DNA from: a virus
Strand: one strand, 5' to 3'
DNA length: 60,888 nucleotides
IMG/VR virus record: IMGVR_UViG_3300012683_000002
Location: 1 to 60,888 of that record
Shown here: positions 1 to 60,888 of the stretch, piece after piece
Layout: each line of letters starts with the position of its first letter
Numbering within the stretch: the stretch's first letter is position 1
Notes under the pieces: generated by a model
What the model was told of the DNA's origin: nothing
Databases searched by the model: none
The model's input: only the letters and a program-made list of their open reading frames with translations
Translations under genes and position numbers: made by a program

Positions 1-123
1 ATCCGCTCGACCGATTATTTGGCTCGGATCATGGGCGGGAACTGGAAGATGCCGCGCGAGCAGGCGTGGTTCTGGGAAACGAATTTTACCGAAGCTCTAG
101 CGAGCCACACCGTCAAAGTTTGG
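1..123. repeat. Terminal direct repeat, left copy
   Basis: 123 bases identical to 60766-60888, both within terL. This is the overlap expected from assembling a circular (or circularly permuted) genome, not a phage end. Confidence 0.95.
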
Positions 124-1149
124 CTGAGTCAAATGCCCGTCTCGGATGATGAAGCGCTGCAAAGTAAAAACGATCTCGTCTTTTCCGATGAAACGATTTT
201 AGAAATCAATTCGCGGCGCGAGAAAACTTATCAAGCCTACGCCATCACCGGGCAGTCCGTACTCATTGGGCAGGACGATCATCCTTATGAACCTCCCGTT
301 GAGCACATTAATTACGACAAGGAGCGTATCAAAGTTTCGTGGAAAACGAAGGGTGGACAGATGCTCCACTGGGAGCTGATTCCGCTGAAGGAATTCGAGG
401 ACACGGAAGACTATCCGGCATTCAATAAACTTCTAGTCTTCCGTCCTCCAGAAGAAAACTGCGACTACTCGGCTGGCATTGATACCGCTGACGGCTTAGG
501 CAATCCCGACGAAGACCGTTCCGTGTGTAGCATGATGCTGAACCGTAAAGGGAATCACCGCGACGAGGAAGCGGCGCAGTTTGTCTCGAACAACGTCAAC
601 GCTCCGCAAATGACTTCGATTGCCGCGTGTCTTGCGGCATGGTATGGACAGTGGTCAGAGAGTCGGGCGCACACGCGAGATCCGCGTGGCGTGAAATTCA
701 TCATCGAGCAAAGAGAGCGTTATGGTGACGACTGTCAGTTTCAACTCAAGCTCATGGGTTTCTTCTATCACCATCAATTTCAGCAGTACGACCACAAAGA
801 AGTGCATACGGAAAGCAAAATTCTCGGCTGGCGGTCGAACTTCTGGAGTCGTCCGATGCTTGTCACCCGGTTCATGGACGCAGTAACAAACGGTTGGATC
901 AAAGTCAATTCCCCAATGTCGATCCGGCAACTTTCCACCTGGGTGCGAAAGACTTCAAAAACCGGGCGCACGAAACTGGAGCACGAGTCCGGGTTTCATG
1001 ACGATAATTTGATGTCTCTGGCGATGGCGTACTTCACGCGGCATTCCCACGAAGCGGACGCTATGCGGCATCAGGCGAAATACCACGCGGCGGAAGACGA
1101 TACGCCTCCTCTAAATTTGGAGTGGGCCGAGAACAGGATCACGATATGA
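1..1149 (+). CDS. terL: Terminase large subunit, C-terminal part (gene wraps the circle)
   Basis: This is the 3' part of the packaging motor gene that begins at 59770; joined through the 123-bp terminal repeat it encodes 714 residues. The portion here holds the RNase H-like nuclease that cuts concatemeric DNA. The first acidic motif is AGIDTADG (Asp near full-length residue 493), the second acid is probably the Glu in KFIIEQRERYG, and the last is FHDDNLMSLAM near residue 667. The reading frame is open from base 1, so nothing here starts at the window edge. The stop overlaps the next start (ATGA at 1146). A near-copy of the repeated palindrome CTCCAAATTTGGAG lies at 1109 inside the gene. Function is secure from both motif sets. 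Confidence 0.93.
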   Translation: MRSTDYLARIMGGNWKMPREQAWFWETNFTEALASHTVKVWLSQMPVSDDEALQSKNDLVFSDETILEINSRREKTYQAYAITGQSVLIGQDDHPYEPPVEHINYDKERIKVSWKTKGGQMLHWELIPLKEFEDTEDYPAFNKLLVFRPPEENCDYSAGIDTADGLGNPDEDRSVCSMMLNRKGNHRDEEAAQFVSNNVNAPQMTSIAACLAAWYGQWSESRAHTRDPRGVKFIIEQRERYGDDCQFQLKLMGFFYHHQFQQYDHKEVHTESKILGWRSNFWSRPMLVTRFMDAVTNGWIKVNSPMSIRQLSTWVRKTSKTGRTKLEHESGFHDDNLMSLAMAYFTRHSHEADAMRHQAKYHAAEDDTPPLNLEWAENRITI

Positions 1150-1418
1150 TTGGCGTAATCGACAGACTGTCGCGCAACCGTCGCAAGCAGAGAGAGTTTC
1201 GCAGTATCGTGCGTCGCGTTGGGTTCACCGAGGACTCGCTAAAGTCAGCTCGCAAACGGAGTGCGGATATTTATTTTCTTCACAAGTATGCGGGTTGGAG
1301 CTATGCGAAACTGGGAAGATTCTTTGGTGTTTCCAGTACATATATGCAGATCATCGTGAAGAGATGTGATCGTCGCAATCGATTTACGGTGTGTCATCCG
1401 AAGGGTACTTGCCAATGA
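1146..1418 (+). CDS. Small HTH protein downstream of terL
   Basis: A 90-residue basic protein whose ATG overlaps the terL stop (ATGA), so it is translationally coupled. Residues about 47-75 (WSYAKLGRFFGVSSTYMQII) read as a helix-turn-helix of the sigma-region-4 or resolvase type, with a basic RNRRKQR stretch near the N terminus. It probably binds DNA, but I do not recognise the family. A diverged copy of the 14-bp palindrome lies 37 bp upstream of the start. A packaging-site or late-gene regulatory role is inference only. Confidence 0.65.
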   Translation: MIGVIDRLSRNRRKQREFRSIVRRVGFTEDSLKSARKRSADIYFLHKYAGWSYAKLGRFFGVSSTYMQIIVKRCDRRNRFTVCHPKGTCQ

Positions 1419-1903
1419 GCGACATCATCATTCCCAACTCCCGCACTCCCGTCCAGATTGGAGAGAAGCAGCGCGTCTGCGTGCTGACCCACATCGACAC
1501 CGGACGCATCCTGTGCTTCTGTCTCGACGATGCCTTCGCCTCCACGTTTGTGGATGCCGGTTACATTAAGCATGAACTACATCATGCCAATGAATACGAC
1601 CTTTGGGCAAAACGCCTTCGCGAGCAGTCGAAGCGCGAGAACGAAGCGGAGGATTACGCGTATCTCGAAAAAGAAAACCGCACTCGGCAACGCCTACGGC
1701 AACAACTGAAAGACCGTCTTAATCATTTGAGCGAGGGAGCGAGTCGCGAAGCAGTCGCCTCGGCTCTACATTGCCTCGACTTCATGGAAACAAAAAGGAA
1801 ACGATATCGCGAAGAAAGTTTCATGGTGAATGAAGCGTTTGAACAGAGTGCTGACGTCGGCGAAGTGCTAGTGGATAAGATCATGAAGCCGAAAGCGAAG
1901 TGA
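1415..1903 (+). CDS. Hypothetical protein with charged coiled-coil segment
   Basis: 162 residues from ATG 1415, which overlaps the upstream stop (ATGA) and has AAGGG nine bases before it. An in-frame GTG at 1391 is possible but lacks a better site. The N-terminal 55 residues look globular (IGEKQRVCVLTHIDTGRIL); the middle is rich in Arg, Glu and Lys (ENRTRQRLRQQLKDRL) and predicts a long helix. The family is not recognised. It is coupled to the glycosyltransferase genes that follow, so it could be an accessory of that cluster or a leftover packaging gene. Confidence 0.6.
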   Translation: MSDIIIPNSRTPVQIGEKQRVCVLTHIDTGRILCFCLDDAFASTFVDAGYIKHELHHANEYDLWAKRLREQSKRENEAEDYAYLEKENRTRQRLRQQLKDRLNHLSEGASREAVASALHCLDFMETKRKRYREESFMVNEAFEQSADVGEVLVDKIMKPKAK

Positions 1904-3108
1904 TGCCGCCGATACCGCTGCTCATCATCTCCGATGGAGTAACCTCTGGCACGGGATTAGGGAGAATCGCCCGTGACCTCGCGGTGCGCATCGCCGCTAA
2001 TCTTTCGGACGTGTACCGCGTCGGCACTCTCGGTTACGGCGGTTCGTATTCCCGCTCGCTTCCATTTCCGCAGTACCAGTGGGCTTCCAATAACGAGTGG
2101 GTGATTCACGAACTGCCGGAAGTATGGCGCGACTTCGCCGGAAGCGAACGCGGAATTGTTATGACGATCTGGGACGCGAGTCGTCTGCTCTGGTTCTCGC
2201 GACCGGAAAACTGTTCTAACCCGCAGTTGAAAAAGTTTCTTGACAGTCCGCCATTCAAGCGCTGGGGATATTTCCCAATGGACGCGACCGGGCCGAACGA
2301 CCGCTTGACCGCCGTCCTCGCCCACATCCTGAAAGGCTACGACCGGGTGCTGGCATACTCCGCTTGGGCAGAAGCTATCCTTCGCCGCACGTTAAACCCG
2401 GAGGATTGCATTGACCTTGAGCTGGCGAACCTACCACACGGTATTGACACTTCGGTATTCAAGTCGCGCACTCGCACCGTCGCGCGTCACGGTTTTGGCG
2501 AACGCATAGGAGCGAAAACGCCAAAGGGCAAGTGGTTATCTATTCCTGATGACGTTTGTCTCATCGGTATTGTTGCCACCAATCAAACACGAAAAGATTG
2601 GGGACTCGGCATCGCAGCCGTTGCGGAACTGGCAAAGACCCGCAACGTCATGCTGTGGGCGCACACTGACGTTCTGGAGCGTCAATGGTCGATCCCAGCG
2701 CTCTTGAACGACTTCGGGATTGTGGATAAAGCCATCGTCACTGGCATTCCTCTGACTGACGAGCAGATGTCGTACTGCTACTCCGCCTGCGATGTAACAC
2801 TTGGGATCGGAAACGGCGAAGGTTTCGGCTACCCTATCTTCGAGAGCCTTGCCTGCGGCACGCCATGCGTTCACGGCAACTACGGTGGGGCCGCAGAGCA
2901 TCTCTTGGATTCAATGAAGGTCGAGCCTTACTACCAGCATCTTGAAGGTTGCTATAACTGTATCCGCTGTGGCTACCGCGTTGCCGACTTGGTAGATAAA
3001 ATTACGCAACTTCCCAAAAAGGATGGAGAGTCCCTGCTTCCGCTTAATCTCGACTGGGGCGATCTGTGGGACGACTGGGAAAAATGGTTTCACGAAGGAC
3101 TCGCATGA
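1903..3108 (+). CDS. Glycosyltransferase, GT-B fold (GT4-like)
   Basis: 401 residues starting at ATG 1903 in a TGATG overlap (a GTG lies just before it). The N terminus has the glycine-rich acceptor-side signature DGVTSGTGLGRIARDLA. The C-terminal half carries the GT4 donor-binding pattern GEGFGYPIFESLACGTPCV, with the second Glu of the EX7E motif. Such enzymes transfer a sugar from a nucleotide-sugar to a glycan, lipid or protein acceptor in the cytoplasm. It is the first of four coupled glycosyltransferase genes between terminase and portal. Its substrate cannot be read from sequence: phage DNA base, virion protein or host surface glycan are all possible. Confidence 0.85.
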   Translation: MPPIPLLIISDGVTSGTGLGRIARDLAVRIAANLSDVYRVGTLGYGGSYSRSLPFPQYQWASNNEWVIHELPEVWRDFAGSERGIVMTIWDASRLLWFSRPENCSNPQLKKFLDSPPFKRWGYFPMDATGPNDRLTAVLAHILKGYDRVLAYSAWAEAILRRTLNPEDCIDLELANLPHGIDTSVFKSRTRTVARHGFGERIGAKTPKGKWLSIPDDVCLIGIVATNQTRKDWGLGIAAVAELAKTRNVMLWAHTDVLERQWSIPALLNDFGIVDKAIVTGIPLTDEQMSYCYSACDVTLGIGNGEGFGYPIFESLACGTPCVHGNYGGAAEHLLDSMKVEPYYQHLEGCYNCIRCGYRVADLVDKITQLPKKDGESLLPLNLDWGDLWDDWEKWFHEGLA

Positions 3109-3656
3109 GATACACCATCATCACTCCGACCCTTGGACGCGAAAGCCTCGTTCGTACATGCGAGTCGGTTGACCGGCAAACGACAGACGACTGGCAGCAT
3201 ATTGTCGTCGTGGACAAGAAAACAGACCCTGAGATTCTCGTCCAAATCTATCGTAGTCATCGCCTAATAATTCACTGCGGACTGCCGCACGGGAACTTTG
3301 GGAACACATGCCGCCACAACGCTTGGGAATTCGCAGAAGGCGAGTATCTGTTGTACCTCGATGACGACAACTGGTTATCGGACGACCATGTGCTAGAAGA
3401 CTTGAATGTAGTCGTTACCCCGTGGGCTCTCTTCCCAATCCTGCGGCACGGCAACCGATTTTTTACCGACCCTCCAAAGTGCTGTCACGTAGACACCGCG
3501 AACGTGGTGGTCAGCCGGGACATTGGCCGATGGCCCGACATCCCGGACTACACGGCTGACGGCCAGTTTGTCGAATCGCTTCTCAAGTATCCCTACCAAG
3601 CGTTTCCAGATTTCCGGACGATTGTCGTTATGCCACATTCGAGTGAGGGACGATGA
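3105..3656 (+). CDS. Glycosyltransferase, GT-A fold (GT2-like), short
   Basis: 183 residues from ATG 3105 (ATGA overlap, GAAGGA upstream). The opening TIITPTLGRESLVRTCESV is a classical GT-A nucleotide-binding beginning, and YLLYLDDDNWLSDD supplies the metal-binding DxD region. At 183 residues it covers only the catalytic core, shorter than usual GT2 enzymes, and lacks a membrane segment, so it should act in the cytosol. It probably works with the flanking transferases to build one oligosaccharide. Function class is clear; substrate is unknown. Confidence 0.8.
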   Translation: MRYTIITPTLGRESLVRTCESVDRQTTDDWQHIVVVDKKTDPEILVQIYRSHRLIIHCGLPHGNFGNTCRHNAWEFAEGEYLLYLDDDNWLSDDHVLEDLNVVVTPWALFPILRHGNRFFTDPPKCCHVDTANVVVSRDIGRWPDIPDYTADGQFVESLLKYPYQAFPDFRTIVVMPHSSEGR

Positions 3657-4318
3657 AGGACTTGCTCGTCATCCTCTGCTCCAGCGGCGCACGCGGGTTT
3701 CAAGAAAAGTATGTCGAGCAAATGCTTGAAGCTGGGATTCAAGTGCGCGTGGAACTATTAGAGGAGTTCCCGAACTCGAACGGTGGAGGAACGCTCGGAC
3801 ATCAAGTCCAGGGTCAGCGTGCGTTAGCTAGGGAGTGTTCCGAATATCAAAAACTAGTTTTCACCGACGCTTTTGACGTTCTATTTTATGGAACCAAAGA
3901 AGACGTGATTCGTAAGATCCCGGACGGTCACGTATTACTGGCCGCTGAGCGCAACTGCTATCCCGACCAATCCCTTGCCTCGACCTTCCCCGGAACGACC
4001 GCGTGGCGCTACGTTAATGGTGGAATGATGTGCGGCAGGCCGGAGCGCATCCTAGAGTGGCTGGACGAGATCGAGCGGCATCCGCTATACGATCCGAACG
4101 GACTGAATCAGCGCTTCTTTAATCTGCTTCGCCATAACGGTTCTTCGCTCATTCCGATCGACGAGCGCACCGAACTTTTCTATTGCCTGTTTTTGGAGCA
4201 GAGCGAACTTGCGTTCGAGAATGGTCTTCCGGTGAATACGGTTCTCGGGACACATCCAAATTTTATCCACGCAAACGGCAAGTGGGGATGGCCGGATTGT
4301 GTGGGGAGGACGCTATGA
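3653..4318 (+). CDS. Glycosyltransferase resembling procollagen-type (PLOD-like) enzymes
   Basis: 221 residues from ATG 3653 (ATGA overlap, GAGGGA just upstream). The motif LVFTDAFDVLFYG, followed by LLAAERNCYPDQS, matches the donor-binding core of the glucosyl/galactosyltransferase domain in lysyl-hydroxylase-type enzymes, where the Asp residues bind metal and UDP-sugar. YVNGGMMCG matches the later conserved Gly-rich strand. These enzymes usually glycosylate protein side chains, which hints that a virion or host protein may be the acceptor; that is inference. Third of four coupled glycosyltransferases. Confidence 0.75.
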   Translation: MKDLLVILCSSGARGFQEKYVEQMLEAGIQVRVELLEEFPNSNGGGTLGHQVQGQRALARECSEYQKLVFTDAFDVLFYGTKEDVIRKIPDGHVLLAAERNCYPDQSLASTFPGTTAWRYVNGGMMCGRPERILEWLDEIERHPLYDPNGLNQRFFNLLRHNGSSLIPIDERTELFYCLFLEQSELAFENGLPVNTVLGTHPNFIHANGKWGWPDCVGRTL

Positions 4319-5061
4319 ATGCAGCGCTCATGCTTACCCATAACTGCCTTGAGATGACGAAACGGTGTATCGAGTCGGTTAGGAAACAATACATTCCGAT
4401 GAGAATTATTGTTGGTGACAACGGTTCGACTGATGGAACCCTTGACTGGTTGAAATCTAATGACATTGAAGTGATGTTCAAGTCGTCGCTTACCATGCCG
4501 TTGAATCTTGGAGTAAGTAAGGGGTGGAATATAAGTCTTGAGTATCTGTTCAACTTCCATGCTGAAGTTCTCTTGGTCAACAACGACGTGGTTCTTCCGC
4601 CGTGGTTCTACAGCGAACTGCTCTCCTACGATGTTCCGTTCGTAACCGGCGTCTCGGTTGATAACATGGATGCAATTCGGGAACGAACACCGCGAGCGCC
4701 TCTCGTCGGTCATCCCGACTTCAGCGCGTTCCTGATTCGCCGCGATGCGTGGGACAAGATAGGCCCATTCGATGAAGGCATGAAGTTCTACGCGCAGGAC
4801 TGCGACTATCATGTGCGAGCGGTAAAAACTGGAGTGCCTCTACTGGCCGCGAATCTGCCGTTTTATCACGAGCGCAGCTCGACGCTGCGTCTCGCTTCCC
4901 CGGAAGAACAAGCGGCCATCCAACAGCAGGCGAATGCGGATCGCGCGTACTTTCGTCGCAAGTGGGGATTCGAGGTTGGTTCGGAAGAATATCAGGCTGC
5001 GACCCGGACTGAAGGTTGGGGTGGCTGCGCTGACTCCCCCGACAAAATAAAATTGGCATGA
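4315..5061 (+). CDS. Glycosyltransferase family 2
   Basis: 248 residues from ATG 4315, with a strong GGGGAGGA site and ATGA overlap. The N terminus (LTHNCLEMTKRCIESV ... VGDNGSTDGTLDWL) is typical GT2, VNNDVVLPPWF is the metal-binding NDD region, and FLIRRDAWDKIGPFDEG followed by DCDYHVRA carries the acceptor loop and catalytic acid. It resembles rhamnosyl- and similar surface-glycan transferases. It ends the cluster; the next 35 bases hold the portal promoter. Confidence 0.88.
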   Translation: MNAALMLTHNCLEMTKRCIESVRKQYIPMRIIVGDNGSTDGTLDWLKSNDIEVMFKSSLTMPLNLGVSKGWNISLEYLFNFHAEVLLVNNDVVLPPWFYSELLSYDVPFVTGVSVDNMDAIRERTPRAPLVGHPDFSAFLIRRDAWDKIGPFDEGMKFYAQDCDYHVRAVKTGVPLLAANLPFYHERSSTLRLASPEEQAAIQQQANADRAYFRRKWGFEVGSEEYQAATRTEGWGGCADSPDKIKLA

Positions 5062-5087
5062 CAGTGCCGTGATTATCAAAGTATGAT
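5058..5087 (+). promoter_or_regulatory. Promoter for portal gene, predicted leaderless
   Basis: The -35 is ATGACA (5058-5063) and the -10 is TATGAT (5082-5087), each 5/6 to the sigma-70 consensus, with an 18-bp spacer. Exactly 8 bp separate the -10 from the portal ATG at 5096 and there is no ribosome-binding site, so the transcript would begin at or just before the start codon. The same spacing recurs at 41213 and 47485. Confidence 0.55.
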
Positions 5088-5095
5088 GTCGCTAC

Positions 5096-7141
5096 ATGGA
5101 AAAGAAGCTCCAAGACTGGCAGGTTCCGACCTTTGAGTCGGATGCTGCGCAACGTCAGTCATGGATCGAAGAACAAATTCAAGACGGCGATAAATGGTGG
5201 GACAGCCAAGCCGTGTCGAAGAACGCGGAACAGAACTTAGCGCTCCTCAGCGCTGACGGGCCGCAGAAACTAAAATCCAATAATCTGAAAAGCGATATTC
5301 GGAAGTTTGTCGAGACCATCGCCGACGTTCGCGAGATTGCCACGCTCGGTTCGGGAGCGGAACAGTTCAAGACGATGGTCGAGCAGTACAACCGGATTTA
5401 CAAGCATATTTACCAAGAGTCCCAGTTCGCGCGGCAGTCCCGGCAAGCGCTGCAATACGCGATTCCGTTAGGCCGTGGATACCTCTGGCCGCGCTACATT
5501 CGGAAAGATTTTGGCTGGGGAGCGGGACAGATCGAGTTTCGCGCTTTGGGGCCAAGGGAAGTGTTACCCTGCCAGTTACCCGCTGACAACGACATTCAAG
5601 GCAGTTACGCGGTCACTATCGTTGACTGCTTAGGCATAGCCGAGGCCCACGCTCGCTTCCCGCACGCGCAAGACAAGTTATTTCCGGTGTCGAGAACTAA
5701 GCCGTCGTCGAACGGTCACGTTCGCCGGTTAGAGTTTTGGGATCGCTGGAAGTATGGGCAAGAACAGCAAGACTGGGATCAACGCTACTGCGAGATCCGT
5801 TACACCTTCGTGCGCGACCTGCGCATCAACCGAACCGGACAAATGCTACCGATGGGGGACGCACGAGGGGAGAATGGTGAGAAACTAACTTCTTGGTCCT
5901 ACGACGTTCCTTCGCTTGGAAGCCTGCTCGTAACCACAAACCCAAACAATCAACTTCCCGAGTCTCGCAAAGCGGAGCCAGAAGACTGCCGCATTTATCC
6001 GCAGTTGCGTCTTCTAATCTCAAATCCCGGCATGTCGGAGCCGCTATACGATGGCCCAGCCTTCGACTGGCACGGCATGATGCCACCCGTCGCTTACGAA
6101 GTGGATGACTGGCCGTGGATGGCGGTTGGGTTCTCTCTTCTTTATGACGTGGCTGGGATCGAACGCGCGGAGCGCGGGTTCATTGACTTGATGTATCGCG
6201 TGCTGAAAGCGAAGATGGACCCGCCGAAAGGCTACGACTTGAACGCGGGGATTCCGCGCGAAGACTTGAAGAGCTTTGACTGGCTGGCAGAGTCGGGGAC
6301 AACGGTCGGGATCGACGGCAAAGTCCAAGATGCGCTGAAGTCTCTTTTGCCGGACAGCGTGCGCGTGGAGTCGAGCGACTTCCAAATGGTTGAGATGTTC
6401 GAGAAGATGCGACAGAAGGCTCTTGGACTTAACGACATCGCAAGCCTCTCGCAACTGAAATTCAATCTCTCTGGCGAGGCGATGGACAAGTTCCTAGAAA
6501 CCATTGGGCCAATCGCGAAAGGTATTTCCGGTAACATGCAGGTGGCGCAGTCGAAGATTGCCTACATGCTGAAGTTCATGGTCGGGCAGTATTTCACGAC
6601 CAACGACTTACTTTCCTTTATTGGGCCGGACGCGGTGTCGGTAGAAACCTTCGACTTCAATCCCAATTCTATTGTCCCGTCACATCTACCTTCCGAATCG
6701 CATCTGCAAAAAGACAATAAGCCAAGCGAAAAGTCGGACATGGAACGGGCGAAGTGGTTTGCGAAAAACCTGAAGGTAGTTTCCGTTCCCAGCCAGTTGT
6801 TGAACGTGACCCAAATGCAGGATCAGTTGAAGTGGCTGAACTTCCTACAACGCGGCTTCCCGATTTCTTTCAGCACCGCCTTCAAGAAACTGGGCGTCGA
6901 GAACTGGGGCGACTCGCCGGGAACAAGCGAGTTTGATAAGTACATCTGGGAGCAAACGAGAATCATGGAGATGAAGGCGAAACTAGCGCAGGTGGCGCAA
7001 GCCGAAGGGCTGGGGGGAGAAGAGAAACCCGGTAAGGGCAAAGGCGGAGGCCGTCCACCGAGTGGGAAGCAGCCGCCGAAGCAGGAGACACGCGGCACGA
7101 AGAGTGGAAACTTGCGCGTAGTCACCGCGCAGAGCAAGTAG
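5096..7141 (+). CDS. Portal protein
   Basis: 681 residues, assigned as the dodecameric portal through which DNA enters and leaves the capsid. Support: position before scaffold and capsid genes, length, acidic/aromatic N terminus, a central region rich in WPWMAVGFSLLYDVAGIERAERG, and a helical C-terminal half with FEKMRQKALGLNDI followed by a Gly/Lys/Pro-rich tail (GKGKGGGRPPSGK). No SD precedes the ATG, in keeping with the leaderless promoter. It is too divergent to place in a named portal family by eye, but no other gene nearby fits better. Confidence 0.72.
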   Translation: MEKKLQDWQVPTFESDAAQRQSWIEEQIQDGDKWWDSQAVSKNAEQNLALLSADGPQKLKSNNLKSDIRKFVETIADVREIATLGSGAEQFKTMVEQYNRIYKHIYQESQFARQSRQALQYAIPLGRGYLWPRYIRKDFGWGAGQIEFRALGPREVLPCQLPADNDIQGSYAVTIVDCLGIAEAHARFPHAQDKLFPVSRTKPSSNGHVRRLEFWDRWKYGQEQQDWDQRYCEIRYTFVRDLRINRTGQMLPMGDARGENGEKLTSWSYDVPSLGSLLVTTNPNNQLPESRKAEPEDCRIYPQLRLLISNPGMSEPLYDGPAFDWHGMMPPVAYEVDDWPWMAVGFSLLYDVAGIERAERGFIDLMYRVLKAKMDPPKGYDLNAGIPREDLKSFDWLAESGTTVGIDGKVQDALKSLLPDSVRVESSDFQMVEMFEKMRQKALGLNDIASLSQLKFNLSGEAMDKFLETIGPIAKGISGNMQVAQSKIAYMLKFMVGQYFTTNDLLSFIGPDAVSVETFDFNPNSIVPSHLPSESHLQKDNKPSEKSDMERAKWFAKNLKVVSVPSQLLNVTQMQDQLKWLNFLQRGFPISFSTAFKKLGVENWGDSPGTSEFDKYIWEQTRIMEMKAKLAQVAQAEGLGGEEKPGKGKGGGRPPSGKQPPKQETRGTKSGNLRVVTAQSK

Positions 7142-7143
7142 CT

Positions 7144-7359
7144 ATGACACTCACAAGTTGGGTATCAACGAACCATTCACAACCAGACGTTTTCATAAAG
7201 TGCCAAGGTCAAGGGTGCGAAGCGGTTATTGTTTTTAATCGACAGGAAATCCTTGACCGTAAGAATATTGGGACGAACACTTCGACGCCATGCCGTCACT
7301 GCGGCTGGCATCCGGTGTATCCTCCCGAGCCGTGGAATGAGTTGAAAGAACCGTTCTAG
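7144..7359 (+). CDS. Small zinc-ribbon protein
   Basis: 71 residues from ATG 7144, two bases after the portal stop. Two Cys pairs (CQGQGC and CRHCGWHP) about 35 residues apart form a probable zinc ribbon. Nothing else identifies a function. One of several small zinc proteins in this genome, but the only one in the head region. Confidence 0.55.
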   Translation: MTLTSWVSTNHSQPDVFIKCQGQGCEAVIVFNRQEILDRKNIGTNTSTPCRHCGWHPVYPPEPWNELKEPF

Positions 7360-7364
7360 TGATT

Positions 7365-7598
7365 ATGGACACTCCTACCGTCAAGGCGATCAAAGTCTTT
7401 GTCACTTTGGAATCGGTGCTTGAAGTCCCAAAGACGTTCAGCATCGAAAAAGTGTTTTCGTATCTGCGCTCGAATAAATTCAAAGGCGAGACGAGCGTCA
7501 ACTGTAATCAAGGCGGTATTACCAACGTGGTTACGCGGGAAAACATCCCGTTGACGATGAAGGAATTGGATCAAATTCTGGCGGAAAGAAAAAAATGA
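7365..7598 (+). CDS. Hypothetical protein
   Basis: 77 residues from ATG 7365; a GTG at 7359 overlapping the preceding stop, with GAAAGAA upstream, is an equally plausible start (79 residues). The protein reads as a compact alpha/beta domain (TVKAIKVFVTLESVLEVPK). Family not recognised. It overlaps the start of the next gene by four bases, so the two are co-translated. Confidence 0.55.
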   Translation: MDTPTVKAIKVFVTLESVLEVPKTFSIEKVFSYLRSNKFKGETSVNCNQGGITNVVTRENIPLTMKELDQILAERKK

Positions 7599-7801
7599 TT
7601 GCCGTGGAAGAATTGAGTCAAAAAGAGCTTAAGGTTCTGCAACTACTAGCTGACGGTAAAACCCTGCGAGGCACGGCAAAATCCATGAAACGCGCGGAAA
7701 TCACGCTTAAACACTACACTGAGATCATCCGGGAAAAGTTGGACGCGCCGACCACAACGAACGCAATCGCGATCGCCCTCCGCCGTGGTTTGATCGACTG
7801 A
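7595..7801 (+). CDS. Orphan LuxR/GerE-type HTH protein
   Basis: 68 residues consisting of a single LuxR C-terminal (GerE) DNA-binding domain: LSQKELKVLQLLADGKTLR, then ITLKHYTEIIREKLD and AIAIALRRGLID. No receiver or ligand-binding domain is attached. It is coupled to the gene before it and followed by a terminator, inside the head operon. A second stand-alone LuxR HTH lies at 26224. Likely a transcription factor acting on phage or host promoters. Confidence 0.8.
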   Translation: MIAVEELSQKELKVLQLLADGKTLRGTAKSMKRAEITLKHYTEIIREKLDAPTTTNAIAIALRRGLID

Positions 7802-7938
7802 AAGGTACTTTAGTTCCTTTACGCTTATTCCTCTTCCGTAGTATCTCTCCAAACAGAGATTCACCATACAACCCTTCGTGGAACTGATGGTGGCTCAAGT
7901 CTGAAGTGGCTTGAGCCACTTTCTCTTTGGAGGAATCT
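7802..7938 (+). terminator. Intergenic hairpins with terminator at 7890-7928
   Basis: No gene is seen here. There are three hairpins. The weakest is AAAGG/CCTTT (7801-7820). ATCTCT/AGAGAT at 7843-7860 has a 6-bp perfect stem. GTGGCTCAAG/CTTGAGCCAC at 7890-7919 has a 10-bp perfect stem and a 10-base loop, followed by TTTCTCTTT, and is a likely rho-independent terminator. The strong GGAGGA site of the next gene lies immediately after the T-rich tract. Confidence 0.6.
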
Positions 7939-8058
7939 ATGGCACGTCACAAAGGTCACAAACTGATGATCAAAGGGTCATCGGTCGGCGGCAAGCATAA
8001 GGGCCGCAAGCGCGGTGGCAAGAAAGGCCGTCGCAAGGGTGGGCGGAAACGCCGATAG
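7939..8058 (+). CDS. Very basic miniprotein 1 (39 aa), protamine-like
   Basis: 39 residues with an excellent GGAGGA site five bases upstream. Over half of the residues are Lys, Arg or His, and most of the rest are Gly (for example KGRKRGGKKGRRKGGRKRR at the C terminus), so it should bind nucleic acid non-specifically. It sits directly before a second basic miniprotein and the scaffold and capsid genes, which suggests an internal head protein that neutralises or condenses DNA. That role is inference. It does not match ribosomal proteins I know. Confidence 0.72.
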   Translation: MARHKGHKLMIKGSSVGGKHKGRKRGGKKGRRKGGRKRR

Positions 8059-8069
8059 GAGTCTCCTAT

Positions 8070-8207
8070 ATGGCGAAACGCAAACGCAAACTGGTCATCA
8101 AGGATCATGCCACGGGCCGATTGAAATCTCGGGCTAAAGGTCGTAGCGGTAAGGGTGGAAAAATCGACCTTAAGTTCAGAAGTCTCGGCAAGGGCCGGAA
8201 GCGCTGA
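8070..8207 (+). CDS. Very basic miniprotein 2 (45 aa), protamine-like
   Basis: 45 residues, 11 bases after miniprotein 1, with AGGAG upstream. It begins MAKRKRKLVIKD, which parallels the HKLMIKGS stretch of its neighbour, so the two look like diverged tandem duplicates. The remainder is rich in Lys, Arg and Gly. Likely a nucleic-acid-binding head component made together with its neighbour. Confidence 0.7.
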   Translation: MAKRKRKLVIKDHATGRLKSRAKGRSGKGGKIDLKFRSLGKGRKR

Positions 8208-8489
8208 ATGGCTACTCCCCCAACACCACAACCGTCACCAGAGCAGGGTGGAGCCCCAGGTGGAGCACAACCTGGGGTTGCTCCTGCGCAGCAGCAGGCG
8301 AATCCTCTACAAACCATGCTGGCGCAGATCGCCAAGGGACTGGAACAACTTTCCCAGCAGAACCCGATTGTGCAAGCCGAACTGATGGAAGCGAGAACCG
8401 CACTCGTGAAAGCCTTGCAGAAAACCATGACCGCATCCCGTCCGCAAGAATCACAACCTGCTCCGCAGCAGGGGCCTTCGGGCCAGTAA
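8208..8489 (+). CDS. Pro/Gln-rich head-region protein
   Basis: 93 residues starting immediately after the preceding stop (TGAATG). Both ends are low-complexity Pro, Gln and Gly, and the middle (LQTMLAQIAKGLEQLSQQ) is an amphipathic helix. The position next to the scaffold gene suggests an assembly helper, but no family is recognised. Confidence 0.6.
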   Translation: MATPPTPQPSPEQGGAPGGAQPGVAPAQQQANPLQTMLAQIAKGLEQLSQQNPIVQAELMEARTALVKALQKTMTASRPQESQPAPQQGPSGQ

Positions 8490-8500
8490 AGGAGAACTGA

Positions 8501-9316
8501 ATGACTGTCGCTGAGTTACTGAAAGCCGCGAACGTGAAAGATGAAGTGATTGCTGGATTGCCCGCCGATGTTGTTTCCGCTCTTACCGGATATGTCTCTC
8601 AAGCTGATACGACCCTCCAAACCGCATCGCAAAAAGAAGCGGAAGCCGCTGAAGCGCTCCGCCAAGCAAGCCTCGAAAAGCAGGACGTTGAGAAGTACGT
8701 CGCCGACTACGGCACCGCGCTCACCGAAACCGCGAGCGTCAAAGCGAAATATGAAGGGCTCCGTAAACAAGTGGAGTCACTGAAAGCGCAGGGTTTTAAT
8801 CTCGACATAGAAACTGAGCCCGCGAAGCCGGTTGTGCCGGGAAGTCCGGCAGTAGGAGCGAACGCCGTGGATGAAGGCCGAATTTTGGGTAGGGTTGGAA
8901 ATTGGTTGAGTCAGTTTCAGGATGCTAATAACGAGCACATGCGTCTTTACGGTGTTCCTATTCCTGACGCTACGGCTTCAGTTGCCGCAGAAGCGGAACG
9001 CGCTCGCAAGCAGATTGGCGAGTTCGTCGCGGAGAAGTACAAATTCGCCGAGACACGCAAGCAGAAAGAAGTTGAAGCCTACAGGCAGCGTGTAGATGCT
9101 GACGTGAAGACGAAAGTCGCGGAGCAGCTTCGCTTGGAAGCCGAGAAGCGCGGCAACAATCCAAACCTTCGCCCTGGCGAATCCTCGCGGAACAGTTTGA
9201 TTCCTATCAAGCATGACGATTTCGAGAAGGCAACTGGGAACGTGCCACGGCGCGAGCGCTTGAACCGGATGCTGGACAACGTTCACAAAGATGTTGCAGC
9301 GGCACGTAGCGCGTAA
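8501..9316 (+). CDS. Scaffolding protein
   Basis: 271 residues, strongly helical and charged, with coiled-coil stretches at about residues 40-100 and 160-215 (KQIGEFVAEKYKFAETRKQKEVEAY). The C-terminal 50 residues are basic, as expected for the capsid-binding end of a scaffold. It precedes the major capsid gene by 15 bases and has AAAGGAG upstream. Scaffolds guide capsid assembly and then leave the procapsid. Assignment rests on position and helix content. Confidence 0.72.
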   Translation: MTVAELLKAANVKDEVIAGLPADVVSALTGYVSQADTTLQTASQKEAEAAEALRQASLEKQDVEKYVADYGTALTETASVKAKYEGLRKQVESLKAQGFNLDIETEPAKPVVPGSPAVGANAVDEGRILGRVGNWLSQFQDANNEHMRLYGVPIPDATASVAAEAERARKQIGEFVAEKYKFAETRKQKEVEAYRQRVDADVKTKVAEQLRLEAEKRGNNPNLRPGESSRNSLIPIKHDDFEKATGNVPRRERLNRMLDNVHKDVAAARSA

Positions 9317-9330
9317 AAGGAAGGTAAACA

Positions 9331-10644
9331 ATGCTGACCCGATTCTTGCTCTTGTTTTTCAAACGCCTAGTGTCGTTGGCGATGCCTTGCCTTTTGGATC
9401 CTCTCTACAACGAGCTGGACACCAACACACGCGAGTCCATTCGCAAGAACGTCATCAACGAATGTTTTTTCGTGGATACGCCTTTACAGGACATCCTACG
9501 GCGTTTCGGGGTAGTAGAGGAATTCTTGGGCGGCTCGGGCATGGTGGAAGCGTTTACGTACGCTCACCTGCAAGGCAAAGCCGTGCAGCCAGGTCAGACC
9601 ATTACGGTGACGCGTCCACAGATCGCGAGCGCGGCAAAGTATTATGAGAAAGCCTACGCCTGCTACACCCAAATCGAAGACTTCGAGCTGGATGTGCTGA
9701 ATCGCGCCGGCGACACCCAGATCATCGACCAACGAGCGCTGCTCGAAGCGAACTTGGTTTCGCAGATGAATACCATGCTCGAAATGGATGCGTACCGCCA
9801 CGGGCAACCTTCGTCCGCGAACGGGGGAACAACCGGAGTGTCGGATGACCGCTCTCTTTCCTCGAACGGATTCTTTGAGGGCTTCTCGAATGGCGTCGAT
9901 CCTTCCCCGGATGGAAACGTCTTTATCACGACTGGCGGAGTCACGAGAAACGGAGCCATTGGGCAGGCGTACAACTCAACTCCGTTTTACTGTGGAACCA
10001 CGGCAGGCGGCGCTGGCCCCATCACCTATCCGGTGCTGACGAATGCCGTTGCGCAGCTTTTAACCTTGAACTGCAAAGCGAGAGTCGGAATCACCAGCCC
10101 CTTCGGATGGTCGGCTTTGGTCAACATGCTCCGAGCGATCGCGCGTGTCGATCAGCAGTCGGTTCGAGAAGGCACAGACTTCGGATGGCCGAGCGTGGAC
10201 TTCTTCGGCGTAAAGATTTTTGCCGATCCATTGGCTCCGTCGAACAAGACGTGGCAATTCTTGCCGGGTGGCAATCCAAACGCTTTCGGCACGGCGGCAG
10301 CGAACACGACATTTCTTGACGGCTCTGGCAACACGACCAAGCTCGGGAGCTACACGTCTCCGACGTACACCATTGCCGGCGTCCCGCAGGCAGTAGGGTC
10401 GCTTTCGCCGAGCGGTGCGCAGTTCCCCTCCGGAACCGTCATTCAGCCGGGTGAGATCCTCGTTCTCTTCGATCCGGAAGCCTTGAAGATGCGGCCCACG
10501 GCGGAAAAGTCTTGGTTCTTCGCGACGAAGATCAAGGAGATCCCGGACAACGTGAGCGCCGCCAATATGTTCATGCGCTTGGGGACGAACATCTACGTGA
10601 TGAATCCACGACATGGACTGATTATCAGCGGATTCACCAGTTAA
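9331..10644 (+). CDS. Major capsid protein
   Basis: 437 residues with AAGGAAGG upstream of ATG 9331. Position after portal and scaffold, length, and the C-terminal ending (MFMRLGTNIYVMNPRHGLI) fit a HK97-fold capsid protein. The first 18 residues (MLTRFLLLFFKRLVSLAM) are unusually hydrophobic, and a second Met at residue 18 could be an alternative or processed start. The family cannot be named from sequence alone. Confidence 0.75.
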   Translation: MLTRFLLLFFKRLVSLAMPCLLDPLYNELDTNTRESIRKNVINECFFVDTPLQDILRRFGVVEEFLGGSGMVEAFTYAHLQGKAVQPGQTITVTRPQIASAAKYYEKAYACYTQIEDFELDVLNRAGDTQIIDQRALLEANLVSQMNTMLEMDAYRHGQPSSANGGTTGVSDDRSLSSNGFFEGFSNGVDPSPDGNVFITTGGVTRNGAIGQAYNSTPFYCGTTAGGAGPITYPVLTNAVAQLLTLNCKARVGITSPFGWSALVNMLRAIARVDQQSVREGTDFGWPSVDFFGVKIFADPLAPSNKTWQFLPGGNPNAFGTAAANTTFLDGSGNTTKLGSYTSPTYTIAGVPQAVGSLSPSGAQFPSGTVIQPGEILVLFDPEALKMRPTAEKSWFFATKIKEIPDNVSAANMFMRLGTNIYVMNPRHGLIISGFTS

Positions 10645-10658
10645 CAAGGAGACGGACA

Positions 10659-11264
10659 ATGCCACTGATTCGCACCGAATTTCTACCGCAGTCGATGACG
10701 GCGGTGTACACGTCGCCAAGCGGCATGACTGATCTCCGTACCGGACTGCCTTATTACGCTGGCGGCTTGGTTGTCGGCGGATACTTTGACTTGACCGAAG
10801 CGGAAGCGCAGGCGGTTGGCCCACTCCTCCATCAAGGCCGCTATCGCTTTGTGCAGGTCGATTCCGGCGCGACGGCCTCGAATATTAAGACAGGCACGAT
10901 TGGACTGATAAAGTCTTTGGCGCTCGGCGTCAACTTTATTACCAGTTACGACCTTGGCTTGAATGCCGCTGTGCGTCCAGTCGTATTCCTAGCTCCACTC
11001 ACCGCCGCGCAAGTTGCTGCGGGAGCGTACGTCTTCGTGCAGGAAAATGGAGACGCCACGGTGCTCGGAAAGACTGGTGGCGTGTCTAACGCTGCGCCTG
11101 CGGTCGGAGATGTCATCAACTCGATTGCTGGAGGCTTGGCGGAAGACTTAGCGACTCCAGGAACGCTGATTCCAACTACGGTTGGGTTGGCGCTCACCGC
11201 TCCCAACCACACGGCAACGGCTACTTTCCGGGTCTTGCTTGACATACCGCTGGTTGCAGGGTAA
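10659..11264 (+). CDS. Putative head decoration or structural protein
   Basis: 201 residues from ATG 10659 with AAGGAG seven bases upstream. It is rich in Ala, Gly, Thr and Val with beta-type stretches, and its tail (ATATFRVLLDIPLVAG) resembles the end of capsid-associated proteins. It directly follows the major capsid gene and is co-transcribed. A decoration protein is the most likely role, by position only. Confidence 0.55.
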   Translation: MPLIRTEFLPQSMTAVYTSPSGMTDLRTGLPYYAGGLVVGGYFDLTEAEAQAVGPLLHQGRYRFVQVDSGATASNIKTGTIGLIKSLALGVNFITSYDLGLNAAVRPVVFLAPLTAAQVAAGAYVFVQENGDATVLGKTGGVSNAAPAVGDVINSIAGGLAEDLATPGTLIPTTVGLALTAPNHTATATFRVLLDIPLVAG

Positions 11265-11275
11265 GGAGAACAACT

Positions 11276-11605
11276 GTGCAGCTAAAAATCGTTCCTGGGT
11301 ACGAAGGCGGCCTCTCAGTCGGCCAGCGCCAGAAATGGACGTTCTACGGTACTGGCCCAGCGTCTTACTCTCAAGCGACTGGAGATGTGCTTTTGGTTCC
11401 GTCAGGTATCTACCTAGATTCGGTGGAATTCTGCATGGATAGCTCCGGGATCTACATATTGGCCCCAGCACCGAGTGTTGTAGGCACTACGCGACCTACG
11501 TGGACCTTCGATTGGTACACAGCGGCTGGAATGACCGAAGTGGCTAATGGAGTTAACCTCTCCGCTTTATCTGTTCAGTTCAGCGCGTGGGGCGGTGAGT
11601 TTTAG
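11276..11605 (+). CDS. Hypothetical structural protein
   Basis: 109 residues starting at GTG 11276 with AAGGAG seven bases upstream. It is beta-rich and aromatic (WTFDWYTAAG). Part of the head operon, just before a terminator. The family is not recognised; a capsid cement or adaptor accessory is possible. Confidence 0.55.
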   Translation: MQLKIVPGYEGGLSVGQRQKWTFYGTGPASYSQATGDVLLVPSGIYLDSVEFCMDSSGIYILAPAPSVVGTTRPTWTFDWYTAAGMTEVANGVNLSALSVQFSAWGGEF

Positions 11606-11629
11606 GCAGTTGAGTTTGGGCACAGCGAC

Positions 11630-11664
11630 ATGGCGGCGGCTTGCGGGAGCCGTCGCCATTTTTT
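11630..11664 (+). terminator. Rho-independent terminator inside head operon
   Basis: Arms ATGGCGGCGGCT (11630-11641) and AGCCGTCGCCAT (11648-11659) pair over 12 bp with one G-U, enclosing TGCGGG, and are followed by five Ts. It sits between capsid-associated genes and the adaptor gene. The true start of the next gene is ATG 11678, with GGAG upstream, not the ATG inside this stem. Confidence 0.85.
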
Positions 11665-11677
11665 ATGGAGATGTTTT

Positions 11678-12694
11678 ATGTCGTGGGTAAGCATGGCAAA
11701 GACGATAGCTCTCGAAGTCCCTGGAGTCTCGCAGCCTCTTGCCAGCAACAAACTCAACGAAGCGCTCAAGAAAATCTACGATGAAACTGATTGGTCGTTC
11801 CAAACCCAGCAGGCTGGATGGAATTGTCCTGGCCTCATGGCGAACGTAGGAACGGTTACGGCTAATCCGTACACGTCAGTCGTCATTGGGGATGCTGCGG
11901 CAAGCGCGGCATGGGCGGCTTTAACGGGACGCCCGTTCTTGACAGAGTTGCAGTTTCGGAATCCTCCATACGCGCTCTACAACATCATTGCCTACAATCC
12001 GAACGGTGCCCCTCCGTTTGCCACATTAACTCTTGACCGCCCGTGGATGGAGCCAACCATCGGAGCGGGACAGCCGTACTACATCTATCAGGCGTACTTT
12101 CCCGTTCCCGTGTCGGACTTCACGAAGTTCATCGAGATCCGCGATACGACGAACAACGCGCCCGTGGACTTCACGAAAGTCTCGCAGGATGACCTCTCGG
12201 TCCTCGACGCGCAACGCCTGATCTTTGGACCAGCGGTTCCCACCTACGCCGTGCCTTGGGGAATAGATATGCGTCCGGGCAGTTCGACGCTCGGGAACAT
12301 CATGTACGAACTGTGGCCGCACAATTTGTCGCACATGCCGTACAGCTTTAGCTACAAACGCAGTGGTCCGCTGTTTGTGAATCCTTCCGATGTTGCGCCG
12401 TACCCGATCAGTGAAGAGTTGATTAAGTGCCGCGCGAAAGAGGTTCTGTATCTTTACAAGGAAGCGCAAAAAGGCGAAGAAATGCAGCGCGGATCGGGCG
12501 CGGATTGGAAGTTTCTGGCGCAAGCTGCCGCGAAAGAGCACCAAGCGCTCCTGAAGCAGATCCGAGCAAAGGATGCGAACCTGCATCGCGACTTCCTCAC
12601 GCACTCACGTTCTGGGTTAACATCGCAGGCGACGAACGACGGATATTCCACGGAAACGCTCGGCTTGTTGAATGTCGGTCGTGCCAACTGGTAG
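11678..12694 (+). CDS. Putative head-tail adaptor protein
   Basis: 338 residues from ATG 11678. The N-terminal helix (LASNKLNEALKKIYDETDWSF) and the following beta region resemble adaptor proteins that dock beneath the portal in short-tailed phages. The C terminus is helical and charged (KEHQALLKQIRAKDANLHRDFL). It is the first gene after the terminator and is followed by a small beta protein. Identification is by position and secondary-structure style. Confidence 0.5.
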   Translation: MSWVSMAKTIALEVPGVSQPLASNKLNEALKKIYDETDWSFQTQQAGWNCPGLMANVGTVTANPYTSVVIGDAAASAAWAALTGRPFLTELQFRNPPYALYNIIAYNPNGAPPFATLTLDRPWMEPTIGAGQPYYIYQAYFPVPVSDFTKFIEIRDTTNNAPVDFTKVSQDDLSVLDAQRLIFGPAVPTYAVPWGIDMRPGSSTLGNIMYELWPHNLSHMPYSFSYKRSGPLFVNPSDVAPYPISEELIKCRAKEVLYLYKEAQKGEEMQRGSGADWKFLAQAAAKEHQALLKQIRAKDANLHRDFLTHSRSGLTSQATNDGYSTETLGLLNVGRANW

Positions 12695-12703
12695 GAGGAA
12701 AGC

Positions 12704-13066
12704 ATGAATTGCGCCACTATTACGATTACTGACATCACGAAGCCCGCGCAGAGTTTGTATACGCTTCTTTCCGTAGGCTCGCAACCGGGATATACGGTAA
12801 GTCCTGCTGGCGGGATCTTCCCCGCAATCAGCATCATTGGATCGGTCAGTTACTTGTCTGTCCAAGCATCTCCTACTAATAGTACCCAGACAGTGTACAA
12901 GGGAGACGAAAACACGAAGACAGATGGGAGTTTGCAAGGCAAGGAAATGGCGGCGGGGAGCACGGATGTGATCCAAGCCTATCCGCATCAAGTTGACTTG
13001 AATACCACCTTCTTGAGAGCGAGCGCCAACGGAGCAAAAATCAATGTGGAAGTCCACTACGCTTAA
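12704..13066 (+). CDS. Hypothetical structural protein
   Basis: 120 residues with GGAGGAAA upstream. It is beta-rich, with a Thr/Ser-rich profile and an ending (INVEVHYA) typical of virion proteins. Its 3' end overlaps the next gene by 23 bases in another frame. Function unknown. Confidence 0.55.
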   Translation: MNCATITITDITKPAQSLYTLLSVGSQPGYTVSPAGGIFPAISIIGSVSYLSVQASPTNSTQTVYKGDENTKTDGSLQGKEMAAGSTDVIQAYPHQVDLNTTFLRASANGAKINVEVHYA

Positions 13067-15683
13067 AAAGACTTTATGTTGCCTGTTTGTGTTCTTGGGC
13101 AGCGTTTACGCCCAATTCAGTTCGCCGCAGGTGGCCTATGTTTCGTCTGCTCCATCTGGATCGTGTAGCGCTACCCCACCTTTGCAAGTTGTCGTAAGCA
13201 CTGGCGCTATCTATTCCTGCAACAACGGAACATGGGGGCAGAGCGGAGGTAGCGGCGGTGCCAGCGGGGGCACGGCATTAAACGCCAATCTGCCTTACGT
13301 CCCTACGGAATCGACGACTCCTCTCACCGAAAATTACGGAGCCTACATCATTGAAGGCCAGTCGAGCGTCTTTCCCGATGGCACGTTAGTTATCACGTAC
13401 CGGCAAGGAGCGCAAGAGACTTCAAATGACGGTGTGTGCAAACTGCAAACCTCGACCGACCAAGGCCAGACTTGGAGCGCCCAATCGACCATTGCGTCTT
13501 TAGGCGGTGCTGACGTTCGAGCTTGCACTGGCGGAGTTACCCCGACAGGCCGGTTAGTGCTGTTCTACCGGATCATCACATCCGGGGTATTCACTTCACA
13601 GGACTACATTTACTCCGACGACAAAGGTGTTACGTGGTCCGCTCCCGTGGTGATGAACATTGCGCCTGGAACCGCTGCCCAACCTTACGGCGGAATGATC
13701 GTACTTGGAAATGGCGTTTTACAAGCCTCGTTTTATTCCACGGATGCAGTACCTACCAATTACTCACAGGTAACTCGCAGCACTGATAATGGGGTAACGT
13801 GGTCCGCTCCAATTACCGTCGTTGGTTCAACTACTAATCAATTTACTGAAGGGACATTCATCTACCTTGGTGGCAGCGTAGTGTTTGGGTTACTTCGTTG
13901 TGATAACAATAACCGTGAAATGGAACAAGTTATCAGTAAGGACAATGGTCTTACGTGGACGGACGTAGGCGCGTTCACGCCGAGTATCAACACTGGGCCA
14001 CTCGGCTACAATCCGTGGCTTTCGACTTACGTAGCGCCTAATGGTAGACGCATTGTAGAAGTGATTTATCCTGACCGTGGGGCGCAATTGATCTACGCCA
14101 TGTACGGCGAAGCGACCCAGCTTATTGCAGGCGTTGCAGGTACTCCGACATCGCTAGGGTGGTCACCGAACAGCACGGTTGTGGTTGGTGTCCCAAACGT
14201 CGCTACCGCAGTCTCGTCCGTCACCATCAATAGTTCGACGCAAGCTACGTTGACGGTCACTTCGACTGCCAGTTTCGTTGCCGGGGCACCAATCACTATC
14301 ACTGGGTTATCGGGCTCAGCCGCGCCGATAAACAGCCCAGCTAGTCCGAGCAACACGATGACGGTTACGTCCATCACAAACGCAACCACGATTGTTGTGC
14401 AGAGCATCACAGGCGGTTACACCGCAGGCGGTCCTTTCGGAGCGCAAGCCGGAACGCTTACCCAAGTGTCAAGCGATAACGTCCACTTCGGTTATCCGAG
14501 TGTGGTTCACCCGAACAATGGCGCAGCGGGAATTGGCCTTTACTACGACTGGGTAAGTACCAGCGTCACGGTAGCCCGGTTCTTCACCGTGCCGGTTAAC
14601 ACTACCGACTTAATCCTATACGGAACCGCACCGACCCTGCGCTTCGGGGGTTCATCCGGTACGGGCTCATCGTCGATCATCGGGGCAACAGGCGCGGCTA
14701 CAAACGCCTTCACATTTTCTAACCCCACATTGGTTAACACTCCCGGCACAGTGGCCAATCCTGCCATTCGCATCGGCGGCGTCGGCACCCCCGTTGGTTT
14801 GTACACCAGAAGCGGCACCATCGGCTTCGTTGCCAGTGGGGCGAGTTGGTTGGAGTCCGCTTCGACTACGACCGTCTGGCTTTCGGGAGCAACGCTTGCT
14901 TGGGCGTCTTCCCCTACCAACGTACTTGCCGCCGCTGATACTGCTTTTAGCCGTGATGCCGCAGGTGTAGTGGACATTGGTACAGGGGCGCAAGGCAGCA
15001 AAGCAGGAAGTTTGAGGTTTACTGGTGAAATCCAAGTTGAGGAGGCCGCGCCTGCTGGAGTAGCTTCTTCCTCAGTTGAATACGCGGACTCCACGCAACA
15101 TGCGATGGAGGTCAATAACAACAGCACTGGCGCGATGCCGATCTCTCGTCTCGGCTGCATGAGCGTGGTCCCAACTACGGTAGCTGTGAGCACGGCAAGC
15201 GACCAAAACTTGCAAGCGTGCTCCCTGAGCGCGAATTTGTTGAACGTCGCGGGACGAACTTTAAAAGTATTTCTGGCAGGTGTCTATTCCAACGTCGTCA
15301 CCGCGCAGCCTACAGTCGCACTGAAAATCAAACTGTGTACTGTTTCAGGGTGCGGAAGCGGAGTGGTCATTACCCCAATTAGCATCGTTTCAACCGTCAC
15401 CGCGGCTACCGCCGTCAGCAATTTGGCCGCGAATTTGACGGGATATATTTCGACGCAGACCGCTGGCGCTTCTTCCGCTTATGAAGCGCACGGAAGTTTG
15501 GCGATTGACCTTGGGACCACGGGCCTAGTTGCCGATTCCGTGTTTGCCGATACCAACACTGCTACGGTCGGCACAATTGATTCAACCGGAGCGCTTTTCC
15601 TGCAAGCCGTCGTAGCCTTTAGTGGAGCCAGTTCCAGCAACTCCTTCACTTCTCGGCAGTTGATTGTGGAAGTGCTGAATTAA
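13044..15683 (+). CDS. Secreted sialidase-like (Asp-box) propeller protein
   Basis: 879 residues. Residues 1-23 form a clear Sec signal peptide (KKTLCCLFVFLGSVYA, cut before Gln). Four Asp boxes of the S-x-D-x-G-x-x-W type lie at about 137-144, 191-198, 246-253 and 298-305, the hallmark of sialidase-type six-bladed propellers. The C-terminal half is Ser/Thr/Ala/Val-rich beta structure. GGAG lies nine bases upstream of ATG 13044. The catalytic arginines of a true sialidase were not verified, so it may cut a host glycan or only bind it. A signal peptide is abnormal for a tail protein; the three following genes have one too. Confidence 0.75.
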   Translation: MWKSTTLKKTLCCLFVFLGSVYAQFSSPQVAYVSSAPSGSCSATPPLQVVVSTGAIYSCNNGTWGQSGGSGGASGGTALNANLPYVPTESTTPLTENYGAYIIEGQSSVFPDGTLVITYRQGAQETSNDGVCKLQTSTDQGQTWSAQSTIASLGGADVRACTGGVTPTGRLVLFYRIITSGVFTSQDYIYSDDKGVTWSAPVVMNIAPGTAAQPYGGMIVLGNGVLQASFYSTDAVPTNYSQVTRSTDNGVTWSAPITVVGSTTNQFTEGTFIYLGGSVVFGLLRCDNNNREMEQVISKDNGLTWTDVGAFTPSINTGPLGYNPWLSTYVAPNGRRIVEVIYPDRGAQLIYAMYGEATQLIAGVAGTPTSLGWSPNSTVVVGVPNVATAVSSVTINSSTQATLTVTSTASFVAGAPITITGLSGSAAPINSPASPSNTMTVTSITNATTIVVQSITGGYTAGGPFGAQAGTLTQVSSDNVHFGYPSVVHPNNGAAGIGLYYDWVSTSVTVARFFTVPVNTTDLILYGTAPTLRFGGSSGTGSSSIIGATGAATNAFTFSNPTLVNTPGTVANPAIRIGGVGTPVGLYTRSGTIGFVASGASWLESASTTTVWLSGATLAWASSPTNVLAAADTAFSRDAAGVVDIGTGAQGSKAGSLRFTGEIQVEEAAPAGVASSSVEYADSTQHAMEVNNNSTGAMPISRLGCMSVVPTTVAVSTASDQNLQACSLSANLLNVAGRTLKVFLAGVYSNVVTAQPTVALKIKLCTVSGCGSGVVITPISIVSTVTAATAVSNLAANLTGYISTQTAGASSAYEAHGSLAIDLGTTGLVADSVFADTNTATVGTIDSTGALFLQAVVAFSGASSSNSFTSRQLIVEVLN

Positions 15684-15684
15684 A

Positions 15685-17778
15685 ATGAAGCGACTTCTCA
15701 TCCTCGCGGTTCTCCTCTTACCCGTAACGGCTCACGCGCAGACCAATGTCGCCTTTAACGGCCAGTGTCAAAAAGGTGGGCAGGCAACGGTTACGCAAGG
15801 GTTGCCGAGTAGTGGAACCCAGCCGCTTACGGGAACGCCATTCTCTGCCGGGACGGGCGTGATGGCTTCGTATCCGGGATGCCAGGTAGCCGTGTTCTTG
15901 ACGGGAACTACCAATCCAGCCGTCATCTTCTCCGACATTATCGGCACGCCACTTGCGAATCCCTTCACCGCAAACACGGATGGCTCATACCTGTTTTTCG
16001 CTTCAGCGGGAACCGCGTACGACATCACGCTCTCTGGTGCCGGGTTGCCTGCTCCAGTCACGCTTACTGATGTATCTCTTGGCGGCGGAGCTGGCGGAGG
16101 AGGGGTAGGCTTCGTGGCGTTGACGGTCCCAAACGGCTTCGCTATCGCTGGCTCCCCAGTCACGCCTCCTGGCGGCGTGTTGAACATCACGACGACCGGA
16201 ACTCCAAATTTGGTGCAAAAAGCGATTGCTGGAGGTTTTGGGAACTCGCAGATCACGGATGATGGCATCAACCCGACTGTATCTCCTCTCGGGTTTGACG
16301 TATTCACCAGCGGAATTTTCGGCTTCCAAGTGCCTAACAATGCAGTTACGGGTACAACCAACAACACGACCGCTTGCGACGATGGCACGGGGCACGCCAT
16401 CATCTGCCCACACGCGACCTCAACCACAAACGTTGTAGCGGGCTTCACCTTTTCCGGTGGCGGAACCACGGGCAATGCACGGATCGCGATGCTCGGCTGG
16501 CCAACTGTCACCTTCGACAACCAGACGACCGCGCGTGACTATGCCATAAATTCGGCGACAGTCGATGGTCAGTTGCACGATACTGGGAGTGCGGTGCCTC
16601 CCGCTGGGCAGCCCTTCTACTTTGTTTGGACGGCGAATACGGGTGCGGGAACGGCTGGACAGATCCGCATGTTGCTCGCGAACGATTTCAACAACGCCTC
16701 GCCAACTGCGGTTTATAACCTGCAAGTGAACGCTGCTCCCCTAACACCCGGAGACACGGTTAACTTCAATGCGACAACGCCAGCGGTTCCGAGCAACGGC
16801 TATGCCATCACGCCTGCAACCTCGAAGTCTGGAAATACAGATTCGGTCAGCAATGCCCTGATTGGCGACGGCAACGTAGCGCACTGCTTCCTCGGTACGG
16901 GAGTGTTCGCGACTTGTCCCGGTAGCGGTGGACTGATTAACCCAATGACCACACTCGGGGACATGATCTACGAGAACGCGACCCCGGCAGCGGCACGGTT
17001 AGCGGGAGCGACGACACCGAACGGCCTCGCGCAAGTTTACGTTTCCATCCCTTCTGGTGGACTCGCCACGGCACCTGTACTCGCTCTGCCTGGAGTTGTT
17101 GGACGCGCCATCACCGGAACCACGGCAACCGATACCATCGCGACAACCGACTGCGGTCCCAAGCGCATCGAGTATGTTGGTTCGGTCGCGGTGGCTGTGA
17201 CTCTTCCCACCGCGACCACGCTAGCGGTTCCAAATTGCGTCTTTCGGCTCGCAAACAATCTCAGCACCGTCAACGATCTCACAGTGACGACGACGACTTG
17301 GACGTGCAACGGCGCGGCAACGTGTGTCATTCACAATGGACAAATCGCGACTTTCTACGTCGATCCGAACAGTTCAACAAATTGGGTAGCGGACATTGCC
17401 GAGCAAGGCCTAACGGCGGGATCTGGAGTGACTCTCACGCGCACGGCCACGGGTATAAGTGTGGCCGCTACGGGCAGTGGCGGCACAACGGTTACTGTCG
17501 CTAGCGGAACCTCGACGATGGGGACTGGCGCAATCACGAGCGGAACCTGCGCCACGGCAGTTACAACCTCAGCAACCGGAACGGCAACAACGGACACTTT
17601 CATCGCTACGCCAAATGTCGATCCCACGGGTGTATCTGGATACGGGCCATCAGCTTCCGGGAGTCTATATGTGCAGGCATACCCCAGTAGTAACAACGTT
17701 AACTTCAAAGTTTGCAATAACACTGGCGGGTCGATTACCCCGGCGGCACTAACGTTCAACTGGAAGGTATTGCGATGA
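15685..17778 (+). CDS. Tail-fibre-like protein with Sec signal peptide
   Basis: 697 residues. The N terminus KRLLILAVLLLPVTAHA is a signal peptide ending in an AxA site. Next comes a fibre-type domain (about 50-130: NPFTANTDGSYLFFASAGTA then YDITLSG), as found in many phage baseplate and fibre proteins, then low-complexity Thr/Gly/Ala-rich beta repeats to the end. The gene starts one base after the preceding stop and ends in an ATGA overlap. It probably binds host glycans. Whether it is secreted, or the signal is a relic of a bacterial ancestor, is open. Confidence 0.65.
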   Translation: MKRLLILAVLLLPVTAHAQTNVAFNGQCQKGGQATVTQGLPSSGTQPLTGTPFSAGTGVMASYPGCQVAVFLTGTTNPAVIFSDIIGTPLANPFTANTDGSYLFFASAGTAYDITLSGAGLPAPVTLTDVSLGGGAGGGGVGFVALTVPNGFAIAGSPVTPPGGVLNITTTGTPNLVQKAIAGGFGNSQITDDGINPTVSPLGFDVFTSGIFGFQVPNNAVTGTTNNTTACDDGTGHAIICPHATSTTNVVAGFTFSGGGTTGNARIAMLGWPTVTFDNQTTARDYAINSATVDGQLHDTGSAVPPAGQPFYFVWTANTGAGTAGQIRMLLANDFNNASPTAVYNLQVNAAPLTPGDTVNFNATTPAVPSNGYAITPATSKSGNTDSVSNALIGDGNVAHCFLGTGVFATCPGSGGLINPMTTLGDMIYENATPAAARLAGATTPNGLAQVYVSIPSGGLATAPVLALPGVVGRAITGTTATDTIATTDCGPKRIEYVGSVAVAVTLPTATTLAVPNCVFRLANNLSTVNDLTVTTTTWTCNGAATCVIHNGQIATFYVDPNSSTNWVADIAEQGLTAGSGVTLTRTATGISVAATGSGGTTVTVASGTSTMGTGAITSGTCATAVTTSATGTATTDTFIATPNVDPTGVSGYGPSASGSLYVQAYPSSNNVNFKVCNNTGGSITPAALTFNWKVLR

Positions 17779-19013
17779 AACGGATGCTACTCGCGTTCCT
17801 TCTCTTCTGTGGATTAGCTTTAGTTTCCTCGCTCGCTGCTGGGCAAGTTAGCGGGAGTGGCGTCCCTATTTTGGGAAGTACTCAAGGGGCAACGGGTATC
17901 GGTGCTTGCGGAGCGGCAACGGGCTACACGAATACTGACACTATTACTATTTCCGCTCAGGGGTCGCTAGGAGCGGATCTGCCAAACAATTGGGTTACTT
18001 ACTTTGCCGGAAATGCTCTTCTAAAATCTACAGGCAATGGCGGCCAGTTATTATCTTCGGGAACTGATGTTGTATTCTGCACGGCGAATAATGGCACCGG
18101 AACGATCATCCCATATTACTTCGTCCCGAACAGTTGGTCGGCTACGACGGGTGCGGGGGAGTGGTATTTTCAGGCTCCATGTATCAAGAAAAGCTCAACG
18201 TGTCTTGCCTATTTATACACGGGTAAATCTAGCGCGGTGGATTTATCTTGTGGTCCAAGCGGAACGAACAACTGTAAGACGACGTTATTTGCCAGCAAGT
18301 ATCTCCGAGCTTATGACTTTGGCGGAGTCTCCGGGGGAACGCTCTCCTTTACGGATGAAACTACGAATGCTGCTTCACCCACCAATCATGGTGCGATTTC
18401 TGCGGCCGGAGAAATTAACAATGCCACCAACTACACAGGCGGCAGTAGCCAGTGGACGGATACAGGAAGTACGCTAGGTGCGCTGACAAACTTTTCTATC
18501 GAAACTTGGTTTAACGCTGTACAACCGGCAGGGTCTCAAGTTATTTCTCCAATGGGCGACTTAGATAATGGGGGTACAGTCGGCATCTACATGATCGGAA
18601 TTGGCACCGGCGGAGCTTCCTGCACTAATGGTACTTGTATGGGGTTTGGATATAAAACGTCTGGTTCTAATTATTGGCAAGGCTGGTGCAATATCAATAA
18701 TCTCAATCCTACTGGTTGGCATCACATGGTCGGTTCTCATACAGGGGGAAGTTCAAATTTTACGTTTTATTTAGATGGAGTTACTTGCTCTGTTACCGCT
18801 GGCGGCGGGGCTACTGGTAGCCCGGTTGATCCATCTACCAGTAGCATCACCTTTGCTCTCGGAAGACTTGCTAGTTTTTCGTCGCCTTTCTACTACAGCG
18901 GCAGTCTTGATGTAACGCGGGTTATGAACTTCGCCATGACCGCCGATGAAGCGCTATTTGACAATCTCAACCAATCGAGCCCGACCAGCACGTATACGGT
19001 TTCCACACCCTAA
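17775..19013 (+). CDS. Secreted LamG-like lectin protein
   Basis: 412 residues with signal peptide KRMLLAFLLFCGLALVSS and an alanine/glycine cleavage region near 22. The C-terminal half holds a LamG/concanavalin jelly roll: FSIETWFNAV, then GWHHMVGSH and FTFYLDGV, ending in SGSLDVTRVMNFAMTADEA. Such domains bind carbohydrates. It has a good GGAAGG site and overlaps both neighbours. Third of four signal-bearing genes in a row. Confidence 0.72.
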   Translation: MKRMLLAFLLFCGLALVSSLAAGQVSGSGVPILGSTQGATGIGACGAATGYTNTDTITISAQGSLGADLPNNWVTYFAGNALLKSTGNGGQLLSSGTDVVFCTANNGTGTIIPYYFVPNSWSATTGAGEWYFQAPCIKKSSTCLAYLYTGKSSAVDLSCGPSGTNNCKTTLFASKYLRAYDFGGVSGGTLSFTDETTNAASPTNHGAISAAGEINNATNYTGGSSQWTDTGSTLGALTNFSIETWFNAVQPAGSQVISPMGDLDNGGTVGIYMIGIGTGGASCTNGTCMGFGYKTSGSNYWQGWCNINNLNPTGWHHMVGSHTGGSSNFTFYLDGVTCSVTAGGGATGSPVDPSTSSITFALGRLASFSSPFYYSGSLDVTRVMNFAMTADEALFDNLNQSSPTSTYTVSTP

Positions 19014-22000
19014 TGAGACAGTTGCTCGCCATCCTCGCGCTGTGCGGTTGTTGTCTAGTTCTCCCGGTCAGTGCAACGGTTTGGAACGTCAAGACGAACT
19101 GCGGAGCTACGGGCAACGGATCGACCAACGATACCGCTGCCGTGAATACCTGCATTGGCGATCTGACGAGTGGCGACACGCTCTACTTCCCATCCGGAAC
19201 TTATTTGGTATCCCATCTCACGACCATTAGTGCGCTCTCGAATATCGTCGTATATGGCGACAGTCAGGCGTTGAGCATCATCAAGGGAAGCGCTTCTGGC
19301 GTGATCTGGCAGATTGGAGCGGCTACTCTAAGCACGGGTACGGCCAGTGTTCCGAGTGGAAACGTCTTGCTCGCTTCAACCTCTGATCTTTCGAGTTCAT
19401 TCACCGTAGGCAGTACCTTCGCTTCCACTCTCTCACCTGGAAACTTGATTTATCTATGGCAAGGCGGAGCGGATGGAAACTGTTCGCCGTCGAATACCGC
19501 GCAGTGTGATTCTGGAGGTCAAGCTACAGCCGTAGGATGCGAAGTGGATGGATGCCGTTCGGAAGTGGCTAAAGTCGCCTCCGTCTCCGGTACCACCGTG
19601 ACGGTTATTCGACCGCTCAACAACCCTTATAACCCATCCGTCAACCTGGCAGGTGTGGCGAAAATCAATGGTGTTTTGGCCGGGATCAATATCCACGATC
19701 TCACGTTCGACGGAGCAAGCACGGCCAACGTCGGCCTCTACCTCGTCGGAACCGATGGGTTGCTCGTCAATAACCTAACGGCTAAGAACACCATCGGCGC
19801 TGGATTCTCTTGCGGGGCTTCTGGGCAAACCGTCTGCGGCTGGCAACCAACAATCTCGAATATTACCGAAACAGCGACGGGAAGCAACGGCGGTTTCCCT
19901 TCCCCTGGCGGCTCGGCCTTCGTGGTCGCTTTGACGGGGTATCCCACCGTCAGCAACGTCACACTTTCCAGCCTCAACACAAACGCCTTTGGCGTGCAGC
20001 TTGGCATGTCGGGCGGGGCGGTGATGAATAACATTAGCGTGGATAAGACGGGAGGCACAGCAGGACGAGGAATCAAGCAATCAGCCGGAGCTCACACCGT
20101 CTGGAACAACGTAACCGTCACGAACGCCCCAGCAGGCTACGAGTGCGCCGACGTAACGTACTACTCGCATCACGTCACTTATATCGGAGGCATCTTTTCC
20201 GGCTGCAACACCATCGGCATTGATGGCTTTGGCAACTTCAACGACTTCCTCACTCTTATCAACGTGACTATGACGGTAGGAGCGAACGGCTCTTTGGTGA
20301 ACTTCGTTCCCGGAGCCTCTGGGCTCGGCCGGCGCGACATCAATACGACAGTCAGCGGCGGCACGTTTTCCGGCACGTCTGGGTTCGAGGAGATCCAAGC
20401 CTTCGGCAATAACGCCTACATACACGGCGCGACCATCGGCGCTGGCACGAATGGGATCAACATCAGCAGCGTGGCAACAACTGGAAACTGCATCAACAAT
20501 AATACCTTCGTAGCAGGACTCGGCTATGCCTATGCCGGTTCTGGTTCGACCGGAAAAGCCAATGGCAATGTGTTTAACGGCAACTCAGTGACGGGAGCGT
20601 TTGTAACGGGAGCGTGCGCGACTACATTCCTTCCCCTTAGTCTTGGATTTGGTTCCCAAGTAGTCGGATCGAGCAGCGCCGCGCAAGCCATCACACTGAC
20701 GAACAGCACCGCATCGTCCGTGACCATTAGTGAAGTAACGGCGACTGGGGATTATTCCCAAACCAATAACTGTGGAACGCTAGCGAGCAATGCGAGTTGT
20801 AGCATCAATGTCACCTTTACCCCGAGTGCCACTGGAACCCGGAGCGGATACTTACTAGCCTATCCCACTACGACTGGTGGGACGGCAACCATTCCTCTAA
20901 GCGGCAATGGATCGACTTCGTCCTGTTCCATGCCGAATCCCTGCGCCTACAACGGGACGGATGTGGTGTCATGGTCCACCGCTCCAAATTTGGGAAACGC
21001 CATAAATAACGGGCTGACCGTCTTCGATACGAGTTTTCTTGGTAGTGGCTGCGCTGGCGGTGTTTGCCACAACTTCGACGGCTCGGCTTTCACCAACTCT
21101 TCCTTACTGAGTCCGATCACCAGACTTACCGACTCTAAGTCGGTTCCCGGCGTCACGAACGGTACCTTCGTTGCTGGACAAGGCGGCTCGGGCGTCATCG
21201 TCGCCACCAATACAAATACTAGCTTGGTCGGTTTCAGTGGCAATGGTCCGGAATATGTGTGCCTCTTCAACACAGCGACGGGACACTGTTCTGGAATCGG
21301 AACGGGAATCGCCATCCCGACTTCGTTCAATAACGCTGGCGGCGGCTCGGCAAACGTGGGGGAGAATTTCGGCTCAATCTTCTTTTCGCTCACTGATCCA
21401 ACTGTGCTCTATGCCTTCGGCAATAACACCGATGTGACGCTCCCAACAACGGTCACGCCTTACAGCATCAACACGACGACCGGCAAGTACACAGTCGGAT
21501 TTCCGACAAAGAATGCATCCATCGTTGATTTCAAATATGGCCTACCGCTCGGCGCAGCCAACGCTCCCAACTGGCAAGCTAGTCATGCCTACCATTACGG
21601 CGATTATGTCACTCACCAATTGACTTCGGCGGAGATGGCGCGTGGCACGGGAATCCGAGCGGCAAGTACGGCCTACGCTCTTGGCGACATTGTGACCCAA
21701 AACGGCACGGCAGGAACGTGCATGTACAAGGTCACGGTCGCTGGCACATCGTCCTCCGGTGCGGCCCCAGCGTTTCTCGCGAGCGGATGCAAACTCGATA
21801 CCCTGTCCGATGGCGCAACTCTGAAGTGGCACGGCACGGCCTCAACCGCGCAGTTCACGTATCAGAACACCGGGGCGAACGGAGTGTTGTCGAACGCCTC
21901 TGTGTTCCAGTGGATTCATTCTCCGGTGACGCTTTCTACCAACACCTGCTCGATGCCGTTAAATTCGGCGGTGCTGACTTGTACGAACGCTCCATTCACC

Positions 22001-25000
22001 GCTTCGATGGTCGGACAAACCATCAGCGTGACAGGCGCGGGAGCGTCGGGGGGAGTTCTTTACGCTACCATCCTGACTTTTACCAGTTCTACTGTAGTCT
22101 CGCTTGCGTTCCCGGCTACGACCGCTGCGACGACGACGAGCGCTTCGTTGACTGGGCATCCCGACTTACTCTCGCAAGTCATTGACGCGAACGGCATCGT
22201 TTGGACGAATGTGGGGACAAATTATATTCCCACGCTCGGTTCGCAGGCATGGGCGGCGGCGGCGGGAGTCAGCCGGGATTCCAGTTATCCGGGTACGTCG
22301 TATAGCGGTAAGTACGGCATGGCACTCTCAACCAACAGTTACGGCGACAATTATCCGAATGGGGGATACTCCAAATACAACAGCGACCAAGACACCGGAA
22401 TTTGGGCCTTGGAATACGATGCTGTCACTAATATTTATCACTTGCTCAACACGGGAACCGGCATTTGGACGGATTGGTCTTGCTCAGGCGGCACGGGTTA
22501 TAGCTGTACAGGTGGAACGCGGACGCCCTCAGTCATCGGGACGATGACGAACATCGTAAACCCGGCAGGAGTGACTCCAGTTACCGGGATTACGACCCAA
22601 GCTTGTCCGTACTACATCCACAACGAGAAGATGTCGAAGAACGGCAACCACGAAGTTTTAACCACGCATGTTGTTTATCCCGCTTGCAACCCGCTGCAAA
22701 ACTTTGAAGTCTGGCAACCGCTGACTTCGGTATTTCCGTTCGACGCGCTTAATTCACTTCAGATCACGTTCTTTGGCCTGAACCACTGGGATATTGGCAC
22801 TGATAAGATTATGGCCTTCAGCCCAGGGGGATGGGGGAGTGGATCATTCCTCAGCATCTATGACGCCTCGAAGGCCTCGACGCAAGCGAACTTCTCGACC
22901 TTCCTAAAGCCGAACGTCAACTTGAGTCCGCCGCCGTATCCGGAAGGGTGCCATACGGTCTCTGGAACGAATCCTGACTGCACGCTCGGCAATGTTCTTG
23001 ATTCCCATTTGAGTGTGTCAGGAGATCACGGCAATGACCTGTATCCCGCCTGTGGTACTACGTATAACTACAAGACGCTTGGCCCTGCGATAAACGCGTG
23101 GCAGAACAAAGAGACGTGTTATCCAGTTACTCCCTCGTTTAATTCCGTCCAAGCGAACAGCGTGAATCCAGTCTGGCAGTTCTCGAACGACTTCAACACG
23201 CACACGAGCACAACTTTCTCCACGCAATTTTCGGTTAGCGAGTACTCACAAGATGCCCAATGGTTATTCTGGTCAAGCGACTGGAATTGCGGCAACGGCT
23301 CAACTACTGGCGTAGCGCCTAGCGTGTGGGCGAGCGGAACACATATCGGATTCTTGGCGGTTCCCGCAGTCCCAGCCAGTCCATCAAGCCTCTGCGGCTT
23401 GCCGTGGGCGGCGGCGAATACCTACGTTGTCGGGAACCTCATTAACCCGATTGAAGGCACTAGCGGTAGCGGCCAAGTGGACGACGTATTCCAAGCCATC
23501 TACGTGAACGGGAAATCTGGGCCGCAATCATCGTTAAGCGGCTTCCAGCCGAAGTGCGGAACGGTGTCATGCTTCACCGCCACGACTGCTCCAACGGTGT
23601 CGGCTGCGGGTAGCACGCTCTGCGACAACCAAAACTACAACGGAACGACGCAGTTAAATACCCTCAATCCCGCACTACCTTATTCAACGAGCTGCCCGAA
23701 TGGAAATGTATGGCAGGATCTCGGGCCACAAACCGGTCGCGGCGATGTCTTCGCGGCGAAACTCACTCCGACAGGCGGGGCTCCTAACCTCGCAGCTACT
23801 CCAGTCTGCTCTCCTGGAACAGGGACATACACAACAACCCAGTCGGTAACGTGCACAGACGCGAGCGTCGGCGCGATTATGTGTTTCAGCACCAACGGTT
23901 CGACGCCTGCCACAAACGGTTCGACGGGCTGCGCCTCCGGAACTCTATACTCCACAGCCATCAGTGTGGCGAGTTCGGAGACATTAAGGGTCATCGCTGG
24001 CGGGACTGGATACCTCGATAGCTCGATTGCCAGTTATATCTATACGATCAACCCTGTGGCCGCAACTCCGGTCTGCTCCCCGGTCGGAGGCACATACACT
24101 TCCACGCAGACGGTTTCCTGCACGGATTCTTCTGTTGGCTCCATCATGTGCTTCACGACAAACGGGAGTACCCCGGCAACCAATGGGACGACTGGCTGCA
24201 CAGCAGGAAGTGTTTATTTTGGAAGCATCACCGTAGCGATTTCGGAAACCTTGAAGGTCGTCGCTGGAGGGTCTGGGTTCACGGATGGCAGCGTGGCTTC
24301 TTACGCTTACGTCATCAATTTCCCTACGGCAGCGACTCCTACCTTCTCTCCCGTCGCAGGGACGTATAATCCAACCCAATCGGTGACGATCAGCACCACG
24401 AGTCCGGGAGCGATTCTCTGCTGGAATACGACGGGCTCTCCCGCAACGAATGGCATTACGGGCTGCACAACAGGCACTCTGTATTCCGGCCCAGTGAGCG
24501 TCGGTGTGAGCGAGACACTCTATGCCGTCGCGGGTGGGTCTGGATACGTCGATAGCAGCGTAGGCTCAGCCGCGTATGTCATCAAACTTCCGGCAGCAAC
24601 TCCGGTCTGCACGCCTGGGACGGGTTCCTACACGGCCGCGCAATCTGTAACCTGCACCGACTCGTCAAGCGGCGCAATCATGTGCTACACGACCAGCGGT
24701 ACGACGCCTGCGACAAACGGGACTTCTGGCTGTACAGCGGGGACGCTGTACTCGGGAGCCATCGCCATCTCCGGCTCGTCAACACTGAAAGTGATTGGTG
24801 GTGGCACGGCTTATATCGACGGGCCTGTGGGCTCATTTGTCTACACCATAAATTTCCCGACCATAGCCGCTACGCCATCGTGTTCGCCCGTTGGTGGTAC
24901 GTACACTTCGACGCAATCCGTAACCTGCACCGACAGCTCCTCGGGTGCCGTCATGTGCTATACCGTGAACGGCTCCACACCCGCCACAAATGGTTCGACG

Positions 25001-26239
25001 GGCTGCACAACCGGGATTCTCTATTCGGGTGCGATCAGCGTGGCTTCTACCGAGACGCTCAAAATCATCGCCGGTGGCACGAGCTATGTGGATAGTTCGA
25101 TTGCAACCTACGCTTACACTATCAACCCAGTAGCGGCTACGCCCTCGTGCTCCCCGGTCGCAGGCACATATGCCTCGCCACAGTCAGCGACCTGCACGGA
25201 TGCCTCTTCTGGGTCGATTATGTGTTACACGACAAACGGAGGCACGCCAGCCACGAATGGCACGAGCGGCTGTACGGCGGGAACTCTCTATTCGGGAGCT
25301 ATTTCTGTTGCGATTTCGGAGACCTTGAAAGTCATTGGCGGTGGCACTGGCTACACCGATGGTTCTGTCGCTTCCTACGCGTATGTGATTACGGTTCCGA
25401 CCGCAGCGGCCACACCTTCGTGCTCCCCGGTGGGCGCGACATACACTGTTTCACAGTCTGTAAGTTGCACGGACGCAAGTGCGGGAGCCGTGATGTGCTA
25501 TACCACGAACGGCACAACGCCTAGCACGAACGGAGTTAGCGGTTGCACGACAGGCACCTTATACTCGACCGCCATCTCGATTTCTACGACCCAAACGCTT
25601 AAAGTCATTGCAGGCGGGACAAGTTACCTCGACAGTCTGGTCGCGACGAACGCCTACGTGATTAGTCCTATCGCAGCCACGCCAGTTTGCTCTCCGATTG
25701 CCGGGTCGTATGCTTCGGCGCAGTCAGTGACGTGTACCGATGCGAGTTCCGGGGCGGTGATGTGCTTCACGACAAACGGCGCGACTCCGGCGACTAATTC
25801 AGTATCCGGGTGTACGACCGGGACGGTCTATAGTGGCGTGATCGCAGTCGCCTCGTCGCAGACCATTAAAATTATTGCTGGTGGAACGGGCTATACCGAT
25901 GGCACGGTGGCTTCTTACACCTATGTAATAAACGGGCAACCCGTCGCACCTGTAACCAGCTTATTTGCACGAGTCGTCAAGTGGAAGGGCGGAATACAGT
26001 TGACTTGGATTAAGCCCGTGCCGCAGCCGGATGTGAGCGTTAATTCCTATAGCGTGTGGCGCGGCTCGAATCCATTACTTCCAAATCCGAGCAAGATAGC
26101 GACCGTCATTCCAACTTCCTACTTCGATAAGCATTGTCGCGGGGTATGCTGTTATGAGGTCAGAGCTAACGACACGGTAGGAACCGTGCCGACAGCCGTG
26201 GTTAGTGGGCCGAGTAATATCGCGTGCGTAAGCAATTAG
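19013..26239 (+). CDS. Giant secreted beta-helix protein with eight chitobiase-C-terminal-type repeats
   Basis: 2408 residues. Signal peptide 1-21 (RQLLAILALCGCCLVLPVSA). About 22-540 is a pectate-lyase-3-type right-handed beta helix (CGATGNGSTNDTAAVNTCI, DTLYFPSGTYLV). About 545-635 is a choice-of-anchor-D-like domain (SLGFGSQVVGSSS, then CSINVTFTPSATGTRSG). About 640-1590 is a long mixed region. About 1593-2307 holds eight repeats of about 89 residues of the chitobiase/hexosaminidase C-terminal type. About 2310-2408 resembles fibronectin III. It is by far the longest gene and probably the main surface-polysaccharide-binding or -cutting protein. Such modules are typical of secreted acidobacterial proteins. 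Confidence 0.78.
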   Translation: MRQLLAILALCGCCLVLPVSATVWNVKTNCGATGNGSTNDTAAVNTCIGDLTSGDTLYFPSGTYLVSHLTTISALSNIVVYGDSQALSIIKGSASGVIWQIGAATLSTGTASVPSGNVLLASTSDLSSSFTVGSTFASTLSPGNLIYLWQGGADGNCSPSNTAQCDSGGQATAVGCEVDGCRSEVAKVASVSGTTVTVIRPLNNPYNPSVNLAGVAKINGVLAGINIHDLTFDGASTANVGLYLVGTDGLLVNNLTAKNTIGAGFSCGASGQTVCGWQPTISNITETATGSNGGFPSPGGSAFVVALTGYPTVSNVTLSSLNTNAFGVQLGMSGGAVMNNISVDKTGGTAGRGIKQSAGAHTVWNNVTVTNAPAGYECADVTYYSHHVTYIGGIFSGCNTIGIDGFGNFNDFLTLINVTMTVGANGSLVNFVPGASGLGRRDINTTVSGGTFSGTSGFEEIQAFGNNAYIHGATIGAGTNGINISSVATTGNCINNNTFVAGLGYAYAGSGSTGKANGNVFNGNSVTGAFVTGACATTFLPLSLGFGSQVVGSSSAAQAITLTNSTASSVTISEVTATGDYSQTNNCGTLASNASCSINVTFTPSATGTRSGYLLAYPTTTGGTATIPLSGNGSTSSCSMPNPCAYNGTDVVSWSTAPNLGNAINNGLTVFDTSFLGSGCAGGVCHNFDGSAFTNSSLLSPITRLTDSKSVPGVTNGTFVAGQGGSGVIVATNTNTSLVGFSGNGPEYVCLFNTATGHCSGIGTGIAIPTSFNNAGGGSANVGENFGSIFFSLTDPTVLYAFGNNTDVTLPTTVTPYSINTTTGKYTVGFPTKNASIVDFKYGLPLGAANAPNWQASHAYHYGDYVTHQLTSAEMARGTGIRAASTAYALGDIVTQNGTAGTCMYKVTVAGTSSSGAAPAFLASGCKLDTLSDGATLKWHGTASTAQFTYQNTGANGVLSNASVFQWIHSPVTLSTNTCSMPLNSAVLTCTNAPFTASMVGQTISVTGAGASGGVLYATILTFTSSTVVSLAFPATTAATTTSASLTGHPDLLSQVIDANGIVWTNVGTNYIPTLGSQAWAAAAGVSRDSSYPGTSYSGKYGMALSTNSYGDNYPNGGYSKYNSDQDTGIWALEYDAVTNIYHLLNTGTGIWTDWSCSGGTGYSCTGGTRTPSVIGTMTNIVNPAGVTPVTGITTQACPYYIHNEKMSKNGNHEVLTTHVVYPACNPLQNFEVWQPLTSVFPFDALNSLQITFFGLNHWDIGTDKIMAFSPGGWGSGSFLSIYDASKASTQANFSTFLKPNVNLSPPPYPEGCHTVSGTNPDCTLGNVLDSHLSVSGDHGNDLYPACGTTYNYKTLGPAINAWQNKETCYPVTPSFNSVQANSVNPVWQFSNDFNTHTSTTFSTQFSVSEYSQDAQWLFWSSDWNCGNGSTTGVAPSVWASGTHIGFLAVPAVPASPSSLCGLPWAAANTYVVGNLINPIEGTSGSGQVDDVFQAIYVNGKSGPQSSLSGFQPKCGTVSCFTATTAPTVSAAGSTLCDNQNYNGTTQLNTLNPALPYSTSCPNGNVWQDLGPQTGRGDVFAAKLTPTGGAPNLAATPVCSPGTGTYTTTQSVTCTDASVGAIMCFSTNGSTPATNGSTGCASGTLYSTAISVASSETLRVIAGGTGYLDSSIASYIYTINPVAATPVCSPVGGTYTSTQTVSCTDSSVGSIMCFTTNGSTPATNGTTGCTAGSVYFGSITVAISETLKVVAGGSGFTDGSVASYAYVINFPTAATPTFSPVAGTYNPTQSVTISTTSPGAILCWNTTGSPATNGITGCTTGTLYSGPVSVGVSETLYAVAGGSGYVDSSVGSAAYVIKLPAATPVCTPGTGSYTAAQSVTCTDSSSGAIMCYTTSGTTPATNGTSGCTAGTLYSGAIAISGSSTLKVIGGGTAYIDGPVGSFVYTINFPTIAATPSCSPVGGTYTSTQSVTCTDSSSGAVMCYTVNGSTPATNGSTGCTTGILYSGAISVASTETLKIIAGGTSYVDSSIATYAYTINPVAATPSCSPVAGTYASPQSATCTDASSGSIMCYTTNGGTPATNGTSGCTAGTLYSGAISVAISETLKVIGGGTGYTDGSVASYAYVITVPTAAATPSCSPVGATYTVSQSVSCTDASAGAVMCYTTNGTTPSTNGVSGCTTGTLYSTAISISTTQTLKVIAGGTSYLDSLVATNAYVISPIAATPVCSPIAGSYASAQSVTCTDASSGAVMCFTTNGATPATNSVSGCTTGTVYSGVIAVASSQTIKIIAGGTGYTDGTVASYTYVINGQPVAPVTSLFARVVKWKGGIQLTWIKPVPQPDVSVNSYSVWRGSNPLLPNPSKIATVIPTSYFDKHCRGVCCYEVRANDTVGTVPTAVVSGPSNIACVSN
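23792..25935 (+). repeat. Eight in-frame protein-domain repeats (~268 bp each)
   Basis: Each unit begins AATPxCSP, continues TYTxxQSVxCTD, then MCYTTNGxTPATNG and TGYxDGSVASYxY. The units are clearly related but diverged at the DNA level. The third lacks several of the cysteines found in the others (it reads AATPTFSPVAGTYN). Unit count and order come from reading the translation. Confidence 0.85.
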
Positions 26240-26460
26240 GTAGTAGAAGAGAACGGCTCAGTTCCCGCGAGCAGCAAATTGTCGATTTATTGCTTTGCGG
26301 CTGCGAGAATCAGGAAATTGGAAAAGCGCTAGGCATTGCGGAACGAACCGTGAAGTTTCACATGAACCGTCTATTTGCGCGTTTTGGGATTAACGATGGG
26401 ATTAAGCGAGTGAAGCTGGCGGTACTGATGTACAAAAAAGAACTAGCGAGGGGCAAATGA
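26224..26460 (+). CDS. Second orphan LuxR/GerE-type HTH protein
   Basis: 78 residues from GTG 26224, overlapping the end of the giant gene by 16 bases. It is a lone LuxR C-terminal domain (LSSREQQIVDLLLCGCENQEI, then IAERTVKFHMNRLFARFGI). No sensor domain is present. It sits between the adhesion block and the lysis cassette and overlaps the next gene by ATGA. It could time lysis genes or act on host promoters; sequence cannot decide. Confidence 0.8.
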   Translation: MRKQLGSRRERLSSREQQIVDLLLCGCENQEIGKALGIAERTVKFHMNRLFARFGINDGIKRVKLAVLMYKKELARGK

Positions 26461-26735
26461 TCGCATGGGTGGAATCGCACGGGTTAGAGGTTTTGGTGAT
26501 GTACTACGTGTTCGCCGCGTTCACGGGCGGGATGCCAACCCCCTCCGACAATGCCACCGTTCTCTATCGCTGGGCCTTTAGCTCGCTCAGCATCTTGAAT
26601 GGAAGCATTGCTCGCCTCGTTGCGACCCAGCTTCCCGCATCCAAGGTTGGGCAGGCTTTAACCAGTGGGCCTCCCATAGCACCGATTGTTGTTGCGAAAC
26701 CAGAAGCAGTTGAACCCAAGGAGGAAAAACCATGA
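26457..26735 (+). CDS. Membrane protein of lysis cassette
   Basis: 92 residues from ATG 26457 (ATGA overlap). One hydrophobic segment (LEVLVMYYVFAAFTGGM) is followed by an acidic/Pro tail ending EPKEEKP. Its position before a holin-like gene suggests a holin partner or antiholin. No family recognised. Confidence 0.6.
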   Translation: MIAWVESHGLEVLVMYYVFAAFTGGMPTPSDNATVLYRWAFSSLSILNGSIARLVATQLPASKVGQALTSGPPIAPIVVAKPEAVEPKEEKP

Positions 26736-26890
26736 ACCGAGAAATGGTGTTGTTGGTATTCGCGTTTGTGTTTTTTATCATCGCAGCATTCTTTAGCCCT
26801 GGCGTTCCACCGCAAGGGCCGTGGTACGGTCGTTTTCACTTCGGTTGGGCTGGACTAGCGTTTTGGGTTGCGACACTCATTTTCAGATAG
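26732..26890 (+). CDS. Holin candidate, 52 aa, two membrane segments
   Basis: 52 residues with AAGGAGGA upstream and ATGA overlap. Two hydrophobic segments (VLLVFAFVFFIIAAFF and WAGLAFWVATLIF) are joined by a short Pro/Gly/Arg loop, the class II holin pattern. It lies three genes ahead of the endolysin. Holins open the inner membrane at the lysis time. Confidence 0.65.
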   Translation: MNREMVLLVFAFVFFIIAAFFSPGVPPQGPWYGRFHFGWAGLAFWVATLIFR

Positions 26891-26904
26891 CCGAGGGAAA
26901 GGTT

Positions 26905-27165
26905 GTGCATGGAGCTTCTGTCGATCAAGTCACTGGGCTCATCGTTCTTTTCGTGCTTGGTGCTTTCACTTTATTTTTTCGTCGCCTTATCCGTGACTTG
27001 GATGATGCTACGAAAGCCATTGCGGAGCTTCGCGATGAAACTCGAAAAGACATTGGAGAGCTTCGCGATGAAGTGCACAACCTTAGTCTCAAGGTTGCGA
27101 GGATCACGGAGCGCGACCGGAACCGTCGCCTCTCAGATTATGACGAGAATTCCAATAACGATTAG
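26905..27165 (+). CDS. Membrane-anchored coiled-coil protein, possible inner spanin
   Basis: 86 residues from GTG 26905 with GAGGGAAA upstream. One membrane segment (GLIVLFVLGAFTLFF) is followed by a charged helix with heptads (ATKAIAELRDETRKDIGELRD) and a basic tail. An N-terminal anchor plus periplasmic coiled coil fits an inner spanin, and a lipoprotein gene follows the endolysin. The overlapping frame from ATG 26910 looks like a shadow. Confidence 0.55.
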   Translation: MHGASVDQVTGLIVLFVLGAFTLFFRRLIRDLDDATKAIAELRDETRKDIGELRDEVHNLSLKVARITERDRNRRLSDYDENSNND

Positions 27166-27173
27166 GCATCCTT

Positions 27174-27641
27174 ATGGACCCGCGTAGCGAATCCCGGTTA
27201 GCTCTCGTCAACCCGCAACTCGCGGAGAAGATCAGGAATCTTGCTGCGCTCTTAAAGGGAAGCAACATCCGGGTTACGCAGGGATTGCGCTCGTGGGGCG
27301 AACAGGAAGCCCTCTACGCGCAGGGCAGAACTCTTCCGGGGCCGAAAGTCACGAACGCGATGCCGGGATACTCGTGGCACAATTTTGGGCTTGCGGTGGA
27401 TGTCGCACCCTTCGATGCGGCTGGACAGCCGGACTGGAATGCCGCCGATCCCGTCTGGAGAATGATTATCTCGGTTGGGGAAGGAATGGGTCTTTACTCC
27501 GGGGACGAGTTCCTGCATTGTAAAGACGAACCTCACTTCCAGTTGACAGGTACATTCCCAGTTTCGCCAAACGACGAAGCGAGAGAGTTATTAGCGCACT
27601 CTGGCATGGAAGCAGTCTGGAAAGCAGCAGGACTTGCGTAA
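27174..27641 (+). CDS. Endolysin, M15 (VanY/L-Ala-D-Glu) peptidase
   Basis: 155 residues. The zinc motif GYSWHNFGLAVDVAPF gives His69 and Asp76, and DEPHFQL gives catalytic Glu119 and zinc ligand His121, the full M15 set. These enzymes cut the peptide stems of peptidoglycan (L-alanyl-D-glutamate or D,D-carboxypeptidase type). No signal peptide, so export depends on the holin. It sits in a lysis cassette in the middle of the tail operon. Confidence 0.92.
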   Translation: MDPRSESRLALVNPQLAEKIRNLAALLKGSNIRVTQGLRSWGEQEALYAQGRTLPGPKVTNAMPGYSWHNFGLAVDVAPFDAAGQPDWNAADPVWRMIISVGEGMGLYSGDEFLHCKDEPHFQLTGTFPVSPNDEARELLAHSGMEAVWKAAGLA

Positions 27642-27650
27642 AGGAGAACA

Positions 27651-28025
27651 ATGAAACGCATCATCGCACTACTCGCGCTCTCACTCATGCTAGGGTGTTC
27701 GCAGAACCCGAAGCCTGTTGTTGGAGCAGCAAATCAGTTTGACTCCGACACTTATCTCACTCTGGTCACAACCGACAGCGTGATTCAGAACACGAAAGCC
27801 GCCCTCACCGCTAATCAGTTCCCGGCGAACGTAGTAACCAACGTGAGAGCCGCACTCAACAGGTTGATTGACGCTTACGACGCCGCCGATACGGTCTATA
27901 TCGTCTATCACAACGCAGCTCTGGCGGGGCAATCGACTCCAGCGCAGCAAGCCGCCGTCAATACTGCGGTGGGTAACGTACAGGGAGCGACCACCATGCT
28001 GGTCGCAGCGAAGGCAGGGCAGTGA
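27651..28025 (+). CDS. Lipoprotein of lysis cassette, possible outer spanin
   Basis: 124 residues with a lipobox signal (KRIIALLALSLMLGC, lipidated Cys at 16). AAAGGAG lies upstream of the ATG. The mature part is Ala/Thr/Val-rich and helical. Directly after the endolysin, so an outer spanin is possible, but it is longer and less Pro-rich than usual; a surface-exclusion lipoprotein is the alternative. Confidence 0.65.
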   Translation: MKRIIALLALSLMLGCSQNPKPVVGAANQFDSDTYLTLVTTDSVIQNTKAALTANQFPANVVTNVRAALNRLIDAYDAADTVYIVYHNAALAGQSTPAQQAAVNTAVGNVQGATTMLVAAKAGQ

Positions 28026-28219
28026 TGAATACAGCGCAAGTGTTTCTCGAAATTCTCCAGTTGGCGCTCGCGACTCTCAGCGTTATCCCTGCAACGGCTC
28101 CCGAAGCGGCGTTAGGTGGGGTGCTGGTGCAGATCATCCAAAAGGCAATGGCTGGGTATCAGACAGCGGCAGGAGTACCGCTCGACTTAACCAAGATTCC
28201 GATTGAAGCCAAGGTCTAA
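28025..28219 (+). CDS. Small hydrophobic protein
   Basis: 64 residues from ATG 28025 (TGATG overlap; a GTG lies one codon earlier). It is one long hydrophobic helical stretch (FLEILQLALATLSVIPA and ALGGVLVQIIQKA). It could be a membrane protein of the lysis cassette. Not recognised. Confidence 0.55.
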   Translation: MNTAQVFLEILQLALATLSVIPATAPEAALGGVLVQIIQKAMAGYQTAAGVPLDLTKIPIEAKV

Positions 28220-28222
28220 CTT

Positions 28223-28669
28223 GTGATCCTACTTTTTGTCAGCACGGAGAAGTGGAATTTCGAGAGTGCCTGTATCCGTTGGGGTACGCTTTGCAGTTGG
28301 TCGCATACGGGATGGTATGACGTTAGGAGAAAAATGACGTTTTCCTGTATGGCGGACGGTAAAGGACTCGCGTGGCGCGAAGTGAAGAAGAACCAGCAGC
28401 TTCTTCTTCTGCAAGCTCCTGGGGCGGAAGAGTCATTGAAGCAAGCGCTCCGGTATGCTGGCAGTTCTTACGATTACAAAGATATTATCGGAATGATATT
28501 CCGCAAGAACTGGTGTACTCCGGGACGGTATATTTGCGACATGGCAATTTTTCAGTTTCAGGAAACAACCGGAAATCCGTTACTCAATCATCGGTTCATT
28601 CCGATGATGCATTTAACGCCGAGAGACGTTTTGCTGAGCCCTTTTGTAAGAGAGTGGAAAGAATCATAG
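28223..28669 (+). CDS. Possible papain-fold (NlpC/P60 or YiiX-like) hydrolase
   Basis: 148 residues from GTG 28223. The region DIIGMIFRKNWCTPGRYICDM, followed by a Pro-rich ending MHLTPRDVLLSP, resembles papain-like amidase-type proteins in phage lysis or tail loci, with Cys in place for catalysis. The usual His was not located with certainty. A peptidoglycan or lipid hydrolase is plausible; an inactive relative is possible. Confidence 0.45.
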   Translation: MILLFVSTEKWNFESACIRWGTLCSWSHTGWYDVRRKMTFSCMADGKGLAWREVKKNQQLLLLQAPGAEESLKQALRYAGSSYDYKDIIGMIFRKNWCTPGRYICDMAIFQFQETTGNPLLNHRFIPMMHLTPRDVLLSPFVREWKES

Positions 28670-28672
28670 TGA

Positions 28673-29986
28673 ATGCCCACCCAGTACACATGGATTCAAT
28701 ACCTCGCCGCGCGACAAGCCTTAGCCGCGCGATTGGCCGACTCGTCTAACGTCTTCTGGCTTGACTCAGAATTAAAAATCTATTTGCGGGAAGCGCTTAG
28801 AACTTGGAACGCGCTCACCGAGCAGTGGAACGCAGATTTCGCGTTTCAGGCTACCTCCGCAGCCACTTGGTACGATCTCTCTACGTTGCCGGGATCGCCG
28901 CGCGTCCGAACTCTCACAGACACGGAAATTTATAAGGCGATGCAATTTCACTTACTAGAGCCACCAACCGGAGGGACGTGGACGGGATCTAGCCAGTTCT
29001 CGATAGCTGACTTCCAAGGCGCATTGCAACGGCGTAGGGACGAGATGATTCAGGCGTCGGGATGCAATCTGCAATTATTGCCTCCGCTTCCGTCCACGCC
29101 AAATGTGAGACGCACGTTCTTTCCTGACTCGACTTTGGAGCCGCGACGTACCCGATTCATTCCCGGAGCAACTTACGGTTCGCCAATAACCCTGAGCCGC
29201 GAAGATACCTTAGCGTTCGACGCGTTTGAGCCAAACCACTTGCAGAACCCGACACTGCCGAGCGCCTGGAGCGTCATTACCGGGCCTCCGCTCGCAATGG
29301 ATGTCGATTCCGCTCCAAACGTTCCGGGAACATACGATGTCATCTCATTGCAGTCGGGGTTGGTATTCAATCCTCCAGCCAGCACCTTGCTAAGTGTCCC
29401 AGACGATTGGGCGTGGGTCGCCAAATTTGGAGCGCTGGCCGATCTCTTGAGCCGGGATTCCGAAGCAACCGACAGAGCCAGAGCCGATTACTGCCTCTCC
29501 CGATACACGATGGGCCTGAAGATCATGGAAGCGTCAAACTGGCTCGTTTCCGCGACCATCAATGGACTGCCAGTGGATGTGCCGTCAATCCGGGAAATGG
29601 ATGCTTTCTCCTCGGAGTGGCAAGACAACTCGACAGCATGGGCTTCGCTCGTGCAGGCGGGAATGGATTTCTGCGCTCCGTGTCCTGTGCCTTCCGGGAG
29701 CCAAGTGGTAGGTGTTTCAATGATCCTCATCGGAAACGCACCTGTGCCGGTTCTGGATACGGATTACGTGCAGGTGTCAAGGGATGTATTTGACACGGTT
29801 CTCGATTATGCCCAGGTGCTAGCGAGCTTCAAAATGGGCGGCGAAGAGTTCGCGAGTACAAAAGACCTAGAGAAGAATTTCTTCTCCGTGGCACAGGAAA
29901 CGAACAAGAGATTGGCGGCTATGGGCATCTTCAGCGACACGGCGCATTTAGAGGGGCGAAGGCAGAACATCGCGCAGCCGAGATAA
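28673..29986 (+). CDS. Virion structural protein, possible head-tail connector
   Basis: 437 residues. The N terminus (WLDSELKIYLREALRTWNALT) is a helical domain of the kind seen in connector-type proteins, and the rest is alternating beta and helix. It is coupled to the nozzle-like gene that follows (TAATG overlap). It follows the lysis cassette rather than the head genes, which is unusual for a connector, so the name is tentative. Confidence 0.5.
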   Translation: MPTQYTWIQYLAARQALAARLADSSNVFWLDSELKIYLREALRTWNALTEQWNADFAFQATSAATWYDLSTLPGSPRVRTLTDTEIYKAMQFHLLEPPTGGTWTGSSQFSIADFQGALQRRRDEMIQASGCNLQLLPPLPSTPNVRRTFFPDSTLEPRRTRFIPGATYGSPITLSREDTLAFDAFEPNHLQNPTLPSAWSVITGPPLAMDVDSAPNVPGTYDVISLQSGLVFNPPASTLLSVPDDWAWVAKFGALADLLSRDSEATDRARADYCLSRYTMGLKIMEASNWLVSATINGLPVDVPSIREMDAFSSEWQDNSTAWASLVQAGMDFCAPCPVPSGSQVVGVSMILIGNAPVPVLDTDYVQVSRDVFDTVLDYAQVLASFKMGGEEFASTKDLEKNFFSVAQETNKRLAAMGIFSDTAHLEGRRQNIAQPR

Positions 29987-32766
29987 TGGCATCCCGATCC
30001 TATCCCCGAGAGAAGCCCGGTCAGCGCATGGCCTTTCATGGCATGAACATTGTGCTGCCGCCAGATGCCGTGCCACAGGGTAAATTCCCGTTCGTAATGA
30101 ACGTCCGGGCCTACATGCGGGATGCCGTGCTCCCTCGTGCCACCCAAGATTCCTCCGTCGTGCAGATGGACAGCGGCCCGGTACACAGTCTCAGAAGGCT
30201 CAACGATAGTACTCCTGCCGGTCCACCAAGCGGCTTCATTCTCGTTGGTGGAGTGGGAACGAATCTCTACGCGAATTCTTCGGTCGTCGATACCGGATTG
30301 AGCGGCAACCCAATTTCCATTATCCCCTTCCGCCCGAATGCCAGCGTGCAGCCGTGGGCCTATATAGGCGACTCGCTGAAAATGGATAAAGTACGGTCGG
30401 ACGGGACACGGTACAAAACAGGAATCAAAGAGCCACAGACGGCACCGACAATCAACTCCAGTTCCACAATCACGGATACGATGTCGCTCTTAGGTCCGGT
30501 AACAACCTACGTCTGGAACATGGCAAACGGAGACTCCAGTTCCGCGAACGGGACACCTTACAACTGGAGAAACGCGAACGATCCTTCTGGTCGTGGAAGG
30601 ATTCAGACTGCCGCAGCCGCATCGCTTGTGGTCAGTGGAAACTCGCTGTCGTTCGATGAAGGCGTGCTCCCACAAGGTTCTTATGCCATCCCTGTGCAGT
30701 GGCGGCAATACACTATCGACTCTGGAGCGGTGAATACCGCAGGCACAGCGGTAACTTGGGTGAGCGGCGACCAGTTTTCGAACATCACCGCTGGGCAGAA
30801 AGTCATCATCAACGCGACAACGTACACGGTCGCAGTCGCTCCCGCGCCAACCAACACAACCTTTTCGGTCACGGTTTCCGCTGGCACGCAGACAAACGTC
30901 AACTACTACGCGAGCGTCAATACTGGAACTTTACCGCTGTACCAACCTGCTTTGAGTCCCGATGGCTACGTTTTCAGCTCCGGCCATGTTGGGACGTTCT
31001 ACGTGCCGGCCGCAGGCACCTACACGATCAGCGGCGTCTACGTGAATGACATCATCATGGGCATCGGCAACTCAGGCCAAGGCACGGCGACTTGGACAAA
31101 CAATGCTCCCATCAGCAATGCTGGACAGAAGATCACGATCATTAAGGGATACCCGCTTTTGCCGAGGACGACACTCATTGACGGCAACGGTTATTCCTAC
31201 GGCACGATGAGCGTGGCGGTTACGTTCTCTGCGGCTGGAAACTATCCTTTTGAAATTGAATGGAACTACGGCAACGACCAATATCACATCCCGGCTCGGA
31301 CGATGTACATCCAAGTCAATGGGAATGACATTACTCCGCTGCCAGTGACCGCGATTACCGGGGCGCAATACCGCTACACTTACCGCTCGTCCGCGACAGG
31401 AGCAACCTCGAATCCTTCGCCCGAAACCGCAGAACAGAATGTGTCAGTGCTTGCGAATACGATTTCAGCGACACCATCGACTGATCCGCAGGTCGATAAG
31501 ATCGACTTCTACCGTATCGACACGGGACTCCAGAATTTTACTTATGTTGGCACAGGTCCAAATTCCACTGCGGCCTTCACTGACACACTGCTCGATACCG
31601 ATGTCGCCAGCAATCCGATTTTGGAATTTGATAACTTCGAGCCCTTCCCGTCGATTGATCTGCCAAGAAAAGGCATCGTTAACGTCTCTGGAGGTATAGC
31701 GACGTGGGTTTCCGGAGACCAATTCAACGTCCGATGGCTACCGGGAACCATCATCGTTGTGGGAACGATAGCTTATACGCTCGACAAGAGACCTACCGAT
31801 TCGACGCATCTGACCGCAACCAACACGGAGATTGTAGGCGGTATTGTCACTGTCGTGCCTTTAGCCAGCGGCTCGAACTTAGTCTACGAGATCGCGGAAC
31901 CGATTCTTGCGGCGCAACCTCTCCCGTATCTCTGGGGTCCAACCGATAACGTCGCATTCTTCTTTGGCGTGGGAGACCCCTTGCGTCCGGGAACGCTCTA
32001 CTGGTCAAAGGGCAATAACCCAGATTCCGCTCCCGACACAAACCAGCAGGATGTAACCTCGCCGAGCGAACCACTGATTAACGGCTGCATTGTCAACGGC
32101 ATTGGGCTGGTGATGTCGTCGGAGCGCGGATTCCTGATTTACCCGAATTTCTTTAATGCCCTGGCGACGGTACAGGGGACCGTAGGCGCGACGTGGACGA
32201 TTCAGGAGTCTATTTCTACCCGAGGGCTCTATATGCCGCGCTGCCTCGCTGTGGACGGCGGCGGCAATGTGTTCTTTCGAGCTAAGGACGGAGTCATGCA
32301 CTCCCCTGGAGGACAGGGAGCAAAGTCGATCACCGACGACGATCTTTATAACTTATTTCCGCACGAAGGCAACATTCCGCAACCAGTGATTCGTGGAGGC
32401 TACACGGTTTACCCGCCCGACGATACCCAGCCGCAGGCGCAAAAGATGAACGTCGCGAACGGGTATCTGTACTACGACTACTTGGACGCGACGAGCATTC
32501 CGCGCACGCTTGTGTTCGACATTGCGGCTATGGGATGGGTGGTCGATCAGTACCAAACCTCGGTCGTTTTGCACATTCTCGAAGAAGGGCCAAACGTGAA
32601 CGGAGTGTTGACCGGATGCGTCGATGGCTCGGTAAGGCCGTTGACCAATACAGGGAATGAAATTGGATGCGCGGTGCTCTTGATGCCATGTGAAACCGCA
32701 GGTGACGTTCGAGCGGAAAAGCACTGGGGCGACATCTATGTGGAAGCTGCGCGGGAGGGGAGTTAG
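29986..32766 (+). CDS. Large tail protein, possible nozzle
   Basis: 926 residues, beta-rich. It contains a repeated domain near residues 245-310 and 565-635, each with TWVSGDQF followed by an I-V-I strand and a tyrosine/threonine strand. The C-terminal half (GPTDNVAFFFGVGDPLRPGTL, then SERGFLIYPNF) looks like a beta-propeller tail-nozzle type protein. Length and place between a connector-like protein and the fibres fit a short-tail nozzle. No homolog was checked. Confidence 0.55.
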   Translation: MASRSYPREKPGQRMAFHGMNIVLPPDAVPQGKFPFVMNVRAYMRDAVLPRATQDSSVVQMDSGPVHSLRRLNDSTPAGPPSGFILVGGVGTNLYANSSVVDTGLSGNPISIIPFRPNASVQPWAYIGDSLKMDKVRSDGTRYKTGIKEPQTAPTINSSSTITDTMSLLGPVTTYVWNMANGDSSSANGTPYNWRNANDPSGRGRIQTAAAASLVVSGNSLSFDEGVLPQGSYAIPVQWRQYTIDSGAVNTAGTAVTWVSGDQFSNITAGQKVIINATTYTVAVAPAPTNTTFSVTVSAGTQTNVNYYASVNTGTLPLYQPALSPDGYVFSSGHVGTFYVPAAGTYTISGVYVNDIIMGIGNSGQGTATWTNNAPISNAGQKITIIKGYPLLPRTTLIDGNGYSYGTMSVAVTFSAAGNYPFEIEWNYGNDQYHIPARTMYIQVNGNDITPLPVTAITGAQYRYTYRSSATGATSNPSPETAEQNVSVLANTISATPSTDPQVDKIDFYRIDTGLQNFTYVGTGPNSTAAFTDTLLDTDVASNPILEFDNFEPFPSIDLPRKGIVNVSGGIATWVSGDQFNVRWLPGTIIVVGTIAYTLDKRPTDSTHLTATNTEIVGGIVTVVPLASGSNLVYEIAEPILAAQPLPYLWGPTDNVAFFFGVGDPLRPGTLYWSKGNNPDSAPDTNQQDVTSPSEPLINGCIVNGIGLVMSSERGFLIYPNFFNALATVQGTVGATWTIQESISTRGLYMPRCLAVDGGGNVFFRAKDGVMHSPGGQGAKSITDDDLYNLFPHEGNIPQPVIRGGYTVYPPDDTQPQAQKMNVANGYLYYDYLDATSIPRTLVFDIAAMGWVVDQYQTSVVLHILEEGPNVNGVLTGCVDGSVRPLTNTGNEIGCAVLLMPCETAGDVRAEKHWGDIYVEAAREGS

Positions 32767-34314
32767 ATGACGATTAACCCCATTCTTCTCTTTGGTTCCC
32801 AAACTGGAGCGGTTGGTAGTTTCACGTTTTTTCCGCAATGGGTGGAGTTGGGCGTCACTTCACTGTGGTTAGAGCCCGATATTGGAACGAATGTCGCTCC
32901 CGTTCCCGGTAGCCAACTCATTGCGTTGATGACCGCTTTTAGTGCCTTCGGCGGCGTTCCGGGAATCAGCGACAGCAACGCAAATGCGTGGAACACGTTG
33001 CAATTATATCCAGTCAACGGTCAAGGGATAGGCGCGTTTTCGGCTATAGCGAATAGTAGTGTTGCTCCCGATACGATTAATTTTGCCACTGGCGCATGGG
33101 GCGCAAACGCTTGCTACCTTGTTTTAGATATTGACGCGTCTATCGGTTCTTTTACAACTGCCTTCGCCACCAGTGCCGGAGGAAGCATCTCCGCAACTAC
33201 GGCGAGTGGATACACTCTAACGCTTCCGTGCTCTGGTGATTCGCAATTACTGATCCTGGAATGGGGTGGAGGGGTCGCGGGACAAACCTACCGTTTGGCA
33301 TGGCTCCTTGGGCAAGAAAATAACACCACTGGCCAAGCTGGATGGACGCGAGTTGATAATCTGTACACCTATCCGGGCGATGGATTCCTCTTAGGGCGCG
33401 GACTCTGGGTGTATAACGATCTCGTCAGCACCGGGAATATCGTTGTCAAGAAAGCGACAGCTCCACCCGGTTCACCGCAGAGTTTCACTTTCACTCCCAG
33501 TTACGGTGCTCCATTCTCTCTTACCGATGGCCAGTCGAACGATAGCGGCCAAATCGAAGCAGGGACATATTCGGTTGCGGAAACCCCGATGGCTGACTGG
33601 ACGACCACTGTCAGTCAAGACCCTACGGCAATCGTCCTCGGCCACGGCAAAACAGTCACGGTCACATTCACCAATTCAAAGATTCCGCCCTGCGCTCCAC
33701 TGAATGTCTTGGGCGCTCCCGTCAACGGAGTGTTCGTCGATGACCTTAGCCTTTTCATCATTCCTGCGACCGCGCTGTACGATTCGCTCACTCCAAATTC
33801 ACAGTTACAACTTTCCGAAACCGCCAACCAAGGAAGACGCGAGATCATCGTCAATTTCAACGGCAGTGAAGGTATGTGGAAACGGGACTTGGGGACCATC
33901 TTCACTTGGCCGCTGAAATCGAAAACCGCGCTCTACGTGTGGCAGCCATCCATTATTCCTTTTCCTATGGGCGACGATGTTTACTATCGCCTAAGCTTCC
34001 ACGCCTTGATGAGCAGTTTGGGAATGGTTGGGTGGGCGCATGTCCGCGAGATGAATATCGCGCACTTATCGACCGCCAATCTAACGCTACTTCTGTCGTT
34101 TGATCAGGGGCCGCCGATCTCGTTGACGATCCCTAATTCTGGCGGTCTGTACGCAAAAACCAAAGTAACAATACCGGCGAATAAATGGAAAATGGTGGAA
34201 GTGCTGATTTCCTCAGCCACGCCGTTCAAACTCTTCGGCTCCGATCTCGAAATGAAGTGTAGGCAGTGGGGAAGCACTGAGGCTTATCGCGTTCTGAAGC
34301 CGGTGGTCGATTAA
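32767..34314 (+). CDS. Tail fibre with prealbumin-like domain
   Basis: 515 residues, no signal peptide. Residues about 223-305 (GNIVVKKATAPPG, then FSLTDGQSN, GTYSVAETPMADW and TVTVTFTN) form a prealbumin/SpaA-like beta domain as found in adhesins. The C-terminal part is a jelly-roll-like region. It starts right after the previous stop. A receptor-binding fibre is likely. Confidence 0.6.
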   Translation: MTINPILLFGSQTGAVGSFTFFPQWVELGVTSLWLEPDIGTNVAPVPGSQLIALMTAFSAFGGVPGISDSNANAWNTLQLYPVNGQGIGAFSAIANSSVAPDTINFATGAWGANACYLVLDIDASIGSFTTAFATSAGGSISATTASGYTLTLPCSGDSQLLILEWGGGVAGQTYRLAWLLGQENNTTGQAGWTRVDNLYTYPGDGFLLGRGLWVYNDLVSTGNIVVKKATAPPGSPQSFTFTPSYGAPFSLTDGQSNDSGQIEAGTYSVAETPMADWTTTVSQDPTAIVLGHGKTVTVTFTNSKIPPCAPLNVLGAPVNGVFVDDLSLFIIPATALYDSLTPNSQLQLSETANQGRREIIVNFNGSEGMWKRDLGTIFTWPLKSKTALYVWQPSIIPFPMGDDVYYRLSFHALMSSLGMVGWAHVREMNIAHLSTANLTLLLSFDQGPPISLTIPNSGGLYAKTKVTIPANKWKMVEVLISSATPFKLFGSDLEMKCRQWGSTEAYRVLKPVVD

Positions 34315-35121
34315 ATGAGCACGAATCTGCCTTCGTTTCGGCTTCCTTTCACGCTCCCGGATGACGTGCATCCTGCGGTCAAGGATGCCATGCGGCTTAC
34401 CTACCAAGGCGTAGTCGATCTCAACCAAGCGATTGCGGCCTTAAATCCAAAAGTCACTTCCAATACGAGCGCAATCGCCTCGGCCTTAGCATCCATCAAC
34501 ATCATCAATGCGGCTGCCAGCGGCACGACTCCTCCACTGCCAAGCTCAGGCATGGTCAACCAGCAGTCCGGGACAACGTATTCCCTACGGAACAGTGACT
34601 TTGGGAAGCTCGTCGTTTTGAATAACGCCGCACCGGTCGCAGTGACGCTCGATGCTGGGTTGGTCACGGTGCCGTTTTATTGCGTCATCGAGAACGTCGG
34701 AGCGGGGATAGCAACGCTGATCCCAGCCACGGGAACGGTCAACAATATCGGTTCGGAGACGATTGCTCCAGGTGGCTCGGCTCTCATCTTTTTCGATGGC
34801 ATCAATTTCTGGATGACCACCATGCCTCCGCAGACCTTCGCGGCGGTGACGAATGAATGGATCTACAGCTACGACGCGAGAACGGGACTGTTCGCGGCAA
34901 AGCAGCCGTGCGCCAGGAATTTATGCGATAGCACGACGGGAAGCGGACACGTCGTACTTGACAGCGGTCCAACGATAAACAATGGAACCTTTACGGGAGT
35001 CACGAGTTTGCCGGGATTGCAGATATTCGCGAACAACAGTGCAGCAATCTCTGGTGGGCTCGTAGCAGGCAATCTTTACAGGACTGGGGCTAACCCAGAT
35101 TTTATTGCGGTGGTCCACTAG
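34315..35121 (+). CDS. Short tail fibre or tail tip protein
   Basis: 268 residues. Starts on the base after the previous stop. A helical start (VHPAVKDAMRLTYQGVVDLNQ) with a coiled-coil-like stretch is followed by a beta domain (PVAVTLDAGLVTVPFYCVIE), the layout of many trimeric fibre proteins. Ends with a typical fibre terminus (ANPDFIAVVH). Receptor binding is inferred. Confidence 0.55.
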   Translation: MSTNLPSFRLPFTLPDDVHPAVKDAMRLTYQGVVDLNQAIAALNPKVTSNTSAIASALASINIINAAASGTTPPLPSSGMVNQQSGTTYSLRNSDFGKLVVLNNAAPVAVTLDAGLVTVPFYCVIENVGAGIATLIPATGTVNNIGSETIAPGGSALIFFDGINFWMTTMPPQTFAAVTNEWIYSYDARTGLFAAKQPCARNLCDSTTGSGHVVLDSGPTINNGTFTGVTSLPGLQIFANNSAAISGGLVAGNLYRTGANPDFIAVVH

Positions 35122-35153
35122 GTTAGTAGCGCATAATGGTGCGGAGGGAAGCT

Positions 35154-35831
35154 ATGTTACACAATTTGATTCTTTCGTTGTTGCGCCATCTGATGCTTTC
35201 AGGGACGCAGTTCTTCTTCGGGGTGGGTGAGGGTCCAAGCAGTGCCGAGAAATCACAGTACGGCGCGATTGGTGCGACCGCCAACTTTGCGACATCGGAA
35301 GGAATGGCGGATATTGGAGCCTCGGATAAGTTCTGGCGTGCTATCCTCAGTGGCGATCCGGGCCAGATTTCTAGTGTGCTCGGGCCAGCGATCAGCACAG
35401 CCAATCGGCAGGGGCAAGAAGCAAAGAGAACCGCATCCGAGTTTGGCACCCGCAGCGGCGGTACAGCGGCCGGCAACCAGATGACGGACGACAAGACACG
35501 TTCGGACGTTGAAGGCTTGATAGCCCATCTAACTGGACAAGCCGCTGGCGCTCTTGGCTCGCAAGGCAGTGGGCTATTAAGCACTGGCTTGAGCGGACAC
35601 GAAGCTGCCTTTGACGCTTCCAAGACTATGCACGATCAAAACCTCGCGAAGTGGAATGACATCTTCAAAAGCACGGCGGACGTTGCAGGAGCTGCATTCA
35701 CTGGTGGCGCAGGCGCTGCCGCAGGCGGAGCGGCGGCATTCCCGAATATGTCTCCCGGTATGATCTCTGGAGCCTACGGTGGGCCAACCAGCGCTCCTAC
35801 GACGACAAGCGATCTCGGCTGGAGTCTGTAA
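35154..35831 (+). CDS. Ejection-type internal virion protein
   Basis: 225 residues from ATG 35154, chosen for GGAGGG six bases upstream (an ATG at 35136 lacks one). Gly/Ala-rich with helices and a final GGAGAAAGG stretch, like small ejection proteins of podoviruses that travel with the DNA. A hydrophobic N-terminal helix (LILSLLRHLML) could insert into a membrane. Confidence 0.55.
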   Translation: MLHNLILSLLRHLMLSGTQFFFGVGEGPSSAEKSQYGAIGATANFATSEGMADIGASDKFWRAILSGDPGQISSVLGPAISTANRQGQEAKRTASEFGTRSGGTAAGNQMTDDKTRSDVEGLIAHLTGQAAGALGSQGSGLLSTGLSGHEAAFDASKTMHDQNLAKWNDIFKSTADVAGAAFTGGAGAAAGGAAAFPNMSPGMISGAYGGPTSAPTTTSDLGWSL

Positions 35832-37243
35832 TGGCATTCCTCGAAAATCTCGCAGAGGGTTTCGCGCAAGCGGCTGGCTCTACTGGCACAGTCAACCGAA
35901 TCGAAAAGCAGAAGTCCGACCGCCAAGCGAACTCGCAGGAAGAGTTGCACGGGCGCACGCAGATGATCTTGAATGACGTGCAGGGCGTACAACAGAAGAT
36001 TGCCGCCATTGATCCAAACGATCCTAGCGCTCCGCAGAAACGAGCGCAGTACCAAAAGGAACTGGGCTCGCTGCAACAGGTATTCACCGACCTTTATCAT
36101 CCAGTCAAAAATCCGGGAGCGTTGCAGCAGTTAGGCGGAATTCTTAACCGGATACGCGGCAAGCAGACGCCACAGGCTCCGAGTGGTCCCAGCATGACCG
36201 AGCGCATGGCGCAGGCGAATGTCTACGGTGCGGGCGCCGGACAGCCAGCGCAACCGGACAAGATGGCCGAGGTTAAGAAAGCGTACAAAGCTGCGTTCGG
36301 TGCCGACATACCGGACGAACAGGCGCAAAAGTTTTTCAATCATCTCTACGGCGGGGCTCCGCTTGAACCGAAACCCGAAGCGGAGAATTGGGTTCCGGCT
36401 GCGGTCAAATTTTCTGACGGCACAGAAGCGACATTGCAGCGCAATTCTAAAACGGGTGAGTGGACCGATCTTGCGGGTAACCCTGTTCCAAAAGAGAAAT
36501 TATCGACTGCGACGGTCACGCCGAAAACTACCGGGCAGCCAAAAGTAGCGTGGAAGAGATTGCCAAACGGACGCTACGTCTCGATGCAGTTGGATGCGAA
36601 CAATCACTTCAAACCGGGGACGGAGAATTACGATCAGGCTCCCCCGGCGAGCATTACGGGTCGCATCTCAACGGGGCAGTTTCACTTTGTTGACGAAAAG
36701 GGACAAGTCCACGAGGTTCAAGAAACCCGCACTTCGATGCCCGCTGGTAGTGCTCCTTCCGCTGCTGGTAAGCAAGGAACGAAAACTGCCGGGGAACAGA
36801 AAAGGGATCTGAACGATAAAGTGATTGGCTTCAAGGGCAACAAAGATTACAACGAGACGAAACAGGGCTACGAGGGTGCCGTAGACCGTACCGACACGAT
36901 GGAAAAGAACCTGACGAACGCTTTGCAAGGCGATCAGCAGGCAATGCTCTCTCTAGTCGCAAATCACATTGGCATGACGCTCGGAACCCAGAAGGGCGCT
37001 CGCATCACCCGTGCCGTCTGGGATGAAGCGGTGGAGTCAGCGCCTTGGCTGGCAAGGGCAGCATCGCGCTTCGATGCTCGTGGTTATTTGACTGGAGTAA
37101 CGCTCACTCCAGAGCAGATGAAACAAATGGTGCGCTTAGCGCACGAGAAAACGCAGACGTTAAAAGAGCACCTTGATCGTCTCAATCAGGAGCGGGGTGG
37201 TTCACCTTCCGACAAGAAAGATGACCCGTTAGGTATTCTTTAA
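35831..37243 (+). CDS. Internal virion (ejection) protein
   Basis: 470 residues, charged, Gln-rich and helical, with a TAATG overlap to its neighbour. No transmembrane segment and no enzyme motif were seen. A central beta segment is followed by a helical C terminus (MVRLAHEKTQTLKEHLDRL). Place and composition match ejection proteins that form the DNA channel through the cell wall. Confidence 0.5.
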   Translation: MAFLENLAEGFAQAAGSTGTVNRIEKQKSDRQANSQEELHGRTQMILNDVQGVQQKIAAIDPNDPSAPQKRAQYQKELGSLQQVFTDLYHPVKNPGALQQLGGILNRIRGKQTPQAPSGPSMTERMAQANVYGAGAGQPAQPDKMAEVKKAYKAAFGADIPDEQAQKFFNHLYGGAPLEPKPEAENWVPAAVKFSDGTEATLQRNSKTGEWTDLAGNPVPKEKLSTATVTPKTTGQPKVAWKRLPNGRYVSMQLDANNHFKPGTENYDQAPPASITGRISTGQFHFVDEKGQVHEVQETRTSMPAGSAPSAAGKQGTKTAGEQKRDLNDKVIGFKGNKDYNETKQGYEGAVDRTDTMEKNLTNALQGDQQAMLSLVANHIGMTLGTQKGARITRAVWDEAVESAPWLARAASRFDARGYLTGVTLTPEQMKQMVRLAHEKTQTLKEHLDRLNQERGGSPSDKKDDPLGIL

Positions 37244-39420
37244 TGCCCGATGATCTGATGTCTCCAGAACAGTTTGCGGCCTCGGCAAAGAAGAAGTACC
37301 CGCAGTACGCTGGCATTCCTGACGCCGAGTTAGTCAAAAAAATCACAGCTAAGTATCCTCAGTATAGATCGAAGATTCGCCAAGATCCGCTTCCAAACGC
37401 TAGACTAGCGCCTGCGTCTGGTGCTCCATCTTCTATGTCGATGAAAACCGGCGAAGGTCCGATTGCGACAAACCTTACCTCGTTTGAGAGCCAGCTATCG
37501 CAGTTGCCAAAAGCCTCAGTACAACTATTACTGGCTAAGCATTGGCCGATTGTCGATGCCAAAAACTATTCTGAACTTTGGAACGACATCAAATCCCTGA
37601 ATCCCGTCATGCGCCAGTACGAGGGTGGTCCGGTCGATCCCGGTGCGACGGCGGCAAACCTCTTACCTATGCTGGTGGACGCGAAAGGTATGGTCGGGAA
37701 GGCAGGGGATGTAATTAAGGACGTGGCCAGGGTTCCGGCAGAGGGTACTCGGAAGGCATTAACGACACTTGCTGGCGCGGGTCCAGAGAGAACGACCGAG
37801 CCGCTAGTCGAAGAATTCAAAACGAAATCCGCGGAAGCAAAGAAAGCGCAGGGTGCGGAAAACGAGAAGACAGTCGCCGCCAATCGGCAAGGGGAACAGA
37901 CTTATCACGACAAACTGAGTAAGACGTTCGACGAAGCGAAGCAGGATCAGATTGAACAGCACCGCGCACGCACAGACGTGGAGGAGAGGAATCAGGCAGC
38001 CCAAGTCGAACAGGGACACCGAGCAGAACTCGCCACGCAGATCAATCAAGGCAGTAAACAATTCGGCGAGGGCGTCAAGGAGTTAGCTAGAAACGTAAAG
38101 GCAAAACAGATTGACCCGCAGTACGCCAGAATCAGGGAAGCAACCGCCAGTGATCCTGGTGAGCCACTCGCTGCGATTGCCGGAGAAGCGCGAGAAGCTG
38201 AGCGGCTCATTACAGGTTCGTCGGAGAATATAAAACAGTTTCGCGAGTTACTACATAAAGCCCCTGAAACAGAAGGCGTGCAGACGAGTGCCGGATTCAC
38301 GGTTCCCGGAGATCCACTGTACGAACAACTTGTCACTGAAGGCGCGATTGATACTGGAGGGAATCTTTCCTACTCCGACATTCACGGCTACGCCTCAGAA
38401 CTTGGAGCAAAGTTACGCCAAGGCGGTTTGCCATCCGATATTTACCGCGCCATCAAACATCTGAAGGATAAACTCGATTCCCGTCAGCAGACGATTGCAG
38501 AGAGAAACGGCGTGGGCAGTCTCCAGACGAAAGCCGATTCCGACTACACGCATTACCAAGACACATTCTTCGATAAGCCGAGCGCAATCGCTGACACCTT
38601 AGCGCGAGTAGGGAAGCTTGACCCGGAGCACTATGCAGCGCCAGTCATCTCAGGCAAGGCCGCACAGTTGGGAATCCTACGATTGCAGCATTACGCTAAG
38701 GACTTTCCCGAGGCGAACCGTCTCGCTACGCAAGCGAAGTCGCTTCGGCAAAAAGCTGCGGAATTTAAGGTGCTCCCGAAAAAAGCAAAACTTACCGACG
38801 TTCCACAGCAACTTATTCCAGTCCCAAAGTCACTCCCGGAATTGGAAGTGAAAACGCCCAAACAGATCGAGCAACCCAAAACTCCCATTCTCGAAGATGT
38901 TAGGGAGCGAAAGACGAAAGAAGTTAAGAGCGAAGCACGGGAGATTGGTAGGTTGAACCGTTATGACGCGACCCTCCTTGCTGGCTCAGCGATTGGCCCG
39001 TTCTTTGGACGCTGGGAAACGTTGCTCATTGATCCCGCTTACCTTGTCGCGCGTAAATCGTTAGGGAAGATGCTCAATCGTCCCGCAGTGCTAAAGTGGC
39101 TCGCGGAACCATCGCTGGAGGACATCCGAATCCTGAATACGTTGCCGCCCGAAGCCAAGGCAGAGATCGCCGGCAAGATGGCCTCTTTCATTGCACAGGA
39201 AAGAAAACCAGTACCGCTCAACCCTGCCACCAAACGCTTCCTTGGTCCCGTGGCGCTCTCGGCGATTGACACCGCTGCAATGAACAAAAGACAGACTCCC
39301 GATACCGCAAGAGACGTAATGCGGGATCTCAAAGGCAAGCCACCCGGACAGCAGAAGAAGGATCTCGCAGACATTCAGCGGAAATACTCCAACCCCATGA
39401 TGCCCGTGGGCCCGGAGTGA
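37243..39420 (+). CDS. Large internal virion (ejection) protein
   Basis: 725 residues. The N terminus (SPEQFAASAKKKYPQYAGIPD, repeated as KKITAKYPQYRSKI) is a small repeated helical motif seen at the start of large phage ejection proteins. Long coiled-coil regions follow (KTVAANRQGEQTYHDKL), then a hydrophobic segment near 585 (LLAGSAIGPFFG) and another helical domain. It likely forms part of the DNA-translocation channel. Confidence 0.55.
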   Translation: MPDDLMSPEQFAASAKKKYPQYAGIPDAELVKKITAKYPQYRSKIRQDPLPNARLAPASGAPSSMSMKTGEGPIATNLTSFESQLSQLPKASVQLLLAKHWPIVDAKNYSELWNDIKSLNPVMRQYEGGPVDPGATAANLLPMLVDAKGMVGKAGDVIKDVARVPAEGTRKALTTLAGAGPERTTEPLVEEFKTKSAEAKKAQGAENEKTVAANRQGEQTYHDKLSKTFDEAKQDQIEQHRARTDVEERNQAAQVEQGHRAELATQINQGSKQFGEGVKELARNVKAKQIDPQYARIREATASDPGEPLAAIAGEAREAERLITGSSENIKQFRELLHKAPETEGVQTSAGFTVPGDPLYEQLVTEGAIDTGGNLSYSDIHGYASELGAKLRQGGLPSDIYRAIKHLKDKLDSRQQTIAERNGVGSLQTKADSDYTHYQDTFFDKPSAIADTLARVGKLDPEHYAAPVISGKAAQLGILRLQHYAKDFPEANRLATQAKSLRQKAAEFKVLPKKAKLTDVPQQLIPVPKSLPELEVKTPKQIEQPKTPILEDVRERKTKEVKSEAREIGRLNRYDATLLAGSAIGPFFGRWETLLIDPAYLVARKSLGKMLNRPAVLKWLAEPSLEDIRILNTLPPEAKAEIAGKMASFIAQERKPVPLNPATKRFLGPVALSAIDTAAMNKRQTPDTARDVMRDLKGKPPGQQKKDLADIQRKYSNPMMPVGPE

Positions 39421-40343
39421 CCTCCGCAGAACTGTTAACCGCCTTCGATAGAGATCCCCGAGCGGCTTACTGGTTGCAACACTGGGAAAAACAGAAAATA
39501 GCTCCCAGCGATGTTTTACGGCGCGCCGTGAGTGCTGGTTTGCTCAGCAAGGAAGACGATCCCGGCCAAGAGGCTGGCGACACGGTTTTCACCCTTGCCA
39601 CGGATCGCGGACTGGATACGAAGCAATTCGAGGTCTACGCGCAAGCCCTGCATTTGGCTTCTTTAGCCGATTTGATTGTGACCGTAATCCGCGCTGAGGG
39701 GCCGCCGTGGGGCCGTCCAGAAGACGGGACAGCCAATGGCTTGCCTTGGGTGTCAAGTTGCTTCCTGGAGCCTTCCGGCGTGCGACTGCGGCGTATTGTC
39801 ATCGTCAGTCAATGGTCGGTAGACCGGAGGCTGTCGGAATCCCACAGTTGGTATTCGCTAGGGGAAATCTGCGCTTATTCCATGCCCATGACAGAGACGA
39901 TAATCGTGGTTGGCCAGAACCGAGATGGTAAACATCATTCCCCGTGGTCGAAGGGATGGCTTAGAACTCGCTTCAAGACTCTGCGGGTTCGGAAACGTTC
40001 GGGTGAGGGATTCGATAGCGACTGGATACCAATATGGCGGGAAGAACGAGACGAAATCAGCCGCGACAAGTGGATGGATGTCATGCGCGACGATGGCGTG
40101 TTTCCCGACTTGATGTTCGATGTGGAAGTGCCGCTGCCGTGCGCTGACATCGCGAATAAGATTAGACGGCTGATAGAAAAGCGGTTGACTACGCTTCACA
40201 AGATGAAGGAAGCGCCTTCGCCATCAATATCGCAATGCGACTGGCCTGTACCTTGTGCCTTCCGAGAGGCGTGCTGGAGTTTCACGGAGCCGAGCGAACG
40301 TAACGGTTTTATCCCCGTCACGCAAATCCACCTTCCCGCTTAA
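39417..40343 (+). CDS. Hypothetical protein, end of late operon
   Basis: 308 residues from GTG 39417 (overlapping stop). The C-terminal part has a two-Cys pattern (SQCDWPVPCAFREACW) faintly like the iron-sulfur or Cys-rich ends of PD-(D/E)XK nucleases, but no nuclease motif is certain. It ends inside the convergent minus-strand gene (26-bp overlap). Function unknown; it closes the rightward late operon. Confidence 0.55.
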   Translation: MTSAELLTAFDRDPRAAYWLQHWEKQKIAPSDVLRRAVSAGLLSKEDDPGQEAGDTVFTLATDRGLDTKQFEVYAQALHLASLADLIVTVIRAEGPPWGRPEDGTANGLPWVSSCFLEPSGVRLRRIVIVSQWSVDRRLSESHSWYSLGEICAYSMPMTETIIVVGQNRDGKHHSPWSKGWLRTRFKTLRVRKRSGEGFDSDWIPIWREERDEISRDKWMDVMRDDGVFPDLMFDVEVPLPCADIANKIRRLIEKRLTTLHKMKEAPSPSISQCDWPVPCAFREACWSFTEPSERNGFIPVTQIHLPA

Positions 40344-40683
40344 TTTCTTGCGCCACGTTCCCAGTTGTCGGCTTCGGCTTTGATTCCCTTGGAGCCGGGA
40401 TGCTACCGATCCCGGATAAATCCTTGGCGGGTTCGAGGCCGGGAACAAGTTGCGGCACATCACCCTCAAAGACTTTCGGATCGACGTCAGTCCAAGTTTG
40501 TTGAGCGGCTTTCGGCTTCTCCCCACACAACACTTGCAGCGCGGCTACCGCTCGTTCCAGTTCTGGAATCTTCTGGCTGAGAGTTTGAACCGCTTTCTGC
40601 GCTTTGGCCAGATCAGCTCGGGCTTTATCGAGCGCCTGTTGGTTGGCTTGGAGGGCAACGGCGTTCTTAGATTGTTTTGCCAT
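40318..40683 (-). CDS. Coiled-coil protein of minus-strand moron
   Basis: 121 residues. The start at 40683 is chosen because AGGGAG lies just upstream; the longer frame has no support. A basic start (AKQSKNAVALQANQ) is followed by a coiled coil (DKARADLAKAQKAVQTLSQKI) and a Pro/Lys-rich tail. It overlaps the 3' end of the PEP-CTERM gene by 17 bases and is translated with it. Function unknown, no export signal. Confidence 0.6.
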   Translation of the reverse strand: MAKQSKNAVALQANQQALDKARADLAKAQKAVQTLSQKIPELERAVAALQVLCGEKPKAAQQTWTDVDPKVFEGDVPQLVPGLEPAKDLSGIGSIPAPRESKPKPTTGNVAQEIKREGGFA

Positions 40684-41143
40684 ATCTCCCTGCGATGATA
40701 GCCAAGCCGGTTCCCAACAGCCACAGTGTGCTCGGCTCTGGACTCTCGCTGATGACGACATGACCTCCGCGCGTCGTCTTATTCACTAAGTCTACTGACT
40801 CGTAAAACGTAGCGTGGTAGACGTGAAAGACGCCAGTCGGCCAGCGCAGTTGCCCGACAAACTGGGCTTGGAGCAACCCTGTATTCGTGTTGAAATAAAT
40901 CCGCGACAAGGTGCCTTCAAGGGAATACTGCGCGGTCGTTACTTCGAGCGATCCCGATGCGTTGATGCCAATGCCAGTTTGAAACAGCCATCCTGAGCCG
41001 GAGCCGCTCAATATTGAACCTCCGATTCCTTGGGCGTAAACGACAGTACCGCCAGCATCGTTGGTTGTGATGTAGTTTCCGAACGGGATGGGATTGGCCC
41101 ACAGTGAAGTTGCAAGAACGATTAGAAGCGCCAAGTGTTTCAT
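40667..41143 (-). CDS. PEP-CTERM exported protein
   Basis: 158 residues with two clear sorting signals. The N terminus KHLALLIVLATSLWA is a Sec signal peptide. The C terminus is PEPSTLWLLGTGLAIIAG followed by RYGK: the Pro-Glu-Pro motif, a hydrophobic helix and basic end that exosortase (EpsH/XrtA type) cleaves. The middle is a beta domain of about 110 residues. GGAGG precedes the ATG. Such proteins are host surface or matrix proteins in bacteria with exosortase, including many Acidobacteriota. On a phage it would need the host exosortase. The gene is minus-strand between late and early plus-strand operons: a moron. Confidence 0.85.
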   Translation of the reverse strand: MKHLALLIVLATSLWANPIPFGNYITTNDAGGTVVYAQGIGGSILSGSGSGWLFQTGIGINASGSLEVTTAQYSLEGTLSRIYFNTNTGLLQAQFVGQLRWPTGVFHVYHATFYESVDLVNKTTRGGHVVISESPEPSTLWLLGTGLAIIAGRYGKTI

Positions 41144-41250
41144 AGAGCCTCCGTGTTACCTTTTGCACGGTAAAACAGAAACGAATAATCTGTCAAGCAC
41201 ATAATATAACACTTGACTACAAGTGTCCACATCCTCTACAGTGCATCGGT
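41144..41250. promoter_or_regulatory. Divergent promoter region with RHH operator
   Basis: Rightward: TTGACT (41213-41218), 18-bp spacer, TACAGT (41237-41242), then 8 bp to ATG 41251, with no SD (leaderless). A perfect dyad ACACTTG-ACTA-CAAGTGT (41209-41226) covers the -35 and is a likely operator for the RHH protein beside it. Leftward: TTGACA (41196-41191) with a weak -10 gives a short leader and GGAGG for the PEP-CTERM gene. Confidence 0.65.
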
Positions 41251-41406
41251 ATGGCAAAACAGCAAACGACTGTGGTTCCTGTTCGCCTCGACAAGAGCCT
41301 TTTGAAGCGACTGAAAAGTCAGGCAGAATATGAATATAGAACCGTTGCCAGTCTCATTCGACTAGCCGTAAGCCAGTACGTTGAGAAGAAACGAGAGAAA
41401 CCATGA
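41251..41406 (+). CDS. Ribbon-helix-helix regulator 1 (51 aa)
   Basis: 51 residues forming a complete RHH/CopG-type domain: a short strand (QQTTVVPVRLD), then helix 1 (KSLLKRLKSQAEYE) and helix 2 (TVASLIRLAVSQYVEKK). It has no ribosome-binding site and a promoter 8 bp upstream. The perfect dyad over its -35 suggests autorepression and perhaps control of the early operon that it leads. ATGA overlap with RecT. Confidence 0.8.
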   Translation: MAKQQTTVVPVRLDKSLLKRLKSQAEYEYRTVASLIRLAVSQYVEKKREKP

Positions 41407-42362
41407 GTAGCGTCCCGCAACCGCAAGCCATGCAGAAAGTAGAAACCAGTCCGCTCATCTCGAAACTCGCTGACCGTTACGGGATGACGCCGAAGACCAT
41501 GATTGACACGATCATTGCGACCGTATTTCCGAACGCCAAGGCGTCCATCCCGCAGCTCATGATGTTTATGCAGGTAGCGGAGCAGTACAACCTCAATCCG
41601 TTCACGAAAGAGATCTACGCTTTCCCGTCCAAGGGCGGCATCGTTCCTATCGTCCCAGTTGATGGCTGGACGAACATCATCAATAGCCACCCGCAATACG
41701 ATGGAGTCGAGTTCATTGACGCTATCGGCCAGGACGGAAGGATTATTTCCGTGACTTGCATCATCTACCGGAAAGATCGGAACCACCCGACGCAGGTGAC
41801 AGAGTATTTGGATGAATGCAACCGCGCGACGGAGCCGTGGGCTCGCTGGCCGAAGCGGATGCTACGACACAAAGCGCTCATACAATGTGCGCGTGTCGCA
41901 TTTTCGCTCGCAGGAATATACGAGCAAGACGAAGCGGAGCGGATTCTGGAAGCGGAAGCGGCGCGGACTGAGATCATACGGCCTACGCCAATTGCCGTGG
42001 CGACGGTTGACCACCAATCTAACGCCGAACCCGAGCCGGAAGCGAAAACTGAAGCGCACGGGCCTTGGTCGAAATCGCCGCTGCCAGAAGTGGAGGAGCC
42101 TTTGGAATCTCACGGTTTGCCGGGAGTGTTTGACGAGGACGCAAAGCCGCAACCGGCTGGGCCGTTCGTTGAGAAATTCAACAAGATCTTCGTGATCGCG
42201 GCGGGAGCTGGAATAAAAGTTAATAAGGGATCGCACGACGATGAACTCCACAAATATTTGAAGACGAAGTGGGGAATCGAATCCGTCAAACAGATTCCGG
42301 TATCACTTTGGGATCGGGTGCTGGAGGACGTAGGGAAATCCCTCGCCGTGAAACAACCATGA
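41403..42362 (+). CDS. bet: RecT/Bet-family single-strand annealing protein
   Basis: 319 residues. The stretch LNPFTKEIYAFPSKGGIVPIV followed by VDGWTNIINSHPQYDGVEF is the core of the Bet/RecT family, and CNRATEPWARWPKRMLRHKA continues it. These proteins anneal complementary DNA strands after exonuclease digestion. The C-terminal 100 residues are acidic/Pro-rich then helical, probably a partner-binding tail. The exonuclease gene follows with ATGA overlap. Confidence 0.9.
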   Translation: MSSVPQPQAMQKVETSPLISKLADRYGMTPKTMIDTIIATVFPNAKASIPQLMMFMQVAEQYNLNPFTKEIYAFPSKGGIVPIVPVDGWTNIINSHPQYDGVEFIDAIGQDGRIISVTCIIYRKDRNHPTQVTEYLDECNRATEPWARWPKRMLRHKALIQCARVAFSLAGIYEQDEAERILEAEAARTEIIRPTPIAVATVDHQSNAEPEPEAKTEAHGPWSKSPLPEVEEPLESHGLPGVFDEDAKPQPAGPFVEKFNKIFVIAAGAGIKVNKGSHDDELHKYLKTKWGIESVKQIPVSLWDRVLEDVGKSLAVKQP

Positions 42363-43009
42363 CCGCGACTGCGCTTGATGGTTGGAAGTTCGACGAACCT
42401 ACGCACTCGTTTACGGATGCGAATGGCAGTCCGATTCCGAGCTTGACACAGATTTTGGATGGCGTCGGCATCTCCGACTACTCCTCCGTTCCAATACATC
42501 GCTTGGAATTCAAGCAACACATCGGCGATGCGGTTCACTACGCGGCTCGCTACATGGACGAGGGGCGACTGGATTATGCAACCGTGCAGCCGATATGGGC
42601 AAATTATTTAGCGGCGTGGCAATCGTTTCAGGACGACACGGGATTTGTAGCCGAAGGCATTGAGGTTCCCGGAGTCTACAGTTACATGAATATGCGGTTC
42701 GCGTGCATCTGGGATCGCTTGGGCAGGTTCCCCGGCTTTAAGCATCGCGCGTTAGTGGAACTGAAGTGCGCTTGGGGGGAGGAGCCGTCGTGGGCAATTC
42801 AGTTGGCCGGCCAAGAACTAACGATCCCGAAGACGGAGGATGAATTCATCGCGCGGATCGCCGTGCAGTTAAAACCGGATGCGACGTACCGGGTGTGGCC
42901 GGATCTGAATGGCTACCAAGATCCAAATGATCGTAAGGTGTTTTTGTGGAGCCTTTGCGTCACTAATTTTAAGATCGCCAAGAAGATCGCATGGAGAAGA
43001 GAGAAATGA
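42359..43009 (+). CDS. PD-(D/E)XK exonuclease paired with RecT
   Basis: 216 residues from ATG 42359 (ATGA overlap). The catalytic pattern appears as an Asp in CIWDRLG and E-x-K in HRALVELKCAW, with the supporting WAIQLAGQE helix of lambda-exonuclease/RecB-like nucleases. It would resect double-strand ends to supply single strands for the annealase. The pair forms a phage recombination system, useful for replication restart or circularisation. Confidence 0.8.
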   Translation: MTATALDGWKFDEPTHSFTDANGSPIPSLTQILDGVGISDYSSVPIHRLEFKQHIGDAVHYAARYMDEGRLDYATVQPIWANYLAAWQSFQDDTGFVAEGIEVPGVYSYMNMRFACIWDRLGRFPGFKHRALVELKCAWGEEPSWAIQLAGQELTIPKTEDEFIARIAVQLKPDATYRVWPDLNGYQDPNDRKVFLWSLCVTNFKIAKKIAWRREK

Positions 43010-43713
43010 ACGCACAAGCCGAATTATTAACCGATCCCGCAGAGCAGACGATTGAAACCGAATGCCAAGCGCTCGTCGTTGCCTTGGACAACTCAATCGT
43101 TAAAATCACCGACGATTCTAGCTACCAAGCCGTCTGCCAAAGGCTGAAAAACGCCTCAGCCAACATTAAGGTTATCGAGTCCTACCTGAAACCGTTGAAA
43201 GAACAGCGTTACGCGGCTTGGAAGCGGCTGACGACGCTCGAAGCGAAGCTGACTGGCCCTTTACAGGACATCAAGACGCGGGACAGCCGCTTAGTCGGCG
43301 CGTACCAACTTGAGCAACAGAGGAAAGCGCAAGAGGAACAACGGAAGGCTCAACTCGCCGCAGAAGAGGCCGCTGCCGCTGCACGGGTGGCCCAGGCTGA
43401 GCAGTTAGCCACCGAGGGGAGGGTAGCAGAGGGTCTCGCACTCCTAGACGGCCCAGAAGCGATTCCAGAAGCCGTGTACATTGCTCCTACTACCCCAAAG
43501 GTGCAGGGTGTTTCGGCTCCCCGGCTGACGTATGCCGTTGAAGTTTACAGCCTGACGGAGCTGGTTAAGGCGGTCGCGGATGGGAGAGCGCCGCTTGGTG
43601 TTTTGGAGGCCAATCAGTCGGCTTTGAATAAGATGGCATCGGCTTTGAAGACTGGTTTTGCGATGCCGGGATGCAAACTGACGACTACGGCGAGCAGTTC
43701 GACGCGGACGTAG
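43006..43713 (+). CDS. Coiled-coil protein of recombination operon
   Basis: 235 residues from ATG 43006 (ATGA overlap; an ATG at 42991 is upstream). A central coiled coil is rich in Gln, Glu and Ala (EQQRKAQEEQRKAQLAAEEA), and the globular tail (VYSLTELVKAVADGRAPLGV) resembles proteins often found beside phage annealases. Possible recombination mediator, not certain. It is followed by 640 bp with no gene. Confidence 0.6.
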   Translation: MNAQAELLTDPAEQTIETECQALVVALDNSIVKITDDSSYQAVCQRLKNASANIKVIESYLKPLKEQRYAAWKRLTTLEAKLTGPLQDIKTRDSRLVGAYQLEQQRKAQEEQRKAQLAAEEAAAAARVAQAEQLATEGRVAEGLALLDGPEAIPEAVYIAPTTPKVQGVSAPRLTYAVEVYSLTELVKAVADGRAPLGVLEANQSALNKMASALKTGFAMPGCKLTTTASSSTRT

Positions 43714-43797
43714 CACCAAAGTGGTACATAGTTTTCCTCACCATTTCCACAGATTTTGTGTTTGACACGTCTTCGTCGTTTGGCGTACTGTGCTTCC
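43714..43797 (+). promoter_or_regulatory. Promoter at 43762-43791 in non-coding region
   Basis: TTGACA (43762-43767), 18-bp spacer, TACTGT (43786-43791), the same TTGAC-N18-TAnnGT pattern as the two RHH promoters. Predicted start near 43798. No gene with a convincing reading frame follows; it would transcribe the structured RNA below. The remaining bases hold nothing recognisable. Confidence 0.5.
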
Positions 43798-43968
43798 TGA
43801 TTCACACAATTAAATAGCAGCCCTTCCCTAAGTTGGGCGTGACTCTCAGGACCGGACTCAGCCCCGGTCTTGGGAGTCGGTAAGGCTGAGGTAAGTGGCA
43901 ATCATAATCAACTCGGGATTTTTACAGTCATGGAGGAGTCCACTACGAAACCGTAGTGGGCTTTTATA
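43798..43968 (+). ncRNA. Candidate small RNA: hairpin/pseudoknot plus terminator
   Basis: Between a predicted promoter and a terminator lies a 15-bp stem: GACTCTCAGGACCGG (43841-43855) with CCGGTCTTGGGAGTC (43864-43878), fully paired including two G-U. Seven bases of its loop, CTCAGCC (43857-43863), are perfectly complementary to GGCTGAG (43884-43890), giving a pseudoknot or a two-state switch. The end is CCACTACG-AAAC-CGTAGTGG (43940-43959) followed by GCTTTTAT, a terminator. Length about 170 nt. No known RNA family recognised. Confidence 0.6.
43940..43968 (+). terminator. Rho-independent terminator of candidate small RNA
   Basis: 8-bp perfect stem CCACTACG/CGTAGTGG with an AAAC loop, followed by GCTTTTAT. 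The short U tract and stable stem are typical. Confidence 0.7.
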
Positions 43969-43982
43969 TTGTGTAAAAAGAA

Positions 43983-44355
43983 GCCGCGCGGGAAGCGCGG
44001 CGATGGACAGCTACCGGAAAGTAGCTGAGATTCTAACCCATCGCTTCGTCCCACGCAAGAGACCTACGTCTATTTTTCAGCAAACATATTTGTTGACGGT
44101 TGGTTCCAGGGACTCCTTGCGTCCGAAAAAAAACGGCCCTGAAAAAGAAACTCTACCTGTTAGGTCACAGGAAAGACCAGAACAAGCGTTCAAATCCGGG
44201 CTCCGGGCCAGTAGTTTGATCTGGCATGGCACATACGTCCCGGTCCCATTGGATTGAGGTTTTACAGACCTCTAACTCATAGGACGCCTTCCTGTCTAAG
44301 AGAGTATTGGAATAGACGGAGCGACGAAGACAATTCCCTAAAATCCAAAGGGAAT
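43983..44355 (+). ncRNA. Hairpin-rich non-coding leader before replication-type genes
   Basis: No convincing gene. Perfect stems: GCCGCGC/GCGCGGC (43983-44001); CGATGG/CCATCG (44001-44043) enclosing AGCTAC/GTAGCT (44009-44026); TTTTTCAG/CTGAAAAA (44073-44146); CAGGG/CCCTG (44107-44141) enclosing CCG-A8-CGG; CCTGT/ACAGG (44156-44171); GCCAG/CTGGC (44207-44225) within CCGGG/CCCGG; GAGGT/ACCTC (44256-44272); CTGTCTA/TAGACGG with one G-U (44292-44319); ATTCCC/GGGAAT (44333-44355). Some short ones will be chance, and two compete for the same bases. It could be a long 5' leader, a large structured RNA or an origin region. Confidence 0.45.
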
Positions 44356-44860
44356 GTGCCGTATTGGATACATTATGACTTTTACCTTAACTCCTCCGGA
44401 ATACAAAGACATCCGATTCCTACTCTTCAAGTCGTACATATTCCGCATGTTCCATTGGAAGTGGCAATGTGAACCGCGTTGGGGTCCGATGGAAGCGAAA
44501 CAGTTAAAGTCGCTTCTCATTGAGAACCCAAAACTGACGGAGCGGGAGTTTGCCTTGGGACTAAAGAATATTGCGGAGTCGGACGACATCCCAGATCGGC
44601 AACGGCCTGGGTACTGGCTCCCAAAACTCGATAGCTACATCGTTCACAACCACAACGTGTACGGAAGGAACCCAGATGCGAAAACGGGAGAAACGTTCGC
44701 TGAACGAGACGCAAACAGTACTCGTGCGGCCGCTGGAAGAGTCCTCGCTAATCTTGAACGCAATGGTCAAAATGGCGTTGCGCTTACACAAGCCAATGAG
44801 CGAAGACTTCCAAAATCAACTACTTTCCGACCTCGGGCCTTACCCAGTGCCGGCGATTGA
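44354..44860 (+). CDS. Hypothetical protein, possibly replication-related
   Basis: 168 residues from ATG 44354; ATG 44375 (161 residues) is an alternative and neither has a strong site. The region EAKQLKSLLIENPKLTEREFA reads as a winged-helix-like DNA-binding domain. The C-terminal 60 residues overlap the next gene in another frame. First gene after the structured non-coding region. Family not recognised. Confidence 0.5.
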   Translation: MCRIGYIMTFTLTPPEYKDIRFLLFKSYIFRMFHWKWQCEPRWGPMEAKQLKSLLIENPKLTEREFALGLKNIAESDDIPDRQRPGYWLPKLDSYIVHNHNVYGRNPDAKTGETFAERDANSTRAAAGRVLANLERNGQNGVALTQANERRLPKSTTFRPRALPSAGD

Positions 44861-45170
44861 GTGGGCGCTGGATTCGTGGGGCCGGAATGCGAAGGTGCTC
44901 CCAACACTTTCCGACCTGCTCGGATTGCTGCGGACGTGGTACAGCGATACTGTCAGTGAGGTTTGTGAATGCGAGCACCTGCACGGACGAGGTTACGGAT
45001 TAGAAGATGTGAAGTGGCTCATGGAACTCCGCCTAGCGAAAACGGTTCCCGGCGAGAAGTGGTCGCTATCGCAATGGGAAGAACTATTCGACGAATTAGA
45101 TGAGCGCCGCCAGGGCGGTCCCCCGGCATGGCGCAAGACGTACGAGGGAAGGCAGTTCTTGCGGATATGA
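44676..45170 (+). CDS. Possible helicase-loader-like protein
   Basis: 164 residues from ATG 44676, chosen because GGAAGGA lies eight bases upstream, although this overlaps the previous gene by 185 bases; ATG 44796 would reduce the overlap to 65. The stretch FQNQLLSDLGPYPVPAIEWAL, then VLPTLSDLLGLLRTWYSD, resembles the N-terminal helical domain of phage helicase loaders (G39P/DnaD-associated type). It also has a CECEH cluster. Replication role is tentative. Confidence 0.45.
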   Translation: MRKREKRSLNETQTVLVRPLEESSLILNAMVKMALRLHKPMSEDFQNQLLSDLGPYPVPAIEWALDSWGRNAKVLPTLSDLLGLLRTWYSDTVSEVCECEHLHGRGYGLEDVKWLMELRLAKTVPGEKWSLSQWEELFDELDERRQGGPPAWRKTYEGRQFLRI

Positions 45171-45304
45171 AGCGGGAAGACGATTGTACTCGCAAGCGCC
45201 GCTTTCGGCTCCGGCATGTCTTGATTCGTATTAAAGACCCGCTCGCACGTAAGGTGATGCAAAACGAGTTCACGCGGTCGATTGGGAGGAGAACGAAGAA
45301 ATGA
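45167..45304 (+). CDS. Small basic protein (45 aa)
   Basis: 45 residues bounded by ATGA overlaps on both sides, which supports translation. Very basic (RKRRFRLRHVLIRIKD at the centre, RRTKK at the end). Likely nucleic-acid binding; function unknown. Confidence 0.5.
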   Translation: MKREDDCTRKRRFRLRHVLIRIKDPLARKVMQNEFTRSIGRRTKK

Positions 45305-45921
45305 CTACCACCGCTCCAAATTTGGAGTCCCGCTACGAGATCCAGAACCTAGAAATCTTCCTCGCTTCCGAACCCGACCCAGAACAGCAATTCCTCGCCA
45401 TTGATTCCCAGGTACGCCGGATTGAACGTTTAGTTAACGACTGGCCGGCATTGGCTCGGATGTGCAAAGCGGTCGATACCGGGAAACTGTGGAAGCATGG
45501 CCGCTACAAATCCTTTACCAATTGGCTGCAAAACGCAGCTCCAAAGTGTGAGTCGTCGATCAGAAGCTACATCGCGCAACTCTCAAACCTTGAAGGCGAT
45601 TTCACCGACGACGAAATGAAAGAGATGCCGCCCGAGTCTGCGAAGTTTTTAGCGGAGAGCGTGCCATCGCGGGAGCATCGCAAGAACCCAGCGGTGAAAG
45701 CCGCGAGCCGAAAGAAGAAAGCGGACTGCATCAAAGCGGTCCGCGAAGCGGTTCCAGAATTGCATTTAGAGGACATCGTGAACGTCACATTTACCGAAAG
45801 CCAGATTGCGGCAATAGATCGAGTGTGTGAGCACTATCGCGGGATGATGGGAGAACCTGAGTTATCTAGGACGATGTGCATTGAGGCGGTCATGGCCGAT
45901 TGGGAACTGGAATGCCAGTGA
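45301..45921 (+). CDS. Hypothetical DNA-binding-type protein
   Basis: 206 residues from ATG 45301 with GGGAGGAG upstream. The middle (KFLAESVPSREHRKNPAVKAA and a run of basic residues) resembles phage ParB/KorB-like or DUF3102-type DNA-binding proteins, with an HTH-like stretch (HGRYKSFTNWLQNAAPKCESS). An exact copy of CTCCAAATTTGGAG lies at codons 5-9 (45314-45327). Confidence 0.5.
   Translation: MTTTAPNLESRYEIQNLEIFLASEPDPEQQFLAIDSQVRRIERLVNDWPALARMCKAVDTGKLWKHGRYKSFTNWLQNAAPKCESSIRSYIAQLSNLEGDFTDDEMKEMPPESAKFLAESVPSREHRKNPAVKAASRKKKADCIKAVREAVPELHLEDIVNVTFTESQIAAIDRVCEHYRGMMGEPELSRTMCIEAVMADWELECQ
45314..45327. promoter_or_regulatory. Palindrome CTCCAAATTTGGAG, exact copy 1
   Basis: Within codons 5-9 of the gene at 45301. 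14-bp perfect palindrome. Confidence 0.6.
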
Positions 45922-45987
45922 GAGAACCGCTGGTTTGGGAACCGATCTATCGACTGAATACCTGCGTTGAATGCGGACACTATCTCC

Positions 45988-46251
45988 ATGAAAAAGAATG
46001 CAAAGCGGCAGACTGTAAATGTTCCGAAGGAGTGGGTCGAAGTTATCAACGACACCGTCAACCACCCTTCCCACTATCATGGTGCGGACGACCCATACGA
46101 AACCATCAAGGTAATCGAAGCGTGGCGATTGAATTTCAACCTCGGCAACGCGGTGAAATACATCTCCCGCTGCGACCTCAAAGGAAAACGGCTAGAGGAC
46201 TTAAAGAAAGCGGCGTGGTATCTGCAACGCGAGATTGAACAATGCCAGTAA
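45988..46251 (+). CDS. DUF3310 (SaV-like) phage protein
   Basis: 87 residues from ATG 45988. VNHPSHYHGADDPYETIKVIE, then NLGNAVKYISR and EDLKKAAWYLQREIE, is the full DUF3310 signature, a common small phage protein once described as a nucleotide-kinase-like element; its biochemical role is not settled. It overlaps the next gene (ATG 46242). Confidence 0.85.
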   Translation: MKKNAKRQTVNVPKEWVEVINDTVNHPSHYHGADDPYETIKVIEAWRLNFNLGNAVKYISRCDLKGKRLEDLKKAAWYLQREIEQCQ

Positions 46252-46568
46252 CCGCCAAGCCGTCTCAGCATTACGACCTGATCTGCGACGACGCGGTACG
46301 CCGTTATCACGATGGCCGAGAAGTCTGTTGTTCAAGCGTAAAAGGCCGAGCGGAGTACGAACGCCGGATGTGGTTCATGTACGAACTACAAAAGAAACTG
46401 TGCTGCATTTGTTTTCACGAGATGCGTGATCCTGACTTTGTAACTTTCGAGCACGGGGCTGGACGCGGCATGAACGGATCGCATCGGGACGACCGAGTGG
46501 ACGTACCGGGCAACGGCGCCGCACATCTGTTCTGTAACAGCGAAAAAGGCTCGCGGAGGTTTTCGTGA
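46242..46568 (+). CDS. HNH-like zinc protein
   Basis: 108 residues. CCICFHEM, then FEHGAGRGMNGSHRDDR and HLFCNSEKGSR, give paired Cys and His/Asn positions of an HNH-type fold (C-x2-C ... H-x2-CN-x2-KG). It is coupled to a second HNH gene. May be a homing-type or packaging-associated nuclease, or a zinc protein that has lost activity. Confidence 0.6.
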   Translation: MPVTAKPSQHYDLICDDAVRRYHDGREVCCSSVKGRAEYERRMWFMYELQKKLCCICFHEMRDPDFVTFEHGAGRGMNGSHRDDRVDVPGNGAAHLFCNSEKGSRRFS

Positions 46569-47104
46569 CTATCCCAGAACTACTGCCCAGGGCGCAAGCC
46601 TTCCACATCAGAACCGCGTCGATTTACTCGTCGATGCGGAAACGGTTCCAGGAGAAACGGAATAAAAAGGGCCGCATCATGCGGATCGGCCGCGAGGTTC
46701 CGTTCACCTTGACCGACTTCCGGGCGTGGTTAATCGAGCAGTTGGGCGGAACAACGGAAGGAATGGCACGCTGCGCTTACAGCGGCGTCCCTGTGACCGC
46801 GCTCGACCTTCGGGTGGATCATGACATCCCCATCAGCAGGGGCGGCTCCTTGGGCCTAGAAAACTTGTGCGTGACGACCGACTCGGCAAACCGGGAAAAA
46901 GGTGGATTGACAGGTGAGGAGTACAGGAACCTACTTAGTAACCTCGAAGGACTATTGCAGCAGGGATTGCTGCACCCAGACGGTTTCAAGGACATTCGCA
47001 AGCGGTTGCGTGGGCAAACCGCCATCTTCCACAAGAAGAAAGCTAGCGCGATCCCTGTATACGGCGATGCAGAACTGTTGAAGGGTGAGAATATCCCGTT
47101 TTAG
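46565..47104 (+). CDS. HNH endonuclease
   Basis: 179 residues from GTG 46565 (GTGA overlap). CAYSGVPV, then VDHDIPISRGGSLGLENL and TTDSANREKGG, contains the HNH motif (DH-x-x-P, then N, then N). Free-standing phage HNH enzymes nick or cut DNA in replication, packaging or homing. The basic N-terminal 50 residues (RKRFQEKRNKKGRIMR) suit DNA binding. Confidence 0.8.
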   Translation: MTIPELLPRAQAFHIRTASIYSSMRKRFQEKRNKKGRIMRIGREVPFTLTDFRAWLIEQLGGTTEGMARCAYSGVPVTALDLRVDHDIPISRGGSLGLENLCVTTDSANREKGGLTGEEYRNLLSNLEGLLQQGLLHPDGFKDIRKRLRGQTAIFHKKKASAIPVYGDAELLKGENIPF

Positions 47105-47289
47105 CAATTACTGACGGAGATGTAGGTGATGGCTCCCAGTTCTGGAGTTGGATCGAGGACTCGAGCCAAACTCAGTAGGCTTCCTGCCGATCCACACGAA
47201 AGGCAGTGATCGCCTCGGCTATTCGACACAGCCGTGCAGTTCACGCACAAAGCGGCGCGGCTTAGCGGGATAATAACTGGCTCATCCAT
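47101..47289 (-). CDS. Small zinc-ribbon protein (possibly 3' half of a split gene)
   Basis: 62 residues from ATG 47289, or 69 from TTG 47310. A zinc ribbon (LCVNCTAVSNSRGDHCLSCGS) is followed by LLSLARVLD. Upstream in the same frame the codons remain open and protein-like (KEIEQFATATIRLAE) but have no start codon, and a start exists one frame over at 47441. See the finding on frameshifting. Minus strand among plus-strand genes. Confidence 0.55.
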   Translation of the reverse strand: MDEPVIIPLSRAALCVNCTAVSNSRGDHCLSCGSAGSLLSLARVLDPTPELGAITYISVSNC

Positions 47290-47441
47290 CGCATCATCCT
47301 TTTCAGCCAAGCGAATTGTAGCGGTTGCGAATTGCTCAATCTCTTTTGCCGTGCTTTCGTGTGAAGATCCATTATGCGCGTGACGCGTTCGTTAATGTCT
47401 TCGCATGTGGGAGCGGAATATTTACTGTCTGTGGGTTCCAT
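47265..47441 (-). CDS. Small minus-strand frame, possible 5' half of the zinc-ribbon gene
   Basis: 58 codons from ATG 47441. The first 32 residues (MEPTDSKYSAPTCEDINERV, then TRIMDLHTKARQ) look like real protein; the remainder looks like a frame shadow. A -1 shift at CAA-AAG near 47343 would join it to the zinc-ribbon frame. Could instead be a pseudogene or a sequencing error. Confidence 0.3.
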
Positions 47442-47484
47442 GGGCGGGATATTCTCACGAGCCGCGCGGTCATGTCAATAACGA

Positions 47485-47522
47485 TTGACAACAACCGTAC
47501 ACGTTTGGTAACGTTTGTGGTC
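47485..47522 (+). promoter_or_regulatory. Leaderless promoter and direct repeats for RHH regulator 2
   Basis: TTGACA (47485-47490), 18-bp spacer, TAACGT (47509-47514), then 8 bp to ATG 47523 with no SD. Two ACGTTTG repeats at 47501 and 47511 are exactly 10 bp apart, one helical turn, over the spacer and -10, fitting tandem RHH dimers. Confidence 0.55.
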
Positions 47523-47681
47523 ATGGCACACACAGAACACACCGCGATACGTCTTGCTTCCGGGATCAGGCGTCATGTCGAAAAGCTCGCCGATAAGGAA
47601 CGCCGCTCGCTCTCGCAAATGTTGCGCATATTGATTGAAGAAGCGCTAGCGCGGCGGAATGGAAAAAGGTTGAGGGGATGA
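47523..47681 (+). CDS. Ribbon-helix-helix regulator 2 (52 aa)
   Basis: 52 residues: strand TEHTAIRLASG, helix RRHVEKLADKERRS, helix LSQMLRILIEEALARRNG, a standard RHH fold. The start is set by the promoter spacing and by the domain beginning there; longer upstream codons are not protein-like. ATGA overlap with the next gene. Likely represses its own promoter. Confidence 0.78.
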   Translation: MAHTEHTAIRLASGIRRHVEKLADKERRSLSQMLRILIEEALARRNGKRLRG

Positions 47682-48022
47682 CGGAGCGTGGGCGCGGCGT
47701 AAAGCAGGTCAAGTGCGATAACCCGGCCTGTGGAAAGCTATTTTATAAGCGGCTGTCGCAATGGCGGCTTGCGAAGCGGCATTTTTGCAGCCAGCCTTGC
47801 AAAACCGAAATTATCAATCGGCTCGTTCTCGATCCGTGTGGACGTTTCGCTGTCGGCCAAGAGGTGCAATTCGTACACCGTATGCGCGAATTCCCAGAAG
47901 AACAAACTGGCCTAGTCAATGGCTTTAGCCGGGATGGGAAACGAGTCTACATAATTCGCACCTGCAACTCTAGGGAACAGCCGTATCCGCGAGAATGGCT
48001 GAGGGAGATCGTCAATGGCTGA
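47678..48022 (+). CDS. Zinc-finger protein
   Basis: 114 residues. CDNPACGKLF followed by HFCSQPCKTE gives two Cys pairs about 25 residues apart, like treble-clef fingers of phage DNA-binding or HNH-related proteins. The C-terminal part is a small beta domain (GQEVQFVHRM ... GLVNGFSRDGKRVYIIR). It is co-translated with RHH regulator 2. Confidence 0.6.
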   Translation: MTERGRGVKQVKCDNPACGKLFYKRLSQWRLAKRHFCSQPCKTEIINRLVLDPCGRFAVGQEVQFVHRMREFPEEQTGLVNGFSRDGKRVYIIRTCNSREQPYPREWLREIVNG

Positions 48023-48194
48023 GTCACTACGAGAGAGCCAAGATCAGACAATTTGTGAAACGTGCGCAGGTCAAGGGCTTGTTGCGCTGATTGAGCATAA
48101 TGCGATGGTGCGCTGCCCAGATTGCCGACCCGAAGACTTTGAGGAAGACTGCTACGAGTTAGGAATTGAGGTTGAGGATGAAGATTCTCTGTGA
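48015..48194 (+). CDS. Zinc-ribbon protein (59 aa)
   Basis: 59 residues from ATG 48015. ICETCAGQGLV and RCPDCRPEDF form two CxxC knuckles similar to half of a DnaJ zinc domain, followed by an acidic tail. Overlaps both neighbours, as usual in this operon. Confidence 0.6.
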   Translation: MAESLRESQDQTICETCAGQGLVALIEHNAMVRCPDCRPEDFEEDCYELGIEVEDEDSL

Positions 48195-48348
48195 AATCGA
48201 CGTTAAGTTTGACGGGAAAGTGCCTCACATAAGGGAGCTTGACGAGGATGAAATCGAGGCCGCAATAGCAAGCGCCGTGTCAGGTTGCGAAGACTTTGTG
48301 AATGTCGCGAGCATAGAAGTCAAGAAAGTGTCGATCCTCCAGTTCTAG
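48178..48348 (+). CDS. Hypothetical small protein (56 aa)
   Basis: 56 residues from ATG 48178 with GAGG upstream. Reads as a beta-alpha-beta unit (KILCEIDVKFDGK, ELDEDEIEAAIASAV, NVASIEVKKVSI). Family not recognised. Confidence 0.5.
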   Translation: MKILCEIDVKFDGKVPHIRELDEDEIEAAIASAVSGCEDFVNVASIEVKKVSILQF

Positions 48349-48361
48349 AGGAGAACCAATC

Positions 48362-48406
48362 ATGAGCCCGAGTTACTCCGAAGCGACGACTAGGGGGAGA
48401 CGGTAA
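48362..48406 (+). CDS. Mini-ORF leader (14 aa) before the next gene
   Basis: ATG 48362 has GGAGAA upstream and encodes MSPSYSEATTRGRR, stopping one base before the next ATG (48408). A similar mini-ORF, MSPQYAEKGGGN, lies at 49101-49139. They may couple translation; see finding. Confidence 0.3.
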   Translation: MSPSYSEATTRGRR

Positions 48407-48407
48407 T

Positions 48408-48611
48408 ATGAAAATTTTCAGGATGAACGATTGCGATTGGATGGCGGCTGAAACTCTTGACGAGGCGAAAGCTGCATACTTAGGAACCGTCTGGGCAGGA
48501 ACGCACGAGCCGGAAAATGATGCGTTCGACGATCCAGGCGAGATTTCGGAGCAACAATACGACAAGCTACTATTCACCGATTTCGATAACCAAACTAAGT
48601 GCACATTCTAG
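48408..48611 (+). CDS. Hypothetical small acidic protein
   Basis: 67 residues with GGGGGAGA upstream of ATG 48408. Acidic, with a pattern (WMAAETLDEAKAAYLGTVW) common in small phage and plasmid proteins of unknown role. Confidence 0.55.
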   Translation: MKIFRMNDCDWMAAETLDEAKAAYLGTVWAGTHEPENDAFDDPGEISEQQYDKLLFTDFDNQTKCTF

Positions 48612-48745
48612 GAACAGCTCCAAAAAATGCTTGATCGTGGTGAGAAATTTCCAGCATTCTTTGCAAGCACTGAGTATTGATGCCATGAGCTATAGCGAGC
48701 GAGACGGTGCGGTGATCTTGACCATGAGCCGGGAAGGAGAATGCG
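48612..48745. other. Gap with no convincing gene
   Basis: Only short frames (a 17-codon frame from ATG 48627 and a 28-codon frame from 48685). No hairpin or promoter of note. Nothing supported. Confidence 0.5.
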
Positions 48746-49069
48746 ATGGCGAAAGTAATCGGGAACGGTGAGATTAAGGGCGAGGTAACGCTACTGCTGA
48801 GCGAGGCGGAAGCAAAGGCTTTGGATGCACTCGTCGGTTATGGCGTGAAGCCGTTTTTGGAAGTGTTTTACGAGCATCTCGGCAAAGCCTATCTCCAGCC
48901 GCATGAGCACGGATTGAAGTCACTTTTTGAGTCTGTGCGGGCGGGCGAAGGTTCAGTGTCAAATTTTCTGAAACGGATTCATAATGCGCGGGACGTTTTT
49001 ACCGGGCGGAAAAATGCATACGTCCCGCCGATACACACGTCCAGCAAGGAAGTCGAGCGTACCGTTTGA
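48746..49069 (+). CDS. Hypothetical protein
   Basis: 107 residues with GGGAAGGAG upstream of ATG 48746. Helical core (LLLSEAEAKALDALVGYGVKP) and a basic region (NFLKRIHNARDVFTGRK). Not recognised; typical early-operon phage protein. Confidence 0.55.
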   Translation: MAKVIGNGEIKGEVTLLLSEAEAKALDALVGYGVKPFLEVFYEHLGKAYLQPHEHGLKSLFESVRAGEGSVSNFLKRIHNARDVFTGRKNAYVPPIHTSSKEVERTV

Positions 49070-49128
49070 ACTCAGTCAACCCGCCAACAGGAGAAGCGAA
49101 ATGAGCCCGCAGTACGCGGAGAAAGGAG

Positions 49129-49320
49129 GTGGCAATTGACCCAACAGCTTTCTGGAACTCTAAATCGACTGTCGAGCATGGACAGTGGGAATGCCCAAGG
49201 GGATCGTATCAAATCGACCAAAGTGCCGTCACTTGTGCTACGAGTGATCCTCGTGGCTGCGCTCCCCGCTGTGTTCGTACTTACATCGCTCCCCCAAACG
49301 ATATCCTTCCAGAGGATTGA
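49129..49320 (+). CDS. Cysteine-containing small protein, start uncertain
   Basis: 63 residues from GTG 49129; an ATT at 49135 or, in another frame, TTG 49136 would suit the AAAGGAGG site better. Cys residues (WECPRGSYQ, VTCATSDPRGCAPRC) suggest a folded small protein. The TTG 49136 frame (73 residues, one hydrophobic stretch) is the rival reading. Confidence 0.4.
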   Translation: MAIDPTAFWNSKSTVEHGQWECPRGSYQIDQSAVTCATSDPRGCAPRCVRTYIAPPNDILPED

Positions 49321-49402
49321 CCGCGCCCGTAGGCCACGTATCGGAGGCGGACGGTGAACACGTGGCGCAGTCCCTACGTACAGTCTGGAGAGGAGAACGA
49401 CA

Positions 49403-49624
49403 ATGATTGTTGTGCATCGTGCGGTAATTGAGGAAGAAGTGAAAACTCTTTGGGGAATCTTACGCTACGAAGGCCATGGCAATAAAACCGCCATCAAACG
49501 CGCCGCTAATCAACTCGAAGGCTTCCTGAAACTCATCGCTAGGAATCAGCCGAATGATTGCGTCTACGCGGGTTCACAAATTACGCAGGACGGCATACGG
49601 ATTGAGGGTAGGGACCCCGAATAG
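49403..49624 (+). CDS. Hypothetical protein
   Basis: 73 residues with GGAGAGGAG upstream of ATG 49403. A helix-rich N terminus (EEEVKTLWGILRYE) with basic residues and a beta-like tail. Not recognised. Confidence 0.55.
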   Translation: MIVVHRAVIEEEVKTLWGILRYEGHGNKTAIKRAANQLEGFLKLIARNQPNDCVYAGSQITQDGIRIEGRDPE

Positions 49625-49677
49625 CTCTTCCTGAAGCGACGAAGCGCAGAATACAAAGGTTGAGAATTGAGGAGTCG

Positions 49678-49887
49678 ATGAGCGATACCAAGCAGCCCAC
49701 GCCTTACCGCGAGCCAGAAAACGAAGAGTTAGAGGAGCTACAGGTGTTGATTGAGTGCAGCCGGGAAATGGCTCGGACCAGAAATCAGATTATGAATCCG
49801 CGTCTGCCGAGTGCATTCGAGGATGCTGTGGAGACAGCACTAGGAATTTTAATCCGACACCGTCAGCGTGACTTGGAAGGGCGGTGA
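49678..49887 (+). CDS. Hypothetical helical protein
   Basis: 69 residues from ATG 49678 (GAGGAG upstream); TTG 49660 is an alternative. Two amphipathic helices (EELEELQVLIECSREMARTR and AFEDAVETALGILIRH). Not recognised. Confidence 0.5.
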   Translation: MSDTKQPTPYREPENEELEELQVLIECSREMARTRNQIMNPRLPSAFEDAVETALGILIRHRQRDLEGR

Positions 49888-49890
49888 GCG

Positions 49891-50109
49891 ATGACGAACA
49901 CTCCTAAGCAAGAGCTTTTCGGAATTCCAGTTCGGGTCTGGCCATATCTGCCCAAAGACAGCATTTGGCTATGTGACGAGAATGGGCCAAAGCCGGTTGT
50001 TTACATAGAGAACGAATCGCTGTTAGATATGCTTTACCGGGCGATTGATAGCGATGCTGACTTCCTGAAAAAGTGCGGAGTGATTGTCCATATCGGAGAC
50101 CTGAAATAG
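49891..50109 (+). CDS. Hypothetical protein
   Basis: 72 residues, three bases after the previous stop. Beta-rich start (PVRVWPYLPKDSIWLCDENG) with a helix (LDMLYRAIDSDADFL). Not recognised. Confidence 0.5.
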   Translation: MTNTPKQELFGIPVRVWPYLPKDSIWLCDENGPKPVVYIENESLLDMLYRAIDSDADFLKKCGVIVHIGDLK

Positions 50110-50423
50110 CAGGAGCAGCCAACTTCGTCTCCGAAGTTCACCCACGCCCAGACGATCCCAGTTGCCACGTTTGCGGAGCCGAGATGATTCCGAAAGAGTT
50201 CAAGTGCTTATCCTGCGGGGCGACGACTGGGGTCGTAGAAGCGCCAGCGGTCGAAACCGTTCTCGTAACTCGAATGCTTCTGGAAGGCTTGCGGAATTTT
50301 ATGAACCGCCGATTTGACGCTGACAGACTCGTGAGTTACCAAACCCACTTTCTACGCGAATTGGACGCAGTATTAGTGGCGAGCGCATCAGCACCAGAAA
50401 GCCCTACCAAGGAGAAGCCATGA
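50073..50423 (+). CDS. Zinc-ribbon protein at end of early operon
   Basis: 116 residues from GTG 50073 (overlap of 37 bases), or fewer from ATG 50184. CHVCGAEMIPKEFKCLSCGA is a short zinc ribbon; a helical C terminus follows (LRNFMNRRFDADRLVSYQTHF). AAGGAG and an ATG at 50420 follow, but that frame stops after 14 residues inside the convergent recombinase gene. Confidence 0.5.
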   Translation: MRSDCPYRRPEIAGAANFVSEVHPRPDDPSCHVCGAEMIPKEFKCLSCGATTGVVEAPAVETVLVTRMLLEGLRNFMNRRFDADRLVSYQTHFLRELDAVLVASASAPESPTKEKP

Positions 50424-50437
50424 AACTTAATCATTTG

Positions 50438-51133
50438 TCAGCGGGGCATCCTGCTAGAGACTGAAGAAGTAGCGACCCGGCTTAGGATCTTGCTCACAGT
50501 TCCGCCGTGCCAGCGTTTTCCGTAGCGTGTTGGAACTCCGCTTTGATTCAATAAAATAGCGATTTCATCCGAGCGCTGACCGGCCAAGCGTAACTGAATA
50601 ATCCTCGTCAGGATGTCTTTTTCCCCCGGTCGAGTCCCGTACGGCTTACGGCCTTCACAGCGTTCGCCGGCGTTGCGCATCCGCGTTCTCGCTTTGCGGA
50701 GTTTGGCGACGATCATGTTTTTATCGAGTTCTGCGAAAATTCCCTGTATCTGCACCAAGGCCCGCCGCATGGGATCGCCCATCATGGCTTCGGTAATATT
50801 CTCTCCTGTGTTCGCGGAGATGAGCGTTAAGCCCTTGCTTGCGATGTAGATGATTAACTGCTCCTGCACCCGATACTCACGCGCTAGGCGGTCTAAGGAC
50901 TCAACAATGATGGTTCTACAGCCGTTCCCCAAAAGCGTGGCAATCATTTCCTGAAACGCCGGCCGGTGCTCCTCGTCCATCTTCCCGGGAACGGCTTCCT
51001 CGCGAAATTCACGTTCCATCGTGTAGCCTTTAGTAGAGGCGCACCGCTGGATGGTTTCGATTTGCCGATCCCAAGTATCGCCGAAGAGAGAGGCTTTCCC
51101 GGAACAACGCATGTAAGCGACGGCAGGATTCAC
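50438..51133 (-). CDS. Serine recombinase (resolvase/invertase type)
   Basis: 231 residues from GTG 51133 (GTGA overlap), chosen because the catalytic domain begins there. Ser11 sits in AYMRCSGK; conserved Arg residues lie in SLDRLAREYR; DPMRRALVQIQGIFAELDKN leads to helix E; IVAKLRKARTRMRNAG and a C-terminal HTH (SDEIAILLNQSGVPTRYG) complete it. Size matches resolvases/invertases more than large integrases. It could resolve dimers, invert a segment or integrate; no attachment site was found. Confidence 0.88.
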   Translation of the reverse strand: MNPAVAYMRCSGKASLFGDTWDRQIETIQRCASTKGYTMEREFREEAVPGKMDEEHRPAFQEMIATLLGNGCRTIIVESLDRLAREYRVQEQLIIYIASKGLTLISANTGENITEAMMGDPMRRALVQIQGIFAELDKNMIVAKLRKARTRMRNAGERCEGRKPYGTRPGEKDILTRIIQLRLAGQRSDEIAILLNQSGVPTRYGKRWHGGTVSKILSRVATSSVSSRMPR

Positions 51134-51444
51134 AGGATAACCCCGCCTGGTACTTCTGCGTCTTCCAGTTGGTGAACGTGAAAGCAGTTCGGGTGGATAT
51201 TGACATACTCGCTCTTGCGCGGCAGGATGATCGCCCCTTGAATGTCGGCGGCATCGGGAACGAGGTCGTACCAAGCCGTATAGATTTCGTCCCACGTTGG
51301 ATAGCGATACGGAACCGAAATGGAGATGTGCCAGAGCCCCTGTTCTTTGGCGATATGAACGCTGCAATCGCCCCATGCATACCAATCTCCTCCCATCGGG
51401 TGATTGAACTTCTTCCAGTTCGCTTTTGGTTTCAGCTTAATCAT
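51130..51444 (-). CDS. DUF7694-like phage protein
   Basis: 104 residues from ATG 51444 (AGGGA upstream; TTG 51477 possible). Pattern WKKFNHPMGGDWYAWGDCSV, then GLWHISISVPYRYPTWDEIY and SEYVNIHPNCFHVHQL, as in a conserved phage family. Function unknown. Confidence 0.65.
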   Translation of the reverse strand: MIKLKPKANWKKFNHPMGGDWYAWGDCSVHIAKEQGLWHISISVPYRYPTWDEIYTAWYDLVPDAADIQGAIILPRKSEYVNIHPNCFHVHQLEDAEVPGGVIL

Positions 51445-51501
51445 ATTTTCCCTTTCGTTTTCAATTCGATATCGCAAGGGCTAGGGCAAAGTTGTGACAC
51501 C

Positions 51502-51654
51502 TTACCAATCCTCGGTTCTAATCTCTTTCGTCCACTGGCTTCTATTCCACTTGCGGGAGCGGCATTGCGGACACTGCGCCGGAGGTCTCTCGGCTAAGAG
51601 CACCCAAACATGCCCACAGGCTTCGCAGATGCAAACCGGCCGCAGTTCGATCAT
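51502..51654 (-). CDS. Zinc-ribbon protein B (50 aa), tandem copy
   Basis: 50 residues from ATG 51654 (ATGA overlap). CICEACGHVWVLLAERPPAQ, then CPQCRSRKW. The layout C-x-C-x2-C ... C-x2-C and the RKWN ending match the neighbour at 51651-51824, so the two are duplicates. Confidence 0.6.
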   Translation of the reverse strand: MIELRPVCICEACGHVWVLLAERPPAQCPQCRSRKWNRSQWTKEIRTEDW

Positions 51655-51824
51655 TGCGCGATCTTCTGCGCAATGGTTCGTGGGCGACCGGCTTTCTTGC
51701 GTCCATTCCATCGCCGCGAGTGGCAGTTAGGGCAAGCCGAAGGAATGACAAGGCTTATCCACTCATGGCTACAGATTTCACAGCCGCATTGGTTGGCTTC
51801 CACTTGGACGGTTTTAATGCTCAT
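51651..51824 (-). CDS. Zinc-ribbon protein A (57 aa), tandem copy
   Basis: 57 residues from ATG 51824. CGCEICSHEWISLVIPSACP, then NCHSRRWNGRKKAG. Same Cys layout as its downstream neighbour, followed by a basic AT-hook-like tail (RKKAGRPRT). Overlaps both neighbours; likely binds DNA or RNA. Confidence 0.65.
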   Translation of the reverse strand: MSIKTVQVEANQCGCEICSHEWISLVIPSACPNCHSRRWNGRKKAGRPRTIAQKIAQ

Positions 51825-52135
51825 CGCTGGCCTCGGGCTCGCTTGATGGCCGCCTCTTGTATCTGTTGAAGCAAACGAAGTCTGTCCACCATTGGGCCAT
51901 CGCCAGCATTGAACAAATAATCAGCGGCCTCTTGCAGGATTGTCGGATCGGCTTCCAGTGCTTCTAGGAGTTCTGGGGCTGAGGCGATAAGCCTAGCGTT
52001 GGCCTCATCATCGCGATGATCCGCCCAACTATCTGGACCGTGTTGCAAGATATTCAAAATATTCTCCACACTCCACGGTCCGGGTGTAAAGGTTGCTCCG
52101 TCAGACACAGGCGATGATGGATTGAGCTTCGACAT
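51821..52135 (-). CDS. Phage accessory protein (PGPW/ANARLIA family)
   Basis: 104 residues from ATG 52135 (CGGAG upstream). VSDGATFTPGPWSVEN, then DDEANARLIASAPELLEALE, a widespread small phage protein pattern of unknown role. The next gene upstream (52101-52346) starts with a related SDGATPGPW, so they look like diverged copies. Confidence 0.65.
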   Translation of the reverse strand: MSKLNPSSPVSDGATFTPGPWSVENILNILQHGPDSWADHRDDEANARLIASAPELLEALEADPTILQEAADYLFNAGDGPMVDRLRLLQQIQEAAIKRARGQR

Positions 52136-52346
52136 CTCCGTCCTCCGCTTTCTTCTGAATGTAGGCATACATGGTCGGGCTTGCGGCGATGAACTTGGCA
52201 TCCTCTGGCCGTATCACAAGAGCGACGGGATTCAGCAGCATTTCGACCCCGACTTTCGCACCTTCGCCACAACCGTCAATTCGCCATAAATTTGCTTGAG
52301 TCAAGCCGTTCACTATCCACGGTCCGGGCGTTGCTCCGTCAGACAT
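52101..52346 (-). CDS. Phage accessory protein, paralogue of next gene
   Basis: 81 residues from ATG 52346 with GGAGG upstream. SDGATPGPWIVNG at the start and EDAKFIAASPTMYAYIQKK later, matching the ANARLIA family in reduced form. It overlaps the gene at 51821-52135 by 35 bases. Confidence 0.6.
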   Translation of the reverse strand: MSDGATPGPWIVNGLTQANLWRIDGCGEGAKVGVEMLLNPVALVIRPEDAKFIAASPTMYAYIQKKAEDGDVEAQSIIACV

Positions 52347-52602
52347 TCCGGGCCTCCGCTCGGCCTTCCATGAACGGAATCAAACGCATCCGTCTAATTT
52401 CATATAACGTTCGCCAAGAGTGTTTCGTTACCTCCGGATCGCGCAGAATGTGAGCGAGAGCATTGCGCCGAGTTCTGAATAGTTCGTTAAACTCACCCCA
52501 ATTCGTCACGACGTAAAAGACTTTATTTCTCTGGTGAAACGGTCGTTCCGCTTCATGCAGATCATCTGCCTTCCACCCCGTTGCTGCTTTAACGTCGGCC
52601 AT
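52339..52602 (-). CDS. Hypothetical protein with repeated start region
   Basis: 87 residues from ATG 52602. Starts MADVKAATG, the same as the gene upstream (MADVKAASP), because a 33-bp near-identical repeat spans both starts. Helical and basic (RRNALAHILRDPEVTKHSWRT). Not recognised. Confidence 0.55.
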   Translation of the reverse strand: MADVKAATGWKADDLHEAERPFHQRNKVFYVVTNWGEFNELFRTRRNALAHILRDPEVTKHSWRTLYEIRRMRLIPFMEGRAEARNV

Positions 52603-52613
52603 CGGGAACCTCC
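52581..52613. repeat. 33-bp repeat, copy 1 (gene junction)
   Basis: 32 of 33 bases identical to 52810-52842; covers the end of one gene and the SD, start and first codons of the next (MADVKAA). See finding. Confidence 0.85.
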
Positions 52614-52831
52614 GGATTCTGCGGATGGTATTCGCGCCGCCAGTATTCGGGTTGCCATGCCAAATGGCTGCGATTTCCGCTCCGATCAACGAACATCCAG
52701 TTTGCGCCAGTCCAAACGGCCCAACCGTAAAACAACTGATGAATGACGACCGCCTCTTCAATTGGAGGAAGAAACTGTTTAACTTCGTGCCAGTCGTAAG
52801 GTGCTGGGCTTGCTGCTTTAACGTCGGCCAT
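52589..52831 (-). CDS. Hypothetical protein with repeated start region
   Basis: 80 residues. Starts MADVKAASP, then DWHEVKQFLPPIEEAVVIHQ and WTGANWMFVDRSG; Trp-rich. The pattern suggests a small DUF551-like phage domain (V...W...F), not certain. Ends in the same EVP-GRR stretch as its upstream neighbour because of the repeat. Confidence 0.55.
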   Translation of the reverse strand: MADVKAASPAPYDWHEVKQFLPPIEEAVVIHQLFYGWAVWTGANWMFVDRSGNRSHLAWQPEYWRREYHPQNPEVPDGRR

Positions 52832-52842
52832 GGGGAACCTCC
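52810..52842. repeat. 33-bp repeat, copy 2 (gene junction)
   Basis: Partner of 52581-52613, at the junction of the PAP2 gene and the following gene. Confidence 0.85.
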
Positions 52843-53537
52843 TGTAATTGTAAAATCGGTGCTTTCACTTCCATAATGCCGCTAATCCACTGAATAGAGA
52901 ACGTATAAGGCACAGCCGCTAGCAAATCGACTAGATAGTGCTCCCGCAGGGCCAAAGTGCTCACTGCGATGAGGAGAACGTAAGCGCAGAGCATCCAGCG
53001 TAACCACTGCGACCGCGCGTTTAGAACCAAAAGCAGAGCCCATGTCAAATGCATCGACGGCATACAGTTCATGGGGGAGTCCGCAATTGGCATCTGGTTC
53101 GCCCAGTCGTAATGCCCGGGCCCCACTGCGGGGAACAGGCCATAACAGGCGAAGCACAAACATCCGCCAATCAGAACCGCGCGGCGCATCCGGAGGCTTT
53201 GCTCAAGCACCCAAGTCAATCCAATCACTAAGGGTAAAGCGATATAGGCGACCATGAGAACCAAAGTAATAACCTGGTGTCGGGCGATCGCATCGGCGAA
53301 GGAAATGGGATTGAAGCCTAGAATGGCGTCTGCCCTGAGAAAAGCAGGATCGTACGAGGATCCGCTGAAATGCATGGCTAGGCCGTTACTCGCGAGCGCG
53401 ACGTAGAGCGTGTAACCGATCATGGTTGTTAGGTCGGCTCGTCGGCGTTCCAAGTCGCGGCGAAAGGCGGAGACGAGGAGAATTAAGAGCGGCACGGAAA
53501 AGCCGCCCAGCAAGGTTTCGATGTACTGTTTTAGCAT
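52818..53537 (-). CDS. PAP2-superfamily membrane phosphatase / phosphotransferase
   Basis: 239 residues from ATG 53537. About six membrane segments, with MNCMPSMHLTWALLL (motif with SxH) and LALREHYLVDLLAAV (H-Y-x-x-D), the catalytic His pairs of PAP2 enzymes; CYGLFPAVGPGHY precedes them as in inositol-phosphorylceramide-synthase-like members. It would act on phosphorylated lipids at the membrane. The SD (GGAG) lies inside an exact copy of CTCCAAATTTGGAG. Phage copies are rare; a lipid- or glycan-carrier role with the glycosyltransferases is conjecture. Confidence 0.82.
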   Translation of the reverse strand: MLKQYIETLLGGFSVPLLILLVSAFRRDLERRRADLTTMIGYTLYVALASNGLAMHFSGSSYDPAFLRADAILGFNPISFADAIARHQVITLVLMVAYIALPLVIGLTWVLEQSLRMRRAVLIGGCLCFACYGLFPAVGPGHYDWANQMPIADSPMNCMPSMHLTWALLLVLNARSQWLRWMLCAYVLLIAVSTLALREHYLVDLLAAVPYTFSIQWISGIMEVKAPILQLQEVPHGRR

Positions 53538-53651
53538 ATAAATTCGCTCCAAATTTGGAGTACTTTTTAGTGGTTCGGCTTGCGTACCGAACCGGGACTG
53601 GTTACCAACCAGAACGCCGCTTCCGCTCGGAGAATTGAGCGCGGGAGCAGA
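53538..53651 (-). promoter_or_regulatory. Leader with palindrome and two hairpins
   Basis: Contains CTCCAAATTTGGAG (53547-53560), GGTTCGG/CCGAACC (53572-53593, 7-bp stem) and CTGGTT/AACCAG (53598-53612, 6-bp stem), all perfect. Upstream of the PAP2 gene. No promoter consensus was clear. Confidence 0.5.
53547..53560. promoter_or_regulatory. Palindrome CTCCAAATTTGGAG, exact copy 2
   Basis: In the leader of the PAP2 gene; its GGAG half is that gene's likely SD, so folding or protein binding would block translation or transcription. Confidence 0.65.
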
Positions 53652-54167
53652 TCAAAGTTTAATGCCATACACGGCTTCGCCCTTTTCCAACTGTAAAACC
53701 GCGTATTCATTGAACGCGTCATCATCAGCGAACGGGCGAATCTTCGCTATAGCGGCCAGAGCCTTATGAAGCGCAATAGAGTGCTTGGCTTCAGGGGTTA
53801 GTTCAAAAACTCGGCAACGCATCTTGAAATAGACGCCACAGCCTGCACCCGCAAAGTTGTGGTGAAAGAACCAAAACGATCCTTCCAGCGTCTCACCCGT
53901 GTCACGCAATTTTGCCTTGTCGATGGCAGGATCAAGCGATCCGCTGAATGAGGCGTATCCGTCTGATAGATAGAAAGAAGCATCGCCGTGACAAGGATGT
54001 TTAGCTCCTACGGTCGTCTGAATATCTTCGCCCCAATCGTGGGTGAAGCGCAGCACTCCATCGGCAACGCGCAGAAAATCGCCTACTCTGGGTCCAGCAA
54101 CTTGGTTGAATAGCTGCTCGCGTTCGGCGAGTATCCCGGCATCTCGTGCGTCAAATTCTGGTCTCAT
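53652..54167 (-). CDS. Hypothetical protein
   Basis: 171 residues; SD AGGAGAAAAG upstream. Mixed alpha/beta with many aromatics (GSFWFFHHNFAGAGCGVYF). Not recognised. Preceded by three tandem leader hairpins. Confidence 0.6.
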   Translation of the reverse strand: MRPEFDARDAGILAEREQLFNQVAGPRVGDFLRVADGVLRFTHDWGEDIQTTVGAKHPCHGDASFYLSDGYASFSGSLDPAIDKAKLRDTGETLEGSFWFFHHNFAGAGCGVYFKMRCRVFELTPEAKHSIALHKALAAIAKIRPFADDDAFNEYAVLQLEKGEAVYGIKL

Positions 54168-54248
54168 TGTCTTTTCTCCTGCCTCTCGGTAGAGGCTTCT
54201 TGGGTTAGATACCCAACAGGATGCACTGCGAATGCATCCGATGGTGAC
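54168..54248 (-). promoter_or_regulatory. Three tandem perfect hairpins in leader
   Basis: Read on the minus strand: GGATGCA/TGCATCC (54239-54219), TTGGGT/ACCCAA (54216-54200), GCCTCT/AGAGGC (54196-54181), then AGGAGAAAA and the ATG at 54167. Stems of 7, 6 and 6 bp, all perfect. May protect or gate the mRNA. Confidence 0.55.
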
Positions 54249-54431
54249 CTAGTTCCCGCAGGAAATAATCAGCGTATCGCCGAGTTTCGTGCCGGTTGGA
54301 TCCCCGCCATTGTTGCAAGAGACCGCCACCGACCGCGTGCTAAGTCTCTTGCTGGCAAGAACGTATTTGGATTCCGCACCGGCGAATGCCGCCAGCGCTA
54401 AGAGCAGTGCGAGTGTCAGGTAGTTTTTCAT
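54249..54431 (-). CDS. Small secreted protein (60 aa)
   Basis: 60 residues from ATG 54431, chosen for AGGAG upstream. KNYLTLALLLALAAFAGA is a Sec signal peptide; the mature 42 residues hold two Cys (VSCNNGG and ISCGN) that could form a disulfide. Hairpin GCGGTT/AACCGC lies just before the SD. Periplasmic role unknown, perhaps an exclusion or inhibitor factor. Confidence 0.65.
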   Translation of the reverse strand: MKNYLTLALLLALAAFAGAESKYVLASKRLSTRSVAVSCNNGGDPTGTKLGDTLIISCGN

Positions 54432-54468
54432 TGGTTTTTTCTCCTGCGGTTCTGGTTTCAACCGCTTG

Positions 54469-55137
54469 TTAGGCCATCATGATCTCAACCTGTAAGCGGT
54501 TGAGTGCTTCTCTAACGTTATTGTTAGACTCTTTCACGATCCGCTGAAAATTCGGTCGCTCTGCTGGGTTATCCGTTTCCGCATCCCAGACCCGCGCTAA
54601 CAACTCGGTTGCTTCCTTCGCGATCCCGTAGCTTGAAAACTCAAGGACACTTAGCCGCGATAGGAATCGAGGCTCTAACCGGGAACAATCGTTGCAAGTG
54701 AATACAAACACAGTGTTCGGAGGGAAGTTTGTGGAATCGAGTTTACTCAAAAGCGATACCTGAGCTGCATCCGTCATCCTGTCGGCTTCGTCAACGAGGA
54801 CCAGGTGCATTCTCTTGCCTTCCATGGGCACGTACTGGCACGTTCTCCGCACCCGTTCGATGTTCTCAAGGTTGCATTCCTGGCTCGGGATATGGTGCAG
54901 CTCTGCCGGCATCGCTTCTGCCAGCGTCAAAGCCATCGTGGTTTTCCCGGTACCGCTCGGACCGATAAACAACCATGCCGACTGGAACGGCGTCGCGGCT
55001 AATCGGCTCATGCACTTGCGAATCTTCTCCAAGCCGACAAAGCCATCAAAGGATCTTGGTCTGTACTTCTCAGTAAGCGGTTCCGGAAATCCCAGAGGCA
55101 TCTGGGGCTGTGGGTTGGCAAAGAGGCTAGTTGCCAT
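54469..55137 (-). CDS. RFC-like clamp-loader AAA+ ATPase
   Basis: 222 residues. LTEKYRPRSFDGFVG is the RFC box II start; GPSGTGKT (59-66) is Walker A; LVLVDEAD (112-118) is Walker B; FTCND is sensor 1; EPRFLSRLSVLEF carries the SRC arginine finger. This is the small-subunit layout of RFC/T4 gp44 loaders, which place sliding clamps on DNA. It lacks the C-terminal collar domain of full loaders, and no clamp or polymerase gene is visible. Four-gene overlap with its upstream neighbour suggests one operon. Confidence 0.85.
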   Translation of the reverse strand: MATSLFANPQPQMPLGFPEPLTEKYRPRSFDGFVGLEKIRKCMSRLAATPFQSAWLFIGPSGTGKTTMALTLAEAMPAELHHIPSQECNLENIERVRRTCQYVPMEGKRMHLVLVDEADRMTDAAQVSLLSKLDSTNFPPNTVFVFTCNDCSRLEPRFLSRLSVLEFSSYGIAKEATELLARVWDAETDNPAERPNFQRIVKESNNNVREALNRLQVEIMMA

Positions 55138-55327
55138 ATTTCACCGCCTGCATCGCGCTGTACAGCACTGCCAGCTCTGCGCCCAGCGGCCGCGGATCCT
55201 CGGAATCAAGCCATAGATGATTCCATGCCCGGTTCAAGAGCAGAGCCGCATAAGCCTTCTGGGCGTCTAGTTCATGGTTTATAGGGGTTGTGGGTTTTAG
55301 TTTCGTTGCTACCGCTAGCATCGCCAT
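55127..55327 (-). CDS. Hypothetical small protein upstream of clamp loader
   Basis: 66 residues from ATG 55327 with TTAAGGAG upstream. Helical (KAYAALLLNRAWNHLWLD). Coupled to the clamp loader by an 11-base overlap, so possibly its partner subunit. Confidence 0.6.
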   Translation of the reverse strand: MAMLAVATKLKPTTPINHELDAQKAYAALLLNRAWNHLWLDSEDPRPLGAELAVLYSAMQAVKYGN

Positions 55328-55784
55328 CTTCTTCTCCTTAAGGTCGCTGGTTGCGCCTCAATCTCCCAGCATCTTCCCATAACCAGACAAACGTGTCAAG
55401 TTAATTCTCATATTAGTACGCATATTTATCGGTGCGCCCATAAACTGCTTTATTCCGAGTCGGTTGCGGATCGCCTGCCAATCACCCACCAATCTACTAC
55501 GAAGCGCACCAGACCGATCCCAGTGTCCTCTCAACCGCCAGAATGGGGACGCACGTTGGCGCAACTATGTGATTCAACTGTACTTTTTAATGCGCACGTG
55601 ATTGGCGGCCGATTGGCATGTAATCAGCGGTTTACGTGGTCTGTACATCTATTCAGGTGAATTGGCACTACTGATGGTATAGGCGTGGGGACAGCGTAGG
55701 CATAGCGACGGTAATGCCGGCCTAGTAGTCAGGTTGAGAGGTTGTCCGGGGCCTAGGGGTGAGCGGAGGCTTCGACGCCTTTGC
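55328..55784. promoter_or_regulatory. Divergent control region without genes
   Basis: About 450 bp between the minus-strand and plus-strand operons. TTGACA on the minus strand (55399-55394) with weak GAAGAT serves the clamp-loader operon. ACACGTTTG (minus, 55396-55388) repeats the 9-mer found in the RHH-2 promoter. ATTGGC occurs twice at 55601-55618. No convincing coding frame; the frames present have poor amino-acid use. Confidence 0.45.
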
Positions 55785-55911
55785 GTCACACGTGTAACAA
55801 AAAAGAAAAAATAAAATAAGTTACAACCGTAACGTCTGTGACGGTTACACGCGTTACATCTGTTACACAATTAGCTTGACAAAGGTACGTTACAGATGTA
55901 ACTTCCGTGAC
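55785..55911 (+). repeat. Phased GTNAC pentamer array with AT-rich tract
   Basis: Eleven GTNAC pentamers in groups with exact 9-bp phase: 55785, 55794; 55820, 55829, 55838; 55844, 55853, 55862; 55889, 55898, 55907. GTTAC-N4-GTAAC dyads at 55820-55833 and 55889-55902, and a degenerate GTCAC-N4-GTAAC at 55785-55798. The tract 55797-55820 is almost all A/T with few G. Candidate origin iterons or RHH-3 operators. Confidence 0.75.
55876..55904 (+). promoter_or_regulatory. Leaderless promoter for RHH regulator 3
   Basis: TTGACA (55876-55881), 17-bp spacer, TAACTT (55899-55904), then 7 bp to GTG 55912, no SD. The GTTAC-N4-GTAAC dyad at 55889-55902 overlaps spacer and -10, so a bound protein would block it. 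Confidence 0.55.
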
Positions 55912-56331
55912 GTGGATTTAAATCTCAGGAATGTGCCAGATGAAGTAGTGCAGTGGGTGCGGATCAGGGCAGCGCAGGAGGGGATAACGATACGGGAGTT
56001 TGCGATTCGGGCGCTGAGGAACGAGGTGGGGGAGGGGAAAGATGGAGATGGACGAGATGACGTGCGTGTGCGGGGAAGTGCTTCGAGGGGAAAAAGGCAA
56101 GGGGGAGTTGGCGAGGCAGTATCAGGAGCACATGCTGAGGGAGGACCACAAGTCGAGCCCGGCGCAGTGGGCGACAGCCTACGAAAAGATCCAAGCGGGG
56201 AAGGAAAGAGCAAAGGCCAAGGAAAAGAAAGCGGAGGCTGGGTCGGCTCAAGGAAGCTAACGGCTGAGGAATTTCAAAAACTGTCGAACTCTGACAAACT
56301 TAAAGCGCAGCGAACTAAGAGGTACCCATGA
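55912..56331 (+). CDS. Ribbon-helix-helix regulator 3
   Basis: 139 residues from GTG 55912, where the RHH domain begins: strand DLNLRNVPDE, helix VVQWVRIRAAQEGI, helix TIREFAIRALRNEV. The following 80 residues are Gly/Arg/Lys-rich and low-complexity, and the last 25 (SRKLTAEEFQKLSNSDKL) look folded again. A second gene lies in another frame at 56042-56260. Likely autoregulates through the GTNAC sites. Confidence 0.7.
   Translation: MDLNLRNVPDEVVQWVRIRAAQEGITIREFAIRALRNEVGEGKDGDGRDDVRVRGSASRGKRQGGVGEAVSGAHAEGGPQVEPGAVGDSLRKDPSGEGKSKGQGKESGGWVGSRKLTAEEFQKLSNSDKLKAQRTKRYP
56042..56260 (+). CDS. Nested small Cys protein inside RHH-3 gene
   Basis: 72 residues in the +1 frame. TCVCGEVLRGEKGKGELARQ, then EHMLREDHKSSPAQWATAYE: protein-like, with CVCG, and GGGGAAAG upstream. 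The host frame is low-complexity exactly over this stretch, which supports real overlap. Confidence 0.45.
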   Translation: MEMDEMTCVCGEVLRGEKGKGELARQYQEHMLREDHKSSPAQWATAYEKIQAGKERAKAKEKKAEAGSAQGS

Positions 56332-56414
56332 CGCGGTTCGAGGAGACGGTTTTCGTCCTGTCGGTGGTAATTTTGTTGGTGCTGCTATTGGCGCTGGGCG
56401 GGAAGACGTTATGA
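56328..56414 (+). CDS. Single-pass membrane miniprotein (28 aa)
   Basis: 28 residues from ATG 56328 with AGAGG upstream; one strongly hydrophobic segment (VFVLSVVILLVLLLALGG). Overlaps the preceding stop and ends in an ATGA overlap. Such miniproteins can modulate membrane complexes or lysis. Confidence 0.55.
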   Translation: MTRFEETVFVLSVVILLVLLLALGGKTL

Positions 56415-56848
56415 CAAAAGAAACGATGAAACAAATTGCTCCCTTTCCGGAGTTGTTGAAAGGGCTGGTAAAACGGTTGCAATACAAAGCTGGTTGGCGG
56501 TTCGAATTATCCGACATCGACCGGAACCAAGGTAGTGAAGGGCTGACGCTGGTCATCTGCTTGACCTGCCAAGACAGCTACCATCCTGAGCAGACGATGC
56601 GGGTGAACCATTACATGATCGTTCCACCCGCCGCGTTCGACGAACGCTCATGGTGCCGATGGCTACTAGAGCAGATTCTTCTCGTCGAGCGGCATGAAGC
56701 CTGCGAGTTCTTCTTAATCGACGGCCATCGCCCCTACGCGCCTAATCACGGCCCGGGGAATGACCCGTACACCATCTTCGATCAGGGAACAGCGAAAGAC
56801 GCCCAAACGACGTTTCGCGGCGAGCATTTTGAGTTAGAACAGAAGTAA
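56411..56848 (+). CDS. Hypothetical phage protein
   Basis: 145 residues from ATG 56411. Mixed alpha/beta (VICLTCQDSYHPEQTMRVNHY, RSWCRWLLEQILLVERHE); the pattern HGPGNDPYTIFDQG near the end occurs in phage proteins of unknown role. Confidence 0.6.
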   Translation: MTKETMKQIAPFPELLKGLVKRLQYKAGWRFELSDIDRNQGSEGLTLVICLTCQDSYHPEQTMRVNHYMIVPPAAFDERSWCRWLLEQILLVERHEACEFFLIDGHRPYAPNHGPGNDPYTIFDQGTAKDAQTTFRGEHFELEQK

Positions 56849-56855
56849 GGCTTTT

Positions 56856-57506
56856 ATGATGAAATTCATCTGCACGGAATGCGGACCTCCCCCAAGGGAT
56901 ACGCCATGCCACCACTGGCAACTGAGTCAAATGGACGAGCGCTGGAAGTTTGTCGCCTCGGCTGTCGCGGAGTTGGTCGCGCTTGAAACCAAAAAGGCTG
57001 AGCGGACTCCAAATTTGGAGCGATCCCGGGATGACGATGGCATAAGGAAAATTCTCGAACAGATTATCGCGAATGAGGATAGTCTGTTTTCTGAGGCCGA
57101 TTTAATCCTTGAAGCGATCAACCGCTTAGTCAACTGGTTGCAAGCGCCGCACGGGATGGAGATTCGGCAACTTAATCATAAGGAGCAGGAAATGAGCACA
57201 GCAGCGGGCGGCACCAGCGTATTTCAGGAAGTGGCTACTCCTCCGGGATCGGTATTCCCGACAGGAACAACCTTTGCATGGTCGGTGGACGACACAGCCG
57301 ACATTTCTTTAACCCCATCAACCGATGGAACCCAGGTTTCGGCAGCGTGTGTCGTGAGTCCCGCGGGATCGAGTTATAACCTGACATCTACCAGCAATTA
57401 CACGCCTCCGGGGGCGCCCACGCCGGTCAGCGCGACGGTGAACGTGGCAATTACGCCGGCACCGCCGACAACGCCGACCGGGATGCAGATTAACCAGTTG
57501 TCGTAG
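56856..57506 (+). CDS. Two-domain protein: Cys-containing N terminus, Ig-like C terminus
   Basis: 216 residues. The N terminus has CTECGPPPRDTPCHHW (zinc-like) and a helical region; residues about 113-205 (FAWSVDDTADISLTPSTDGTQ, VNVAITPAPP) read as an immunoglobulin-like beta domain common on virion surfaces. An exact CTCCAAATTTGGAG lies at 57007-57020. A structural domain inside an early operon is odd. Confidence 0.5.
   Translation: MMKFICTECGPPPRDTPCHHWQLSQMDERWKFVASAVAELVALETKKAERTPNLERSRDDDGIRKILEQIIANEDSLFSEADLILEAINRLVNWLQAPHGMEIRQLNHKEQEMSTAAGGTSVFQEVATPPGSVFPTGTTFAWSVDDTADISLTPSTDGTQVSAACVVSPAGSSYNLTSTSNYTPPGAPTPVSATVNVAITPAPPTTPTGMQINQLS
57007..57020. promoter_or_regulatory. Palindrome CTCCAAATTTGGAG, exact copy 3
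   Basis: Inside the coding region of 56856-57506. Confidence 0.6.
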
Positions 57507-57515
57507 CCGAGGGGA

Positions 57516-57630
57516 TGCGGCACGGGGAAGTTCCTGCAAGACGGGCGCACAGCAGGATGCTTCCTAAAGGTACGTCCGACTCCGTGGAGGGAAGACGTTC
57601 TCTGAGATGGCACCCGTGCCGCAAGCGCCC
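57516..57630 (+). ncRNA. Candidate three-way-junction RNA with pseudoknot
   Basis: P1: TGCGGCACGGG (57516-57526) with CCCGTGCCGCA (57613-57623), 11 bp perfect. P2: GAAG/CTTC (57527-57530, 57560-57563) plus CCTGC/GCAGG (57533-57537, 57552-57556). P3: ACGTC/GACGT (57572-57576, 57594-57598) plus CTCC/GGAG (57580-57589). The P2 loop holds GGGCGC (57543-57548), exactly complementary to GCGCCC (57625-57630) one base after P1. Between two genes, followed by a small gene and the XRE gene. No family recognised. Confidence 0.6.
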
Positions 57631-57649
57631 ACTAATGTAGAGGCATAAC

Positions 57650-57817
57650 ATGAAGCTCAGTAATAAACCGAGACATTTTGCTCCCCACAAGCGACGACGA
57701 TCCCTACAGAAAAATCGCCCAGGGCATATGTCGAGTGGCAATGGAGCAAAAGTTGTGGTTCTCGACCCATTCCAAGTGCTTTCAAAATTTGTGACGTGGC
57801 TCAAAAGGGCAGTCTAG
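57650..57817 (+). CDS. Small basic protein (55 aa)
   Basis: 55 residues from ATG 57650. Basic N terminus (KPRHFAPHKRRRSLQKNRPG) and a hydrophobic/basic end. Ends in a TAGTG overlap with the XRE gene. Possible nucleic-acid binder. Confidence 0.5.
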   Translation: MKLSNKPRHFAPHKRRRSLQKNRPGHMSSGNGAKVVVLDPFQVLSKFVTWLKRAV

Positions 57818-58029
57818 TGAGGCAATGGCGATCCTGGCGGCACTGGCGCATCCGGCAAAGGCTCACGCAAGCCGAGTTCGCGAAGGCGACTGGGCTCTGT
57901 GTAAGGACGGTAAGAAACGTCGAAGCTGGGCGGCATAGACCGTTTCGCAAGACGCGGGAAGCCTTTGAGGTTCTAAAGCGTCGGTACAAGATCGCTCCAA
58001 ATTTGGAGCGCAAGAAGGTGGTTTGGTGA
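57817..58029 (+). CDS. XRE-family HTH repressor-like protein
   Basis: 70 residues from GTG 57817 (AAGGG upstream; a GTG 57796 is possible). LTQAEFAKATGLCVRTVRNV is a clear XRE helix-turn-helix, followed by EAGRHRPFRKT. No dimerisation or protease domain, so a Cro/excisionase-sized regulator. CTCCAAATTTGGAG lies inside its 3' end (57995-58008) and could be its site. Confidence 0.75.
   Translation: MRQWRSWRHWRIRQRLTQAEFAKATGLCVRTVRNVEAGRHRPFRKTREAFEVLKRRYKIAPNLERKKVVW
57995..58008. promoter_or_regulatory. Palindrome CTCCAAATTTGGAG, exact copy 4
   Basis: In the 3' end of the XRE gene, 36 bp before the exonuclease start; the near-copy CTCTAAATTTGGAG at 1109 is 37 bp before the start of the gene at 1146. 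Confidence 0.6.
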
Positions 58030-58030
58030 G

Positions 58031-58504
58031 ATGAAGTATTTTCTCGACACGGAATTCATCGAGCGGGGAATGGAACATCCGATTGAACTTATTAGCATCG
58101 GCATTGTTTCTGAAGATGGTCGCGAATTCTACGCGGTTGGGGATTGGTGGGTTTACGCGCACGCAAACGACTGGGTTCAGAAAAACGTCATCGCTCATCT
58201 TGGGAATCATGCGCAAAGTAGCCGTACAGACATGGTGGAAGGCATTAGAGATTTCATCGGTGCGGATAAGCCGGAATTTTGGGGCTACTACGCCGATTAT
58301 GATTGGGTCGTCTTCGCCCAGCTTTTCGGCACGATGCTTGATTTGCCGAATGGATGGCCGATGTATTGTCGGGACATCAAACAGTTGTGCGACTCGCTAG
58401 GAAATCCGCCACTCCCAAAACAAGGAGCAACCGAGCACAACGCTATCAACGATGCCTACTGGAATAAGTTGGCTTACGAATTTCTGCTGAACCGTTTGAA
58501 ATGA
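58031..58504 (+). CDS. DEDD-family 3'-5' exonuclease
   Basis: 157 residues from ATG 58031. YFLDTEFIE supplies the first Asp/Glu (D6, E8); GYYADYDWVVFAQLFG supplies the second acid; TEHNAINDAYWN supplies the His/Asp of the last motif. It matches small RNase-T-like/exoribonuclease proteins of phages. Could trim RNA or act as a DNA repair exonuclease. Confidence 0.82.
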   Translation: MKYFLDTEFIERGMEHPIELISIGIVSEDGREFYAVGDWWVYAHANDWVQKNVIAHLGNHAQSSRTDMVEGIRDFIGADKPEFWGYYADYDWVVFAQLFGTMLDLPNGWPMYCRDIKQLCDSLGNPPLPKQGATEHNAINDAYWNKLAYEFLLNRLK

Positions 58505-58513
58505 GGAGTACCG

Positions 58514-58900
58514 ATGGATAACGAAAAACTTCAGCCGCAGCCTTTGAGCGGCCGGGAAGTCAAAAACGCGCTGCTCTACGCCGTCGAGCACGAACTCAAC
58601 AAGAGTGGTCACCTGCACGACGATAACGCGTATACATCGTTCAAAGCGGAAATCTCGATAAAACTGACGCTCAGCGACTTTGGCCGCGAAGTGAAAGACA
58701 ACCACGAGGTCATGGAGTCGGTCGAAACGGGGATCGAAGGGACGCCGGCATACGTCGAGGAGTCGAATGTCATCGTGCAACCCGCTCCGCCGAACCAAGT
58801 TCGCGTGGACACGCAACAGCCCGTGCCTGTGACCACGGTCGTGGACGGAAAAGCGACGACGCGGCATGTCAAATACGCTGCTCGCAAGGCGAAGCCGTGA
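58514..58900 (+). CDS. Hypothetical protein
   Basis: 128 residues with GAGGAG upstream of ATG 58514. Alpha/beta front (GREVKNALLYAVEHELNK), Val/Pro-rich middle and a basic tail (RHVKYAARKAKP). Not recognised. Confidence 0.55.
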   Translation: MDNEKLQPQPLSGREVKNALLYAVEHELNKSGHLHDDNAYTSFKAEISIKLTLSDFGREVKDNHEVMESVETGIEGTPAYVEESNVIVQPAPPNQVRVDTQQPVPVTTVVDGKATTRHVKYAARKAKP

Positions 58901-59181
58901 GCGACGAGATTTCTGACTACCACCGAAGTCTCCGTTTAGTGCACGCCGCTGAGCGCATCGCCGACGCACTGGCAAAGCTCGCGGGTCTGGAAGAGAAAAA
59001 GTTTCAGAAAGCCTATCCCAAAGAAAAACCGCGCCGTCCAGCAGTGATTGAGAGACCTAGCGATGAAAAAAAAGAGCAATACAGTGACCGCGCCGACTCA
59101 GAGTGGATCGGCGAAACCGAACAAGTTGCCAGCCGCTTCCAAAAACGCTTTGACGATTCCAAAAGCGAACCTCAACCGTAA
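58897..59181 (+). CDS. Hypothetical helical protein overlapping terS
   Basis: 94 residues from GTG 58897 (GTGA overlap). Helical front (SLRLVHAAERIADALAKLAG) and charged tail. Its last 119 bases overlap the next gene in another frame. Could be a packaging accessory. Confidence 0.5.
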   Translation: MSDEISDYHRSLRLVHAAERIADALAKLAGLEEKKFQKAYPKEKPRRPAVIERPSDEKKEQYSDRADSEWIGETEQVASRFQKRFDDSKSEPQP

Positions 59182-59770
59182 AGAAGCGGCTCTGTACCGG
59201 ATGGAAGTTAGTCCCGAAGAACTCGCGCTATGCCCTCCACTCTCCCCAATTTTCGGAAGCCGCCCAAATATCCTAGCCGCCGTCGAAGCGCTGCGCTTTT
59301 CTATCAAGCCTGTAGCCGCTGAATTTCTCCGCGTGTATGATGCGGTTCCGATTGAAGACCGCAGGCACTTGGCAAACGACCGCTTGCTCGAAGCGGTTGC
59401 CGTGAAAGCGAAAGTGGATTTCTCGGAACTCTTGGGGGAAATGATCTTTTCCTTTCGTTCGGCGCAGGCCCAAAAAAGCGCGGTCATGGCAATGGCCGAG
59501 CACCCTGACGTACTCCGCGCAAGTCTTCTGTACGCGTGTTCTCCTGGAGGCGTGCAGGACCGCAGAATGCTCCATGAAGCAGTCGGATTCCTGCCGACGC
59601 CGAAGGGAATGAACCTGAATCTGAACTTCCCGCAAGGCGTGCAGCAGCCACCGCCGAAAGATATTGTTGAGGATGTCAGTCCAGACGTGAACGACGTGTT
59701 CCCCATGATTACCGGGCCGCAGCAAAACTGGCAGGATCGCAGGCAAAAAATGTTGTCGCGAGAGAATTGA
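59063..59770 (+). CDS. Terminase small subunit (putative)
   Basis: 235 residues from ATG 59063 (GAGAG upstream; TTG 59048 also in frame). A basic, Ala/Lys/Pro start and a helical centre (FRSAQAQKSAVMAMAEHPDV, then SPGGVQDRRMLHEAVGFLPT), then an acidic end. Immediately before terL (TGATG overlap), which is the usual place for the DNA-recognition subunit. No HTH was obvious, so identification is mainly by position. Confidence 0.6.
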   Translation: MKKKSNTVTAPTQSGSAKPNKLPAASKNALTIPKANLNRKEAALYRMEVSPEELALCPPLSPIFGSRPNILAAVEALRFSIKPVAAEFLRVYDAVPIEDRRHLANDRLLEAVAVKAKVDFSELLGEMIFSFRSAQAQKSAVMAMAEHPDVLRASLLYACSPGGVQDRRMLHEAVGFLPTPKGMNLNLNFPQGVQQPPPKDIVEDVSPDVNDVFPMITGPQQNWQDRRQKMLSREN

Positions 59771-60888
59771 TGTACTCGCCAAAGATCATTCAGAAGACTC
59801 TCGACGACTTCGCGGTACGCGAAGGCTGGAGGCCAGAACCGCAGTCGCTTTCTAGGGTCGAAGAATTCTCCAGCTATATCGACAGCATCATCCGCATCGA
59901 AAAAACCCAGTCCAGCCGCTACATCGACTTCAAACCGGAAGTGCGGCTAACGGAAAAACGGAAAAAAGAAATCCGTGACTTTATCGTCAACGAACAGTTC
60001 ATGTGCTTCGCGGACTCAAGTTATTGGGAGACGCGCTACGCCTACATCTGCGATGAGGCCGGAGAAGTATTCAAATTCAAGAACCGCAAGTCACAGGAAA
60101 TCTTTGACCGTATCCTTGATCCGTTCGACGAGCAGCAAGTAGCCATCGAGTTGTTTTGCATGAAGGCTCGACAAGTCGGCATCAGCACGAAAGTCGCGCT
60201 CAAGTTTCTGCACCGCTTACTCTTTCTCCCGAACACGCAAGGCGTCATGGCGTCCGTGAAAGGCCGAACGTCGATGCTGTTGGCTCGCATCCTCGATACC
60301 TGCTGGCAGCGGCAACCGTTTTGGCTCGTGCCGCCACAAAGCGGAACGAAGATGGACAAGCCGCAGTGGGCGAACGGTTCGATTCTCTCTATCCAGTCCG
60401 GATCTCAGGCAGTCGGAATCGCGCAAGGCTGGACGCCGCAGCTCGTCCACATAACCGAAATTGCCGACATTCCCGCTCCAAAAAAGACTTTAGAGGAAGG
60501 CTTGTTCCGCGCCACGCACTCAACTCGAAAACTGTTTTTCGTGCTGGAAGGCACGGGCGGAGATGCAACCAGTTGGCAAGCCGATAAGTGGCGTTACTAC
60601 AAGGCGCAGTGGGGTAAGGGTGGACGCTTCATGCCTATGTTTATTACGTGGCCGTGCGCGAGCGACCTTTATCCCGAAGCCGATTGGCTGAAGAAAAACC
60701 CGATCCCGGAACCGTGGGAGATGCGCGAGGAAACAAAGCGCATGATGCACAAAGCGGAACTCTACATCCGCTCGACCGATTATTTGGCTCGGATCATGGG
60801 CGGGAACTGGAAGATGCCGCGCGAGCAGGCGTGGTTCTGGGAAACGAATTTTACCGAAGCTCTAGCGAGCCACACCGTCAAAGTTTGG
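59770..60888 (+). CDS. terL: Terminase large subunit, N-terminal part (continues at base 1)
   Basis: Residues 1-332, plus the repeated end. Walker A-type KARQVGISTKVALKF is near 132-146; Walker B-type LVHITEIADIP is near 225-235, with the catalytic Glu in TEIA. The frame is open to the window end and continues at base 1. Together with the nuclease half it makes a 714-residue motor protein. TGATG overlap with the small subunit. Confidence 0.93.
   Translation, partial: MYSPKIIQKTLDDFAVREGWRPEPQSLSRVEEFSSYIDSIIRIEKTQSSRYIDFKPEVRLTEKRKKEIRDFIVNEQFMCFADSSYWETRYAYICDEAGEVFKFKNRKSQEIFDRILDPFDEQQVAIELFCMKARQVGISTKVALKFLHRLLFLPNTQGVMASVKGRTSMLLARILDTCWQRQPFWLVPPQSGTKMDKPQWANGSILSIQSGSQAVGIAQGWTPQLVHITEIADIPAPKKTLEEGLFRATHSTRKLFFVLEGTGGDATSWQADKWRYYKAQWGKGGRFMPMFITWPCASDLYPEADWLKKNPIPEPWEMREETKRMMHKAELYIRSTDYLARIMGGNWKMPREQAWFWETNFTEALASHTVKVW
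60766..60888. repeat. Terminal direct repeat, right copy
   Basis: Identical to 1-123; marks closure of a 60,765-bp circle. Confidence 0.95.

Follow-up and report, generated by a model that had tools for sequence, protein, structure and literature searches.

Export signals on the large host-binding tail proteins of a soil-phage family suggested that their spikes exit the cytoplasm before joining the particle. The window analysed here, the 60,888 nucleotides of IMG/VR record IMGVR_UViG_3300012683_000002, was a complete phage genome with a 123-bp terminal repeat and a terminase reading frame that spanned its ends. On the plus strand, four giant genes, all started with ATG, formed a cassette (genes 1-4, Table 1) placed between a tail gene followed by a 120-aa gene on one side and the lysis genes, with an endolysin at 27174, on the other. 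This cassette is probably the tailspike and receptor-binding set of an Acidobacteriota-type podovirus, exported and then joined to the virions. The initial annotation of this DNA described the four genes as coupled by overlaps; genes 2 and 3 indeed shared four bases and genes 3 and 4 shared one, but genes 1 and 2 were separated by one base. None of the four cassette proteins had a match in PHROGs, and NCBIfam gave no useful match. The cassette may not be the sole receptor binder, as the window also encoded a fibre-like protein without a signal (34315-35121).

Table 1. Features of the cassette and its upstream neighbours; ^ marks the predicted cleavage site.
Feature	Coordinates	Strand	Basis or remark
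Tail gene, conserved, signal-free	11630..12694	+	Homolog of Tunturi gp11 "tail protein"; upstream of the cassette
120-aa gene, short, conserved, virion-module, without signal	12704..13066	+	23-base overlap with gene 1
Gene 1, 879 aa, BNR/Asp-box (sialidase-like)	13044..15683	+	Pfam BNR_2
Predicted signal peptide of gene 1, MWKSTTLKKTLCCLFVFLGSVYA^Q	13044..13112	+	Rule-based caller; mature N-terminus kept in relatives
Gene 2, 697 aa, predicted tailspike/fibre	15685..17778	+	Domain architecture
Predicted signal peptide of gene 2, MKRLLILAVLLLPVTAHA^Q	15685..15738	+	Rule-based caller
Gene 2 N-terminal domain, tailspike head-binding-type, conserved Cys pair	15739..16110	+	Foldseek, HMM, BFVD, alignments
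Gene 2 C-terminal domain, ~100 aa, beta-sandwich, nearly invariant Cys pair	17473..17775	+	pLDDT 94
Gene 3, 412 aa, LamG/ConA-like lectin	17775..19013	+	Pfam Laminin_G_3
Predicted signal peptide of gene 3, MKRMLLAFLLFCGLALVSSLAAG^Q	17775..17843	+	Site ambiguous: the script's cut falls earlier
Gene 4, 2408 aa, chitobiase-C-terminal-type repeats	19013..26239	+	Pfam CHB_HEX_C_1
Predicted signal peptide of gene 4, MRQLLAILALCGCCLVLPVSA^T	19013..19075	+	Rule-based caller

Signals were called with a rule-based script, complemented by the anchoring of cleavage sites across families. The leaders of genes 1-4 each combined a basic n-region and a hydrophobic core with an A-x-A site of the signal peptidase I type. 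All four cassette genes were positive, compared with a null rate of 13 in 2839 internal in-frame start codons (0.46%), and signal calls were essentially absent from the remaining virion genes in the window and in the related phage Tunturi 2. These results bore out the Sec-type signals that the initial annotation had proposed for all four giant genes. The possibility raised there that translation begins after the hydrophobic segment found no counterpart in the sequence, as none of the downstream starts past these segments in genes 1-4 had a better ribosome-binding site. The signals were also kept in related phages, including the isolates Tunturi 1 and 2.

Comparison of the mature N-termini showed where conservation begins. 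The mature N-terminus QF[SG]S of gene 1 was common to five phages (with L042, L044, L067, and L090), and the leaders in front of it were unrelated. Gene B, which adjoins the gene carrying the gene 2 C-terminal domain in relatives, contained PGPG within the first 60 residues in 27 of 39 cases. Of the members of this PGPG family, 23 had an anchoring Q; in these, the Q-PGPG offset was 4-8 residues (SD 1.0), compared with leaders of 11-29 residues (SD 4.1). An alignment of 12 PGPG proteins was strictly invariant only at the initiator Met, at the A-Q pair where cleavage is predicted, and at PGPG, the body being otherwise unconserved. The same mature start, QGGMGPGPGTVHSTGGGG, stood behind a Tat leader in L029 (MDRRRFLKTAAGL...KARA) and behind a Sec leader in L033 (MKRLISIAIAFFLSLTGAVFA). 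Twin-arginine motifs of the RRxFLK type were found in relatives only (MDRRRFLK in L029 and the Tat-like PRRKLLR in L030), and from them Tat-type export is predicted in some relatives. If selection did not act on export and cleavage, it would be difficult to see why Sec and Tat leaders should be interchanged in front of a mature N-terminus that stays fixed. Because conservation begins at the predicted cleavage site and the leaders vary, the cassette signals look used, and, as judged from the sequences, the export of the cassette products is maintained under selection. Export as such is very likely for these products; with signals that were conserved, anchored at the cleavage site, and exchanged between Sec and Tat, this part of the interpretation offered in the initial annotation was strongly supported.

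The best clue to the destination of the exported proteins came from gene 2. The model of its N-terminal domain had a pLDDT of 69 overall and of 79-91 over most of residues 50-110. In the Foldseek search, the top four PDB matches of the domain were tail-machine proteins of the cyanopodophages Pan3 and Pam1 (E 1.7e-3, TM ~0.5), followed at lower ranks by P22 structures, namely the tail complex and the head-binding domain of the tailspike. When PDB sequences were searched with a profile, the same stretch matched the Pan3 tail spike (E 0.0012) and the head-binding domain of the Pam1 tailspike (E 0.13). Among the 28 BFVD matches with E<=1e-3, the named ones were mostly phage tail spikes, pectate-lyase-like proteins, and depolymerases. 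The domain thus matches the head-binding type of podophage tailspikes, with modest scores, and this match was confined to gene 2 among the four cassette genes. It was also present in seven other loci and in gp12 of Tunturi 1 and 2, and in all of them the leader stood immediately before the domain. The C-terminal domain of gene 2 was common to 35 viral loci whose proteins had otherwise unrelated bodies; signals were called in 30 of the 32 loci with an intact 5' end, and L005 and L017 had leaders that were evident by eye. This domain was weakly similar in fold to the C-termini of tailspikes and to H-type lectins, and a profile search of it against the PDB returned nothing meaningful. Each of the two terminal domains of gene 2 had a conserved cysteine pair.

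A second N-terminal element was found in the relatives. The motif GLNxPxxGTxTWDxPLNxNFxxID followed the signal directly in Tunturi gp13 and in one G006 protein (29-34% identity), and it also opened a signal-free Collar-domain fibre in L032. With the head-binding-type domain and the Collar-fibre motif, two N-terminal modules of virion type stood directly behind a cleavable-type signal. A LTALTAASALGGTEL motif after the signals of L025 and L035 was considered as a common phage-fibre N-terminus; the search did not confirm this idea, and the motif was not used. The initial annotation had left the choice between a secreted set of glycan-active proteins and tail fibres built outside the membrane. 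The evidence leans to tail fibres because of the head-binding-type domain of gene 2 and the mature N-terminus of the Tunturi 2 paralog, which matched that of the signal-free collar-domain fibre.

The other cassette proteins contained domains for glycans. Gene 1 carried BNR/Asp-box repeats (Pfam BNR_2, E 5e-17; BNR, E 7.5e-8) in a region at about 13380-13970 and was sialidase-like by sequence, and gene 3 carried a Laminin_G_3 domain (E 3e-10) at about 18447-18950, both as the initial annotation had described them. The beta-helix that it had assigned to the 2408-residue protein was not found, since Pfam returned only repeats of the chitobiase-C-terminal type in gene 4, eight in number at about 23807-25940 (CHB_HEX_C_1, E 1e-60) and most of them with four cysteines. 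The Tunturi 2 counterpart of gene 4 gave a weak beta-helix match.

The signal-bearing proteins were rich in cysteine. In the window, cysteine made up 2.39% of the mature signal-bearing proteins and 0.50% of the other virion proteins, an excess that was partly driven by repeats, as gene 4 held 72 of the 103 cysteines and the value was 1.6% without it; the residues counted are also non-independent. The corresponding values were 2.09% and 0.41% in Tunturi 2, and the signal-free tail genes of Tunturi 3 and Tunturi 4 contained 0.25% and 0.37%, respectively. A wider test per gene gave a weaker difference (median 1.87% versus 1.05%, p 2e-4). Of three host-type MAGs, only one gave a VKOR match. Periplasmic oxidative folding of the cysteine-rich cassette proteins may reasonably be inferred.

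To find relatives, the tail gene upstream of the cassette served as an unbiased bait, being neither a fibre gene nor signal-bearing. In all relatives with 32-80% identity to the bait and with the downstream region covered, the tail gene was followed immediately by one to four genes with signals. The more distant relatives (23-30% identity) mostly had no signal genes directly behind the tail gene; in the four distant ones with long contigs that were read (G001-G004), signal-bearing giants were located elsewhere, four of them consecutively in G002. Across the long relatives that were read, the genes with signals were the large adhesin-like ones rich in cysteine. Confinement of the module to one phage lineage was ruled out, since it occurred in viral contigs with different tail modules and in bacterial contigs.

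Cultivated relatives were available in Tunturi 1 and 2 (PP887698 and PP885685), isolated podoviruses of Tunturiibacter (Acidobacteriota), in which gp12, gp13, gp14, and gp17 carried signals. The predicted mature forms begin with QTAAYPNGVC in gp12, QTTGAPLN in gp13, and QTCTQTF in gp17. The script called gp16 a lipoprotein, and its start, MRYLYALLIMMSCPLANA^QW, was equally readable as an ordinary signal. No signals were present on the tail fibre genes of Tunturi 3, a phage of that same host strain, or of Tunturi 4, whose host is a sister species. A need for export imposed by the host was ruled out by the signal-free fibres of Tunturi 3, and export is thus a property of the module rather than a demand of the host. 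Searches of INPHARED with the linked genes A and B, two fibre N-termini, and two more mature N-termini returned no isolates, and a search with the gene 2 domain matched only Tunturi 1 and 2. In the main text of the paper on these phages (PMC11924767), the terms signal peptide, mass spectrometry, SDS-PAGE, and structural protein were all absent. Their gp12-gp17 region has the same layout and the same signal-bearing block as the window, and gp12 has the N-terminal domain of gene 2; the two phages differ from the window in the other body domains and in the C-terminus of gp12.

Gene 2 resembles the tailspikes of the P22, Pam1, and Pan3 type in the head-binding-type domain at its mature N-terminus and in its position in the tail module, and its C-terminal domain is weakly similar to theirs. 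However, those tailspikes start with the head-binding domain and are cytoplasmic, whereas in gene 2 an export signal of the cleavable type comes first. The cassette also differs from known podophage tailspikes in a cysteine content several-fold above that of the other virion proteins. The MAT fibres of Bdellovibrio (PMC10769870) resemble the cassette proteins in organisation, as phage-fibre-like adhesins in which a signal is followed by a conserved beta-rich domain of ~130 aa, but they are bacterial surface proteins without a virion. Lys44 of fOg44 and the SAR endolysins are phage proteins that also use the host Sec system, but these exported endolysins are lysis enzymes, neither receptor-binding nor structural (PMC6116005).

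In the pathway that we propose, the products would be translated late from the coupled operon and would cross the inner membrane via Sec, or via Tat in some relatives. A cut by signal peptidase I would bare the conserved mature N-terminus, and the disulfides of the cysteine-rich beta domains would form in the periplasm. We infer from homology that the cassette spikes attach to the virion: the mature spikes may dock on the tails of DNA-filled particles, either in the periplasm or at lysis once the membranes and wall are breached, and gene 2 would dock via its head-binding-type domain. The resulting virion would bear BNR, LamG, lectin-like, and repeat domains to bind and cut host glycans.

The main rival is that the proteins are secreted effectors that never join the virion and act on the cell surface or matrix, where they could degrade extracellular polysaccharide, mask receptors against superinfection, or ease the release of progeny. 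This is the less likely reading, at perhaps one chance in a few, and it was kept because related operons lie on bacterial chromosomes without phage genes. Operons of the A-B-C type occurred on Bryobacterales and Terriglobia contigs (L048 and L051) with no phage genes nearby, and that of L048 adjoined genes read from their sequences as sugar-nucleotide and polysaccharide genes. The export signals are real on this account too, the cassette domains are of glycan-active type, and a precedent exists in WceF of Pantoea, a Tat-exported bacterial glycosidase in which a tailspike fold follows an export signal, as proposed for the cassette, and which modifies exopolysaccharide rather than serving a phage (PMC7949094). 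Against it, most relatives keep the cassette coupled within the tail module, the podophage head-binding-type domain directly follows the gene 2 signal, the fibre N-terminal motif is shared with a signal-free collar fibre, and the signal-bearing genes of the long relatives are the large cysteine-rich adhesin-like ones.

Standard cytoplasmic assembly would be retained if the signals were real but inefficient and a cytoplasmic pool entered the virions in the ordinary way; weak signals are known to give dual localisation. Such leaky export is improbable here, because the signals are strong (their hydrophobic cores are long and their A-x-A sites clean), the conserved sequence begins at the cleaved N-terminus, and the high cysteine content suits an oxidising compartment. 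A hydrophobic N-terminus by itself is no proof of cleavage, and the segments could be uncleaved anchors or membrane-active parts of virion proteins. This is more improbable still, given that the leader sequences vary around a conserved site and conserved residues after it, that Tat leaders with RRxFLK substitute for Sec leaders, and that the similar domains of the Pan3 and Pam1 tail machines are located at about residue 20 of the chain with no leader. Chance or wrong start codons can practically be dismissed: the reading frames are metagenomic and some relatives require a start internal to the longest frame, but the four-of-four calls far exceed the null, no alternative start has a better site, and the signals recur across isolates and dozens of loci.

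In the textbook account, all of tailed-phage morphogenesis takes place in the cytoplasm. Lack of a signal peptide on a variable binding protein has served as an argument for phage rather than bacterial origin (PMC6199706). Our search of the full-text literature, with subscription journals outside its scope, found no report of signal peptides on the tailspikes or fibres of tailed phages. A conserved signal on tailspike-type proteins, exchangeable between routes, would break this no-signal rule for phage binding proteins. In addition to the exported set proposed for the window, a broader version is tentatively put forward, to which we give slightly less than even chances: a large group of tailed phages would complete their virions outside the cytoplasm, with all receptor-binding spikes exported via the Sec or Tat system of the host, oxidatively folded, and docked on DNA-filled particles, in the periplasm or at lysis, by a conserved N-terminus that signal peptidase has bared. 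The reading is directly testable with two cultivated phages and a third with signal-free fibres on the same host strain. Exported spikes would account for phage adhesins rich in disulfides, would alter the way in which viromes are screened for receptor-binding proteins, and would point to an evolutionary bridge from the spikes of phages to the exported spike-like proteins of bacteria.

The initial annotation also listed export signals in a PEP-CTERM protein and in a lipoprotein. The PEP-CTERM protein, encoded outside the tail module, carries a signal peptide, and PF07589 scored above the Pfam cut-off at the C-terminus of this phage-encoded product, which adds a further export-type gene to the window. 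The second is a predicted lipoprotein encoded immediately 3' of the endolysin gene, which could be an outer-membrane spanin; if so, its export signal would be ordinary. In Tunturi 2, an isolated podovirus of Tunturiibacter, the leader of gp79, annotated as "tail protein", likewise gave a lipoprotein prediction (MNTKILLLSLLLTG^C). The glycosyltransferase genes of the window sit between terminase and portal, and comparable genes occupy the equivalent position in the loci L044, L046 and L047. The phage also encodes a PAP2-family phosphatase-like membrane protein.

Coordinates of the features in the window and in related loci (L-numbers)
Feature	Location	Strand	Remark
Glycosyltransferase genes	window 1900-5061	+	family 1 and family 2 matches
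Predicted lipoprotein	window 27651-28025	+	
PEP-CTERM protein	window 40667-41143	-	C-terminal sorting motif
PAP2-family protein	window 52818-53552	-	PF14378, E 2e-19
Tunturi 2 gp79	L055:28010-29209	-	
Gene with Tat-type leader	L029:7270-8091		
Gene with Tat-type leader	L030:10330-11037		
Gene B, example	L033:4509-5426		mature N-terminal motif
A-B-C operon	L048:5029-11735		Bryobacterales contig
A-B-C operon	L051:7496-13811		Terriglobia contig

Two A-B-C operons of signal-bearing, spike-like genes lay on bacterial contigs, with no phage genes recognised in the fetched flanks; the Bryobacterales operon adjoins sugar-nucleotide genes. The leaders of the L029 and L030 genes are of Tat type; in relatives, an identical mature N-terminus follows a Sec leader. 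In L018 (9289) and L033 (5426), gene C likewise looks Tat-like. Conservation in the gene B family is confined to QxxxPxPGPG at the mature N-terminus of otherwise unrelated proteins, as would be expected of a docking peptide.
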